A DNA stretch of 43,311 bases from Bacillota bacterium (GTDB lineage Bacteria > Bacillota > Dethiobacteria > DTU022 > UBA8154), in assembly GCA_012839215.1 (NCBI GenBank), contig DUNV01000009.1, positions 1 through 43,311 of the forward strand, written 5' to 3'. Positions within the stretch are counted from its first letter, which is position 1. The number at the start of each line of letters is the position of its first letter. Below are positions 1-43,311 of the stretch, in pieces. Both the position numbers and the translations under genes were made by a program. Below the pieces are notes generated by a model. It was not told where the DNA came from and did no database searches. It worked only from the letters and a program-made list of their open reading frames with translations.

Positions 1-410
1 ACGCGCGCGGCGTAGCTTTCCGGATTGGTGCTCAGCTCTTGCCAGGCATCAAAAAATTCGCTGAGATAGGTGTTAATTCCTGTATCGCCTGGTTCCAGGA
101 AAATCACTTCGAGGGCTGTGAGCGTTTCCCCCAACTGGCTCCAGTAATCCCTTTGGCTGAGGGATTGCCTGATTTGGCTGTCGTAAAATTCGCTTTTAAT
201 GCGTTTGATCGCTGAAACGTTTACCCCATAGCCCGGTGGGGTCTCCACCCCGGCCACGGCAGGTGGGACCAGGGCCTTGAGGTTCATAATCTGACGTGTG
301 TAGCCCTCTGTGTTGGCGTTAGCAATATTCTGACCTGTCACCTGGGCACCCTTTTGCATGGCATGGATGCCCCGGCGGCCTATTTCAAAGCTTCCAAAGG
401 TACTTCCCAT
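1..410 (-). CDS. flgK: Flagellar hook-associated protein FlgK, N-terminal part (runs off left edge)
   Basis: FlgK is the first hook-filament junction protein, exported by the flagellar type III apparatus. The visible 136 residues start MGSTFGSFEIGRRG and carry the flagellar rod/hook signature (QNIANANTEGYTRQ) at about residues 23-36, with the alpha-helical D0 region typical of FlgK. The ATG at 410 is preceded by an AAGGAGGAGC ribosome site (421-430). The gene lies 47 bp downstream of flgN on the same strand, the usual flgM-flgN-flgK order. The C-terminal three quarters or more are outside the window, so completeness cannot be judged. FlgE, FlgF and FlgG share the N-terminal signature. The position after flgM-flgN and the residues after the signature favour FlgK. 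Confidence 0.93.
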   Translation of the reverse strand, partial: MGSTFGSFEIGRRGIHAMQKGAQVTGQNIANANTEGYTRQIMNLKALVPPAVAGVETPPGYGVNVSAIKRIKSEFYDSQIRQSLSQRDYWSQLGETLTALEVIFLEPGDTGINTYLSEFFDAWQELSTNPESYAAR

Positions 411-457
411 TTTATTTTAGGCTCCTCCTTTTTAAAACCGGCCTTTCGCTCCATCGA

Positions 458-931
458 TCAGGCGTTGGAATCGATCAATCCTGCCTGGTATGTCACCGGG
501 CCATTTTTCCCCCCGGCGGGGGCATAACCGGCAGCATCCCTGGCCCAGGGAAAAAGGTAATTGATGGCCAGGTTGGTAAAGTGCAGATTATGGCGCAAAA
601 GAAAGCTGTTAGTTTTTAGTTTTTTTTGCAGGGAGGCATGCCTTTTTAAAATAAGCCTCCGCAGGGATTCTAGCTCATGGCTGTTTAGGGGTTTGCCCTT
701 GGCCAGATATTGCTTCAGGGAGGCCCCTTCTACAGTAAAGATTTCCTGGCGCTGCTCCTCCAGCCCGGCCAGGAGGGAAACCAGTTCATTCTTCCTAACG
801 TTGAGGGCCTCCAGTTTCTCGATGTCGCCCCCGACGAGCAGCGGGAGTGTTTCCGTTTCCAGATCGATCATTTGCTGCAATAGATCTGCCTCTTTTTGCA
901 AGATCACTTGCAGTTTTGCTCCATCAACCAT
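458..931 (-). CDS. flgN: FlgN-type flagellar export chaperone
   Basis: This 157-residue, mostly helical protein fits the FlgN family (cytosolic chaperones for FlgK and FlgL). It has a heptad-rich N-terminal half with QKEADLLQQMIDLETE near residue 12 and KNELVSLLAGLEEQ near residue 47, a second helical block, and a disordered Gly/Pro-rich tail. It sits between flgM and flgK. The chosen ATG has only a weak ribosome site. A good GGAGGTG about 45 nt upstream is followed by a short reading frame in another phase, and an in-frame TAG blocks extension upstream. Assignment rests on length, helicity and synteny; FlgN proteins are poorly conserved. Confidence 0.8.
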   Translation of the reverse strand: MVDGAKLQVILQKEADLLQQMIDLETETLPLLVGGDIEKLEALNVRKNELVSLLAGLEEQRQEIFTVEGASLKQYLAKGKPLNSHELESLRRLILKRHASLQKKLKTNSFLLRHNLHFTNLAINYLFPWARDAAGYAPAGGKNGPVTYQAGLIDSNA

Positions 932-1013
932 AAAAATCCCGTTTGTCCCGCCAGGCTAGCCTCGCGGAAAAACAGGCGCACCTCCTTGTCGTGATCTATT
1001 CCGATCAAAGCTT

Positions 1014-1307
1014 CTAGGAATGGCTTTCTTCGATTATCCTGAGGAGAATGTCCGCAAGTTCCCCGGCATTGACCTCATATTCCCCCGCTTCAATGCGGCT
1101 GGCCAGTTGGTCCAATTTTTCTGCCCGGGCAGTATCCATTTCCTCCAGGCGGGCCAGCTCTTTTTTTAGTGATTCCAAAGTATCGGAAAAATCAACCCGA
1201 TCCTTGCGGTTGGTGCGGGGAGAACCGGGGCCAGCTTTTCCTCTGGCGTTTTCTTGCTTGTAGATTTTGTTGATTAAGGAAATAATTTCCGGCCGGTTTA
1301 CCTTCAT
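1014..1307 (-). CDS. flgM: Anti-sigma-28 factor FlgM
   Basis: FlgM holds the flagellar sigma factor (SigD/FliA) inactive until the hook-basal body is finished, then is exported. The 97-residue product has the expected small size, a polar disordered N-terminal half (MKVNRPEIISLINKIY) and a helical C-terminal sigma-binding half (KLDQLASRIEAGEYEV, then a final helix ADILLRIIEES). I chose the ATG at 1307 because AAGGTGAG lies just upstream of it. An in-frame ATG at 1322 and a longer frame from 1385 exist but have poorer sites. flgN follows after 82 bp, and a weak SigD-like promoter lies about 100 bp upstream. Confidence 0.88.
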   Translation of the reverse strand: MKVNRPEIISLINKIYKQENARGKAGPGSPRTNRKDRVDFSDTLESLKKELARLEEMDTARAEKLDQLASRIEAGEYEVNAGELADILLRIIEESHS

Positions 1308-1409
1308 TTTTCTCACCTTCATCCTGAAAAAAATCTTTTTGCATCCTTGCAAAAAAATGGTTGCCGAAAGATGGTTATGCAGCATAAAAGATCGCTGCCC
1401 TCATAGATC

Positions 1410-1437
1410 TTATCGTTTGAAAAAGGGAAAAGTAAAG
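1410..1437 (-). promoter_or_regulatory. Possible SigD (sigma-28)-like promoter upstream of flgM
   Basis: Reading the minus strand, AACGATAA (1417-1410) resembles the sigma-28 -10 element GCCGATAA. It is preceded at 15 bp by TTTA, a poor match to TAAA. It lies about 100 bp upstream of flgM, where such a promoter is expected, but the -35 match is weak. Confidence 0.3.
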
Positions 1438-1472
1438 GGTGGACGGTAAAAATGGGCAACAATAAATTAGGA

Positions 1473-2510
1473 TTAGGACTGCCCGGCCAGAACGGCCTGC
1501 CTTTCCTTTTTGCTTTCCTTAGCCGTGTAGACAGCCAGATCGATCACCCGGCAGGAATAACTCCATTCATTATCATACCAGGTGACTACCCGCGCCAGGT
1601 TATTGCCCACTACCATGGTGCTGAGCCCGTCGATGATGCTGGAATGGGGGCTGCGCCGGTAATCTGCTGAAACGAGGGGTTCCATGCTGAAGGCGAGGAC
1701 CTCCGGTGCCTTTTCCGCCCCCCGCTGCAGGGCCTTGTTGACCTCCTGGGTAGTTGTTTCCTTACCCAACAGAACAACAATATCCAGCAGGGATACCGTC
1801 GGGGTGGGAACGCGAACCGCAAAGCCATCAAAGCGCCCCTTTAGTTCGGGGATGACATCGCCGATAGCCCGTGCCGCGCCGGTGGAGGTGGGTATTAAGG
1901 AAAGAAAGGCCGCCCGGGCCCGGCGCAAATCGCTGTGGGCATAGTCGAGCAGGCTTTGATCGTTGGTATAGGCATGGGTGGTATTAATGAGCCCTTTTTC
2001 TATGCCAAAGGTATCCTGCAAAACCTTGGCCACCGGGGCCAGTGCATTCGTCGTGCAGGAGGCATTGGATATTATTTTATGTTCGGTGGGCACGAATTTT
2101 TCCTGGTTAACACCCATGACGATCGTTATATCCGGATCAGTCATTGGCGCGGTGACGATGACGCGCCGGGCCCCTGCCTCCAGGTGGCGGGAGCAATCCT
2201 TGTGCAAACGGAAACGCCCCGTTGATTCTATAACCGTTTCTACCCCGTATTCCTCCCAGGGGATATTTTCCGGCCTCTCCTCCTGTGAAACGTGAATGGT
2301 CCTCCCATTAACCCTGAGCGTCTCCCCTTCAGCCCGGATTTGAAAGGGGAGCCGGCCATAAAGCGAATCATAGCTGAGCAGGTGGGCAAGGGTCCCCGTA
2401 TCCGCCAGATCATTGATGGCGACCACCTCTCCCCCGCCTCTTTGCAAAAGAGCTCGGTATGTCACGCGCCCAATGCGCCCAAAACCGTTAATTCCAATTT
2501 TTAAAACCAT
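1473..2510 (-). CDS. gap: Type I glyceraldehyde-3-phosphate dehydrogenase
   Basis: This is the phosphorylating, NAD(P)-dependent GAPDH of glycolysis and gluconeogenesis, 345 residues. It has the N-terminal Rossmann motif GINGFGRIGR, the catalytic cysteine in SNASCTTNALAP near residue 150, the conserved THAYTNDQ and LRRARAA segments of the catalytic domain, and the C-terminal TWYDNEWSYSCRV. The ATG at 2510 follows GGGGGC; a TTG codon directly before it is in frame but unlikely to be used. It stands alone among flagellar and lysine-pathway genes with no pgk or tpi next to it. A short palindrome pair separates it from the divergent dapB. Confidence 0.97.
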   Translation of the reverse strand: MVLKIGINGFGRIGRVTYRALLQRGGGEVVAINDLADTGTLAHLLSYDSLYGRLPFQIRAEGETLRVNGRTIHVSQEERPENIPWEEYGVETVIESTGRFRLHKDCSRHLEAGARRVIVTAPMTDPDITIVMGVNQEKFVPTEHKIISNASCTTNALAPVAKVLQDTFGIEKGLINTTHAYTNDQSLLDYAHSDLRRARAAFLSLIPTSTGAARAIGDVIPELKGRFDGFAVRVPTPTVSLLDIVVLLGKETTTQEVNKALQRGAEKAPEVLAFSMEPLVSADYRRSPHSSIIDGLSTMVVGNNLARVVTWYDNEWSYSCRVIDLAVYTAKESKKERQAVLAGQS

Positions 2511-2526
2511 CAATTTGCCCCCTATC

Positions 2527-2567
2527 GGTGCCAGGCACCTTCAATATTTTTCCAGGTGCCTGGCACC
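2527..2567. repeat. Pair of GGTGCC/GGCACC palindromes between gap and dapB
   Basis: GGTGCCAGGCACC (2527-2539) and GGTGCCTGGCACC (2555-2567) are two 13-bp palindromes, reverse complements of each other, separated by 15 AT-rich bases. The same unit recurs at 4112-4124 and 5039-5051. The pair can form one 13-bp stem or two small hairpins. It has no U-run, so it is not a typical terminator. Small REP-like palindromes of this kind are common in Clostridia. Confidence 0.85.
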
Positions 2568-2609
2568 AGTTTGTTATTGTCAGTTTTCCCGCCAAACCCG
2601 GATGAATTC

Positions 2610-2638
2610 TTGACATCTTCTGGTTTTTCTAGGACAAT
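2610..2638 (+). promoter_or_regulatory. Probable SigA promoter of dapB
   Basis: TTGACA (2610-2615) and GACAAT (2633-2638) are spaced by 17 bp and end 37 bp before the dapB start. The -35 is consensus; the -10 matches TATAAT at four of six positions. Confidence 0.55.
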
Positions 2639-2675
2639 CAGAAGAGTTTAGAAGCAGCAACAGGAGGTATCAGCG

Positions 2676-3476
2676 GTGGAAAAGATTAAAGTTGCCGTCA
2701 ATGGAGCCTATGGGCGCATGGGGCGGGAAGTTTGCCAGGCCATCCTCGATGACGGGGATCTTGAACTGACAGGCGTTTTTGATCTCCTGGGCCGTGGGGA
2801 GGATATCGGCGAAGTACTGGGCAGGCAAAAATTGGGGCTTTTAATTCAAAATTTAGGTGTGGATACGCTCGCCGGTAGACAGGCCCGGGTTCTGGTGGAT
2901 TTTACCACCCCCATGGCCGTCATGGAGAATATCCGCACCTCCCTGCAGGCCGGGGTTCGCCCCGTTGTGGGCACTACCGGAATTACCCAGGTTGATCTGG
3001 AACTCATCAATGAGTGGGTTGAAAAGGCGGGGATCGGTGCCGTTGTCGCCCCCAATTTTGCCCTGGGTGCGGTGCTAATGATGAAATTTTCCCAGGTGGC
3101 AGCACGCTATCTCAACCAGGCAGAAATTATTGAGCTGCATCATGATCAAAAAATCGATGCCCCTTCGGGAACATCGATCAAAACAGCGGAGATGATCGAG
3201 GCCGGCCGGCGTCAGAAACCCGGCAGGCGGGAGGAGCTGTTAAAGCTGGCCGGGGCAAGGGGAGCAGTTACCGGGGATGTCCATATACATAGTGTCAGGC
3301 TGGAAGGCCTAATTGCCCACCAGGAAGTAATTTTTGGCGGGCTGGGGCAAACCTTGAGCATCCGCCATGATTCCTATGATCGTAAATCATTTATGCCCGG
3401 CGTAATTATGGCTGTGAAAAATGTTACCAATCTCCGGAAAATGGTTTATGGCCTGGAAAATCTGCTCGATCTCTAG
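2676..3476 (+). CDS. dapB: 4-hydroxy-tetrahydrodipicolinate reductase
   Basis: DapB reduces the product of DapA to tetrahydrodipicolinate in the lysine/diaminopimelate pathway, using NAD(P)H. The 266-residue protein has the nucleotide-binding loop GAYGRMG at residues 10-16, the VDFTTP segment near residue 74, VVGTTG near residue 98, and the catalytic signature ELHHDQKIDAPSGT near residue 150. The start is GTG at 2676, with CAGGAGG seven bases upstream. No asd, dapG or dapA is adjacent. The next gene resembles dipicolinate synthase subunit B, which fits because DapA/DapB-pathway intermediates feed spore dipicolinate synthesis. Confidence 0.96.
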   Translation: MEKIKVAVNGAYGRMGREVCQAILDDGDLELTGVFDLLGRGEDIGEVLGRQKLGLLIQNLGVDTLAGRQARVLVDFTTPMAVMENIRTSLQAGVRPVVGTTGITQVDLELINEWVEKAGIGAVVAPNFALGAVLMMKFSQVAARYLNQAEIIELHHDQKIDAPSGTSIKTAEMIEAGRRQKPGRREELLKLAGARGAVTGDVHIHSVRLEGLIAHQEVIFGGLGQTLSIRHDSYDRKSFMPGVIMAVKNVTNLRKMVYGLENLLDL

Positions 3477-3579
3477 TCAAGGCAAGGAAGTTTTTATTTC
3501 CCAACAATTTATTTAGCGCAATTCATTGGCACCTTCCCTGCTTGGTGCATACCATAAATTAGCATCGGGAGGTGTTTTT

Positions 3580-4104
3580 ATGATGCGCCTGCAAAGCAAA
3601 AAAGTGGGTATCATGCTGGGGATCAAACAACTCGGCGATACCCAGATTTTGGGTGAGATAAATAGAATAATGTTCGAGGGGGCCGAAATATTTATCGTCC
3701 TGATAGGGGAAAGAAAAAAGCGGGAAACGGGAAATTTTAGCTTTCCGTCTCTTTTCCATGAGTCCCTATTAGATTTGCTCGTTTTTATACCTAATACGGA
3801 AAAACAGCTCAGGCAATTGAGGGAAACAATTCCACGGGACTACAGCGGCCTTCCGCTGGTCATCGTCCCGGTCCTGGGGGAAAGATCCCACCCTTCGCTA
3901 GATGATATCTCTGTTCTAATGGAGATCAAGGGTATTTACTTCATACCTTTTGGGCCGCTGCCCCGTGAAAACAGGTGTAAAAAAAAGAAAGAGGAAATTC
4001 CCACCCTCTTTAGCCGGCTTGATCTGCTGACAGAATCCTGCATCGCCGCCCTGGAAGGGCATAATCTTCGACATTCCCTTTGGGAAAATAATTTTTTCCC
4101 ATAA
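3580..4104 (+). CDS. Divergent dipicolinate synthase subunit B (SpoVFB)-like protein
   Basis: This 174-residue protein starts at ATG 3580 with GGGAGG eight bases upstream. Both ends resemble SpoVFB/DpaB: an N-terminal strand-loop (KKVGIMLGIKQLGDTQ), the EGAEIFIVL segment near residue 30, and a C-terminal KGIYFIPFGP followed by a LDLLTESCIAALEGH helix. In DpaB the last two are FFIPFGQ and MDLLPQTIEKALE. The middle is shortened and lacks the family's APLTGNSMSK-type flavin loop. DpaA (SpoVFA) is not in the window. It follows dapB by about 100 bp on the same strand. It may be a degenerate or repurposed DpaB relative. The resemblance is by eye and moderate. Confidence 0.55.
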   Translation: MMRLQSKKVGIMLGIKQLGDTQILGEINRIMFEGAEIFIVLIGERKKRETGNFSFPSLFHESLLDLLVFIPNTEKQLRQLRETIPRDYSGLPLVIVPVLGERSHPSLDDISVLMEIKGIYFIPFGPLPRENRCKKKKEEIPTLFSRLDLLTESCIAALEGHNLRHSLWENNFFP

Positions 4105-4110
4105 TTCCCC

Positions 4111-4125
4111 AGGTGCCTGGCACCT
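4111..4125. repeat. Single GGTGCC/GGCACC palindrome between convergent genes
   Basis: AGGTGCCTGGCACCT is a 15-base palindrome around a central T, in the 32-bp gap between the DpaB-like gene and the convergent hydrolase gene. It matches the units at 2527-2567 and 5039-5051. Confidence 0.85.
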
Positions 4126-4136
4126 GTAAAAGATTG

Positions 4137-5012
4137 TCAACTGCTATGGGCTTTTTTTAGCCAATCCAGGCAAAGTTCCACCGCCTTTTCCTCTCGTCGC
4201 AATTGGTGCAGGGCACCGGGAAGGATCAACAGATTCCTGCCGCGGCCGGCATTTTTGTATAGTTCGTAGGCATGATCGAGGGGAATGAGCTCGTCAGCCG
4301 TGCCATGTGCCAGGAGAAGGGGCCTGGGTGCCAACCTTCCAATGTATTCAACCGGTTCAACCGCAAAGAGATCCTCGTGCCACTTGGCCTGATCAGGCGG
4401 AAAATCCTTCTGGCGGATGATCCCCGTCAGGCGGAAACGTTGGATGAGCTGTTTCGCGCTTTCCCGGGAAAAAATTTTGCGAAAACTGGCTGGACAGGCA
4501 CCAAGGATTACCTTACGAACCCGGGATTCCATGGCAGCCACACAGGATGAAACAGCCGCCCCGGCGCTAAAACCCCACAGATAAAAACCATTGTTGGCTC
4601 CCCTTCCCTCCCAGTAATCCAAAAACGCAACAAGATCGCGGGTCCACCCCAACAGATCAAAGTTTCCCTCGCTTTCTCCGGTTCCACGAAAATTAAAATG
4701 GAAAACCGGCAGTCCCAAGCGGGCCACACATTGGGCGGCCAAGGCCGCGTAACCGCCATCCTCCTCTTCCTTGATCGGGGGGTTTTTTTCAGCACCCCTT
4801 TGCGCATTGGCATTGATCATGGTATCGGGCGCAGCTTCAGTTTCGGTTTCGACATCGCTTTCCGCAACAGTGCCCGCCTTTGCCCGGGGGATGCCGTGGC
4901 AAAGAATGAGCATGGGCTGGGCCTCCAGCAGATGTTTTTCGCCCCCGGGCCAGTAAACCCGGCCCCGTAAAGCCGAATTTTCAACCTGAAGGACGATTTC
5001 TTCCACCAACAA
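4137..5012 (-). CDS. Alpha/beta hydrolase family protein
   Basis: A serine hydrolase of the alpha/beta fold, of unknown substrate. It shows the oxyanion-side strand LILCHGIP near residue 37, FHFNFRGTGESEG near residue 105, the nucleophile elbow GFSAGAA (GxSxG) near residue 145, a late LLLAHGTADELIP with the acid residue, and the final ALHQL histidine. An acidic low-complexity insertion (about 40 residues, rich in E, D and T) lies between the first strand and the next helix. I chose TTG 5012 because GGAGGTGA lies nine bases upstream. The longer reading frame would translate the palindrome at 5039-5051, which argues against it. It is monocistronic, between convergent and divergent neighbours. 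Confidence 0.8.
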   Translation of the reverse strand: MLVEEIVLQVENSALRGRVYWPGGEKHLLEAQPMLILCHGIPRAKAGTVAESDVETETEAAPDTMINANAQRGAEKNPPIKEEEDGGYAALAAQCVARLGLPVFHFNFRGTGESEGNFDLLGWTRDLVAFLDYWEGRGANNGFYLWGFSAGAAVSSCVAAMESRVRKVILGACPASFRKIFSRESAKQLIQRFRLTGIIRQKDFPPDQAKWHEDLFAVEPVEYIGRLAPRPLLLAHGTADELIPLDHAYELYKNAGRGRNLLILPGALHQLRREEKAVELCLDWLKKAHSS

Positions 5013-5038
5013 TTTACCCTCACCTCCAGATTTTCCCA

Positions 5039-5051
5039 GGTGCCTGGCACC
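5039..5051. repeat. GGTGCC/GGCACC palindrome upstream of the hydrolase gene
   Basis: GGTGCCTGGCACC is identical to the units at 2555-2567 and 4112-4124. It lies just upstream of the ribosome site of the minus-strand hydrolase gene. Confidence 0.85.
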
Positions 5052-5148
5052 CTTAGAACATGGACATATTTTTTGCGGCTGGGGGTAAACTGAGTTTGTT
5101 ACCCACACCGCATAAAAAATTTGTTTCCATTAAGAAGGAGCACGTTTT

Positions 5149-5595
5149 ATGAGGTTCAATCTTTTCATGCTTATCCTTGCTGCCCTAGCGGGCGCAACCA
5201 TGGCCGTGCAGGGAACGCTTAATTCCGCCCTCGGTAAAATTATAGGAGTTCTGGAAACGACACTTGTTGTCATGATCACTGGAACCCTCGCCGCCCTGCT
5301 GGCTCTTTATCTTTTGGGACTGGGCAAGGGAAATATTGCCCGCATCGGCAATGCGCCCTGGTATTACCTGTTGGGAGGCCTGCTAATCGTGCTGATCACC
5401 TATGCAGTGGCAGCCAGCATACCCCAGCTGGGGGTAGCCAACGCCACAACGGCCATCGTCGCCACCCAGGTTGCCACAGCAGTGCTGATTGATCATTTTG
5501 GTTTCTTCGGTATGGAAACGGTTCCCTTTACCTGGTGGAAGTTCCTTGGTATCGTGCTCCTGGCGATAGGAACGCGCCTGCTCTTTAATACCTGA
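5149..5595 (+). CDS. YdcZ/DUF606-type DMT-superfamily membrane protein
   Basis: The 148-residue protein is almost entirely hydrophobic, with about five transmembrane helices, starting MRFNLFMLILAALAGATMAVQGTLNS. That opening, the GVLETTLVV segment and the closing FLGIVLLAIGTRLL are typical of the DUF606 family (COG3238), half-size relatives of the drug/metabolite transporters that probably act as dimers. AAGGAG lies about ten bases before the ATG. Substrate is unknown. Only one half-size gene is present, whereas some genomes carry pairs. It is divergent from the hydrolase gene and convergent with the bifunctional nuclease gene. Confidence 0.85.
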   Translation: MRFNLFMLILAALAGATMAVQGTLNSALGKIIGVLETTLVVMITGTLAALLALYLLGLGKGNIARIGNAPWYYLLGGLLIVLITYAVAASIPQLGVANATTAIVATQVATAVLIDHFGFFGMETVPFTWWKFLGIVLLAIGTRLLFNT

Positions 5596-5660
5596 ATAGC
5601 TGAAAAGCTGGATAGCTGATAGTTGCAAAGAAAAGATAGATAAAGTCAGCCGGGCCAGGG

Positions 5661-6125
5661 CTAGTGCAGCAAGGTATTGCCCTCATCATCTTCCATGTTG
5701 TAAATGTCCAAAATATCTTTCTGCAGGACCTCCTCGAGGGGAAAAGAATGTTTGGCCACTTCGTCGGTAATAAAGAGCGGCGAACCACTAGTCAGGGCCA
5801 GGGCGACAGCATCACTGGGCCGCGTATCAATAACAATTTCCTGCCCTTCCTTCTTCAAATATATCTGGGCATAATAAGTGTCCTTCCGCTTGTCATTAAC
5901 AACAATTTTTTCGATCGATCCCCCTAAATTTTCGCAGATTGTTAAAATTAAATCATAGGTCAAAGGCCGTGGAAATGTGTAACCCTCCAGCTTTAATGTA
6001 ATGGCTTGGGCCTCGGTCAGCCCGATACCGATTGGCAGGATGATTGTTTCTTCCTTGTCTATGAGCAGCAGTAATGGATTTTCAGCGGGATCCAGCCCTA
6101 TTCCTTTCACTTTAACAGAGATCAT
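5661..6125 (-). CDS. Bifunctional nuclease (BFN/DUF151) domain protein
   Basis: A single DUF151 domain of 154 residues, starting MISVKVKGIGLD with a GGAGAAAG ribosome site. Family hallmarks are ILPIGIGLTEAQAI near residue 33, a TYDLI segment near 60, and DTRPSDAVALALTSGSPLF near 110-128. DUF151 proteins have been reported to have DNase and RNase activity in plants; the bacterial role is unclear. It is the last gene of a minus-strand run with csaB, an unknown gene and a radical SAM gene, with a 91-bp gap to csaB. The frame extends upstream to 6266, but without a ribosome site. Confidence 0.88.
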   Translation of the reverse strand: MISVKVKGIGLDPAENPLLLLIDKEETIILPIGIGLTEAQAITLKLEGYTFPRPLTYDLILTICENLGGSIEKIVVNDKRKDTYYAQIYLKKEGQEIVIDTRPSDAVALALTSGSPLFITDEVAKHSFPLEEVLQKDILDIYNMEDDEGNTLLH

Positions 6126-6216
6126 ACTTTCTCCGGTGCAACACCGGCGGCCCCCTTTTTTGTTGAAATAAAAACGTGGCTTTTCCAGGCTATTATACCC
6201 ATCCCCGGCGGCAAAA

Positions 6217-7329
6217 TCAATTTTCAACCAAAGAAAGCAATTCGCCGGCCGCCTTTTCCACTTCACCCTCTAGTTCCCTAATCTTCGCTCGGAGCCCAAT
6301 TGTAAAATTCTTTTTCCCTTCGGCAAGCACGATATCCAAATCTTTTTTCAGCCGTTCCAGGGTCATTTCCTGCAGCGGTGGCAGCGGGTTTTTCCCCAAG
6401 CGACCCAGGAAAGCATTCACCTTGGGATCATAGGGCAGGGCCAGAAAAGGAATTCCGCTCACGGCGGCAAAAATTAGGGCATGGAGACGCATTCCCACTA
6501 GCATATCCAACCCCCCAACCAGACACATGTTTTCCTTATTGGAAAGGGGGCAATCGATCACCAGGCTTTGCTGTGATAAACCGGAGGCAATTTGCCGGGC
6601 CAGGGGTAGATCCCTGGACAGGTGGTAGGGTAAAAAAACAAGGCGGGCGTTGTAGCGTTGCACCAGATAAATACACGCCCTGGTCAACATTTCAAAAATT
6701 TCTTCTCCGCTGTCCTGCTCCCGCGGAAAAAAACGCAGGGCTATGCCGATGTGAGGTTGCTGCCTACCGGCCTTTGCCATTTTATGCCTGGCCCAAAAAG
6801 TCTCAATTTCCTGCGGCGATGCCGGGCTAAGGGTAAAAACCGGATCGGCTGCCACCCGGATTTCCCGCCCTACCCCCAGTTCCTCCAAAAAGGCGGCAGA
6901 AAGGGGATCCCTGACGCTGATCAGATCGACCTTGTTTAAAACCCGTTTAACCCACCGCCGGGCCAGGGGGTGATGCAACGGGCCCATCCCCTGGGCAAAA
7001 ACGGCGACCTTTTTGCCCATAAAAAAAGCCAGCTCGATCATACCTAGATAGTAGGCAACCGAACGCAGGCTTGTGACATCTTGCAGCAGGCCGCCCCCGC
7101 CACTAATGAGCAGGTCGGCACGATGCAGGGTGCGGAAAATGGAAAATAGGCAGGTACGGGAAACAGACTCGACCCCATATTCCTGTCGGGTATGATCGGG
7201 ATCTGCAGAAAAAACCACCAATTCTGCCCCGGGCAGGCGGCGGCGCACAATGCCGATGATCGCTTCTAAAATTGCCTCATCCCCGGTGTTGTAAAAACCA
7301 TAATAACCCGATAGGGCAATACAGGTCAA
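6217..7329 (-). CDS. csaB: Polysaccharide pyruvyl transferase CsaB
   Basis: CsaB adds ketal-linked pyruvate to a secondary cell-wall polysaccharide so that SLH-domain proteins can anchor. The 370-residue product has the N-terminal GYYGFYNTGDEAIL, a glycine-rich ISGGGGLLQD near residue 75, VFAQGMGP near 113, and the conserved late VGMRLHALIFAAVSGIPFLALPYDPKV region split around residues 278-304. The start is TTG at 7329 behind GGGGGAAGG. It overlaps nothing and sits 21 bp after the unknown gene upstream. No SLH protein or csaA gene is in the window. Confidence 0.92.
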   Translation of the reverse strand: MTCIALSGYYGFYNTGDEAILEAIIGIVRRRLPGAELVVFSADPDHTRQEYGVESVSRTCLFSIFRTLHRADLLISGGGGLLQDVTSLRSVAYYLGMIELAFFMGKKVAVFAQGMGPLHHPLARRWVKRVLNKVDLISVRDPLSAAFLEELGVGREIRVAADPVFTLSPASPQEIETFWARHKMAKAGRQQPHIGIALRFFPREQDSGEEIFEMLTRACIYLVQRYNARLVFLPYHLSRDLPLARQIASGLSQQSLVIDCPLSNKENMCLVGGLDMLVGMRLHALIFAAVSGIPFLALPYDPKVNAFLGRLGKNPLPPLQEMTLERLKKDLDIVLAEGKKNFTIGLRAKIRELEGEVEKAAGELLSLVEN

Positions 7330-7350
7330 AAAACCTTCCCCCCCTTGTAG

Positions 7351-7938
7351 CTACTGCACTACGTTATATTTCCCCCGGATTAAAAAAATAACTTCGGTCT
7401 CCGCTACGGCACCGCGTCCATCATCTTTGGGAGAAAGCAGAAGATGGTTTCGGGGTATAGCTTCCTTGTTTTCCAAATCCACCCCCGATGTCAAATCGGC
7501 AACTCCCCCGCTATCGGCAGCAATTGTCACCGCCCGGCCGCTGCGTAGGATAAATTCCGTTCCATGACCGGCCAGAAACCTGGCCCCTGGCTGTAAAACG
7601 GCAACCTCGTAAACAGGGGCAGGGCTGGGTACCATAACAACTTGTCCGGAAGGAGGCTGCCCTTCGGCATCGCCCCGCGGCCCGTTGCCACCCTCCGTTT
7701 TTAACCCGGAAAGCTCGGCTTTCAGGGTCCTGAGCCTGGCCTCCACCCAGCCGGCAGTTACGAGGGGATCCTCCTCCGATCCGGGAATGGCACTGCCATC
7801 CGCCACAGCCACGCGGCCCAGAAAAAAACCGCCAAGAAGAAAAAGAAAGGCCAGGGCCAGGAAAGGGAACCATTTTTTTCCTACCCTTTGCCACCACGTG
7901 GCATCGAGCTGTTCGCCACGGCTAGCTTGTCCCTGCAT
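7351..7938 (-). CDS. Unknown single-pass membrane protein
   Basis: I do not recognise a family. The 195-residue protein has a short cytosolic N-terminus, one strong transmembrane segment (about residues 23-44, FPFLALAFLFLLGG), a Pro/Gly-rich stretch with a short possible coiled coil (ARLRTLKAELSGLK), and a C-terminal domain of about 80 residues (LQPGARFLAGHGTEFI, then NHLLLSPKDDGRG and VIFLIRGKY). That tail looks like a compact beta-rich extracytoplasmic domain. ATG 7938 is chosen for GGAGGTG five bases upstream. It lies between the radical SAM and csaB genes with gaps of 21-35 bp, so it is probably co-transcribed and may belong to envelope assembly. Confidence 0.75.
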   Translation of the reverse strand: MQGQASRGEQLDATWWQRVGKKWFPFLALAFLFLLGGFFLGRVAVADGSAIPGSEEDPLVTAGWVEARLRTLKAELSGLKTEGGNGPRGDAEGQPPSGQVVMVPSPAPVYEVAVLQPGARFLAGHGTEFILRSGRAVTIAADSGGVADLTSGVDLENKEAIPRNHLLLSPKDDGRGAVAETEVIFLIRGKYNVVQ

Positions 7939-7973
7939 TTCGCCACCTCCACATGCCATCACTGTAAAAAAGA

Positions 7974-9095
7974 TCAAATATAGTTGGACATATATTCAGC
8001 CACAAATTCTTCTAAATCTTTTCCCTGTTTTTTTAGTCCCGCTTTTACCTCTTCGACCTGGCGAAAAAGCCTTGGATCGTTTCTATCATTTAGGAAGCGG
8101 TAAAGGCCCAGCCTTCTCCCCAGGCTGAAGTTTTCCCTTTCCTCAGTGGGAAGGCTGAGATAGCTGTTGACAACGCCGATCATTTTTTCCATATCATCGG
8201 GGAGTTTTCCTTGTACCTCCTCCAGGAGGTTCAGAATGTGATCGCTGACAATTGAGCCGGTCCCATCGAAATTTTGCAAGAGCAATCTTTCCTCCATGGC
8301 CAGCCCATCATCATTCTGAACCTGAAACTCACCGCTGTCTATATATGTTTGTAGCGGGCCGCCCCTGCGGGCAGCAAGTGTGCGCATACGCACATAATGC
8401 GGATCGATACTTGAAAGAACCATGGCGGTATCCATGGCATGTTCCCGCCAATACTTCCTCCCGCCTAGACCCAGTAGAATATACTCGCAGAGGTTGAGAC
8501 CGGCTTCTTTTAGCATCAGGCCCGCCTTAATATGTTCCTCCGCTGTGACACCCTTGCTCATAAACTCCAGCAAGGGATCAAAGCCCGATTCCATGCCTGA
8601 ATGTACCCTGGTCAAGCCGGCGTCTTTCAAAATCTTTAGCTCTTCGACCGTGCGCCTGGCTATAGATTTTGTGCGGCCATAGGTTGTAATCCGCTCTACA
8701 GTGGGAAACTGCTCCTTGATATAGGAAATTACCTCAGCTAGTTCCTCGGGAGGCAGGATCATGCAGTCGGCATCCTGCAAAAAAACATTTTTGCCTCCCC
8801 TAAAAAGCCAGAAGGCAATCTGCAAAAGGTTGGGATCGTGATCATAGACCAGCTGTAAAACCTCGCGGGTTATCTCCTCTTTTCCCTGCTGAAATGCATA
8901 CATCCAAACTTTTTCTTCAGCCTCCTTGAGGCCAAGAATATCTTTTTTGATCTCCTCCACCGGCCGGCGGGAAAATTTCTTACCTTTATAAATGACGCAA
9001 AAAAGGCACTTGTTCCATGGGCAGTTGCGGGTAAGCCTCACGAACAAACTTTCAGCCTCGCTAGGGGGCCGGATTGGCCCTTGTTCAAAATTCAC
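7974..9095 (-). CDS. Radical SAM protein (COG1032-like)
   Basis: A 373-residue radical SAM enzyme of unknown reaction. The cluster-binding motif is near the N-terminus: Cys25, Cys30 and Cys33 (RNCPWNKCLFC), giving CX4CX2C instead of the usual CX3CX2C. Later features fit a TIM-barrel radical SAM core: VFLQDADCMILPPEEL near residue 104, ITTYGRTKS near 138, a RVHSGMESG strand near 165, and CEYILLGLGG near 205. There is no B12-binding domain. The start is GTG 9095 with GGTGGTGAAAG upstream. It is the first gene of the minus-strand run leading to csaB and is divergent from pcm. Confidence 0.85.
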   Translation of the reverse strand: MNFEQGPIRPPSEAESLFVRLTRNCPWNKCLFCVIYKGKKFSRRPVEEIKKDILGLKEAEEKVWMYAFQQGKEEITREVLQLVYDHDPNLLQIAFWLFRGGKNVFLQDADCMILPPEELAEVISYIKEQFPTVERITTYGRTKSIARRTVEELKILKDAGLTRVHSGMESGFDPLLEFMSKGVTAEEHIKAGLMLKEAGLNLCEYILLGLGGRKYWREHAMDTAMVLSSIDPHYVRMRTLAARRGGPLQTYIDSGEFQVQNDDGLAMEERLLLQNFDGTGSIVSDHILNLLEEVQGKLPDDMEKMIGVVNSYLSLPTEERENFSLGRRLGLYRFLNDRNDPRLFRQVEEVKAGLKKQGKDLEEFVAEYMSNYI

Positions 9096-9145
9096 TATCT
9101 TTCACCACCAAACTTTTTTGATGGAAGGGGGTGTTTCAATTAGAT

Positions 9146-9175
9146 TTGCCCTTCCCATCTTTTTCGTGCTATAAT
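9146..9175 (+). promoter_or_regulatory. Probable SigA promoter of pcm
   Basis: TTGCCC (9146-9151), an 18-bp spacer and a consensus TATAAT (9170-9175) end 21 bp before the pcm ATG. Confidence 0.55.
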
Positions 9176-9196
9176 CGCTAAAACAGGAGGAAAACC

Positions 9197-9841
9197 ATGG
9201 ATGAATCAAGATATTCATTGCTCCGTCAACAAATGATCAGCGAGCAACTAGAACCCAGAGGGATCGACAATTTGCAGCTACTAAGCGCTTTCCGCAAGGT
9301 GCCCCGCCATCTCTTTGTAACAGAAGAAAAACGCCACCTCGCCTACAATGACTATCCTCTTTCCATCGGCGAAAAGCAGACCATCTCCCAACCCTATATC
9401 GTCGCTCTGATGACGCAGTCCCTCCAGCCCCAGAGGCACGAAAAGGTATTGGAGATAGGAACGGGCTCCGGCTACCAGGCAGCCATTCTTGCCGAGCTGG
9501 TAAAACATGTTTATACCGTTGAACGGATTGAAAGACTTTCCCTGCGGGCCAAAAGAGTATTGGACGAGCTGGGGTACAACAACATCAGCTATAAAAGCGG
9601 CGATGGTGCAGCCGGCTGGCCGGAAAAAGGCCCTTTTGATAGCATCGTCGTAACTGCTGCCGCCGACAAAATTCCCACAATGCTACTCGAACAACTGCTC
9701 CCGGAAGGACGTATGGTTATCCCTGTCGGCAATCCGTTTTTACAAGATTTACTCCTCATTACCAAGGAAAAAGAAGGCACTGGCATCCAGCAGCAAAAAC
9801 TTTGCGGATGCCGTTTTGTCCCCCTTATTTCCTCAAACTAA
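9197..9841 (+). CDS. pcm: Protein-L-isoaspartate O-methyltransferase
   Basis: Pcm methylates L-isoaspartyl residues with SAM to start their repair in aged proteins. The 214-residue product shows the N-terminal family block VPRHLFV, then ISQPYIVALM near residue 63, motif I VLEIGTGSGYQAAIL near residues 83-97, the acidic VYTVERI, and VTAAADKIP near 152. ACAGGAGG is placed seven bases before the ATG. It is monocistronic and convergent with the COG2122 gene 12 bp away. Length and motifs are standard. Confidence 0.95.
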   Translation: MDESRYSLLRQQMISEQLEPRGIDNLQLLSAFRKVPRHLFVTEEKRHLAYNDYPLSIGEKQTISQPYIVALMTQSLQPQRHEKVLEIGTGSGYQAAILAELVKHVYTVERIERLSLRAKRVLDELGYNNISYKSGDGAAGWPEKGPFDSIVVTAAADKIPTMLLEQLLPEGRMVIPVGNPFLQDLLLITKEKEGTGIQQQKLCGCRFVPLISSN

Positions 9842-9853
9842 AACGATTTCCGG

Positions 9854-10606
9854 TTAAATTTCCTCTAGGTGCATGTCACCCCAAACCGCCATTTTATCAT
9901 CCTTGATGACCAGCACCCCTTCCACTCCGGGTAATTTTTTGGCAAAATCCACCGCATTTCCCAGATCAGCGGTCGATTGAACTAGATTGCCAGTGGCAGT
10001 GGCAATGGCATCGGCCAAAAGTGCATCCTTGGCCAATATTACTGCCGCGTCTGCCCGCCCATGGCTAAAGGATGGGCCCACCGTTCCCGAGGAAGTACAC
10101 AGCCCCCAAGGACCGCCCGGCTTCAAACGCACGGCCAGCTTACCGCTAAACAGCGAGCTGCCAGCATAGATACCCACTTTTACCCTATGCAGGCAAAAAA
10201 CAAACAAATCCCCGCCATTTTCCACGATAACCTGGGGATATTTTCTAAGCAACCAGACCCCCGCAAGCTGGGCAAAGGCACCAGCCACCGCAGCCATGGG
10301 TCCCACCCCGGCAATGTTTCCTGCCCGGACCATTAGGAGAACAATTGGAGGGGCCCCGGGACTGGCCAAACAGGGTTCAAAGGTTTCCCCAAAAAAAGGA
10401 AACTGGGCAATATATTCCTCCAGGAGGCGTCTTTGCCGCCAGACAAACGTTGCAAATTCATTCTGAAAATCTTTGCTTACGGGCTCTACCTCGGGGGTAT
10501 GGCCGCCCACTGCTACCCAAAGATCTGTTTCCCTGATTGCCATGGAAAAGGAGCTCATACCCTCAGGACAGAGCCCCCGGCGATAATTTCTTCGGGCGTG
10601 ATCCAT
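9854..10606 (-). CDS. UPF0280 (COG2122) protein of the homocysteine-synthesis set
   Basis: A 250-residue ApbE-like fold protein of the UPF0280/COG2122 family: YRRGLCPEGMSSF at the N-terminus, APPIVLLMVRAGN near 95, the glycine-rich GPMAAVAGAFAQLAG near 111, VIVENGGDLF near 135, and CTSSGTVGPSFSHGRADAA near 180. In methanogens this family is genetically linked to making homocysteine from aspartate semialdehyde at low sulfide; the chemistry is not settled. ATG 10606 lies one base beyond the stop of the ferredoxin gene, with GGAGG about 12 bases upstream inside that gene, so translation is probably coupled. Third gene of the set. Confidence 0.88.
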   Translation of the reverse strand: MDHARRNYRRGLCPEGMSSFSMAIRETDLWVAVGGHTPEVEPVSKDFQNEFATFVWRQRRLLEEYIAQFPFFGETFEPCLASPGAPPIVLLMVRAGNIAGVGPMAAVAGAFAQLAGVWLLRKYPQVIVENGGDLFVFCLHRVKVGIYAGSSLFSGKLAVRLKPGGPWGLCTSSGTVGPSFSHGRADAAVILAKDALLADAIATATGNLVQSTADLGNAVDFAKKLPGVEGVLVIKDDKMAVWGDMHLEEI

Positions 10607-10607
10607 C

Positions 10608-11012
10608 CTAGTAGCGGACCTCCATGGCCCGGGAAGGACAGGCAGTGATGCAATGTTCACAAATGATGCATTTTTCGCCATCAAAGTGGACCAGCATGGC
10701 GGGGCGTTCCATGACAAGGGCACCAGCCGGGCAGATCACGCTACAGGCACCACAATGGGTGCAGCGCTCTTCCACCCAAATGATTTCCTGTTCGAGGGGA
10801 AGGGTTTTTACTCCCCGGGAATGCAGAAAATCTAGCCCGGCCCGGAAATCATCCTTATCACCGCTGATCTCTGCTACAATGCGGCCCTCCATCTTAGGAT
10901 TAATATTTGCCTTCAGGATATTGACCATTAGATTGAAATCCTTGATTAGGGAATAGGTTAAAGGATGTTCCACCACAGATTCTGGGAAATACAGCACCAT
11001 TTTTTCTCTCAT
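10608..11012 (-). CDS. NIL domain plus 2[4Fe-4S] ferredoxin of the homocysteine-synthesis set
   Basis: This 134-residue protein combines an N-terminal NIL domain (about residues 3-75, a ligand-binding fold also found at the end of MetN) with a C-terminal ferredoxin holding two cluster motifs, CTHCGACSVICP and CIICEHCITACP. Proteins with this architecture are required, together with COG1900, for sulfide-dependent homocysteine formation in Methanosarcina; the ferredoxin part probably supplies electrons for reductive sulfur transfer. Its start overlaps the stop of the COG1900 gene by four bases (11009-11012), a sign of tight co-expression. Membership of the set is inferred from architecture and order. 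Confidence 0.92.
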   Translation of the reverse strand: MREKMVLYFPESVVEHPLTYSLIKDFNLMVNILKANINPKMEGRIVAEISGDKDDFRAGLDFLHSRGVKTLPLEQEIIWVEERCTHCGACSVICPAGALVMERPAMLVHFDGEKCIICEHCITACPSRAMEVRY

Positions 11013-12211
11013 AGAAGCTCCCCTCCAACGCTTCTTTTATAATCGACCCCTTCATTTGTCAGGGGAAGTGTAAAGACAGGTTCAGTGAGGAAAAACTCGC
11101 CTTTTTGGATCCATTCCTTCAGCGTTCCGGCAATCTGTCTGGCCCCGGCATAGCTCGAAAGGGAGGCCGTAGGGACAGTCTTATCCCCCAGGGTTATTCG
11201 CCCGCTGCGCAGCTGGGCAAAGCTGACCCTCTCCAGTACCTCGCCCAGCCCTTGGGGATAGGACTGGCTATAGTCCACGACAGGAACAAGAATGTCCTCA
11301 TCGGCTACCGCCGTATATTTTAAAATTTCCTCATCCAGGATAGGAATGGGAATTCCCAGTCCCACCATTAGCGAGGCACCATAACCAAGCAGGCTCACCC
11401 CCCGCAACCATTTCCGGGACATCTGCTTTAAATCGCCAATGACGGCCAGCGTCCCCGCCGGGGAAGTGGGAACTCCATTTTCGCCCCGGGGCGCTTCCGG
11501 AGAGTGTTGCGTTCCAAACCAACTGATGTAACCCACACCGCCCCCCAGGAAAATTTTTGTTCCCAGGCCAAGGGTACGGTAACAGGGGTCATTGAGCAGT
11601 GGGGAAAGCTGCCCTGACGTGCTGTAATTGGCGTTTCCCAGGTTAGGCTTGAGAATGCCCATATAGGTATAAAGCGTTCGCTCGGAAAGATTGACTCCCA
11701 CGTTATAATTCTGATAAGCGTTGCGTGTATTATAAAGAACGGCGTAAGGCATATCATCCAGTGTAACAGCCTTTTCATAACTTTTGCGCGGATAACAATC
11801 GGTGCCATAACTGGAGGCGTCCAGCAACACTTCTTTGCCCGCAACGAGATCCTCGATAACATGCCCGCCACCATAGCTAAAGTGGCCGGGATAGGACTTG
11901 TTGGCCGGATCTGTTTCCGGTATTTGTGTTGCCCCAAGATAGGCATCCACAGCAGCAATTCCCGCGTAGGCCTCCACCCCGTTAAGATAAATTTTGCTCA
12001 TGCGCATGCGTGGTTTGGGATGGCCCAGGTTTAAAAATGCGCCGGATGAACACATAGGTCCAAAGGTGCCCGTGGTCACTACATCGACATGGGATGCAGT
12101 CTCTTCTATTCCCCTTTCCTCAACCATAGAAATGACTTCTTCCGCAGTAACAACAACTGCTTTTCCGGCCCGGATTTTTTCGTTGATCTCCGCATATGTT
12201 CTTTTAATCAA
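11009..12211 (-). CDS. COG1900/DUF39 homocysteine biosynthesis protein (aspartate-semialdehyde sulfurtransferase type)
   Basis: Belongs to COG1900 (DUF39, HcyS-like), which makes homocysteine from aspartate semialdehyde and a sulfur source, bypassing homoserine acylation. The frame is open to 12547, but the family's usual start (IKRTYAEINEKIRAGKAVVV) follows a TTG at 12211 that has AAGGCAGGTG upstream. Starting there gives 400 residues and places conserved cysteines at 54 (GTFGPMCSSG) and 139 (YGTDCYP). Two cysteines are reported to matter in the archaeal homologue. An alternative ATG at 12277 lacks a ribosome site. The CBS domains seen in some homologues are absent. The ferredoxin gene overlaps the 3' end. 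Confidence 0.92.
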   Translation of the reverse strand: MIKRTYAEINEKIRAGKAVVVTAEEVISMVEERGIEETASHVDVVTTGTFGPMCSSGAFLNLGHPKPRMRMSKIYLNGVEAYAGIAAVDAYLGATQIPETDPANKSYPGHFSYGGGHVIEDLVAGKEVLLDASSYGTDCYPRKSYEKAVTLDDMPYAVLYNTRNAYQNYNVGVNLSERTLYTYMGILKPNLGNANYSTSGQLSPLLNDPCYRTLGLGTKIFLGGGVGYISWFGTQHSPEAPRGENGVPTSPAGTLAVIGDLKQMSRKWLRGVSLLGYGASLMVGLGIPIPILDEEILKYTAVADEDILVPVVDYSQSYPQGLGEVLERVSFAQLRSGRITLGDKTVPTASLSSYAGARQIAGTLKEWIQKGEFFLTEPVFTLPLTNEGVDYKRSVGGELL

Positions 12212-12358
12212 TTGGGGGCACCTGCCTTTCCGAAATTCCTGTCCCGGGGGACAAGGTTGCTTGTTCACGGAAAACATTTTTGCTATAGTGTTAAGTATAT
12301 CATATTGATAAAAGACTGGGAAGAGGAAAGCGCCGATCGCGGACTGCGGCGCCGCACA

Positions 12359-12454
12359 GGTGCAACACGGGGACGGTTCTCCTGTTGCATTTCCATTCTT
12401 TTTGAAAAAGGATTGATAAAAGATTGCAACAGGAGAACCGTCCCCATGTTGCAC
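12359..12454. repeat. 96-bp hairpin repeat, copy 1 (upstream of queT)
   Basis: Ends form a stem of about 31 bp: GGTGCAACACGGGGACGG at the left and its complement at the right, broken once by A instead of G near 12446. The arms enclose about 34 AT-rich bases that are themselves partly palindromic. It is 94/96 identical to 12967-13062 and in the same orientation. The ACGGGGACGGTTCTCC core resembles REP/MITE sequences seen widely in Clostridia. A separate short stem GCGCCG/CGGCGC (12330-12352) precedes it. Confidence 0.92.
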
Positions 12455-12482
12455 TCCCGTGTTGCCTAGAGAGGAGGCAAAA

Positions 12483-12959
12483 ATGGACAAAAAAAAACAG
12501 CACGGTAAGATCACTACTGTATTACATATAACGCGGGCGGGGATCATTGCAGCCCTTTATATAGCCGTTACCTTCCTGCTATCAGCCATTAGTTTTGGTC
12601 CCGTACAGGTAAGGATTGCTGAAGGACTGACATTGCTGCCCATTTTATTTCCCGAGGCAATCGTCGGGCTTTTTTTGGGATGTTTTCTGGCTAATCTTCT
12701 GGGCCCCTTCGGGGCGGCGGATATTGTTTTTGGCAGCCTGACCACGCTGCTGGCTGCCTACATAACCTATCGTTTCCGTCATAGAAGCGTCATTGCCTAT
12801 CTGAGCCCTATCGTCCTCAATGCTTTTTTAGTTAGCCTCTATCTGTATTTGCTTTTTTCTGTCCCCTACTGGCCGACGGTCCTAACCATTGGGGCCGGCC
12901 AAACCGTAGCAGTACTGGGACTCGGTCTCCCCCTTCTCCGCCTGCTGCGGAAACGATAA
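12483..12959 (+). CDS. queT: Queuosine-precursor transporter QueT family
   Basis: A 158-residue integral membrane protein of the QueT family (COG4708), the substrate-specific S component of an ECF-type transporter for a queuosine precursor. Recognised from IIAALYIAVTFLLSAISFGP, the conserved VQVRIAEGLTLLPILFPE, GLFLGCFLANLLGPFGAADI and the closing GLGLPLLRLLRKR; about five transmembrane helices. ATG 12483 has GAGGAGG upstream, and the frame's earlier ATG lies just after repeat copy 1. No ECF ATPase genes or preQ1 riboswitch were found nearby. The gene is bracketed by two copies of a 96-bp hairpin repeat. Confidence 0.9.
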   Translation: MDKKKQHGKITTVLHITRAGIIAALYIAVTFLLSAISFGPVQVRIAEGLTLLPILFPEAIVGLFLGCFLANLLGPFGAADIVFGSLTTLLAAYITYRFRHRSVIAYLSPIVLNAFLVSLYLYLLFSVPYWPTVLTIGAGQTVAVLGLGLPLLRLLRKR

Positions 12960-12966
12960 AGCGCTA

Positions 12967-13062
12967 GGTGCAACACGGGGACGGTTCTCCTGTTGCATTT
13001 CCATTCTTTTTGAAAAAGGATTGAAAAAAGATTGCAACAGGAGAACCGTCCCCGTGTTGCAC
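12967..13062. repeat. 96-bp hairpin repeat, copy 2 (downstream of queT)
   Basis: Same sequence and orientation as 12359-12454, with two base differences. Here the stem of about 31 bp is perfect. It fills nearly all of the space between the convergent queT and sipL-like genes, so its hairpin could double as a barrier to readthrough, though it has no U-run. Confidence 0.92.
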
Positions 13063-13072
13063 CCGTGATGTG

Positions 13073-14626
13073 TCAGTAAAATAGCGGGATTAATAGTTTG
13101 CTCCCGGCTGGCGGGGGGGATTCGTCGCCCAGGCTGTTGGCTTCTATGATGGTAGATGTTTTTACACCATACATCCGGGCAATTTTTAGGAGTGTATCGC
13201 CCTTACGGACTGCATAGATGACCAGGCTTGTTTCGGGAGGCACACGATAGGGTATCACCACGGGATATTCATTCATTTCCCAGGTCCGGGCCATGAGCTC
13301 CGCATGGGTAACCTGCAAGGTGGCTCCCTCCACCGGAGCAAATTCCGTTTTACCCGGATCGAAATAAACCATAGCGCTGTTGCCGGGCTTAAGGCCGGGT
13401 AGTTGCAGGGAACGATCAAAATTTTCCTCTATCTTGATCGCCAGCGGCCACTGGCTTTCCTCCTCCCCCTCTCCCCGCTCCCTTTCCGGTGCAGGAACAT
13501 AATAAATAGTCTTTTCCAAAACCCCGCTGGCGATGACAGCATTTTCCCTGATTTCAACCTGAAACTCCATCAGGCGGCAGGGGCCGGCAGTTATTTCCTG
13601 GGGATAGGGAAAGGTCAATCTTTGCACCAGTTCCAGCGGCTCCCGGACTACTCCCAGGGGCTTTTGTAGCAAAAGATACTCCTTCTTGACCTCGCCTTCC
13701 CGGATATCGGCAAGGACCTCCTGCTGGATCATATGGGTAACCCTTAGATAAATATCCAACGAGATCCTTTGCCGGGCCTTTTTGCCCAGCAAATCATGGG
13801 AAACATATTCCACCCGTGGGTAAAAAGCGGCTTCCGCCCCCTTTTTCAGCGGGAATGAAACCTGCTGCGAAAAAGGCAGCCTATCCTCCCGAAAGCCCCT
13901 TTCCTTACCGGCGACAAAGTAGACCATCACGGCCACCTCGCCTTTGATCAAAAAGCCCTCCTTGGTTTCCTCATGTGAAAAATCAGCCAGGCTGCAGGAT
14001 AGGGTTTTAATGTAGTTAAGTTGCTCCGGAAAATCCAATTCACTAGTCAGAATCTGGGAAACATCCCTTTCCCCCAGCAATTCCTCAGCAGAGATTACCT
14101 CCCGGGTAACCTGCTCGGGAAGAATATTTTTTGCGCCGACAGCAATTTCAAGTTGTTGTGGATCCGAAATTGCCAGCAATATTTCAACTTCCATCTGGAG
14201 CTGGTATAACCATTTGCCTTCTGCTTCCAGGGGTTCGGGGCTGTTTTCCAGAAATGTGATGCGCCCATGCCCGCTCACCGTCATTCCCGGCAGGGCACCC
14301 GGAACCCCAGCTTCCCTGAAGAAATCTTCTGTTTCCCATCCCACCTCCCTGGGCCCCACAGCAGAATAAAAAACGGCCCTTCCTTCCACCTTACCCTGGA
14401 TGAAAGCCTTATCCTTTTCCTCGATGCCCATTTCGAACAAGCTGACCCGTGCGCTTAGATCGCCCAGCGGAATGGGCCGATCATTATCCTTAGCCGGCCC
14501 TTCTTCAATAATTAAATCTTTTGTTAAAAAGAAACGTAGAACAGATTCCCCAACCAGTGAGGTAAAGTCAAGTCTGGTTGTCAAAAGTTCTGTTTTTCCC
14601 TCTTTTAAGGTTTTCCGTCCCATCAT
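13073..14626 (-). CDS. SipL-like spore coat morphogenetic protein (DUF3794 repeats plus LysM)
   Basis: 517 residues made of repeated DUF3794-type modules (about residues 1-150, 160-300 and 310-440), each with a VxGxVEGRAVFY-like or IKGEVAVMVYF-like core. A C-terminal LysM domain follows (VIYAVRKGDTLLKIARMYGV ... LLIPLFY). This architecture is that of SipL of Clostridioides difficile, which binds SpoIVA during coat assembly and is the functional counterpart of Bacillus SpoVID. ATG 14626 is chosen for GAGGAGGG five bases upstream; the frame extends a few codons further to a TTG. Strong support for a sporulating organism. Other DUF3794-LysM proteins exist, so SipL is the best but not the only reading. 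Confidence 0.85.
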   Translation of the reverse strand: MMGRKTLKEGKTELLTTRLDFTSLVGESVLRFFLTKDLIIEEGPAKDNDRPIPLGDLSARVSLFEMGIEEKDKAFIQGKVEGRAVFYSAVGPREVGWETEDFFREAGVPGALPGMTVSGHGRITFLENSPEPLEAEGKWLYQLQMEVEILLAISDPQQLEIAVGAKNILPEQVTREVISAEELLGERDVSQILTSELDFPEQLNYIKTLSCSLADFSHEETKEGFLIKGEVAVMVYFVAGKERGFREDRLPFSQQVSFPLKKGAEAAFYPRVEYVSHDLLGKKARQRISLDIYLRVTHMIQQEVLADIREGEVKKEYLLLQKPLGVVREPLELVQRLTFPYPQEITAGPCRLMEFQVEIRENAVIASGVLEKTIYYVPAPERERGEGEEESQWPLAIKIEENFDRSLQLPGLKPGNSAMVYFDPGKTEFAPVEGATLQVTHAELMARTWEMNEYPVVIPYRVPPETSLVIYAVRKGDTLLKIARMYGVKTSTIIEANSLGDESPPPAGSKLLIPLFY

Positions 14627-14711
14627 CTCATCCCTCCTCAATCACGGCATGTGCCTTCACGTACTATAGTTATTAGAGAAGTGACGAAGATATGACACGG
14701 CAAAAAGTCCC

Positions 14712-14757
14712 AAAAAAATATATTCCCGTATTTTCAATTTTAGAAAATACGGGAATA
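14712..14757 (-). terminator. Rho-independent terminator after veg
   Basis: A perfect 15-bp stem, TATTCCCGTATTTTC (14721-14735) with its complement (14743-14757), and a 7-base loop. On the minus strand it is followed by a T-rich run ending in seven Ts. It lies 26 bp after the veg stop. Confidence 0.85.
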
Positions 14758-14783
14758 GAAAACAAACAAAGATGATAACAATG

Positions 14784-15059
14784 TTATTTTTCGGCGCAAA
14801 GAGCAATCATTCTGTTATCACCGCCGCAAAGACTAAGCTCAACGGTTTCAGTGAGTACATCGGCATAGCTAAATGAATATCTTTGATGGTAGTTTTCCTC
14901 GTTAACCAGAACTACAAAAATAGAAGGGTATGTGCTTTCCAGAACCCCTACTTTTTCATAGGACTTCCGACGCCCCCTGTTTGCCCGCAGTTTGATCTTT
15001 TTCCCTACATGAGTTTCCAATTCTTTGCGGATCTGCAACAGGGTGTTTTTTGCGACCAT
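14784..15059 (-). CDS. veg: Veg family protein
   Basis: The 91-residue protein matches the Veg family (DUF1021) of Firmicutes: LLQIRKELETHVGKKIKLRANRGRRK in the N-terminal half, then VLESTYPSIFVVLV and a YSFSYADVLT closing segment. Veg is a small SH3-like protein found next to rsmA in Bacillus, where it affects biofilm gene control and germination; its molecular activity is unknown. ATG 15059 follows AGGTGATG. A strong terminator lies right after it. Here a ykuK-like gene separates it from rsmA. Confidence 0.93.
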   Translation of the reverse strand: MVAKNTLLQIRKELETHVGKKIKLRANRGRRKSYEKVGVLESTYPSIFVVLVNEENYHQRYSFSYADVLTETVELSLCGGDNRMIALCAEK

Positions 15060-15189
15060 CGTAGCATCACCTCAAAGAAATTTTAACATAAATACGCTAT
15101 TTTGTCAAGAGAACCGGGGATTTTAACAGTTATTAGGGCCAATGTCAAGGATTTTTCTTATTTTTACGCTTTTTATCCATTTACCTTGC

Positions 15190-15666
15190 TCATTTTGTAT
15201 ATTTGTCAGCGACCTTGCTAGCACCATATGAGTCAGGCTTAATCCGGGCATCATAGCCACTGCCAGCCACCATGCCCACCATTTCCCGGATTAGTTCCCG
15301 GGTATCGCCGCGGGTGCCCACGTCCATGTGTATCTCCACATTCAGATGGGAAAACCCGTTTTCTGATAACAGTGAAGAAAACCGCCCGGCAATATCGAGG
15401 CTGAGGGATGTTTCATAAAAGATCCTTTGTCTCATGCTTTGTAAAAAGCGCTGTTTTTCGCTCCGGTAAAAATAGCGCCCCCCTTTCCCAACTCGGTGGA
15501 TGATGATAGCAGTAACAAAGTTTACCTCGGCCCCATAATGGGGCTGAGAGTCTGTCCCGATGATTAGCTTGTACTGTTCCCCGGGTTGTTCCCCGACGTA
15601 AGTTATGATCTCCTTGAACGTTTCCTCCAGCGTCATCTTCCCACGAGTAGGGCTTGTAAAAATCAT
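15190..15666 (-). CDS. YkuK-like ribonuclease H-like protein (DUF458)
   Basis: 158 residues of the DUF458/YkuK family, with an RNase H-like fold: LIIGTDSQPHYG near residue 38 with the first acidic residue, VTAIIIHRVGKGGRYFY near 52, and a late VEIHMDVGTRGDTREL near 107 that includes two more acidic residues. The family role is unknown; it is common in spore formers. AAAGAAGG precedes the ATG. It lies between rsmA and veg on the minus strand and may share their transcript. Confidence 0.85.
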   Translation of the reverse strand: MIFTSPTRGKMTLEETFKEIITYVGEQPGEQYKLIIGTDSQPHYGAEVNFVTAIIIHRVGKGGRYFYRSEKQRFLQSMRQRIFYETSLSLDIAGRFSSLLSENGFSHLNVEIHMDVGTRGDTRELIREMVGMVAGSGYDARIKPDSYGASKVADKYTK

Positions 15667-15711
15667 TAAATGACCTTCTTTCCATTTATTCCTACACGGG
15701 TCGACATAATC

Positions 15712-16647
15712 TTAAGGAACAACTTTATTATAAAGTATCTCGCTCAACTTTGCAAATTCCGCCAATTTGAGGGTTTCTCCCCGGCAACCGGGCTCAATGT
15801 CTGCCTTTTTTAGCAGCTCCTTCCACTGGGCCTTTCCCTGCGCGGCCACGCCATCCAGTGCATTGAGAATTGTTTTTCTCCGCTTTTGAAAGGCGGCCCT
15901 GGCAATTTCCCAAAAGAGGGTTTCCTCGCTAACCTGCACATTTGGCCGTGCCCCAGGTTCCAGCAAAACTACTGCCGAATCGACTGCCGGGCGGGGCATA
16001 AACACCCCCCGGGATACTTTGAATAGAAAACTGGGTTTCGTATAATATTGGCAGAGGACTGTCAAGAGGCCATAGTCTTTTTGGCCAGCCTCGGCGTTGA
16101 TGCGGCGCGCCACTTCCAGCTGTACCATCAGAACGAGGGATTTAAGTGGCAACCGGCTTTGCAAGAGCTGGAAGAGGAGCGGTGTGGTCAGGTAGTAGGG
16201 CAGGTTGGCGACAACCTTTATGTTAAGCATTGCGAGTTTCCGGCCAGGCACTGCCCCCCCCCAGTGCTGCCAGCAAAGTTCCTCCAAATCTAGACGCCGG
16301 ACATCTCCCTGGATGATCTTTAATCCGCCTAGGCCCCGAATGTCCGCTTCTTCCTTCAGTAGCTCCACAAGCCCCCTGTCCTGTTCGATAGCAATAACAC
16401 CGGCAACCCTGTCCACCATAGCCAGGGAAAGAGCTCCGGGGCCGGCCCCGATATCCAATACATAATCATTCCCACTAAGTGAAGCTGCCGCTAGGATCCT
16501 TTCCCGGATATTTTCATCTACAAGAAAGTGCTGCCCCTGAGAACGGCGGGGGGCCAGCCCCTTTTCCCGCAAAATTTTTGCCAGGTAGGAGGGGGAGATA
16601 ACCTGCCGCCCGCCCTGAATCGCATTGATCTTTCCTTCTTTTACCAA
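15712..16647 (-). CDS. rsmA: 16S rRNA dimethyladenosine transferase RsmA (KsgA)
   Basis: RsmA dimethylates two adjacent adenosines near the 3' end of 16S rRNA. Motifs are RSQGQHFLVDENI near the N-terminus, motif I YVLDIGAGPGALSLAM, the catalytic VVANLPYYLTTPLLF near the middle, and the C-terminal domain with AAFQKRRKTILNAL. The start is uncertain: the frame is open to TTG 16710, but TTG 16647, eight bases after GGGGTGA, gives a family-like 311 residues. No rnmV gene is adjacent, unlike in Bacillus. Confidence 0.94.
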   Translation of the reverse strand: MVKEGKINAIQGGRQVISPSYLAKILREKGLAPRRSQGQHFLVDENIRERILAAASLSGNDYVLDIGAGPGALSLAMVDRVAGVIAIEQDRGLVELLKEEADIRGLGGLKIIQGDVRRLDLEELCWQHWGGAVPGRKLAMLNIKVVANLPYYLTTPLLFQLLQSRLPLKSLVLMVQLEVARRINAEAGQKDYGLLTVLCQYYTKPSFLFKVSRGVFMPRPAVDSAVVLLEPGARPNVQVSEETLFWEIARAAFQKRRKTILNALDGVAAQGKAQWKELLKKADIEPGCRGETLKLAEFAKLSEILYNKVVP

Positions 16648-16839
16648 GAAATAATTCACCCCGTTGTTTATTCCGGCATTTTGGATCTTCGGCCCCCGAT
16701 TGGTAGGCAATTTGTTTCTTTATTATTCTCTCATCCGGGCGGGTATGATATGATCATTACTGATAATTCTATTCCCTGACTCTACATCCACACATTTTTT
16801 ACGGTGGCATCATACTATAAAGAACAGGGGGCAAAGGAT

Positions 16840-17517
16840 ATGATTCCTCTCCGCGATAATTTACGCCCCGGAAGATTTCCTATCATCAATATTTCCTTGA
16901 TCGTGCTTAATGCTGTTATTTTCGTCTATCAATCGGCAATGGGCCGGGAGGAAACATTTCTGCTCTTTATGCAGTATGGGGTTATTCCCCTACGTTTTTT
17001 TGAACTATCCACGGACATTGTAACTGCGGAATTATATCTTCCTTTTATTACCTCTATCTTTCTCCATGGAAGCTGGTTTCACCTGCTCAGCAATATGCTC
17101 TACCTTTGGGTTTTTGGCGATAATGTGGAAGATCGCCTGGGGCATGCCGGCTACCTGCTTTTCTACCTGGCCGCAGGCGTTGCCGCCAGCCTGGCGCACG
17201 TCTTTACGGAACCCGCCTCCCCGGTGCCGGTCATCGGGGCCAGCGGGGCCATTGCCGGAGTCCTCGGTTCATACTTTATTTTTTATCCGCGCGCCCGCAT
17301 ACTGACACTTATTCCCATTGGTTTTTTCATTACAACCGCCCGCATCTCGGCCAAATTTTTCCTCATCTTTTGGTTTTTCCTGCAAATTTTTAACGCCTTT
17401 TTGCTTGTTGGAGGCAGTGCTCAGACCGTGGCCTGGTGGGCGCATATCGGGGGCTTTGTTTTTGGCGCGGCAGCTGGCGCCCTGTTTTTGCTTTGGAAAA
17501 GAGTTGGGGCCATCTAG
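16840..17517 (+). CDS. Rhomboid-family intramembrane serine protease
   Basis: 225 residues with six or seven transmembrane segments. The rhomboid signature is complete: FLHGSWFHLLSNMLYLWVFG near residue 75, the nucleophile serine in GASGAIAGVLGSY near residue 144, and the partner histidine in WWAHIGGFVFG near residue 205. Such enzymes cut substrates inside the membrane; this substrate is unknown. ATG 16840 is chosen for AGGGGG eight bases upstream. It is monocistronic and convergent with comF. Confidence 0.93.
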   Translation: MIPLRDNLRPGRFPIINISLIVLNAVIFVYQSAMGREETFLLFMQYGVIPLRFFELSTDIVTAELYLPFITSIFLHGSWFHLLSNMLYLWVFGDNVEDRLGHAGYLLFYLAAGVAASLAHVFTEPASPVPVIGASGAIAGVLGSYFIFYPRARILTLIPIGFFITTARISAKFFLIFWFFLQIFNAFLLVGGSAQTVAWWAHIGGFVFGAAAGALFLLWKRVGAI

Positions 17518-17529
17518 CCCCTTTGCCGG

Positions 17530-18264
17530 CTAGCGGGCAAAGACTGCTACGCTGACACTTTCGGCCACCCCGGTTTTTATTACGCTGGCGGCCTGATGGG
17601 CGGTGGCCCCCGTAGTGAGGATATCATCGATCAGGAGCAGATGGCCATAGCGCCCCGTCTCCCCCCGGCAACGAAAAGCATCCCTCATGTTTTCCCACCG
17701 TTTTTCACGTTTTAATCCGGCCTGGCTTTCCGTTTCCCGAACCCGTTGCAAAATATCCAAAAGGGGAACCCCCAGTTCCCTGCCCACAACACCAGCCAGC
17801 AATGCAGCCTGGTTATATCCCCGCCTCCTTTGGCGATGGGGCGTCAGGGGTATCGGAACAACAGCCTCAATAGTGCCGGCCCAGTCCTGGGAAGACAATT
17901 TCCACGATAATAGCCGGCCCAGCGGCTCCGCCAGCCACTGTTTTTGCTGGTACTTGAAAAGGTGCAGGGCTTTCCTAACCTTCCCAGTATAGCGTCCCAC
18001 AGCGCAACAGTTGTCAAAAGCATAGTCGTAGACGCTGCACGAACAACCAACCCTACCCATCTGTTCGGCGGCACACCTGGGGCAGCCCATGACAATCCAG
18101 GGAAGGGAAACAGCACATCTGCTGCAGATTACCCCGGAAGCCGACTCCTTCCTTGCCCAGTCTGGATAATCTACCTTCTCCCAGGAAATCTCCCCAAGAA
18201 TTTCCCGGCAAAAAGGGCAGCGCGGCGGAAACAACATTTTAAGCAGCATTTTTCCCAGAGACAA
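17530..18264 (-). CDS. comF: ComF-family phosphoribosyltransferase-like protein
   Basis: The 244-residue protein has an N-terminal zinc-ribbon region with CPFC, CSRC, CPRC and further cysteines, and a C-terminal type I phosphoribosyltransferase domain with the PRPP loop LLIDDILTTGAT near residue 217 and the RGYNQA motif near 148. ComF is needed for late steps of DNA uptake in competent Bacillus and Haemophilus. Start TTG 18264 has GGGGGG six bases upstream; ATG 18249 is possible. No comFA helicase gene is adjacent. Confidence 0.92.
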   Translation of the reverse strand: MSLGKMLLKMLFPPRCPFCREILGEISWEKVDYPDWARKESASGVICSRCAVSLPWIVMGCPRCAAEQMGRVGCSCSVYDYAFDNCCAVGRYTGKVRKALHLFKYQQKQWLAEPLGRLLSWKLSSQDWAGTIEAVVPIPLTPHRQRRRGYNQAALLAGVVGRELGVPLLDILQRVRETESQAGLKREKRWENMRDAFRCRGETGRYGHLLLIDDILTTGATAHQAASVIKTGVAESVSVAVFAR

Positions 18265-18403
18265 TAGAAACCCCCCACTTTTAACAACATTATTTTGGAT
18301 AATCTGAAATATATTTCTTTATGAGCAGGAAAGTGGACTTTTATGTTGAATAACCCTTTTGCGGGAAAAATATAGCACTGTTTACGGCAGAAAGGGTATA
18401 ACA

Positions 18404-18580
18404 ATGGGACAAACAATAGAACAATCTCAAACAATGGCAGAAATATGGCACCTTAAAAAAAAGCTCAATAAAATTTATGATGAGAACAAACAGATCTGTA
18501 GTGAGATGCTCGAAATATCCGAGCAATTGGACAAAGAAATCATCCATTACCTAAAAATCAATAAAATGAGTAAAGTGTAG
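18404..18580 (+). CDS. Spo0E-like aspartyl-phosphate phosphatase
   Basis: A 58-residue two-helix protein with the Spo0E-family core: the helix LKKKLNKIYDENKQI, then the signature SEQLDKEIIHYLK at about residues 41-53, which corresponds to the SQELD motif that engages Spo0A~P. Such proteins dephosphorylate Spo0A and hold back sporulation. ATG 18404 follows GAAAGGG. It is monocistronic in an otherwise minus-strand region. Confidence 0.85.
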   Translation: MGQTIEQSQTMAEIWHLKKKLNKIYDENKQICSEMLEISEQLDKEIIHYLKINKMSKV

Positions 18581-18720
18581 CCTGCCCAGCAAAGCAGCTC
18601 CGATAGGAAGGCCGCCACTGGTTTTGGCCATAATACGACTCCATTCGGCACTATGCGCCGGGGCAGCTTCTTTCCCTGGCAGCGCAGCAACAACCGGAGG
18701 GAAGTGGTAGTGGCCCGCCC

Positions 18721-20928
18721 CTACCGAATCTCCGCCTTCAGTTTCAATTGCCCGGCAAGATCACTAAATCTTTTTTCAACCCTATTGTTATGTATAGCCA
18801 TACCAATCGCCCTGGAGGTGCCCACCAAAATAGCCATCCTTTTTGCCCTGGTAATTCCTGTATATAGCAAATTGCGCTGCAGCAGGATATAATGTTGCGT
18901 GACCATGGGCATAATCACGACAGGATATTCGCTTCCCTGGCTTTTGTGAATGGAAACAGCATAGGACAGGGCAAGTTCATCAAGTTCCTTTAGATCATAG
19001 GTCACGTGGCGCAGCGTACCTGAATCGGGATAGGTTACATTGAGTTCACCCTCCGCGGCATTAATGGCCGTAATACGTCCACTATCACCGTTGAAAACCT
19101 CCTTGCGGTAATTGTTGCGAACCTGCATTACCTTATCGCCCAAGCGAAATATTGTGCTGCCATAGTTTACCTCTGGTTTATGTCCGGCAGAAGGGTTGAG
19201 CCCCTGCTGTAAAAGCCGGTTGAGCCTTTCAACCCCGACCAGGGTCTTGCGCATTGGCGTAAGCACTTGTATTTCCTCCATGGGATCAAAGGAGGTAAAA
19301 CGGGGGATCCTTTCCCGGCAAAGTTCCACAATAAGATGGGCTACCTTTTCGGGATCATCTTCCTCTATAAAGTAAAAGTCTTCCCGGCGACGGTTATAAA
19401 TGGGAAACTTGCCCTGGTTGATACGGTGGGCATTGATAGTAATCATGCTCCTGGAGGCCTGCCGGAAAATGGTTTGCAAGCGGACACAGGGTAGCACCCC
19501 AGAGGAAATAACGTCGCGGAGCACGCTCCCCGCCCCCACGGAAGGCAGCTGGTCCACATCCCCGACCAGCACCAGACGACACCCTGGAGGTACTGCTTTC
19601 AGCAGGCTATAAAAAAGGAGGAGATCGATCATGGAAACCTCATCGATAATGATAACCCCGGCTTCAAGCGGATTCTTTTCATCTTTCTGGAAACTGGGGC
19701 CCTCCCCCTCCACATGGCTGTAGTCCAAAAGGCGATGGATGGTACACGCCTCCATGCCGGTAGCCTCGGACATACGCTTGGCTGCCCTTCCTGTGGGGGC
19801 CGCCAACAAAGTTTTCTGCCCATAGCGCCTGAATAAACTGATCATCGCCCGTATGGTGGTGGTTTTCCCCGTTCCCGGGCCGCCGGTGATGACCATCACG
19901 CCATTTTTGAAGGCACCCCTGACTGCGGCAACCTGCTCAGCAGCAAGCTCTAGTCTTTCACCTTGCAAAATCTCCCCATTGAGAACATCATCCCCGGGCG
20001 AATAAAGAAAATGCCGGCCCTTTGCCAGCATCATTAGTTTTTGCGCCGATCCCTTTTCTGCATGGTAAAAATGGGCCGCATAAACGAGCCGTTCCCCAGC
20101 GTCATCCAAGCGAAAGAAAAGTCGCTTGTCCGCGGCAAGTTCATCCAACTGTTGCCCGATGGATTCATAAAAAAGTTTTTCCGGGGTATTATCCAGCTGG
20201 AGAAGGGGCACCACTTTCTCTAAAAGTTCCTTTTCCGGAAGATAGACATGCCCATCGTCGGCTGCCCGGTTAAGCAAGTAAAGAAGGGCCGCTCTGATAC
20301 GCAGGGGAGAACTGGCGGAAAGCCCCAATTTCCTGGCAATCTTGTCGGCTGTCAGAAACCCCATGCCGGGAACTTCATCTGCAGGCCGATAAGGATTTTC
20401 CTTCAGCACGGGGATCGTCTCCGTGCCATAAAACTTGAACAGCCGGGCAGCAATAGCAGGACTGACGTCATGTTCCTGCAAAAAGAGCATAACGTTTTTT
20501 ATTTCCTTGTTTTTCAGGTAACCCTCGTGTATAAAAGCTGCCCGTTTAGCCCCGATGCCGGGAACCTCCATAAGTCTTTGCGGGGCCTGTTCGATAATTT
20601 CCAATGTCTCCATTTTAAAGTGCTCTATTAACAGCGCGGCCAGATGGGGCCCCACGCCTTTAATTATTCCGGAAGCGAGAAAACGCTCCATCCCCCTAAC
20701 AGTTGCCGGTGCGAGTATTTCCCATTCCTTGACCTGCAACTGTTTTCCATAACGGGGATGGACCGTCCACTCCCCTTTTAGGGATAGTGTTTCCCCTTCC
20801 CTGAGGGCAGGGAAATACCCCACAAAGGTAGCTGTTTCCCCATTCTCCTGCCTGAGCCGCCCAACCAGATAGGAGGTCCCTTCACTATAAAAGGTGATAC
20901 GTGTCAGTATTCCTTCCACAATTTCCAC
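18721..20928 (-). CDS. recD2: RecD2-type ATP-dependent DNA helicase
   Basis: 735 residues of the RecD2 class (RecD-like helicase without RecBC): an N-terminal OB-like region, helix-hairpin-helix repeats (GIIKGVGPHLA, EVPGIGAKRA, EVPGMGFLTA), then superfamily 1B helicase motifs. Walker A is GGPGTGKTTT near residue 340, motif Ia AAPTGRAAKR, Walker B IIIDEVSMI, motif III LVGDVDQLPSVGAG, the QTIFRQA motif IV, and the C-terminal SYAVSIHKSQGSEYP and LLYTGITRAK. It functions in replication-fork and mismatch repair processes in Firmicutes and Deinococcus. GTG start with GGAGGG upstream. It lies 91 bp downstream of metK. Confidence 0.96.
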   Translation of the reverse strand: MEIVEGILTRITFYSEGTSYLVGRLRQENGETATFVGYFPALREGETLSLKGEWTVHPRYGKQLQVKEWEILAPATVRGMERFLASGIIKGVGPHLAALLIEHFKMETLEIIEQAPQRLMEVPGIGAKRAAFIHEGYLKNKEIKNVMLFLQEHDVSPAIAARLFKFYGTETIPVLKENPYRPADEVPGMGFLTADKIARKLGLSASSPLRIRAALLYLLNRAADDGHVYLPEKELLEKVVPLLQLDNTPEKLFYESIGQQLDELAADKRLFFRLDDAGERLVYAAHFYHAEKGSAQKLMMLAKGRHFLYSPGDDVLNGEILQGERLELAAEQVAAVRGAFKNGVMVITGGPGTGKTTTIRAMISLFRRYGQKTLLAAPTGRAAKRMSEATGMEACTIHRLLDYSHVEGEGPSFQKDEKNPLEAGVIIIDEVSMIDLLLFYSLLKAVPPGCRLVLVGDVDQLPSVGAGSVLRDVISSGVLPCVRLQTIFRQASRSMITINAHRINQGKFPIYNRRREDFYFIEEDDPEKVAHLIVELCRERIPRFTSFDPMEEIQVLTPMRKTLVGVERLNRLLQQGLNPSAGHKPEVNYGSTIFRLGDKVMQVRNNYRKEVFNGDSGRITAINAAEGELNVTYPDSGTLRHVTYDLKELDELALSYAVSIHKSQGSEYPVVIMPMVTQHYILLQRNLLYTGITRAKRMAILVGTSRAIGMAIHNNRVEKRFSDLAGQLKLKAEIR

Positions 20929-21019
20929 TTAAAAGCCCTCCAGGCCGGTTTGTTCAATAATTAATACCCAAGGAAAACCCATCAACCCTGCTGCATAATC
21001 TCTACCTGGAAATGCCCCT

Positions 21020-22228
21020 TCATCCCTTGATGCCGGCTTCCTGCCGCAAAATATCTGCCTTGTCCGTCCTTTCCCAGGTCAGGTGGAGATCGTCCCGGCC
21101 AAAATGCCCATAGGCTGACAGGGCCGTGTAGATAGGGCGACGCAGATCAAGTTGATCGATAATGGCAGCCGGACGCAGGTCAAAATGCCTATTGATGAGG
21201 TTTTCGATTAATTCGACGGGAACCTTTTCTGTACCAAATGTTTCTACGAGAACAGAAACGGGGCGGGCCACACCAATGGCATAAGCCAGTTCCAACTCGC
21301 ATTTATCGGCCAGCCCGGCAGCCACCACATTTTTGGCCACATAGCGCGCCGCATAGCTTGCCGAACGGTCAACCTTGGTGGGATCCTTTCCGGAAAAGGC
21401 TCCCCCGCCATGGCGGGAATATCCCCCATAGGTATCCACGATGATCTTCCGCCCGGTCACACCGGCATCACCCTGGGGGCCACCAATAACAAAACGTCCG
21501 GTGGGGTTAACATAATATTTGGTATCCTTGTCCAGCAGCTCGGCCGGAAGGACCTTTTTGGCCACCTGTTCGATCAGATCGTCGCGCATACGTGCCAGGG
21601 GCACGTCAGCACTATGTTGTGAGGAAAGAATCACGGTAGCGATACGGGCAGGTTTTCCATCCCGATATTCCACAGTAACCTGGGATTTACCATCGGGCCG
21701 CAGGTAAGTAAGAACTTTTTCCCGGCGAATTTTAGTCATGGCCAAAACAAGTTTATGGGCCAGATAGATGGGCAGGGGCATCAGTTGGGGCGTTTCATTA
21801 CAGGCAAAGCCAAAAATAATGCCCTGATCCCCGGCCCCGGTTAGATTGTAAGCCTCCTCCTTCTCCTCACCTGTCTTGACCTCAAGGGCCCGGTTCACCC
21901 CCAGGGCAATATCCGTCGATTGTTCATCGATCGATGTTAGCACAGCGCAGGTATCTGCATCAAAACCATATTTTGCCCGGGTGTAACCGATGTCCCTGAC
22001 GGTCCGGCGGACAACCTTGGGTATGTCCACGTAACAGCTGGTGGAGATCTCACCGGCAACGAGAACAAGTCCTGTCGTCACCAGGGTCTCCACTGCTACC
22101 CTGCCCTGGGGATCCTCCTTCATAATGGCATCAAGAATCGCATCGGAAATGCGATCGCAAATCTTATCGGGATGTCCTTCGGTTACAGATTCCGAAGTAA
22201 ACAAAGCAGTACCGCTATTTTTAATCAC
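21020..22228 (-). CDS. metK: S-adenosylmethionine synthase
   Basis: MetK makes SAM from methionine and ATP. The 402-residue protein has all the hallmarks: [15 protein letters not shown] at residues 12-26, [12 protein letters not shown] near 131, [21 protein letters not shown] near 250-270, the P-loop-like [17 protein letters not shown], and the C-terminal YGHFGR. The start is GTG 22228 with AAAGGAGGAA upstream. A SAM-I riboswitch and terminator fill the leader, so expression should fall when SAM is plentiful. Confidence 0.97.
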
Positions 22229-22246
22229 TTAATAATTCCTCCTTTT

Positions 22247-22287
22247 AAATAAAAATGAAAAGACCTCACCTGGAAGGCAGAGGTCCT
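22247..22287 (-). terminator. Riboswitch-controlled terminator of metK
   Basis: On the minus strand, AGGACCTC and GAGGTCT (between 22287 and 22261) form a stem closed by a CTGCCTTCCAGGT-type loop, followed by a T-rich run (22260-22247). It lies between the SAM aptamer and the metK ribosome site, where the expression platform is expected. Confidence 0.85.
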
Positions 22288-22300
22288 TAAAAAACCAAAC

Positions 22301-22458
22301 CTCTTATCTCCCAGGATAGCCGGTAAACAATGGCTACCAGCCCTGTGGGATTTGGCACCGGGCGACCGATCCCCTTGGGCCACTGGTTAACGGGGCCGCT
22401 GGATCGGTCCGGTTGCCGGGGTTCATAGAGCCCGTCTCTCCCCCGCTCTTGATAAGAG
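22301..22458 (-). ncRNA. SAM-I (S-box) riboswitch upstream of metK
   Basis: Reading the minus strand, P1 is CTCTTATC (from 22458) paired with GATAAGAG (ending at 22301). Inside lie the conserved AAGAGCGGGGGAGAGACGGG, the ATGAACCCCGGCAACC core, GGTGCCAAATCCCACAGG, and the closing GGGAGATAAGAGG. These are the invariant S-box elements. The aptamer carries an extended, GC-rich P3 arm. Together with the downstream terminator it should switch off metK when SAM binds. Confidence 0.95.
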
Positions 22459-22584
22459 TTCAAATTTAATTTAATCTTCCAATGGAAAAATCATAATATA
22501 TGCTCAGTAAAAAGTCAATGCAGCAAAAAGCGCCGCCAGGCCGAAAGCAATATTGACACCCGGGTAAGGCCAGCCTGGAACGTG

Positions 22585-23025
22585 CTAGCCCCGCTCCGCT
22601 ATGGCAAAAGTAATTTCCCCCGAGGCAACGGTCTTGCCATCGACGCTGGCCACTCCTTTTCCCCTGCCCACGCGGCCCCTGATTGCCGTCAGCGTTACCT
22701 CCAGGTGCAGCTTATCACCGGGGCTGACAACGCCACGGAAATGCACATTGTTAAAACCCCGGAAAAGGAGTAGTTTCCCCCTAAATTCCTCCATGCTTAG
22801 AACTGCTGCCGCCCCCAATTGCGCCATAGCCTCCACGATAAGCACCCCCGGCATCACTGGCTGTCCGGGGAAATGGCCCGCAAAAAAAGGTTCATTAATC
22901 GTAACATTTTTGTAGCCCACAGCCCTTTTCCCTGCTGTCATCTCCGTAATGCGATCCAGCAATAAAAAAGGGTAACGGTGGGGAATTAGTTCCATAATTT
23001 CCCGGATCGACAATTCCTTTGGCAC
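22585..23025 (-). CDS. fabZ: 3-hydroxyacyl-ACP dehydratase FabZ
   Basis: FabZ dehydrates beta-hydroxyacyl-ACP in type II fatty-acid elongation. The 146-residue hot-dog protein has IPHRYPFLLLDRI near residue 14, the catalytic histidine in NEPFFAGHFPGQPVMPGVL near residue 51, the partner glutamate in EAMAQLGA near residue 65, and FRGVVSPGDKL near 98. GTG 23025 has AAAGGAGTG upstream. It follows the beta-CASP hydrolase gene on the same strand with a 111-bp gap. No other fab genes are near. Confidence 0.96.
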   Translation of the reverse strand: MPKELSIREIMELIPHRYPFLLLDRITEMTAGKRAVGYKNVTINEPFFAGHFPGQPVMPGVLIVEAMAQLGAAAVLSMEEFRGKLLLFRGFNNVHFRGVVSPGDKLHLEVTLTAIRGRVGRGKGVASVDGKTVASGEITFAIAERG

Positions 23026-23136
23026 AGACCGACACTCCTTTAGTAAATAAACACGCCCCGGGAAACAATCCTGGTCGCCTCAAGATTGCCCGGGGGCCCT
23101 CCACCGGCCCCAAAAGACCTGCCCCAAACTACCGGA

Positions 23137-24837
23137 CTAGGCCCCCTTATCCTCATGTGCATCGCCATCCTGCAGTTTGTCGCCGAGGACCTCCACCTGG
23201 GGAGGTGCAAAGATAAGGGGAGAACTTTTCATATAATTGCTCTCATTTTCCATCTGCCTGAGTAAAAAGCCCAGTCGCTCTTCCAAGGCTTCGAGGCGCC
23301 CGATATCCCATTCCTTTTCCAAGTAATCGCTTAACCTGTTGGCAAAAAATCTGCTGTTTTCTTTCCATAAATCTCTAATTTCCCTGGATTTGATCCGGGC
23401 GGAAATTTCTTCTTTAATTCCCATTCCGGGAATCCCCAGTGGGAAGAGGGATATTTCCTCCAGATAAGATGGAATATAGACCTCTGCCCCGTACTTTTCC
23501 TCCAACAGGGCCGCCAGATGTTGCAGGGGCTCATCTTCTCCATGGATAAGGATAATCTGGGAAGGGAAATCCCTGATTTTCCCAACCCATTCCAGGATTT
23601 CATTTTGATCGGCATGCGCGGAAAAACCTCCGATGGAGGCAATGCGTGCCCTAACCTTTATTTCTTCCCCAAAGAGCGTCACCCTATCGGCCCCATCGAG
23701 AAGATAACGCCCCATGGACCCCTGCGCCTGGTAACCCACGAAGAGAACAGTCGATCCGGGACGCCAGAGATTATGTTTGAGATGGTGTTTGATCCGACCG
23801 GCATCGCACATCCCGCTGGCGGAAATGATCAGGGCACCCCCCTCAATCTCATTGATCTTCCGTGATTGCTCCACTTTCGGGGTAAAAAACGCCTCCGGAA
23901 AGTGCAGGGGACTTTCCCCGCGGGCCATACAGGCTCTCATCTCCAGGTCAAAACATTCGGCATGTTCGATAAAAACGTCCGTGGTACGAATAGCCATGGG
24001 ACTGTCGATATAGATCGGCAGGGGAGGAATTTCGCCCCTTTCGATGAGTTTGTTAAGTATGTATAAAAGCTCCTGGGTCCTGCCCACGGCGAAAGAAGGA
24101 ACAACGATGTTTCCATCCCGCTCCAGGGTTGAATTAATTATTTCCCTAAGCAGATCGGTCTTTTCCTCTTCACCTTCGTGAAACCTTTGGCCATAGGTGC
24201 CCTCCAAAAGTAAATAATCTGCTTCCTCGATGATGTCCGGATCGCAGATAATACTTTGATTCTTCCTGCCCAAATCGCCGGTAAAAACCAGTTTTTTTCT
24301 GTCCCCTTCATCGGTTACCCATAGTTCAATAATAGCCGAGCCAAGGATATGGCCACTGTTTCTCAGGCGGAATGAAAGTCCAAAGTCCAGGACCATGATC
24401 CTATCATAATCCACCTCAACAAAATATTCCAAAGCATCAACCGCTTCTTGGACAGTATAGAGAGGTTCGGTTTCCGGTCTCCCGGCCCGTCTGGCCTTAC
24501 GATTCTGCCATTCCGCTTCCATTTCCTGAATATGCCCGCTGTCAGGGAGCATAATGCGGCAAAGATCCGCTGTGGCACAGGTCGCATATATGTTCCCCCG
24601 AAAACCGTTCTTAACCAGTTTAGGTATCAGACCGCTGTGATCGATATGGGCGTGGGTAAGAAATAAGGCGGAAATTTCTGCCGGATCAAAAGGAAAATCC
24701 CCATAGTTTCGTTCCCTCAGCTCCCTACCCCCCTGAAACATCCCACAATCTACTAAAATCTTTATGCTTTCCGTTTGCAGCAAAAAACAGGAACCGGTCA
24801 CAGTTTTGGCCCCGCCACAAAACTTTAAGGTCAGCAT
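23137..24837 (-). CDS. Beta-CASP metallo-beta-lactamase-fold RNA hydrolase
   Basis: 566 residues with an MBL fold (LFLTHAHIDHSGLIP near residue 58, the later SGHILGSA and FTGDLGR metal ligands) and a beta-CASP insert (IVVPSFAVGRTQELL, then IIISASGMCDAGRIKHHL with its late motif). The final motif is SIGGFSAHADQ. It is of the YsnF/CPSF73-like COG1236 group, probably an RNA-processing nuclease. About 100 extra C-terminal residues (helical, charged, ending in an acidic tail) go beyond the core. ATG 24837 follows a G-rich site. Which RNA it cuts cannot be told. Confidence 0.88.
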   Translation of the reverse strand: MLTLKFCGGAKTVTGSCFLLQTESIKILVDCGMFQGGRELRERNYGDFPFDPAEISALFLTHAHIDHSGLIPKLVKNGFRGNIYATCATADLCRIMLPDSGHIQEMEAEWQNRKARRAGRPETEPLYTVQEAVDALEYFVEVDYDRIMVLDFGLSFRLRNSGHILGSAIIELWVTDEGDRKKLVFTGDLGRKNQSIICDPDIIEEADYLLLEGTYGQRFHEGEEEKTDLLREIINSTLERDGNIVVPSFAVGRTQELLYILNKLIERGEIPPLPIYIDSPMAIRTTDVFIEHAECFDLEMRACMARGESPLHFPEAFFTPKVEQSRKINEIEGGALIISASGMCDAGRIKHHLKHNLWRPGSTVLFVGYQAQGSMGRYLLDGADRVTLFGEEIKVRARIASIGGFSAHADQNEILEWVGKIRDFPSQIILIHGEDEPLQHLAALLEEKYGAEVYIPSYLEEISLFPLGIPGMGIKEEISARIKSREIRDLWKENSRFFANRLSDYLEKEWDIGRLEALEERLGFLLRQMENESNYMKSSPLIFAPPQVEVLGDKLQDGDAHEDKGA

Positions 24838-24890
24838 CCTGCCTCTCCCCCCCGTTTAAAACCCTTCTCATTAACTCTACTACTTTATCA

Positions 24891-26003
24891 TTATTCCAAG
24901 GCCGCCTGAAAGGTTTCCAGGTTAGAGCGGATTAAATCAATATAACACTCCCTGCCTTCAATCCCCGCCCCCCCCAGTGGATCGAGTATCAACACGCGTC
25001 CTTTTATTTCCCCGGCAATAACCTGGGCCGCTTTGGAACTTAACTGGGGTTCGGCAAAAAGGACATCTATCCGGTATTCTTCAGCCAGACGAACAAGCTG
25101 TGCCAGCCACCTGGCAGAGGGCTCCTGGCCGGGAAAGGGTTCCACCGCGGCAATTTCCTCTAAGCCGTAGCGTCTGGCAAAATATTTCCAAGCTGAATGG
25201 TAGGAAATGAACTCTTTCCTGGAAAATCCATCGACAGTAGTAATTATCTCCCGGTGGAGTCTTTCCAGCTTTTCCTGGTATTCCCCCAAAGTTTTATCAT
25301 AATGGATGGCGCCTTCGGGATCTATGGTTTTGAGCCTGGAAGTGATCAACGGTGCGATTACCTCTTTGACCAAAACCGGATCGAGCCAGACGTGTGGATC
25401 AAACGAGCCCTGCTCATAACCCTGTCCCGGAGTGCCTGCCCCCGGGGCATCTACCCCCCGAACACTGGCAGCGGGGGTACCGGCATAATTTCCATTGCGG
25501 TTTTCCTGATTCCCGCCTTGCCCACTGCCATCAAGGCCTGCCCGGGCTGCCCCGCCTGCCTTGTCCGGATACAGAGGGCTGTATCCAAGAAGATGTTTGC
25601 CCATATTTGCCGTAATTTCCAGGGTTTCAACACTTTCTGCCTGGGCCAGGCTGATCACCCAATTGTCCACACCCCCACCGATAAAAACAAACAGATCGGC
25701 ACCGGCAACCGCCTTGGCCAGCTCCACGGTGGGCTCATAGGTATGGGGGCTTGCTCCAGATGGCAAAAGACCAAGCACACCCACCCTTCCCCCCCCAAGG
25801 TTATCAATTATGTCCGCCAGGGGGAAAATAGTGGTAATCACCGTCACGGCAACCACCGAGCCCCCTTCGTCATCCAGGGTGGAGGAAGCCCCCCTCCCGT
25901 TGTCAGGCAAATCCAGCCCGGCAGAACTACAGCCTGCCCAAAACAACGATGATATAAACAATATGATTAGCAGAGGTAACGACCTGACCGAATTAAATTT
26001 CAT
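24891..26003 (-). CDS. Orphan ZnuA/TroA-family metal-binding lipoprotein
   Basis: A cluster A-I substrate-binding protein for Zn or Mn uptake, 370 residues. It has a lipoprotein signal peptide with the lipobox LFWAGC (Cys25). Probable metal ligands sit in SGASPHTYEP, FDPHVWLDP, FISYHSAWKYFARRYG and VLFAEPQLSS. Between the first two, zinc transporters often have a His-rich loop. Here a Gly/Ala/Asn-rich low-complexity stretch of about 45 residues lacks histidine entirely. No ABC permease or ATPase gene is adjacent. The 5' region has a good promoter and two dyads that could bind a metal regulator. Zn versus Mn cannot be decided. Confidence 0.88.
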   Translation of the reverse strand: MKFNSVRSLPLLIILFISSLFWAGCSSAGLDLPDNGRGASSTLDDEGGSVVAVTVITTIFPLADIIDNLGGGRVGVLGLLPSGASPHTYEPTVELAKAVAGADLFVFIGGGVDNWVISLAQAESVETLEITANMGKHLLGYSPLYPDKAGGAARAGLDGSGQGGNQENRNGNYAGTPAASVRGVDAPGAGTPGQGYEQGSFDPHVWLDPVLVKEVIAPLITSRLKTIDPEGAIHYDKTLGEYQEKLERLHREIITTVDGFSRKEFISYHSAWKYFARRYGLEEIAAVEPFPGQEPSARWLAQLVRLAEEYRIDVLFAEPQLSSKAAQVIAGEIKGRVLILDPLGGAGIEGRECYIDLIRSNLETFQAALE

Positions 26004-26041
26004 TTATCCGGATTGACCATCCTAGCCAAGTATTTTATTAT

Positions 26042-26093
26042 TGCAACTTATTTGCATTTATCTTATTTTAGTAAAGATAAGCATTGATGTCAA
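26042..26093 (-). promoter_or_regulatory. Promoter with two overlapping dyads upstream of the ZnuA-like gene
   Basis: On the minus strand TTGACA (26093-26088), 17 bp, TAAAAT (26070-26065) form a near-consensus SigA promoter. TTATCTT/AAGATAA (26058-26064 and 26074-26080, 9-bp gap) spans the -10 element, and TGCAA/TTGCA (26042-26046 and 26052-26056, 5-bp gap) lies at the likely transcription start. Both are placed as repressor operators would be. Neither is a clear match to the Zur, Fur or MntR consensus. Confidence 0.5.
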
Positions 26094-26109
26094 TAAAACA
26101 CAGATGCCT

Positions 26110-26138
26110 TTGGCAGGCCCCCGCCAGTATGCTATAAT
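26110..26138 (+). promoter_or_regulatory. Probable SigA promoter of the UPF0173 gene
   Basis: TTGGCA (26110-26115), 17 bp, TATAAT (26133-26138), ending 34 bp before the ATG at 26173. Confidence 0.6.
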
Positions 26139-26172
26139 TGGAAATGAAAAAATATTCAAAGGGAGTGGCAAA

Positions 26173-26844
26173 ATGCCCAAACTTACATTTCTCGGTCATG
26201 CCTGTTTTTTATTGGAAGAAGAGGGAAAGGAAACCCTTGTTTTTGATCCTTTTTTACGGGAAAATCCACAGGCCACCCGCAAGCCGGAGGATCTCAAGGT
26301 GAGTTATATACTCGTTTCCCACGCCCATTTTGATCACATGGGGGATGCCTATGAAATTGCCAAGGCAAATCAGGCGACGATTATTTCTATATCAGAAATC
26401 TCCAGTGATGCGCAGGAAAAGGGACTCTCCGCCCACCCTTTAAACATTGGGGGCAAATTTAATTTTCCCTTCGGATGGGTTAAACTGACCCTGGCCTTTC
26501 ATGGTTCCGGGATTGCCGGGGGGCATGCCTGTGGTTTTGTGGTCAACTACCATGGCAAAAACATCTATTTTGCCGGGGATACGGGCCTTTTTAGCGATAT
26601 GAAACTAATTGGCGAGCTTACACCGTTGGATATTGCTCTTCTGCCCATCGGTGACAATTACACCATGGGTATTGATGATGCTGTCCATGCCGCTTCCTTT
26701 CTTGGGGCCAAATTGGTTGTCCCCTACCACTATAACACCTGGCCCCTGGTAGAGGCAGATCCCCAGGAATTTAGGAAGAAGGTTGAAGATAAAACAGGTT
26801 CACGTTGCCTTGTCATCGCCCCCGGGGAAAGCCATAGTTTTTAA
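26173..26844 (+). CDS. UPF0173 metal-dependent hydrolase (MBL fold)
   Basis: A 223-residue minimal metallo-beta-lactamase-fold protein: MPKLTFLGHACFLLE at the start, the metal motif VSHAHFDHMGD near residue 48, YFAGDTGLFSDM near residue 134, IALLPIGDNYTMG near residue 153, and VVPYHYNTWP near residue 180. This matches UPF0173 (YtkL-like), whose substrate is unknown. ATG 26173 has GGGAGTGG upstream; the frame extends to 26041 but that part overlaps the promoter. It is divergent from the metal-binding lipoprotein gene and upstream of the tRNA gene. Confidence 0.9.
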   Translation: MPKLTFLGHACFLLEEEGKETLVFDPFLRENPQATRKPEDLKVSYILVSHAHFDHMGDAYEIAKANQATIISISEISSDAQEKGLSAHPLNIGGKFNFPFGWVKLTLAFHGSGIAGGHACGFVVNYHGKNIYFAGDTGLFSDMKLIGELTPLDIALLPIGDNYTMGIDDAVHAASFLGAKLVVPYHYNTWPLVEADPQEFRKKVEDKTGSRCLVIAPGESHSF

Positions 26845-26867
26845 GCAAACGGAGAAACGGCGCCCTC

Positions 26868-26896
26868 TTGCATTTCAGAAGGCAAAATGTTATAAT
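26868..26896 (+). promoter_or_regulatory. Promoter of tRNA-Thr
   Basis: TTGCAT (26868-26873), a 17-bp spacer and consensus TATAAT (26891-26896), ending 24 bp before the tRNA. Confidence 0.7.
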
Positions 26897-26920
26897 CCGC
26901 TTACAAAAAACAATCAGTAA

Positions 26921-26996
26921 GCCGGCATAGCTCAATTGGTAGAGCAGCGGAATCGTAATCCGCCTGTTGGGGGTTCAAGTCCTCTTGCCGGCTCCA
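26921..26996 (+). tRNA. tRNA-Thr (anticodon CGT)
   Basis: The sequence folds as a full cloverleaf: acceptor GCCGGCA/TGCCGGC, D arm with AGCTCAATTGGTAGAGC, anticodon stem GCGGA/TCCGC enclosing loop ATCGTAA (anticodon CGT, reading ACG), and T arm with GGTTCAAGTCC. Discriminator T and an encoded CCA end the gene. It has its own promoter, and a hairpin with a T-run follows. Confidence 0.96.
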
Positions 26997-27014
26997 GTTT
27001 TGGAAATACCACGT

Positions 27015-27063
27015 CCGCCCATTTCAACACCACTTGGAAGGGCGGCTTCTTTTTGGTTTTTTT
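27015..27063 (+). terminator. Terminator after tRNA-Thr
   Basis: CCGCCC (27015-27020) pairs with GGGCGG (27040-27045) across a 19-base loop whose ends also pair partly, followed by CTTCTTTTTGGTTTTTTT. Confidence 0.75.
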
Positions 27064-27174
27064 AAGCTGTTGTAACAATTATACAAGTGCAACCCATCCA
27101 TATAGACATGCCAAAATACAGGAAACCTCCCGTCCGTACTGCACCGCCACCATAAACTTTGTGATCATAAACCT

Positions 27175-27208
27175 AATTAAAAATAGGGCAAGGAATTTTT
27201 CCTTGCCC
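27175..27208 (-). terminator. Terminator after the RutB-like gene
   Basis: A perfect 10-bp stem GGGCAAGGAA/TTCCTTGCCC (27186-27208) with a 3-base loop. On the minus strand it is followed by TATTTTTAATTAG, about 13 bp after the RutB-like stop codon. Confidence 0.85.
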
Positions 27209-27221
27209 TCTGGGCCTCACG

Positions 27222-27995
27222 CTATTTAGAGGAAAGTGCCTTCTTAAAATCGTCTGAGGTTGTTACCCATCCAAAAAGGTTTTCCACATTCCAGATGGTA
27301 GCCTCCTGTGTAAAATCCGGCCCTGCATTACCGCAGGCATCCTTGACCAGGATGGGATGGTAATCATAGAAAAACGCATCCCTAAGGGTAGACTCTACAC
27401 AGACATTCGTAGCAATTCCCATCAGTACCACATGTTTAATATCGAATGTCTTTAATACAATATCCAGCTCGGTATTGTAAAAACCGCTATATCTTTGCTT
27501 ATCGATGACTATATCCCCCTTTTGGGGTTTAAGCGCATCGGCAATCTCCCAATCCCATGTGCCCCGGGTCACGAATTTGCCTTTCCAATCGGGGTTGGAA
27601 CTCATTAGAACCAGCCCTACCTCTTTCAAGGGGTTGGGGGAATTGACTCCACCGGCATCAGAATAATCTTCCCTGAAACCCATCCTGAGATATATTACTT
27701 TTGATCCCGCTTCCCTGGCCGCATCAATAACTTTTTTGTTCGCCTTGATAACGCCCTCTACCTTTTCCTCCTCAAACATACCGGCTACATCAAACATTCC
27801 ACCCTTGCTGCAGAAAGCATTCTGCATATCGATAACGAGTACAGCAGTTCTGAGGGGATCAATTTCAATTTTTTCCGGTGCTGCTGAAAGGGTTACAGAC
27901 CCCTTTCCGGCATCCGCAGCCAGGAGCGGCTGTACCGTTAGTGCCAACAACAACAGAACACAGGTCGCAATAATAAACAAATTCCTTTTTTTCAT
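27222..27995 (-). CDS. Exported isochorismatase-family amidase, RutB-like
   Basis: 257 residues: a classical Sec signal peptide (MKKRNLFIIATCVLLLLALT, cleavage probably after LLA near residue 26) precedes a cysteine-hydrolase domain. Catalytic residues fit the family: Asp56 in LVIDMQNAF, Lys166 in IVIDKQRYSGFYNTELD, Cys199 in GIATNVCVESTLRDAF. The RYSGF(Y/F)NT and NVCVESTLRD blocks and the late FGWV are close to RutB, the ureidoacrylate amidase of the pyrimidine Rut pathway. RutB is cytosolic and has no signal peptide. No other rut genes are present. GGGGGA precedes the ATG, and a strong promoter with a roughly 150-nt leader lies upstream. Confidence 0.88.
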   Translation of the reverse strand: MKKRNLFIIATCVLLLLALTVQPLLAADAGKGSVTLSAAPEKIEIDPLRTAVLVIDMQNAFCSKGGMFDVAGMFEEEKVEGVIKANKKVIDAAREAGSKVIYLRMGFREDYSDAGGVNSPNPLKEVGLVLMSSNPDWKGKFVTRGTWDWEIADALKPQKGDIVIDKQRYSGFYNTELDIVLKTFDIKHVVLMGIATNVCVESTLRDAFFYDYHPILVKDACGNAGPDFTQEATIWNVENLFGWVTTSDDFKKALSSK

Positions 27996-28023
27996 GTAAT
28001 TTCCCCCTTAAGGATAATTTGTC

Positions 28024-28112
28024 AAATACCCGGAGCCCCTTGCAGCGACTTTTGCTACCAACATTCGGTGTTGCTTATCCCGGCATTTATCAACTCCCTT
28101 GTCAAGGTATTC
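28024..28112 (-). ncRNA. Possible structured leader of the RutB-like gene
   Basis: Within the long 5' leader, AATACC and GGTATT (28025-28030 and 28107-28112) could close an outer stem, GGAG and CTCC (28032-28035 and 28094-28097) a second, and AACA/TGTT around 28058-28073 a hairpin. I do not recognise a known riboswitch core. The nested order suggests an RNA element, but no covariation can be tested from one sequence. Confidence 0.25.
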
Positions 28113-28153
28113 GAGGTATTCATGTAATTCCGAATCCCCTTACTATATACCAT

Positions 28154-28182
28154 ATATTAATCATTTCTGTATATTTTGTCAA
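28154..28182 (-). promoter_or_regulatory. Promoter of the RutB-like gene
   Basis: TTGACA (28182-28177), 17 bp, TAATAT (28159-28154) on the minus strand, about 160 bp before the ATG at 27995. The rest of the 296-bp gap 27996-28291 shows no gene. Confidence 0.6.
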
Positions 28183-28291
28183 TGGATTAGATCTTATCTG
28201 CAAATTATCTTTCTTTTGAAAACCCTTTTTGAAATCTTTTGTGAATTCAGGAAATGATTGAAACGGGGGTTTCGTATAGGCTAGTCCACGA

Positions 28292-28771
28292 TTAACCAAA
28301 CAAAAAATCAGCCAGGAGGCCGGTCAGAGAAGGAATAGCCAGATAGATTGCATTTTTAAGCAGCACAAAACGGGGTCCCAAAAAGGTAAACTCATAAGGC
28401 AGGTGCCCAACGTTGATCATTCCCCAGGCGGTGATCATGGCTATCGCCGTCCCGGTGGTGACCGTCTCACGGAAAACAGCATCGAATAAGGGGAAAAAGG
28501 CATAAGGTCCTCCCTGAATAAGTGCGCCGATAATGGGCCCAAAAATTAAACCTTTCCAGCCGGATTCGGCACCTAGCCAGGCCTGTAAGGCCTTTTCAGG
28601 TATTAATATATCTAGAAAGCCAACGATGACGAATGCACATAACAAAAGCGGCAAAATGGATAAAAACATTTTTTTTGCCTCCTTGAGGCTTTCAAAATGC
28701 TTGCCCTGCCGGTAGTTGATAAATAAAAATATTACCGCCATAAGGGAGAGTACTATCACCGCATCAGTCAT
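28292..28771 (-). CDS. COG0701-type permease, second half-size subunit
   Basis: A 159-residue membrane protein with about four or five transmembrane helices. It shares with its upstream partner the core AWLGAESGWKGLIFGPIIG followed by GGPYAFFPLFDAVF, the pattern of half-size COG0701 (DUF318/ArsP-like) permeases, where two short subunits replace one eight-helix protein. ATG 28771 overlaps the end of the upstream gene by eight bases, indicating coupled translation. Substrate is unknown; relatives move arsenicals or metals, but no Cys-rich metal motif or ArsR gene is seen. Confidence 0.8.
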   Translation of the reverse strand: MTDAVIVLSLMAVIFLFINYRQGKHFESLKEAKKMFLSILPLLLCAFVIVGFLDILIPEKALQAWLGAESGWKGLIFGPIIGALIQGGPYAFFPLFDAVFRETVTTGTAIAMITAWGMINVGHLPYEFTFLGPRFVLLKNAIYLAIPSLTGLLADFLFG

Positions 28772-29335
28772 CCTGCATACCGCCCTTCCCGGATTTTTCA
28801 CCTTTAGCCCGCAGCAGTTCTACCTCGGACCTAATCCTGGCAGTATAGCCGGGTAAAAAATAGTTTACAGCCGCTCCTGCCAATACAGGGATAGCAAAGG
28901 TAATTATAAAACGAATAACAGTTATTCTCACACCAACAAAAGCTATTTCGATCGGTATACGGCCCACGTACCAAAGGGTTTTAGCTGCCACAAAACTGAT
29001 CATCGTGCCTATATTCGCCCCCGAAATTATAAGTGTAGCCATCAAAGGATAGAAAAAGAAGGGGCCGCCGGGAACCATGGCGCCCAACAGTGTTCCTAAA
29101 AAGGGCCCTTTCCAACCTGCCTCCTCCCCCAGCCACCTGTTCACCATTTCCTTGGAGATCAGGGTAGAAACTGAACCAGCTACAACAAAAGCGATGATCA
29201 GCAATGGGAAAACCTGTAATAGAGTTTTCCCACCGGCAAGAAAACCTCCGCCAACAAGGGGAGTCCCCCCTTGATAAAAGCAATTAAAACCATAATGAGG
29301 GCGGCTAATGCCATACCCAAGGTGGTCTTGTTCAC
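28764..29335 (-). CDS. COG0701-type permease, first half-size subunit, with apparent frameshift
   Basis: Reading from GTG 29335 (AAAAGGAGTC just upstream) gives VNKTTLGMALAALIMVLIAFIKGG, a good first transmembrane helix. The frame then fails. Translation continues in another phase as GGTPLVGGGFLAGGKTLLQVF to the stop at 28764. The switch falls in a run of six Gs (29265-29270 on the plus strand as Cs); a seventh G would join the two parts into one protein of about 190 residues. The main part has WLGEEAGWKGPFLGTLLG and VPGGPFFFYPLMATL, matching the second subunit. Either a recent mutation, a slippery or phase-variable tract, or a sequencing error. Confidence 0.75.
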
Positions 29336-29377
29336 GGTTTGACTCCTTTTGCCATTTACTTTGAACCGCACACATTT

Positions 29378-29680
29378 CTAATCATATTTTCTTCTCCTTT
29401 GTTCGAGTTCCTCATTCAGGCGCTCAATGCGATCCAGAAGATCAAGGATTATCGCCGCACCGCTAAAATTTACTCCCAGGGAACTACGAAGACGTAATGC
29501 CTTATAGGCACGCCCAATATGATCGGCCCTGATAAGCCGGCCCTTGATATCAATAATTCCCTGATCAGCCATCTTCAGGAGCATTTCACGGGGGAGTTCT
29601 ACATCATCATAATCCACCCAGTTCAGCCTCTCGTGAACCTCGGCTTCAATACAATATATTTCCAGCTGGTATTTTTTCAT
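29378..29680 (-). CDS. cbpM: CbpM-like chaperone modulator
   Basis: The 100-residue protein follows a DnaJ/CbpA gene by 15 bp and has the MerR-like helix layout of CbpM, the specific inhibitor of CbpA: LPREMLLKMADQGIIDIKGRLI, then a IGRAYKALRLRSSLGVNFSGAAIILDLLDRIE helical block (read in two parts around residues 55-85) and a charged tail. GGGAGGAG precedes the ATG. In enterobacteria CbpM binds the J-domain of CbpA and blocks its action with DnaK. The permease genes follow on the same strand. Confidence 0.85.
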   Translation of the reverse strand: MKKYQLEIYCIEAEVHERLNWVDYDDVELPREMLLKMADQGIIDIKGRLIRADHIGRAYKALRLRSSLGVNFSGAAIILDLLDRIERLNEELEQRRRKYD

Positions 29681-29695
29681 GGCATACTCCTCCCA

Positions 29696-30736
29696 TCACC
29701 CTGTTATTTCTGCAAGTTTACGGTAAAGTTCTTCTGCCCGGGGCCCAATTTGATCAGGAATATCCACAACCACTAGTAAATACAGATCCCCGTACCCGCC
29801 ATCCCTGCGGGGCATCCCTTTTCCACGCAGACGCAACCTAAACCCACTATGGGTGCGAGGAGGTATCGTTACCCGAACGGATCCACCCAAAGTTGGTGCC
29901 ATAATTTTATCTCCCAGGACAGCTTGCCAGGGCTGAATTGTCACCCTGGCTTCCAAATCATCCCCACTAAGCTCAAACCGGGGATGGGGAAGCACCCTGA
30001 TTTTGAGATATAGATCGCCGCGCTGCCCTCCGGCCTCCGCATCCCCGCCTTGGCCCTGGAGGCGTACCTTTTTCCCACTGCGTGCATCGCGGGGCACCTT
30101 TAGTTTGATCGTTTTTGCCTCGGCAACCTGGCCGCTACCACCGCATGTCGGGCAGAAACTGTTTCCCACTTGCCCGCTGCCACCACATTGTTTACATAAG
30201 TCTTGTAATGAAAATTGGATCTGTTTTTCCTGGCCCCCGTATATCTCTTCGAGGGTAACCTCCAACTCCGCGTCAATATCGACGCCGCGTCTGGGCCGCC
30301 GGGGGCGATGTTTCGCACCGGCAAAACCCCCGCCGAAAATTGATTCAAAAAAATCACTAAAACTTCCTGCATCCGCGCCTCCGCCAAAGCTGAAGGTGTA
30401 ACCATCGAATTCCCCGCCAAAACCCTGGGAGGTTTTCCATCCAGCACCGGTGCCCGGCCATCCCTGCTGTTGGCCCTGGTAGGCCTGGAAGTCATCACCG
30501 TGTTTCCAGTTAGCCCCAAGTCGATCATAGCGGGCACGCTTTTCTTTATCCTTGAGTACCTCATACGCCTCATTGATCAACTTGAATTTCTTTTCCGCTT
30601 TTTCCTTGCCCTCAGCCGGTTGCAAATCTGGATGGTGCTGGCGCGCCAGCTTCCGGTAGGCATTGCGTATATCCTTCTCGGTGGCGTTGCGCTCAACACC
30701 CAGTATCTTATAATAATCCTGAAATTTTACAGCCAT
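29696..30736 (-). CDS. DnaJ/CbpA-type co-chaperone
   Basis: 346 residues: an N-terminal J-domain (about 6-72) with the HPD motif in ARQHHPDLQ, a Gly/Phe-rich linker (about 90-140), and a type II-like C-terminal substrate-binding pair of beta domains. Unlike CbpA it holds two zinc-type repeats, CKQCGGSG and CPTCGGSG, near residues 180-205, half of the four in DnaJ. The partner would be DnaK, not in the window. It is first in the dnaJ-cbpM-permease run and has its own promoter. The shared transcript with cbpM argues for CbpA over housekeeping DnaJ. Confidence 0.9.
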
Positions 30737-30808
30737 AAAACAACCTCACATTTTCTGGCAACTTGGCACAATCTCATGTCTTTCGGCTCTCTTTCTGCCT
30801 TTCTACCA

Positions 30809-30837
30809 ATTATACAAAATTTTTTACTATCGGACAA
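30809..30837 (-). promoter_or_regulatory. Promoter of the dnaJ-cbpM run
   Basis: On the minus strand TTGTCC (30837-30832), 17 bp, consensus TATAAT (30814-30809). A GGGGAATCCCC palindrome (30846-30856) sits just upstream of the -35. No CIRCE heat-shock operator was found. The 293-bp gap 30737-31029 shows no gene. Confidence 0.55.
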
Positions 30838-31029
30838 GAATTTCCGGGGAATCCCCTTGCTATTAAAAATGTTATGAAATATGCCGGGATTGGGGTCGTG
30901 ATGGCAGGAATCCAGCCCTTGCCAGCGAAATATAGTAGGTATTACCGGATCAACGGGGAGCAGATGTGAACTGTTTCCAAAGTTGCTGCAATATAGAAAA
31001 CACTTTATACAACCAGGGGCGGTGAGAAA

Positions 31030-32142
31030 ATGGGAGAGATATATACAATACCTATAGAAAAGCTTGTCCCGGGTCTTGTCCTTGCGGAGGATATAAGGCA
31101 TGCGCAAACAGGCGTTGTATTGATCCCCTCCGGAACCCCCATTGACGAACGCCATCTGGCCCGCCTAAAATATTTCAGGCACGCCGGTGAAGAAATAAAA
31201 TGCATGGTTCCCGAACCTCCCGGCGTAGCAGATGTATCATCACCAGCAATCGAAACCGGTATCAAGCCACTCCCCCTGACAGTCGATGAAACGACGAGAA
31301 AAATTTACATCAAGGCATTTGAAACCACAAAGAAATTTTTTAGCAAGTATAAAAATATTGAGTATGCCGATATCCAGGCCATAAAGGCTGTTGCAGAAAA
31401 TATCTCTGCTCAGATAGTGCGCAATCCGGCCATTTTATCACACGTGGCAATTTTAAAAGCAATCGACAGCTACACTTTTTCGCATTCGGTAAATGTAGCC
31501 ATATATGCCGCCGCCTTGGCCCATTTCCTGGGCCACAGCACTGCCGAAATAAATGGAATTTGCCTGGCGGGATTGCTGCATGATATAGGAAAATTGGATA
31601 TACCCAGGAAAATAGTGGAGAAACCGGGTCCGCTGACTGAAGACGAATATAAAATTATGCAAAAACATGCCCTGCTTGGCTACCTGCGGTTAAAAAAAAC
31701 ACCACATATCAATGAAAATGTGCTGGCAGCAGTAAGCCAGCACCATGAAAAGATAGATGGGTCGGGCTATTACCGGGGCTTAAAAGGGGATGAAATTCAC
31801 CCCTGGGCAATTATCCTGGCTGTAGCCGATGTTTATGATGCTCTGACTACCGATCGGGTTTACCGCACAGCCCTGCTCCCGCATGAAGGCGCAGAAATTC
31901 TGATGGCAAGCTGCAGTCTCAATCACCTTGAATTTAATGCAGTGAAGTTTTTTACCGAAAAAATCCCTTTTTACCCACCGGGAACCCGGGTTGTTTTAAA
32001 CACCGGCGAAATAGGTTATATTATGGCCTACCATGTTAACACACCCCTGCGCCCCATAGTCAATATAAATCGTGAAGGCAAGGGTAGCATGATCGATCTA
32101 TCTAGGAACCATACCGTGATGATCACAAGAATAATAAGATAG
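31030..32142 (+). CDS. HD-GYP-domain phosphohydrolase (GYY variant)
   Basis: 370 residues with an unclassified N-terminal region (about 1-120) and a HD-GYP domain (about 140-320): SHSVNVAIYAAALA, the metal HD pair His184-Asp185 in LLHDIGKLDIP, HALLGY, His238-His239, and DGSGYYRGLKGDEIHPWA at about 243-260, with ADVYDALTTDRVYR after. HD-GYP proteins hydrolyse cyclic di-GMP or related dinucleotides. The third residue of the namesake GYP triplet is Tyr248 here, not Pro. GGTGAG precedes the ATG. There is no receiver or sensor domain, so its input is unclear. Confidence 0.92.
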   Translation: MGEIYTIPIEKLVPGLVLAEDIRHAQTGVVLIPSGTPIDERHLARLKYFRHAGEEIKCMVPEPPGVADVSSPAIETGIKPLPLTVDETTRKIYIKAFETTKKFFSKYKNIEYADIQAIKAVAENISAQIVRNPAILSHVAILKAIDSYTFSHSVNVAIYAAALAHFLGHSTAEINGICLAGLLHDIGKLDIPRKIVEKPGPLTEDEYKIMQKHALLGYLRLKKTPHINENVLAAVSQHHEKIDGSGYYRGLKGDEIHPWAIILAVADVYDALTTDRVYRTALLPHEGAEILMASCSLNHLEFNAVKFFTEKIPFYPPGTRVVLNTGEIGYIMAYHVNTPLRPIVNINREGKGSMIDLSRNHTVMITRIIR

Positions 32143-32173
32143 CTCCGGTAGGCAACCCTAAAGGAGGTGGAAA

Positions 32174-32482
32174 TTGGTGTCGATAGTAAATATTACCGTA
32201 ATTCCCCTCGGTACGGGAAACACTAGTCTGAGCAGTTATGTCGCTGCCTGCCAACGTGAACTGGAACAGCATGGGGCAGGACTTAAATATGAGCTTACCG
32301 CCATGGGAACAATTATAGAAGGGGATCTGGAAAGGATCCTGCCCCTGATCCAACGCCTACATGAAGTTCCCTTTAAGCACGGTGCTGCACGCGTCAGCAC
32401 TACTATTAGCATTGATGATCGTCGGGATAGGGCCATCAGCATGGCAGGAAAGGTAAATTCGGTGCGGGAAAAATTGGAATGA
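32174..32482 (+). CDS. MTH1187-family (DUF77) thiamine-binding-like protein
   Basis: 102 residues of the MTH1187/YkoF-like family: VNITVIPLGTGNTSLSSYVA at the N-terminus, GLKYELTAMGTIIEGDLERIL in the middle, and VSTTISIDDRRDR near the C-terminus. These form a ferredoxin-like fold dimer, and some bind thiamine or its precursors. TTG 32174 and GTG 32177 both suit the AAGGAGG site; either could start. It follows the HD-GYP gene by 31 bp, probably on one transcript. Its role in this context is unknown. Confidence 0.88.
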   Translation: MVSIVNITVIPLGTGNTSLSSYVAACQRELEQHGAGLKYELTAMGTIIEGDLERILPLIQRLHEVPFKHGAARVSTTISIDDRRDRAISMAGKVNSVREKLE

Positions 32483-32581
32483 AGGACCGATTGTATCCCA
32501 GCAACTGCGAAGGCTCTATAGGTGGCACGGCTTGCCCTGGTTCCATCACTGAGGCAAGCCGCCGCCGGCCCGAAAGCCCGC

Positions 32582-33745
32582 CTAGCAGTTGGTCTGGCGG
32601 ACAATGTTTGCCATGGCGGCAATAGCCTGATCGATATCCTCGTTTGTGTTAAAGGGACCAGGGCTGAAACGAACCGCCCCAGCATCACCCGTCCCTAAAT
32701 CGGCATGGACAAAAGGGGCGCAATGCAGGCCGGTACGCACAGCAATGCCGTAATCGCCATCTAAAATATCGCCAACATCCCCGGCCTCCAACCCCCCAAT
32801 GGTACAGGTCAGCACGGGAACAGTTTCTTTCCCTGGTGGCGGACTATGGATCACCACTCCCTCAATGGAACTTAGGCCCCGATATAAACGCCTGATCAGG
32901 GCCATTTCTTTTTGCCAAAAACAACTGTAATCCTTCTCCTCGAGGTAATCAAGTCCCGCGGAAAGGCCAAAAATTCCCATAAGATTGAGTGTACCGGCTT
33001 CCAGCCGGTGGGGAAAATCCTGTGTATGGATTAGACTTTTAGATTCGATGCCCGTTCCGCCAAAGCGCGTTGCCCGGATATCGAGCTGGGGCGAAAGGAT
33101 TAGCCCACCGCTGCCGCTCGGCCCCAGGAGAGCCTTATGGCCGGTAAAAGCAATAGCGCTAATGCCCCAGCCAGACATATCAATGGGCAGATGGCCTGCA
33201 CTTTGTGCCACATCCAACAATAAGGGGACTCCCCGGGAGCGACAAAGAGCTGCTATTTCAACAACCGGTTGAACGCTGCCCAGAACATTGGAGGCATGGC
33301 ATACGATCACCAACCTGGTGTTGGGCTCCAGGGCCTTGGCAATTTCCTGTGGATCGATCAGGCCATTGCCATCAAAGGGAATGAGATCATAGTCTAGCCA
33401 TCCCAGTTCTTTTAGGTGATAAAGGGGGCGCAGCACAGAATTATGCTCCAGCCGCGTGGAAACAACATGGTCACCCGGGCGGATCAATCCCAAAATGGCC
33501 ATGTTCAAGGCCTCTGTCGCATTGGATGTAAAAATAACACGCCCCGGATCAGGGGCAGAGAAAAAGCGGGCCAATTTCTGTCTTGCCTTCCAGACCTGCT
33601 CATCCGCTTCGACGGCCAGATCATAGCCCCCCCGCCCCGGGGATACTCCCAGGCGGATATAGGTTTCCAGCATCCTATCCAGCATTCCCCGGGGCTTGGG
33701 GAAAGATGTTGCTGCATTATCGAGGTAAATTATTCTCTCGTCCAT
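32582..33745 (-). CDS. Cysteine desulfurase family protein (TIGR01977 / EF2568 type)
   Basis: A class V PLP enzyme of 387 residues: IYLDNAATSFPKP at the N-terminus, the early TSNATEALNMAI, EHNSVLRPL, the DVAQSAGHLPID strand, the PLP lysine in FTGHKALLGPSGSGG, and the C-terminal cysteine in VRTGLHCAPFVHADLGT followed by VRFSPGPFNTNEDID. This block order is that of TIGR01977, NifS-like proteins that co-occur with orphan SelD and selenium-dependent molybdenum hydroxylases in some genomes. ATG 33745 is chosen for GGAGAAGG. It is third in a run after a molybdenum hydroxylase and a DsrC-like protein, so it may mobilise sulfur or selenium for that enzyme. Confidence 0.88.
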   Translation of the reverse strand: MDERIIYLDNAATSFPKPRGMLDRMLETYIRLGVSPGRGGYDLAVEADEQVWKARQKLARFFSAPDPGRVIFTSNATEALNMAILGLIRPGDHVVSTRLEHNSVLRPLYHLKELGWLDYDLIPFDGNGLIDPQEIAKALEPNTRLVIVCHASNVLGSVQPVVEIAALCRSRGVPLLLDVAQSAGHLPIDMSGWGISAIAFTGHKALLGPSGSGGLILSPQLDIRATRFGGTGIESKSLIHTQDFPHRLEAGTLNLMGIFGLSAGLDYLEEKDYSCFWQKEMALIRRLYRGLSSIEGVVIHSPPPGKETVPVLTCTIGGLEAGDVGDILDGDYGIAVRTGLHCAPFVHADLGTGDAGAVRFSPGPFNTNEDIDQAIAAMANIVRQTNC

Positions 33746-33848
33746 ACCCTTCTCCATTCCGGCGGGGGTTCCCGTACCTCCCCCCCAAAGGGTGCTTTCC
33801 GGGGAAGGCGCATGACAGGGTTGCCTTTAGTATAAAATATTCCCTTTA

Positions 33849-34217
33849 TCAGAGACAATTCTTAGGATTGGGTAATCCGGCAATACGGCGGGCACCGCGC
33901 TTGATACCATCTGGGAAAAGCCTCTCAATTTGCAGCAGGCTGAGGGAGGAGCCTTTCGTTAGCTCCCGGTTGAGCGGTGCCCGGCCGTTATAGTCGTAGA
34001 ACTCCCGCAGGAAACAGATTACCCTCCAGTGATCCTCCCCTAGCGATGCCAGGCCGCTTTCCTGAGCCAGGGCCTCGGCAATTTCCTTGTTCCAGTCTCC
34101 CGATGCCCAGAGGAAGCCCTCCCTATCGAAAAGCACCTCATGCCCGGCTATTGTCCGCATATGTTTACGGGGGGATCCACCTGGCTGATCGGGGTTGGGT
34201 TGATCAGGATTGTACAC
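33849..34217 (-). CDS. DsrC/TusE-like sulfur-carrier protein with a single C-terminal cysteine
   Basis: 122 residues with the DsrC/TusE pattern: IAGHEVLFDREGFL, the helical NKEIAEALAQESGL, DHWRVICFLREFY, LNRELTK and the C-terminal arm GARRIAGLPNPKNCL. The penultimate Cys121, which carries the persulfide in DsrC and TusE, is present. The second arm cysteine of true DsrC is Arg110, as expected for TusE-type carriers. GTG start with GGAGGCGAG upstream. It begins 21 bp after the molybdenum hydroxylase stop and is followed by a cysteine desulfurase gene. No tusBCD or dsrAB is present, so a tRNA-thiolation or sulfite-reduction role is not supported here. Confidence 0.88.
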   Translation of the reverse strand: MYNPDQPNPDQPGGSPRKHMRTIAGHEVLFDREGFLWASGDWNKEIAEALAQESGLASLGEDHWRVICFLREFYDYNGRAPLNRELTKGSSLSLLQIERLFPDGIKRGARRIAGLPNPKNCL

Positions 34218-34238
34218 TTATCTCGCCTCCCCCAATTT

Positions 34239-36890
34239 TTAGTTCTTTTGTGCCAGGGCCTCCTTGACCTTTGCTGCTGTTGCCGGAAGCTCGCAAATCC
34301 AAACGCCAACGGCGTCTTTGATAGCGCTGATGACAGCCGGGGCGGTGGGAACCATCGTCATCTCGCCAACACCGACAGAGCCCTTGGTGCCCCTTGCCCG
34401 CGGCGTTTCCCTGATGATCAGTTCCATATCGAATGATGTTTTGATGCTGGGGAACTTGAATGTAGCCCAGTCTTTGGTCTGCCCGGCAATGTATTCTTCG
34501 CGCAGGGCATAGCCTGCGCCCATGTCCGCGCCGCCTTCTAGTTGGCCTTCGAAGTTCTGTGGATGGATCACCGGGCCGCCATCGACTGCTGTAGTCATTT
34601 TGACGATCCTGACTTCGCCCGTTTCTGTGTTTACTTCCACTTCGGCCATCTGCAAGGCATGTATCTGCGATTCGAAAGCTGCTCCCTGGCCGGTTTGTGG
34701 ATCCATCGGGCCCCTGTCCACAGTGGCCTTGGTACCCACATAGCGGGCGGAGCGCCCGGCCTGTTCCAGTTCAGACCTCGTTGTAGCTCCTGTTTCTTCC
34801 ATCACTTGCTTAAGTTGTTCGAGGGCATTGATCATTGCACCGCCGACCATATAGGTGATACGGCTGGCAGCAGCCGGCCCTGTTTGTGTCGTCAGGCCTG
34901 TATCCCTGGTGGAAAGACGGATTTTATCAATGGGGATGTTCATAAAATCAGAGGCCAACTGGGTAAACATGGAATCATTACCTTCTCCGGGATCGGCTGC
35001 GGCGGCAAAAATGGTCAATCCGCCATCGGCATCGAGTTCCACAGCGGCAACGGCCTGATCCCCCGGGCCTCCTATGCCGAAGGCACCGGCGGCCAATCCC
35101 ACGCCCCGTCGCAAGACGCCGTTTTTAAATTCCCGGGCCTCACGGCAGCTGCGTTCGTAGTGTGGACGTATGGCCTCGCAGAGTTCAGGAAAGGGCCATT
35201 CTGTAACTTCGTTCCCGGTGGATTTCGTCTGCCCGGGCTGCAGTGAATTGAGCAGGCGGAATTCCAGGGGATCTATCTTCATTTCTTCTGCCAACATGTT
35301 GATAGAACATTCGAGGGCAAAGTGTGCCTGGGGCGGGCCGGCGCCGCGGGCGGCAGACCCCCAGGGGTTGTTGGTGTAAACAAGGCGGCATAGTGCATCG
35401 ACGTTGGGTATGTTATAGGAACCGGAGAGCATCAAAAGGGCGCGCTCGATGATAACGTGCCCAATGGAGTTGTATGCACCATTATCCACGATGGTATAGA
35501 AACGGTAACCGGTAATTTTCCCATCCTTGTCCGCACCCATGGTAACATCCATATGGAAGGGGTGACGTTTCGGGCCCATTTCCATAGATTCCTTCAGGCT
35601 GGGAATATAGCGCACAGGTTGCCGGAAATGCACTGCCGCCCCGGCGGTGATGCCTTCGGAGGTGATTTCTGCCTTGATGCCAAATTGCCCGCCGGAATAG
35701 GCTTCCACATAACGCATATCTTCCCAGTCCAGGGCTTCCTGCAGCATGGCCAGGTGCTGGTGAATATCTATACTGCGCCCGACAACAACTAATTGGGCAT
35801 CTTCACCCTCGCCATCGAAATATGCCACACAGGCCTCCGGTTCCAAAGGGGCCTGGTGGTTCACCTGTGTCACAAAACGGCCGTTGATCACCGTGGCCGA
35901 TCCGGCCAGTGCTTTTTGGGCGTCCCCCTTGATCTGGCGCTGGGTATGGACCAGGTTGGGCAGATCATGAATCTGTACCGCACCTTCGGCCAGGGCTTCC
36001 TGGGGCGAGCCCAAAACAGGCAGGGGTTCATACTCGACCTTGACGGCCCGAACTGCCGCAATGGCCTGGTCGCGGGTTCTTGCTGCAACGACCGCCACAG
36101 GATCACCGATATAGCGGACCTTGTCCTCACAGATAACCGGACGATCATCAAAAATCATTTTGAGGCGGTTTGTGCCCTTGATATCCTTTGCTGTCATCAC
36201 CCCAACCACGCCCGGCATTTGCAGCGCTTCCGAGGGGTCAATCCCTAGAATTCGGGCATGGGCATGTGGGCTGCGCACTGCCGCTATTTCCAGTGCCCCG
36301 GGGATGATAATATCCGCTGTAAATTGCGCCGTTCCACAGGCTTTGGCCAGTGCCGAGGGGCGGGGGTGTGAAACACCCAGCTTGGGGCCATGCGGATCGG
36401 GACGCACATCCTCCGGGGTAATTTCGCCGCGCAAAAAGCGGGCTGCCAACCTAACAGCATCAAAAATTTTGACATAGCCTGTGCAGCGGCAGAGGTTGCG
36501 TTGTAACGCTTTTTTAATTTCTTCGGTGCCCGGATCCGGATTTTCATCCAGCAGTGCTTTAGTAGCCATGATCATACCGGGCGTGCAAAAGCCACACTGG
36601 ATTGCGCCGGAAAGGACAAACGCCTCCTGGATGAGATGCGGGTTCTCGGGCGTGCCCAGGCCCTCTACAGTGATAACCTCGGCGCCTTCGAGCTTAGTAA
36701 CTTTAAGCAGACAAGATCTTTCCGCCTTGCCATTGACGATTACTGTGCAGGCCCCACACTGGCCAGCCTTATCACAGGATTGCTTGGTACCGGTCAGATG
36801 TAATTCATCCCGGAGCAAATCGAGCAGGGTAAGTCCCGATCCTGCAACTACCTCCCTGGAAATGCCATTTATCTTCAGTTGCACTTTCAA
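34239..36890 (-). CDS. Fused [2Fe-2S]/molybdopterin aldehyde-oxidoreductase-type molybdenum hydroxylase
   Basis: 883 residues, one chain as in Desulfovibrio gigas MOP: a plant-type [2Fe-2S] domain (Cys39, 45, 48, 60), an alpha-helical second cluster domain (Cys99, 102 and Cys134, 136 in NLCRCTGY), then the two Mo-binding domains (RPSALAKACGTAQFTADI near 178; NHQAPLEPEACVAYF; TNNPWGSAARGAGPPQ) and the catalytic glutamate Glu843 in GSVGVGEMTM. There is no FAD domain, so electrons must pass to a separate acceptor. The first cluster loop is CX5C, where MOP has CX4C. Such enzymes need a sulfido (or selenido) ligand on Mo. Substrate could be an aldehyde or a heterocycle. A DsrC-like protein follows in 21 bp. 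Confidence 0.93.
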   Translation of the reverse strand: MKVQLKINGISREVVAGSGLTLLDLLRDELHLTGTKQSCDKAGQCGACTVIVNGKAERSCLLKVTKLEGAEVITVEGLGTPENPHLIQEAFVLSGAIQCGFCTPGMIMATKALLDENPDPGTEEIKKALQRNLCRCTGYVKIFDAVRLAARFLRGEITPEDVRPDPHGPKLGVSHPRPSALAKACGTAQFTADIIIPGALEIAAVRSPHAHARILGIDPSEALQMPGVVGVMTAKDIKGTNRLKMIFDDRPVICEDKVRYIGDPVAVVAARTRDQAIAAVRAVKVEYEPLPVLGSPQEALAEGAVQIHDLPNLVHTQRQIKGDAQKALAGSATVINGRFVTQVNHQAPLEPEACVAYFDGEGEDAQLVVVGRSIDIHQHLAMLQEALDWEDMRYVEAYSGGQFGIKAEITSEGITAGAAVHFRQPVRYIPSLKESMEMGPKRHPFHMDVTMGADKDGKITGYRFYTIVDNGAYNSIGHVIIERALLMLSGSYNIPNVDALCRLVYTNNPWGSAARGAGPPQAHFALECSINMLAEEMKIDPLEFRLLNSLQPGQTKSTGNEVTEWPFPELCEAIRPHYERSCREAREFKNGVLRRGVGLAAGAFGIGGPGDQAVAAVELDADGGLTIFAAAADPGEGNDSMFTQLASDFMNIPIDKIRLSTRDTGLTTQTGPAAASRITYMVGGAMINALEQLKQVMEETGATTRSELEQAGRSARYVGTKATVDRGPMDPQTGQGAAFESQIHALQMAEVEVNTETGEVRIVKMTTAVDGGPVIHPQNFEGQLEGGADMGAGYALREEYIAGQTKDWATFKFPSIKTSFDMELIIRETPRARGTKGSVGVGEMTMVPTAPAVISAIKDAVGVWICELPATAAKVKEALAQKN

Positions 36891-36975
36891 TATGGTCCCT
36901 CCAATCTTGTTGACACTTCAGCGGGCATTAGGCACGGCGGCAACACCATCAAAAACCGCCATCTCTGTAGTTGGT

Positions 36976-37006
36976 TGCGGGCAACACTACTAAAGTGTTG
37001 CCCGCA
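36976..37006. other. Perfect 13-bp hairpin between the nitrilase and molybdenum hydroxylase genes
   Basis: TGCGGGCAACACT (36976-36988) pairs perfectly with AGTGTTGCCCGCA (36994-37006) across a 5-base loop. Neither strand has a real U-run after it. It could be an attenuator, an mRNA-processing or stability element, or an inefficient terminator splitting the run into two transcripts. The rest of the 205-bp gap holds no gene. Confidence 0.7.
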
Positions 37007-37095
37007 TTTAGGCTGCTTACAATACTACCTGCTCTGTCTTCATTATGGCCCCTGCTTTTCAACCCGCTTGCTGCATTATCTGCCTCTTGGGCAGC

Positions 37096-38181
37096 CTATT
37101 CCTCAGCCTTATCGGCCAGCTTGGATTCCAGCCAGGCAATACGCTTATTCAGGGCATCGATTTCTGTGTCATATTGGGGCATAAACCCTCCCCCCTCCAG
37201 CCGTTCCATGGGAACTGTGGGGGAATATGGCTGCTCACGACGTACGAGTGCCAGAACATCCCGGCGATCATAAATGCCTAGTATATTTGCATCGGCCTTG
37301 GCCATGGGGATAAGGCTCAGATCAATATCATGATAGACAATGCCTTTGGCCTCATAAAGTGGCTCGGTGACAATGTTACCGAAGGGATCGACCACACAGC
37401 TGCCGCCGACACTCATATGGAAGTTATTGTTGCCATAGGTATCTTCGGGAACATCATCCGGGGAGACATAGGGGGCAGCAAGCACAGCCCAGCATCTTGC
37501 CGAAACGCAAAGCGATTGGGTCATAGCCAGCATAACCGGCTTGACAATGCTCATTCCCGGCCAGAGGGCAGTATGAACCTGTACACCTTCAACCGCCAGA
37601 TGTTGTTTGAGGAGAGGCTGGAAATGTTCCCCACAGATTAACCCGCCTATTCTGCCCAGGGGTGTATCAAACAGTGGGATATTATCACAGGGTTCCACCG
37701 TGGTTACGTCACCACGGGTATGGAAAAACAGCTCGTTAATAGTGATACAAAGTTTTCTATGTGTTCCCAGTACCTTGCCGTCAGGCCCCACATAAAGAAT
37801 GGCATTGTACATGCGGCCATCGTAAACAGGGTCCCTTTCATTCATGCCCATGACGACATAACATCCGGCTCTTTGGGCCGCGGCACAGATGGCCTCGCTC
37901 TCCGGGCCTGGTATAATCGGGGAATTAACCAGGTATTGTTTCCAAAGGAAGAAAAACTCTTTGGCATTGTCCATGCTGGATATATCCATGGAATAGTGGG
38001 GGTAACCAGGGAGAAAAGTTTCAGGGAAAACGACGAGTTTGGCACCGTTTCTACCTGCTTCCTCGATCAGGCTTACTGCTCTGGCAAGGGTAGCATTGAC
38101 ATCGAAGAATTCAGGCCTGTTAACATAAACAGGGCTCTCCTGGACCGCGGCAACCTTGTACGCAGGATATTCCTTGAACAT
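37096..38181 (-). CDS. Nitrilase-family carbon-nitrogen hydrolase
   Basis: 361 residues. The nitrilase triad is present: Glu54 in LVVFPETFLPGYP, Lys143 in GTHRKLCI and Cys183 in GRIGGLICGEHFQP, plus the structural second glutamate Glu150. YPHYSMDISS after the first motif and the late SPDDVPEDTYGNNNF match true nitrilases and cyanide hydratases more than amidases. The residue after the cysteine is Gly, where many nitrilases have Trp (CWEN). The C-terminus has a heptad-like helix ending in KLADKAEE. ATG 38181 follows AAGGAGG. It would convert a nitrile to its acid and ammonia; substrate unknown. It lies between a membrane-protein gene and the molybdenum hydroxylase gene. Confidence 0.88.
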   Translation of the reverse strand: MFKEYPAYKVAAVQESPVYVNRPEFFDVNATLARAVSLIEEAGRNGAKLVVFPETFLPGYPHYSMDISSMDNAKEFFFLWKQYLVNSPIIPGPESEAICAAAQRAGCYVVMGMNERDPVYDGRMYNAILYVGPDGKVLGTHRKLCITINELFFHTRGDVTTVEPCDNIPLFDTPLGRIGGLICGEHFQPLLKQHLAVEGVQVHTALWPGMSIVKPVMLAMTQSLCVSARCWAVLAAPYVSPDDVPEDTYGNNNFHMSVGGSCVVDPFGNIVTEPLYEAKGIVYHDIDLSLIPMAKADANILGIYDRRDVLALVRREQPYSPTVPMERLEGGGFMPQYDTEIDALNKRIAWLESKLADKAEE

Positions 38182-38329
38182 TCGACAACCTCCTTGTCTT
38201 GTTATGAAATGATCACGATAAGTTTGTTTCCAGTGGGAATCCACCGCCGAATTTTTGTTCCCGGATTTTGATCGATAGGCATCAACTTCTTCCCACGCTG
38301 CATTTACCAGCTTAGACGGCAGGCCCTAT

Positions 38330-39448
38330 CTATGGGGATGGTTCGCCGTCCGGCGGGGCCAGCGGGGGCAGGGGCCAAAACTGGAACAGATCACCATATG
38401 CCGCCCACATGGGGAACAACAAGGCCAGCATCATTGTATTGGTGGCAAATAGATCATCGGGATAAACCATTGCATCGCCAAACTTCCAGAGGCAAAATGC
38501 CCGAATACCATAATTACCAACAATTGCTATCACTATGGCCAAAACAATATTAAGAAAACCCCCTGCAGCTGACTTTATTGTATTTCCCGGCCACAGCTGG
38601 AAAAGCGTCAGGAGCAGTAGAACCCCAAAGATAAAGGATACCGCATAGGACATAAATGTTAGTGGCTCAATTTTCAGCAGATGAATGCCTATGGCTAGCA
38701 GGATATAACCCAGGATCAGGCATGAGGCCGACACAACAACTCCAAAAAGTGGTTGCTTCATCTTAAGTTTGGTAAAAGGCCACATCCCCAGTGCTGCAAA
38801 CATCCACAGGAAATCGACCGAACAAACTGTATAGGCGGCAGCATGTTCCCAGGGAATGGGCCCACTGGGTGCGGGCAAACCGAAAAGGGGGCCACCAGCC
38901 TGGTAAAAAGGTACAGCTGCAATAGGTGAAGGAGAAACCCCCGCAGGATATGATAATAGATTAAAATTGAATAGTTGGGTCAAACACAGCGCGATCAGGT
39001 AACCGAAAATAATGAAAAGAAAACCTGCCGCCGGGAGGGAAAGCTTATTAAATGGCCAAAAGCCAAAGGCGAGAAAGAGAAAAAACATAGTAATAACTGC
39101 CACAATAGTATAAATGGTCAGATAGGGATGAAGAACACCCCCTCCAATAAAATTGATGAGGAAATAGCTTATCAGTAGTCCCCCTGAGAGTGCAAAGACT
39201 AGAAGCACCACTCCTTTAAAGGGCTGGGGAACGTGTTCAATTGATATGAATCCGCCTCCCCACAGTGCACCGATAACAATAAATAGGCCAATACAGGACA
39301 TAACGTAGTAACCTAAAAAGCCCGTAAACACCTCGATACTAAAACTGCTGGCAATAATAAAGGAGAATAGAAAAGTTACGATCAAAGTAAATAATCCACG
39401 TCCAGGTTGCCTAGCCGCCCATGGTGCTTTTAAAAATTGATCACCCAC
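38330..39448 (-). CDS. Unrecognised multi-pass membrane protein with internal WP-motif repeats
   Basis: I do not recognise a family. The 372 residues form about ten hydrophobic helices. A module recurs: two helices joined by a short loop with a Trp-Pro motif, seen as FGFWPFNKLS (near 130), LGMWPFTKLK (near 224), FQLWPGNTIK (near 290) and FQFWPLPPL (near 360), each but the last followed by a Gly-containing helix (FIIFGYLIA, LILGYILLA, LAIVIAIVG). An earlier PQPFKG loop near 75 may be a further copy. The last two form a W-P-rich C-terminus. GTG start at 39448 has a modest AGG site. It lies between nitrilase and symporter genes, so a transport or sensing role for the same substrate is plausible. 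Confidence 0.75.
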   Translation of the reverse strand: MGDQFLKAPWAARQPGRGLFTLIVTFLFSFIIASSFSIEVFTGFLGYYVMSCIGLFIVIGALWGGGFISIEHVPQPFKGVVLLVFALSGGLLISYFLINFIGGGVLHPYLTIYTIVAVITMFFLFLAFGFWPFNKLSLPAAGFLFIIFGYLIALCLTQLFNFNLLSYPAGVSPSPIAAVPFYQAGGPLFGLPAPSGPIPWEHAAAYTVCSVDFLWMFAALGMWPFTKLKMKQPLFGVVVSASCLILGYILLAIGIHLLKIEPLTFMSYAVSFIFGVLLLLTLFQLWPGNTIKSAAGGFLNIVLAIVIAIVGNYGIRAFCLWKFGDAMVYPDDLFATNTMMLALLFPMWAAYGDLFQFWPLPPLAPPDGEPSP

Positions 39449-39476
39449 TACCTATAACCGCCTTTCTTTTAAATTT

Positions 39477-39488
39477 CCACGATCGTGG
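39477..39488. promoter_or_regulatory. Perfect 12-bp palindrome upstream of the repeat membrane protein
   Basis: CCACGATCGTGG lies 29 bp upstream of the GTG start in the 301-bp gap to the symporter gene. It could be an operator. No further copy was noticed in the window. Confidence 0.3.
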
Positions 39489-39671
39489 AGGCTAACCCGT
39501 TTCCCAAAAATACCCCATCCATCGCAATCCTACCCCAGACATCAGATTAGCTATCCATTTACCACCCCTCTCAACATGAAGATGATCCAACTGCATAGAC
39601 CTTATTTCCGCATTTCCTTGCTGCTATGCCGTTGAAACTTTTTTCACAGTGGCATCAATGAAAGGTAGGCT

Positions 39672-39711
39672 CCGGTGGCAGCAAGCCTGTGTTTTATGCT
39701 GCTACCACCGG
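39672..39711 (-). terminator. Hairpin downstream of the symporter gene
   Basis: CCGGTGG-CAGC and GCTGCTACCACCGG form a stem of 11-12 bp with one bulge and outer AGGCT/AGCCT pairs (39667-39720). It begins about 30 bp after the symporter stop. There is no U-run, so termination may be partial. The rest of the gap 39449-39749 shows no convincing gene. Confidence 0.45.
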
Positions 39712-39749
39712 AAAAAGCCTATTCAACAATAATCTATGCGTCTGCCTGG

Positions 39750-41216
39750 CTACATATTAATGGTAGCAGTCTTTGTTTCCCTAACCAGAAAACCCTTTTC
39801 ACCGGGGATTAGCAGATTAAGCCCGACACCGAGGACTAAAGTAATGACCAGGCTCAGGTAGGTTGCACCAAACCATTCGGGTGCCCCCAGCGCCGCGGGG
39901 AGGCCAGTGTATTCCCAGACAAAGCATGCTACCAGGGAAACAATCATTGTATAGAAGGCAACGTTAGAATTCCTTTTCCAGTAAAGCCCAATAACCATCA
40001 TAACGACAAGGGGAATTCCCAAAGCAAAGATAAAGAGTCCGGCCAACAACATATGCGGGAGATAAAATGCCGGTATTATTGCCGCCGCGCCAACAACAAC
40101 GATCAACAATCTGCTGAGAAAGGGCACTGCTTTATGTTTGTTGGGGGATTTGGAAAGGACAAGATAAAGATCATTAACAATAATTTGGCTGATGCCCATC
40201 GTACAACGTGCCCAGGTAGATAGGACAGCAATTAAAAAGGCAGCCAACACGAGGATCACGACAAAAGTAGGCAAATATGTCAGCAACATCGTCATACCAG
40301 CCATTTTGGGGCCCTCGGCAGCAAATTGGGGTATTGTCCAGGCTGCAAGCCCAAAGGCTATTGTAAAAAAAGCAAAGGGGGTATTGACCAACAAAGCTAT
40401 AAAACTGGACTTCTTTGCTGAAGTAGTATCCTTGGTGGCAAGAATATATTGCACAACCCCCTGATCGGTGAGCACTGTCAAAGTCTGCCCGATTGTTATT
40501 GCCAGGGCAAAACCCAGAATAAGGTTAAGATCTTTGGGCCAAAAGCTGAGGAAATCTGAAAGCCCCTGGCTATTATAAAAGGCATCGACACCTGCCCAAC
40601 CAGCGGGAAGCTTTAACGTTACGATAATAAAAGCAGCTACAACGGCTGCATACATTAAAATAGTGTTCACAATATTTAAGTAAGTCACCTGCCACATACC
40701 CGAAATCAACAAATAAATTAGTGCACAAATCATAAAGAAAATAAGGGCGGTATGGACATCGATCCCCGTGACAATGGCCGTAATTATTGCCCCGCCCTGG
40801 GTCTCCAAAGATAAGAGGGCAAAGCAGAAGACCATCCCGATAATGGAAGTCATAACCCTCGTTTTCAGATCGTATATATTGGCGAAGATTTCCTGAATAG
40901 TGTTAAATCCCATTTTACGATAAACCGCTGCCAGAAAACATCCCAATATAATGAAGTAGAAACCCGTGGGAACCGTATACCAAAATGTAAGAATTCCAAA
41001 TGTGGCGGCCGACTCCATATAGCCGGCACAGTGAAGCGCCCCAATAGCAGAAACACCCATAGTAACTCCTGCTAGCCAGGGGCTGAGCTTTTTATCCCCA
41101 TAAAGATAGCTGTCACCGCTCTTGCCAAGTCCCTTTCTTAGCACAAAAATACCGATAATAATCGATAAACCTATTATGTAGACCAGTACTCCAGTTAAAA
41201 TGTCCCATCTTAACAT
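39750..41216 (-). CDS. Sodium:solute symporter (SSS) family protein
   Basis: 488 residues with about 13 transmembrane helices. SSS features are SYLYGDKKLSPWLAGVTMGVSAIGA near residues 36-60, the NTIQEIFANIYDLKTR loop near 106, TDQGVVQYILATKDTTSAKK near 250, and the STWARCTMGISQIIVNDLY helix near 345. Family members import proline, pantothenate, acetate, nucleobases or other solutes with sodium. This sequence does not tell me which. ATG 41216 is chosen for GGAGG seven bases upstream. A 31-residue hydrophobic protein is encoded just upstream, as often seen for symporter small accessory proteins. Confidence 0.9.
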   Translation of the reverse strand: MLRWDILTGVLVYIIGLSIIIGIFVLRKGLGKSGDSYLYGDKKLSPWLAGVTMGVSAIGALHCAGYMESAATFGILTFWYTVPTGFYFIILGCFLAAVYRKMGFNTIQEIFANIYDLKTRVMTSIIGMVFCFALLSLETQGGAIITAIVTGIDVHTALIFFMICALIYLLISGMWQVTYLNIVNTILMYAAVVAAFIIVTLKLPAGWAGVDAFYNSQGLSDFLSFWPKDLNLILGFALAITIGQTLTVLTDQGVVQYILATKDTTSAKKSSFIALLVNTPFAFFTIAFGLAAWTIPQFAAEGPKMAGMTMLLTYLPTFVVILVLAAFLIAVLSTWARCTMGISQIIVNDLYLVLSKSPNKHKAVPFLSRLLIVVVGAAAIIPAFYLPHMLLAGLFIFALGIPLVVMMVIGLYWKRNSNVAFYTMIVSLVACFVWEYTGLPAALGAPEWFGATYLSLVITLVLGVGLNLLIPGEKGFLVRETKTATINM

Positions 41217-41296
41217 TTGCAAACCTCCAATATTTAAAGAATTTTAACAACTTTTACCGCAAGCCTCTGATAAAGTAGGAACATTTCTTACTGGAA

Positions 41297-41392
41297 TTAA
41301 GTACTGCTTTTGGACGCGATTGCGCTGCAGATCACGTACATAGCCCCGATGAGTACATACATCCAAATAACCCCGCAGAAAATTGATGGCAT
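41297..41392 (-). CDS. 31-residue hydrophobic protein, probable symporter small accessory protein
   Basis: ATG 41392 follows AAGGAGGA, and the frame ends at TAA 41297-41299, 80 bp before the symporter start. The product (MPSIFCGVIWMYVLIGAMYV, then ICSAIASKSST) has one transmembrane segment of about 23 residues and a short basic tail. Tiny single-helix proteins encoded directly upstream of SSS-family genes are a known pattern (for example MetS-type subunits and proteins annotated as symporter small accessory protein). I did not find a sequence match by memory. Support is the ribosome site, hydrophobicity and position. Confidence 0.6.
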   Translation of the reverse strand: MPSIFCGVIWMYVLIGAMYVICSAIASKSST

Positions 41393-41484
41393 GCTACAAT
41401 TCCTCCTTAATAATAATATTTTGCATGACCCTGCCTTCTGTAAAATCCCCCCCTTCCCGGGCTAAATAAAACCAGGCGCCGATC

Positions 41485-41592
41485 TCACGCGCGCCCATAA
41501 ACTATTTTCATAATCTTCTGCACATTTTTCTGCAAACCTGCCCCCTTTATTAAGTTGCCAACCAGAATCACTTTGGCATTACTGCCCACCAT
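41485..41592 (-). CDS. Possible 35-residue small protein or leader peptide
   Basis: ATG 41592 follows AAAGGAGGG four bases upstream, one of the best ribosome sites in the window. The product begins MVGSNAKVILVGNLIKG and ends basic (MKIVYGRA), with no transmembrane helix. A hairpin TTTGAAG/CTTCAAA (41603-41623) sits directly before it, and its 3' arm touches the ribosome site. It could be a regulated small protein or a leader peptide for the symporter transcript. No family is recognised, and a chance frame is possible. Confidence 0.4.
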   Translation of the reverse strand: MVGSNAKVILVGNLIKGAGLQKNVQKIMKIVYGRA

Positions 41593-41602
41593 GTTTCCCT
41601 CC

Positions 41603-41623
41603 TTTGAAGTTCCCCCCTTCAAA
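41603..41623 (-). promoter_or_regulatory. Hairpin overlapping the ribosome site of the small ORF
   Basis: TTTGAAG and CTTCAAA form a 7-bp stem around a G-rich loop. On the minus strand the 3' arm runs into AAAGGAGGG. Such placement could let folding mask or expose the ribosome site. Confidence 0.4.
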
Positions 41624-41718
41624 ACTTTGGAAACATTAAATATCTATATCTGGACCATGATCCAAGTGTAACAAAAAGATGCAAATTCCAGTACCAAATT
41701 CGTTTGTATAAAAATTAT

Positions 41719-43311
41719 CACTATCGTTGCATAAACTGAAAATCAATTTGTCAAGTGGTGAAATACTAAGCAATTAAACGAAATAACCAGGAAAATAGTT
41801 TAAACAGCCATATAAACCTTGCATGATAAAGAAAACTCCTTTATAATAGAGATACATGGTAGTCCTTGCCATAATCCCTAAAATAAAGGAGATCGATATG
41901 CAAGGCAAGGATACTATAAAATCCACATTTGTTCAACTGTTTGAACCAATATTTTCAAAGAATTTTCACAAACTGCTTCAAAAACTGGAGGTTGATAAAT
42001 ACGTCAAAAAGCTAACGGCCTGTAAATTCGTTGTTTTAATGATCTTTGCCCAACTTGAACAGCTAACATGTTTAAGGGAAATCAGCAGCAGCTTTCATAA
42101 CAATGAATTCAGCAATGCCATTAAACTTGAATCCATCAGCTATTCGCAGATTTCCCGTAAACTACGCAGCTTGACCCTGAAAACAGTTCAGTACTTATTC
42201 CAGGATCTAGTCCGGCAAACAGGCAAGCAGACAGGATTTAAGCCGATAAGGGAAAGACTTGGCCGTCTTTATTTGATCGATTCCTCAACAATCAGTCTTT
42301 GCTTAACCAGATACCACTGGGCCAGTTTTAGAAAGACCAAAGCCGGCATTAAATTACACCTGAGGTTAAGATTGTTTGATCAAGGGGTCCTCCCCGATGC
42401 TGCAACCATCACCCCCGCCAAAAAGGCGGACAAAACCCAAATGGATGACCTGATTGTTGAAGAAGCAGGCGCCTTTAATGTTTTTGACCGGGGTTACATT
42501 GATTACCAGAAATTTGATGATTACTGTGAAAAAGGGATACTGTTTGCCAGCCGCCTAAAGAAAAATGCCCTGGTAGAGGTAATCAAGGAACTAGCCCCCG
42601 GTAGGATGATTAAACGGGACAGCATTGTTATACTGGGCAAAGACGGACTTACAAGGATGCACCACCCCCTTAGAATCATCGAAACAACGGATACTGAAGG
42701 TAACCCGGTCGTTATCCTTAGCAACAACTTTACACTAACTGCTAAGGAGATAGGCGACATCTACCGTTACCGTTGGCAGATCGAACTTTTTTTCAAATGG
42801 ATTAAACAGCATCTGCATGTTAAACACTTCTATGGATTAAGCCAACAAGCGGTAGAGATGCAACTCTACGTTGCCCTCATTACCTACTGTTTGCTAAAGC
42901 TGATCCAGTTAAAAACGGGTTACAAAGGGCCGTTACTACAAATCCAAAGACTGCTCAACACCTGTCTGTATGAACCTTTTTCTTGCTTCGTCCGTAAGCT
43001 TTACCGCAGGGCTAAACGCACTTCCCAAGGCCGGCGGAAAGTAGACCATGAAAGGATATATCAAGAAACCTTAAGGCAGGTGATGGCAGGCGAAGCAGAT
43101 CATTTAGATGATCTAACCTATGATCCAGTAATACTCTAAAACAAACACTGATGTTAAAATGTGGAAAGGGCTACCTTTAAGAGATTGCTCCTTTGACCAC
43201 ATGGGGGAAAGTAAACTGTAATAATATGCCATATATGGGGTATAAAGGGTAACCCATTATTTGGAATGCCATGGTTTGACAGGGGCCTAAAATTTTAATG
43301 CAACGCTACTG
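41719..43311 (+). mobile_element. IS4-family insertion sequence reaching the right edge
   Basis: Left end CACTATCGTTGCATAAA (from 41719) and the reverse complement of the right end, CAGTAGCGTTGCATTAA (ending at 43311), match at 14 of 17 positions. They enclose a single transposase gene. The span of 1593 bp is normal for IS4-family elements. The right flank lies outside the window, so the target duplication cannot be checked, and the end may be a few bases further. It is inserted about 125 bp upstream of the first small ORF of the symporter run. Confidence 0.8.
41898..43139 (+). CDS. IS4-family transposase
   Basis: 413 residues with an N-terminal DUF4372-like region (about 10-100) and a DDE domain: Asp128 in LYLIDSSTI, Asp197 in VFDRGYIDY, and Glu296 in the Y(2)R(3)E(6)K signature (Tyr289, Arg292, Glu296, Lys303). 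All catalytic residues are present and the frame is intact, so the element may be active. ATG 41898 follows AAAGGAGA; the frame extends upstream to 41856 without a better site. A poor SigA-type promoter may lie in the left end. Confidence 0.95.
   Translation: MQGKDTIKSTFVQLFEPIFSKNFHKLLQKLEVDKYVKKLTACKFVVLMIFAQLEQLTCLREISSSFHNNEFSNAIKLESISYSQISRKLRSLTLKTVQYLFQDLVRQTGKQTGFKPIRERLGRLYLIDSSTISLCLTRYHWASFRKTKAGIKLHLRLRLFDQGVLPDAATITPAKKADKTQMDDLIVEEAGAFNVFDRGYIDYQKFDDYCEKGILFASRLKKNALVEVIKELAPGRMIKRDSIVILGKDGLTRMHHPLRIIETTDTEGNPVVILSNNFTLTAKEIGDIYRYRWQIELFFKWIKQHLHVKHFYGLSQQAVEMQLYVALITYCLLKLIQLKTGYKGPLLQIQRLLNTCLYEPFSCFVRKLYRRAKRTSQGRRKVDHERIYQETLRQVMAGEADHLDDLTYDPVIL

Follow-up and report, generated by a model that had tools for sequence, protein, structure and literature searches.

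A molybdenum hydroxylase encoded with a DsrC-like protein and a TIGR01977 desulfurase: a predicted relay for cofactor sulfuration

How might a molybdenum hydroxylase be supplied with sulfur when the genes lying next to its own encode a putative desulfurase and a protein of the DsrC/TusE family? The question is raised by three consecutive genes on the minus strand of the window, by which we mean the whole stretch of DNA analysed here (43,311 nucleotides). Within positions 32582–36890 these follow one another in the order hydroxylase, DsrC-like protein and desulfurase. The first encodes a MOP-type Mo hydroxylase of 883 aa (34239–36890) and starts at a TTG preceded by a ribosome site of the TTGGAGGG type; the second, a DsrC/TusE-family protein of 122 aa (33849–34217), has a GTG start behind GGGGAGGCG and its product has the C-terminal end ...GARRIAGLPNPKNCL; the third (32582–33757) is assigned to the TIGR01977 desulfurases by profile score and alignment. 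The order and spacing given in the preliminary description are confirmed by the coordinates, the hydroxylase–DsrC gap being exactly 21 bp and the DsrC–desulfurase gap 103 bp provided that the desulfurase begins at its second ATG (33745), a likely start since most relatives begin there. Upstream of the trio, in the interval that separates it from a nitrilase gene, we read directly from the sequence a perfect 11-bp inverted repeat with a 7-nt loop (36977–37005, GCGGGCAACAC-TTTAGTA-GTGTTGCCCGC), which is not a typical terminator because it has no T run and is a possible operator or boundary candidate. A scan of the locus for consensus promoters and terminators gave no more matches than shuffled sequences did.

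The adjacency of the three genes is not a matter of chance, as the identical order recurs in every related locus. Indeed, every relative of the window DsrC at 50% identity or above is encoded directly downstream of an orthologous hydroxylase, 64–81% identical to that of the window (12 subfamily members), and the desulfurase gene comes next in all loci but one, where the contig ends. Intergenic gaps range from 0 to 23 bp, the 103 bp of the window excepted, and those between hydroxylase and DsrC from 0 to 21 bp. The loci belong to Bacillota MAGs of several families, to the cultured Desulfocucumis palustris and to one "Deltaproteobacteria" MAG. Among 98 genomes of the home class the DsrC subfamily occurs in 10 and the hydroxylase orthologue in 12, with an overlap of 10 (Fisher p=5e-12, a descriptive number that is uncorrected for relatedness); in the two hydroxylase genomes without DsrC the gene is a contig-end fragment, its downstream neighbour falling outside view. 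Identities between loci, taken pairwise for each of the three proteins, are correlated (r=0.84–0.91), and the trio is passed on intact in bacteria that are only distantly related, so that the possibility raised at the outset of a neighbourhood conserved in no relatives can be set aside. A strict clade of trio enzymes does not emerge from the hydroxylase tree, because the two contig-end fragments are nested among them and the Deltaproteobacteria sequence attaches at a fork that is not resolved. Searches of plasmid records returned distant hydroxylases only, below 60% identity. In Ignavibacteria, DsrC genes located close to a gene of 409 aa had been suspected of adjoining one for a SufS desulfurase; these too were rejected, the adjacent protein being unlike the window desulfurase.

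The hydroxylase matches profiles for the Fer2, Fer2_2, Ald_Xan_dh_C and MoCoBD_1/2 domains (Pfam/NCBIfam) and has the architecture of MOP-type enzymes, with two [2Fe-2S] domains and Mo-pterin domains and no FAD domain. Its score against NF045668, 'molybdopterin-dependent aldehyde oxidoreductase', is 758 bits, below the cut-off of 1100, and on this profile comparison we regard it as homologous to those enzymes without assigning it as the same enzyme. The closest solved structure is the aldehyde oxidoreductase of D. gigas (1sij/1vlb, E=2e-167, residues 5–879 aligned), and in the PDB alignment the [2Fe-2S] cysteines are kept and E843 is aligned to the catalytic glutamate E869.

The DsrC-like protein matches PF04358 (E=5e-27, 94.9 bits, cut-off 24.9) and TIGR03342 (78.6 bits, cut-off 53.5), and its AlphaFold model (pLDDT 85) is predicted to have the DsrC fold, with Foldseek matches to DsrC chains at E=5e-10 and a TM-score by target of 0.91 (3or2_C). 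From the sequence and the alignments, the CysA position is occupied by Cys121 (codon at 33855–33857, minus strand), the penultimate residue, and this single cysteine is kept in 12 of 12 trio members, one of which (L020) has three residues after it. The CysB position, some 10 residues upstream of CysA, is Arg in all 12, within the signature LFPGGIKxGARRIAGLPNPKxCL. In the tree the subfamily is a single clade (support 99/98), from which sulfite-reductase DsrC and the majority of TusE proteins are separate. This clade falls beside two gammaproteobacterial rows, on long branches whose joining may be false. Roles in sulfite reduction and in tRNA thiolation were rejected for this protein, as the respective partners are missing: by profile search DsrA is over its cut-off in 1 of 12 trio genomes, that of D. 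palustris, and is not found in the window's own genome, and the TusD/DsrE model finds TusD in none of the 12.

The desulfurase scores 401 bits against TIGR01977 (cut-off 377), and its PLP lysine K208 and catalytic C346 are invariant in the 11 aligned sequences. It is thus a predicted member of the cysteine desulfurase/selenocysteine-lyase family.

Taken as a prediction from genomes, the reading that we find somewhat the more probable is that the trio comprises a Mo hydroxylase together with a dedicated desulfurase-to-DsrC relay for the sulfuration of its cofactor. The TIGR01977 enzyme would desulfurate cysteine, keeping the sulfur as a persulfide on its active-site Cys346, and the DsrC/TusE-type protein would accept it on its C-terminal Cys121. 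The DsrC-like protein would then hand the sulfur to the Mo-pterin cofactor, probably while an XdhC-type chaperone, whose gene lies elsewhere or, in some relatives, within the same operon, keeps the cofactor bound, and the mature, sulfur-ligated cofactor would enter the hydroxylase. Such a relay was already put forward in the preliminary description, and the part of it that stands is the dedication of the pair to the hydroxylase, supported by the conservation of the trio, by the Mo-cofactor clusters of relatives and by a different desulfurase/carrier pair beside a paralogue; the persulfide on Cys121, the transfer partner and the Mo ligand as target, as opposed to another sulfur site of the enzyme, we infer. 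The stricter proposal, in which a distinct MOP-type lineage depends strictly on the DsrC-fold protein, as carrier of a persulfide or selenopersulfide, for placing the terminal chalcogen on its Mo cofactor, we regard as evenly poised. In Rhodobacter capsulatus NifS4 sulfurates the XdhC-bound cofactor directly, with no carrier (PMC2997495); a carrier is therefore not an obligatory element, which counts against the relay.

Genes for Mo-cofactor maturation accompany the trio in several relatives. At one locus (L011) it is followed by genes for a molyb_syn-domain protein, XdhC and YqeB, and at the loci of family f6 by those for a DVU_1551 NTP transferase (MocA-like), a phosphatase, XdhC, DVU_1556, DVU_1555 and DVU_1553. 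Of the 10 trio genomes from the home class, 8 encode an XdhC homologue; none was found in G070 and G073, possibly because these genomes are incomplete. XdhC is also widespread in genomes that have no trio, and other hydroxylases therefore manage without DsrC. An XdhC homologue encoded elsewhere and sufficing by itself had been named beforehand as an argument against the relay. Such a homologue does exist in the own genome, beside YqeB on contig C97 and away from the trio (412 bits to NF045664). However, XdhC is a cofactor chaperone, neither desulfurase nor carrier, and as some relatives encode it within the trio operon itself, it appears to be a partner of the trio and not a substitute for it. 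A further comparison is provided by contig C82 of genome G016, which has a similar cluster with a hydroxylase paralogue (58% identity). Downstream of the paralogue come a SufS-type desulfurase, 27% identical to the window desulfurase, and a NifU/SufU-like protein, with no DsrC. Beside the paralogue this pair takes the place of DsrC and the TIGR01977 enzyme, and the presence of DsrC distinguishes one variant of the cluster.

These observations have to be weighed against other roles for the carrier and the desulfurase. The pair could serve the hydroxylase or its maturation cluster in another way, by supplying [2Fe-2S] clusters or dithiolene sulfur or by repairing an oxidised dithiolene. The MOP enzyme of D. 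gigas, the nearest solved homologue, functions with an oxo ligand and does not require a sulfido one, and it is activated through dithiolene chemistry, not by resulfuration of Mo (PMC3877041), which speaks against the relay and for this alternative, as does the NifU/SufU-like protein of the paralogue's pair, whose family is linked to Fe-S assembly. However, Moco-specific factors abound in the cluster of several relatives. Sulfur for Fe-S clusters and for the dithiolene normally comes from housekeeping systems, and given that supply a private relay would not be expected, so that we consider this alternative unlikely. A direct partnership of DsrC with the enzyme, as substrate carrier, electron acceptor or subunit that the desulfurase merely loads, would agree with the short distance between their genes (0–21 bp) and with the binding of DsrC to DsrAB in solved complexes (2v4j and 2xsj, whose chains were matched). 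It appears still less likely, since CysB, needed for an intramolecular disulfide/trisulfide cycle, is replaced by Arg in 12 of 12, and a closely similar cluster runs its paralogue on the SufS/NifU-like pair with no DsrC.

The nature of the element transferred is a separate matter. The same relay may carry selenium, the TIGR01977 enzyme being a selenocysteine lyase and DsrC passing Se for a Mo–Se ligand. Putative selenocysteine lyases with a link to selenium-dependent hydroxylases belong to that family (PMC2276186), and the desulfurase reaches 314 bits against the SclA selenocysteine lyase model, although below the cut-off of 525. Homologues of xdhC, selD and yqeB, proposed for inspection in the preliminary description, are all found in the own genome, and YqeB lies within the trio locus of G044. 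Nevertheless, the Se-specific YqeB (TIGR03309) scores above its cut-off in no more than 4 of the 12 genomes with the trio, the own one included, and is missing by the same search from all five f6 genomes and D. palustris; sulfur is therefore favoured. SelD, usually with an in-frame TGA, occurs in nearly all home-class genomes, trio or not, and was rejected as a discriminator. Delivery of either sulfur or selenium had been envisaged, and of the two the selenium branch is weakened, to the point that we hold it for improbable. Lastly, the DsrC-like protein could be an ordinary TusE acting in tRNA 2-thiolation, its position being incidental, as its single-cysteine, TusE-like architecture and its place in the tree beside the gammaproteobacterial rows would allow; the lack of TusD in every trio genome, the invariant linkage to the hydroxylase and the score of 54 bits against the TusE-specific model NF008562 (cut-off 191) make this very improbable indeed.

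The analysis thus suggests, as a genome-based prediction, that a DsrC/TusE carrier, whose known roles are in sulfur respiration and in the modification of tRNA, was recruited to deliver sulfur to a Mo enzyme. If true, the DsrC fold would be extended from those two processes (the latter as tRNA thiolation) to metal-cofactor maturation. Terminal sulfur delivery to bacterial xanthine-oxidase-family enzymes has been characterised mainly for one pair, NifS4–XdhC, and a carrier acting between a desulfurase and such an enzyme would be, to our knowledge, the first described. A literature search covering few subscription journals found no paper joining DsrC with 'molybdenum hydroxylase' or TusE with 'aldehyde oxidoreductase'. 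A separate hydroxylase lineage would moreover gain a genomic marker, and the trio would offer a compact three-gene test system, available in the cultured D. palustris as well; the relay also bears on why MOP-type enzymes carry maturation genes although that of D. gigas appears to need no sulfido ligand.

The trio shares features with several known systems and differs from each of them. With NifS4–XdhC it has in common a cysteine desulfurase, here assigned by prediction, for terminal cofactor sulfuration of a xanthine-oxidase-family enzyme, and an XdhC homologue, which most trio genomes encode and some of them within the trio operon; it differs in the DsrC-family gene placed between those of enzyme and desulfurase, and in the TIGR01977 affiliation of the latter. 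E. coli TusE, of the TusABCDE–MnmA pathway, resembles the trio protein in its DsrC fold, its one conserved C-terminal cysteine and its role as terminal persulfide carrier, which in the trio is a candidate role; the trio protein differs in forming its own clade, in genomes without TusD, and in having a Mo hydroxylase and a desulfurase as partners. Sulfite-reductase DsrC shares family and fold (PDB 2v4j, 2xsj, 3or2 chain C) but has the CysB that the trio proteins lack, and D. palustris, the only trio genome with DsrA over its cut-off, keeps a separate canonical DsrC with Cys at that position (...GSCKLAGLPKPTGCV). The SDMH set of YqeB, YqeC, YgfJ, SelD and TIGR01977 (Haft and Self 2008) is similar in its desulfurase and hydroxylase families, in XdhC and, for 4 of the 12 genomes, in YqeB, which most trio genomes lack; its small sulfurtransferase-like protein is TIGR03527 (SirA-like), with no DsrC reported (PMC2276186). 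A last comparison is with the DVU_1551–1556 gene families and with NF045664 and NF045668, the XdhC-type maturation factor and the MOP aldehyde oxidoreductase: in f6 genomes the trio lies inside such a cluster, whereas the paralogous cluster of G016 uses SufS and a NifU-like protein, DsrC being the mark of the variant described here.

The three genes lie on the minus strand exactly where the preliminary description had placed them, a molybdenum hydroxylase with two [2Fe-2S] and Mo-pterin domains and no FAD domain (34239-36890), a DsrC/TusE-family protein (33849-34217) and a TIGR01977 cysteine desulfurase (32582-33757), and the gaps it gave of 21 and 103 bp are correct provided that the desulfurase begins at its second ATG, which is the start site in most relatives. 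The hydroxylase is a full-length homologue of the Desulfovibrio gigas aldehyde oxidoreductase (MOP) and retains the [2Fe-2S] cysteines and the catalytic glutamate, while the desulfurase scores over the TIGR01977 cut-off and retains the PLP lysine and the catalytic cysteine. Judged from its profile match, from comparison of its sequence with solved structures and from its predicted fold, the second protein is a true member of the DsrC/TusE family.

That the trio is a meaningful unit is now better supported than in the preliminary description, both by conservation and by a context of maturation genes. Indeed, a search of the order found the DsrC-like protein in 5 of 71 genomes, always in the order hydroxylase-DsrC-desulfurase; a class profile search added five genomes, each of which has the hydroxylase and DsrC, and also the desulfurase unless the contig ends first; and a scan of GTDB 220 (one genome per species) added the same trio in Firmicutes UBA3932, in the cultured Desulfocucumis palustris and in one 'Deltaproteobacteria' MAG (labelled Myxococcota in the tree tool), none of the DsrC homologues of ≤46% identity in that scan being adjoined by such a hydroxylase. 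The gaps in relatives are 0–18 and 7–23 bp, the 103 bp of the window being an outlier, so that co-transcription is very probable in these relatives. Of 98 genomes of the class, 10 encode this DsrC and 12 a close orthologue of the hydroxylase; both are present in 10, and the remaining two orthologues are fragments cut by the contig end on the side expected for DsrC (Fisher's test, 5e-12, which is descriptive as the genomes are related). A survey of 399 genomes across the phylum gave scores at the trio level (≥195 bits) in no more than three, while other matches stay at ≤119 bits, a gap partly due to the profile having been trained on trio members; those of the other matches that were inspected have a canonical GACK.AGLPKPTGCV-type ending. 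The trio DsrCs form one clade (support 99/98), and the matrices of pairwise identity for its hydroxylases, DsrCs and desulfurases are correlated (0.84–0.91), as expected for jointly inherited genes.

In relatives the wider neighbourhood, as well as the adjacency itself, points to cofactor maturation. At locus L011 (genome G044), genes for a molybdopterin-binding protein with a molyb_syn domain, for XdhC and for YqeB come after the trio, and in family f6 (L104, L106, L107, L108) the trio is embedded in a DVU-type gene set, variable by locus, of DVU_1551 MocA-like NTP transferase, phosphatase, XdhC-type factor and DVU_1556 methyltransferase, together with DVU_1555 C-GCAxxG-C-C protein, DVU_1553 ligase, NTPase-methyltransferase fusion and ModE-like regulator. 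XdhC and YqeB, which the preliminary description had listed to be sought in the genome, are both present, but away from the trio, on contig C97 (L012:13377-16197, plus strand), where XdhC (412 bits to NF045664), a metallo-beta-lactamase-fold protein and YqeB are consecutive; two genomes of the same genus have this block with an extra molybdopterin-binding domain protein and without the trio. The most informative comparison comes from genome G016, which carries the trio on contig C173 and, on C82, a hydroxylase paralogue (58%) that is likewise clustered with these DVU-type genes. Directly after this paralogue, a SufS-type desulfurase (27% identical to that of the window) and a 132-aa NifU/SufU-like protein with cysteines (L149:7887-9795, minus strand) stand in place of TIGR01977 and DsrC. 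Since two unrelated pairs of desulfurase and small carrier occupy the same slot, this one paralogous locus suggests that the slot serves sulfur delivery.

At locus L015, behind the trio and a regulator, are an iron-alcohol-dehydrogenase-like gene, a glycyl radical enzyme whose score exceeds the (2S)-3-sulfopropanediol dehydratase cut-off and an apparent activase (8054-12024, plus strand); given these neighbours, the hydroxylase substrate at this locus may be an aldehyde from sulfonate degradation. Upstream of the window's own trio (37096-41222, minus strand) are a nitrilase (CN_hydrolase, 382 aa), a 372-aa membrane protein that matches no Pfam or NCBIfam family, and a sodium:solute symporter. 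These three genes do not recur next to the trio in relatives, and they may reflect a local substrate. An inverted repeat (36977-37005), with perfectly matched 11-bp arms around a 7-nt loop and no following T run, separates the nitrilase gene from the hydroxylase start. Elsewhere in the window are a further sulfur-transfer protein, HcyBio (homocysteine biosynthesis, sulfur incorporation; 11009-12547, minus strand), a SAM riboswitch (RF00162, 69.8 bits; 22301-22458, minus strand) with metK downstream (21020-22228), a 566-aa beta-CASP nuclease (23137-24837, minus strand) whose scores are 395 bits with the type VII CRISPR Cas14 model, under its cut-off of 800, and 294 bits with aCPSF1, and, close to the contig end, an IS4-family transposase (41856-43139, plus strand).

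Neither known role of the family explains the trio DsrC. All 12 trio DsrCs retain the C-terminal conserved cysteine and all 12 have arginine at the position of the second cysteine, which the sulfite-reductase DsrC possesses; DsrA is over cut-off in one of the 12 genomes, that of D. palustris, with a separate canonical DsrC, and the sulfite-reductase role is thus rejected. The known tRNA-thiolation route is likewise rejected, TusD being found in 0 of 12 trio genomes. No DsrC family member other than the trio protein scores over the cut-off in the window's genome, in the Deltaproteobacteria MAG or in any of six further trio genomes tested from Bacillota. As to the cargo, which the preliminary description left as sulfur or selenium, TIGR01977 proteins have been proposed as selenocysteine lyases tied to selenium-dependent hydroxylases (PMC2276186), and selenium is possible in some lineages, the window's own included. 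However, of the 12 trio genomes only 4 have YqeB, marker of the selenium-dependent system, above its cut-off, and neither the f6 genomes nor D. palustris are among them, which weakens the selenium branch, and SelD is near-universal in the class, so that sulfur is the better general assumption. SelD of the window's genome (C6:3743-4663, minus strand), as in most class genomes, has one in-frame TGA and likely contains selenocysteine.

The trio is thus a real conserved three-gene unit tied to Mo-cofactor maturation, probably an operon, and a functional link of some kind between its DsrC and the hydroxylase is highly probable. A desulfurase-DsrC relay for cofactor sulfuration is the best explanation, at somewhat better than even likelihood: a persulfide would form on desulfurase Cys346, its sulfur would pass to a persulfide on DsrC Cys121 and thence to the cofactor, probably held by XdhC, and the sulfurated cofactor would enter the hydroxylase. 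This reading is weakest in one respect: the closest solved enzyme, D. gigas MOP, is active with an oxo, not sulfido, ligand and is activated by dithiolene chemistry (PMC3877041); either the trio lineage is unlike that enzyme or the relay feeds a sulfur site other than the Mo ligand. The window hydroxylase reaches 758 bits, below the cut-off of 1100 of the MOP equivalog model, and the same function is therefore not to be assumed. In respect to known systems, the NifS4-XdhC pair performs cofactor sulfuration without a carrier (PMC2997495), whereas a DsrC-family carrier, of a type unreported for this process in the open-access papers searched, is proposed for the trio; desulfurase-driven sulfuration itself being already known, this carrier would be, as far as those papers go, the new element.

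Follow-up and report, generated by a model that had tools for sequence, protein, structure and literature searches.

The stretch of DNA analysed here (the window, 43,311 nucleotides of a Bacillota contig, DUNV01000009.1) contains at 38330..39448, on the minus strand, an open reading frame for a membrane protein of 372 amino acids. In our alignment A2, its GTG start falls where four full-length homologues also begin. The gene is one of four that follow each other on the same strand: SSS symporter, membrane gene, nitrilase and a molybdopterin aldehyde oxidoreductase-like gene. The symporter (39750..41222, minus strand; PF00474, E 2e-29) lies upstream, 301 bp before the membrane gene, and none of the NCBIfam symporter models listed scores it above its cut-off. 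Downstream, after a gap that we read by hand as 148 bp, comes a nitrilase-type carbon-nitrogen hydrolase (37096..38181, minus strand; PF00795, E 2e-45); its open reading frame is listed to 38244, and reading by hand we place the start at the ATG at 38181, which has AAGGAGG 7 nt upstream. Further downstream, the molybdopterin-dependent aldehyde oxidoreductase-like protein (34239..36890, minus strand) has MoCoBD_1, MoCoBD_2 and Fer2_2 domains and reaches 758.5 bits against NF045668, below the cut-off of 1100. Counts of promoter-like sites (11, 9.3 expected) and of terminators (3, 7.4 expected) give no evidence of an operon, and Rfam has no match in positions 36000-43311 of the window or in positions 7000-11600 of locus L011.

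Three further genes of the window deserve mention. A DsrC/TusE-like protein (PF04358; 33849-34217, minus strand) adjoins the molybdopterin oxidoreductase gene. An isochorismatase-fold hydrolase (PF00857; 27222-27995, minus strand) has an apparent N-terminal signal peptide and for this reason is perhaps exported, which would be unusual. Upstream of the symporter gene and near the contig end, a transposase-like reading frame, recognised by eye, occupies 41856-43139 on the plus strand; it would fit a recent arrival of the block made of symporter, membrane protein and nitrilase.

The first-pass annotation could name no family for the membrane protein and suggested a profile search that might reveal a known transporter. 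We ran this search, and no transporter family was matched: Pfam, NCBIfam and the PHROGs phage families all lack a match at E<=1, as does the SSF profile of the neighbour's family, PF00474. A PDB search matched only a fusion peptide of 32 residues (E 0.14), which we take as chance. The literature searched, PMC3172217 and PMC3509319 included, gave no paper that describes the family of this protein. Judged by these comparisons, the protein has no named family.

The rarity of this bacterial protein is evident from the genome counts. The gene was matched in 2 of 97 genomes of the window genome's class and in 4 of 398 genomes of a phylum sample (its own genome included in both), and in 3 of 13 genomes of the class of genome G307. 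Altogether the family was found in five Bacillota genomes, namely the window's own (G000), G067 (Dethiobacter sp. SURF_39), G197, G307 and G398. The window protein is 58.6-60.4% identical to proteins from another class, as against 50.0% to the one from its own family, and two other species of its genus, when searched, lack the gene. Given both observations, the comparison suggests horizontal transfer of the gene.

Dethiobacter sp. SURF_39 also has a degraded second copy (L003:6094-6428, minus strand), with a frame change and a stop; a transposase gene stands on one side of it and an acyl-CoA ligase gene on the other. What looked like nitrilase sequence at the beginning of this copy proved to be the copy read in another frame and was dropped, as was a match in genome G268 (E 5.2e-4, 75 positions, three stops), which we take as chance. 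Among viral contigs, which gave 3 and 116 candidate stretches, there was no relative, and phage records matched none. Plasmids gave no match with the window protein (E<=1e-5) or with the G307 protein (E<=1); the G067 protein found three Klebsiella records.

These records lead outside the phylum. A near-identical truncated relative is present in the three Klebsiella plasmids and, on the chromosome, in 13 of 5,426 E. coli genomes (read at L012:7995-8768, L013:12001-12768 and L014:8001-8768), under the accessions WP_187524108.1 and WP_040062538.1, each a 'hypothetical protein'. It resembles the window protein in its QPxxG and WP modules and differs in that the first ~105 residues are missing; identity over the aligned part is 27-30%. 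The match stands at 39.6 bits (E 3.9e-11) after a large composition correction, and 2,000 shuffles with identical composition reached at most 3.0 bits, so that on alignment scores we regard the homology as secure. In all three of the records read the relative adjoins IS5/IS903-type transposase genes, and on the two plasmids among them it lies near arsenic genes; apparently IS elements have spread a gene fragment.

The first-pass annotation had described four or five copies of a two-helix Trp-Pro module. The recurring WP dipeptides are indeed there, at residues 131, 223, 286 and 358, and all four are retained in each of the four full-length homologues; at least four WP arise in 118 of 20,000 shuffles of the window protein. 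The duplication stands, and what needs amendment is the number of copies and the definition of the module. The copies are five, as module 1 ends in W63-x-G in place of WP, and to the WP at the end has to be added a QPxxG motif at the start, so that each two-helix module begins near (Q)PxxG and finishes in W(P). The original observation thus holds and understates the case. The comparisons given below show at the level of sequence that a unit, predicted to hold two helices, is repeated five times in tandem, and its modules are conserved in all five genomes. Five hairpin repeats that are still recognisable in one chain are unusual.

All modules read on the minus strand. M1 (residues 14-74, QPGRG to LWGGG, 39227..39409), which has the Trp without the Pro, M2 (residues 75-137, QPFKG to FWPFNKL, 39038..39226) and M4 (residues 232-292, QPLFG to LWPGNTI, 38573..38755) are each delimited by profile comparison, leave-one-out search and MAFFT alignment. 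M3 (residues 138-231, LPAAG to MWPFTKL, 38756..39037) is delimited by profile comparison and MAFFT, and a Pro/Gly-rich loop of 34 residues separates its two helices. M5 (residues 293-364, SAAGG to FWPLPPL, 38357..38572), placed by MAFFT and by a position-specific matrix (PSSM) applied to the Klebsiella relative, is the most diverged module in the window protein; the Klebsiella relative retains QPWRG there.

Ten modules, half of them from the window protein and half from its 50% identical homologue in L004, were aligned by MAFFT without guidance; one Gly at the module start and one Trp at the module end are invariant. A profile comparison, which the first-pass annotation had proposed for judging the internal repeat, was run against column shuffles that preserve hydropathy class, 60 per pair. 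Five of the ten module pairs (M1-M2, M1-M3, M2-M3, M2-M4 and M2-M5) scored better than all 60 shuffles and five did not (M1-M4 8/60, M1-M5 36/60, M3-M4 10/60, M3-M5 11/60, M4-M5 2/60). Module 5 is the weakest here, with matches to M2 and M4 limited to 11 and 8 columns in the vicinity of WP. Leave-one-out searches within the window protein also differ by module: shuffles did as well in 1/500 cases for M2 and 3/500 for M4, which is significant, in 27/500 for M1 and 40/500 for M3, which is marginal, and in 95/500 for M5, which is not significant. As a control, windows of the SSS protein equalled the M3 score in 9 of 79 cases and the M5 score in 33 of 83.

The distant relative provides an independent check on module 5. 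With a PSSM trained on modules 1-4 only, from five Bacillota proteins, the best site in the Klebsiella relative is QPWRG, where module 5 of that protein starts (21.7 bits; of 1000 shuffles, 0 scored as high). Taken alone, the module's end is not significant there (204 of 1000 shuffles), and hits on the Klebsiella modules 2, 3 and 4 do not count as independent, because the matrix had been trained on their counterparts. By this sequence match, it is the module 5 start of the distant relative that rescues the status of module 5.

With two helices per module, the membrane protein probably has ten. Hydropathy gives clear peaks for nine of the ten and a weak one for the tenth. DSSP also assigns ten helices to an AlphaFold model of the whole protein, though that prediction failed (pLDDT 38) and its model is no evidence for a fold; structure prediction had at most two sequences as input. 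Module M2 alone was modelled as a two-helix hairpin (pLDDT 78.1, pTM 0.56). Lys and Arg are concentrated on the even loops, which hold the WP and QPxxG joints; the exceptions in charge are two Lys/Arg at the outer end of helix 9 in the window protein and an acidic C-terminus. According to the positive-inside rule, positively charged loops face the cytoplasm, and therefore we infer that the joints are cytoplasmic, a prediction drawn from the distribution of charges. There are no invariant charged residues in mid-helix; R17 and E201 lie at helix ends.

It had been asked whether homologues always sit beside nitrilase or SSS genes, and they do not. At E<=1e-10 the window nitrilase finds no relative in any of the four remaining genomes that carry the membrane gene, and within the class it has none above 42% identity, with any match at all in 7 of 97 genomes, its own included. 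An SSS gene was not seen beside the membrane gene in those four genomes, where neighbours were read by eye and partly by profile. We therefore rejected a nitrilase or SSS partnership as a rule. Instead, butyrate kinase (Buk) adjoins the membrane gene in three of the five genomes, two of which have phosphate butyryltransferase (Ptb) on the other side. These two are G307 and G398, with the order Ptb, membrane gene, Buk; nearby they have a regulator of the AraC type and an acylating aldehyde dehydrogenase (names in G398 were assigned by likeness to G307). G307's class counts 13 genomes, and this Ptb has close copies (87-100%) only in the two with the Ptb-gene-Buk arrangement; in the other 11 the best Ptb is 39-46% identical. 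We read this as co-inheritance of Ptb with the membrane gene. In G197, Buk starts 33 bp after the membrane gene and there is no Ptb upstream. Buk has no relative at E<=1e-10 in the window's genome or in Dethiobacter sp. SURF_39, where the neighbours are a FAD oxidoreductase, a carboxylase domain, an acyl-CoA ligase, an enoyl-CoA hydratase-type protein and EtfB. The common thread is carboxylic-acid chemistry, which is a broad class, because the neighbours differ between genomes.

From the architecture and the gene neighbours together we infer a channel or transporter. Enzymes that make or activate carboxylic acids stand alongside (nitrilase, Buk with or without Ptb, acyl-CoA ligase), and enzymes making short acids combined with the five-hairpin plan make a carboxylate channel or exporter possible. 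Our tentative preference, which we hold at somewhat less than even confidence, is a short-chain carboxylate permease, and a pump seems less likely than a channel or facilitator. A two-helix hairpin would have been duplicated in tandem to five equivalent copies, which would ring a central pore, and through the putative channel the acid that Buk or nitrilase releases would leave the cell, or a substrate would enter. Against it count the lack of a match to any transporter family, the breadth of the acid theme, the lack of an adjacent Ptb in G197 and the only loosely acid-related neighbours in Dethiobacter. It also counts against such a permease that butyrate, to our knowledge, leaves many cells without a known dedicated exporter.

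The same neighbourhood would be found if the protein were a scaffold or an accessory membrane subunit, which has no pore of its own and holds acid-producing enzymes or the SSS symporter at the membrane. The gene does adjoin SSS in the window and Buk/Ptb elsewhere, and conserved charged residues are very few. However, the other four genomes have no adjacent SSS gene that we could see, and five equivalent hairpins would fit a ring better; we consider a scaffold unlikely. Hydrophobic, nearly uncharged helices could instead suit a channel for a small neutral molecule (nitrile, amide, ammonia or undissociated acid), for which UreI/AmiS provide a precedent, and nitrilase releases ammonia together with the acid. 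But the Buk neighbours handle neither ammonia nor amide, and there is no Pfam hit to any such family, which makes this idea more doubtful still.

If the protein is a carboxylate permease, as we prefer, it could put a name to a short-chain acid carrier in fermenting bacteria, whose exporters of such acids are, as far as we know, mostly unknown. Its five still-similar modules would also show how duplication can build a quasi-five-fold channel.

Among known systems, mitochondrial carriers resemble the window protein in that they, too, consist of two-helix modules in tandem, whose boundaries carry a proline motif. They have three modules, whereas the window protein has five and no Pfam hit.

A closer parallel to the predicted plan is the TehA/SLAC1 protomer, which PMC3172217 describes as ten helices in tandem helical hairpins with quasi-five-fold symmetry around a pore with a Phe gate. 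This plan, which the window protein probably has as well, is what would speak for its being a distant member of the TDT/TehA/SLAC1 family (PF03595) that has diverged strongly, with ten helices, five tandem hairpins and an anion or dicarboxylate channel. The sequences do not agree with it. PF03595 (curated cut-off 27.9 bits) does not match the membrane protein at E<=1, nor anything in the window's genome. In the same phylum the profile has 23 matches in 22 genomes; 21 loci were translated and 18 compared, after leaving out L038 (wrong open reading frame picked), L050 and L052 (weak matches) and L051 and L053 (untranslated). Against these 18 proteins, all together or in two subsets, hhalign gave a probability of 0.3-1.1% (E 0.047-0.21), and shuffled or reversed profiles score about equally well. 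The best local matches do pair module starts of both families, at chance level, and within the 18 TDT proteins the hits of the module PSSM do not rise above chance. The long loop in M3 is a further difference. Because the profile-profile tests gave no kinship, we did not file the protein in TDT/SLAC1; membership is rejected on sequence, and we consider a highly diverged member improbable.

It is somewhat less improbable, though still doubtful, that a previously unrecognised family reached a TehA/SLAC1-like ring of five hairpins independently, with QPxxG at the entry and WP at the exit of each, as a carboxylate channel coupled to Buk or nitrilase operons. Returning to the permease that we favour, the likeness to TDT proteins (TehA/SLAC1/Mae1) would consist of ten helices derived from tandem hairpins and of a carboxylate or anion context. 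By this analogy, the window protein may work like the TehA/SLAC1 family without being a member of it.
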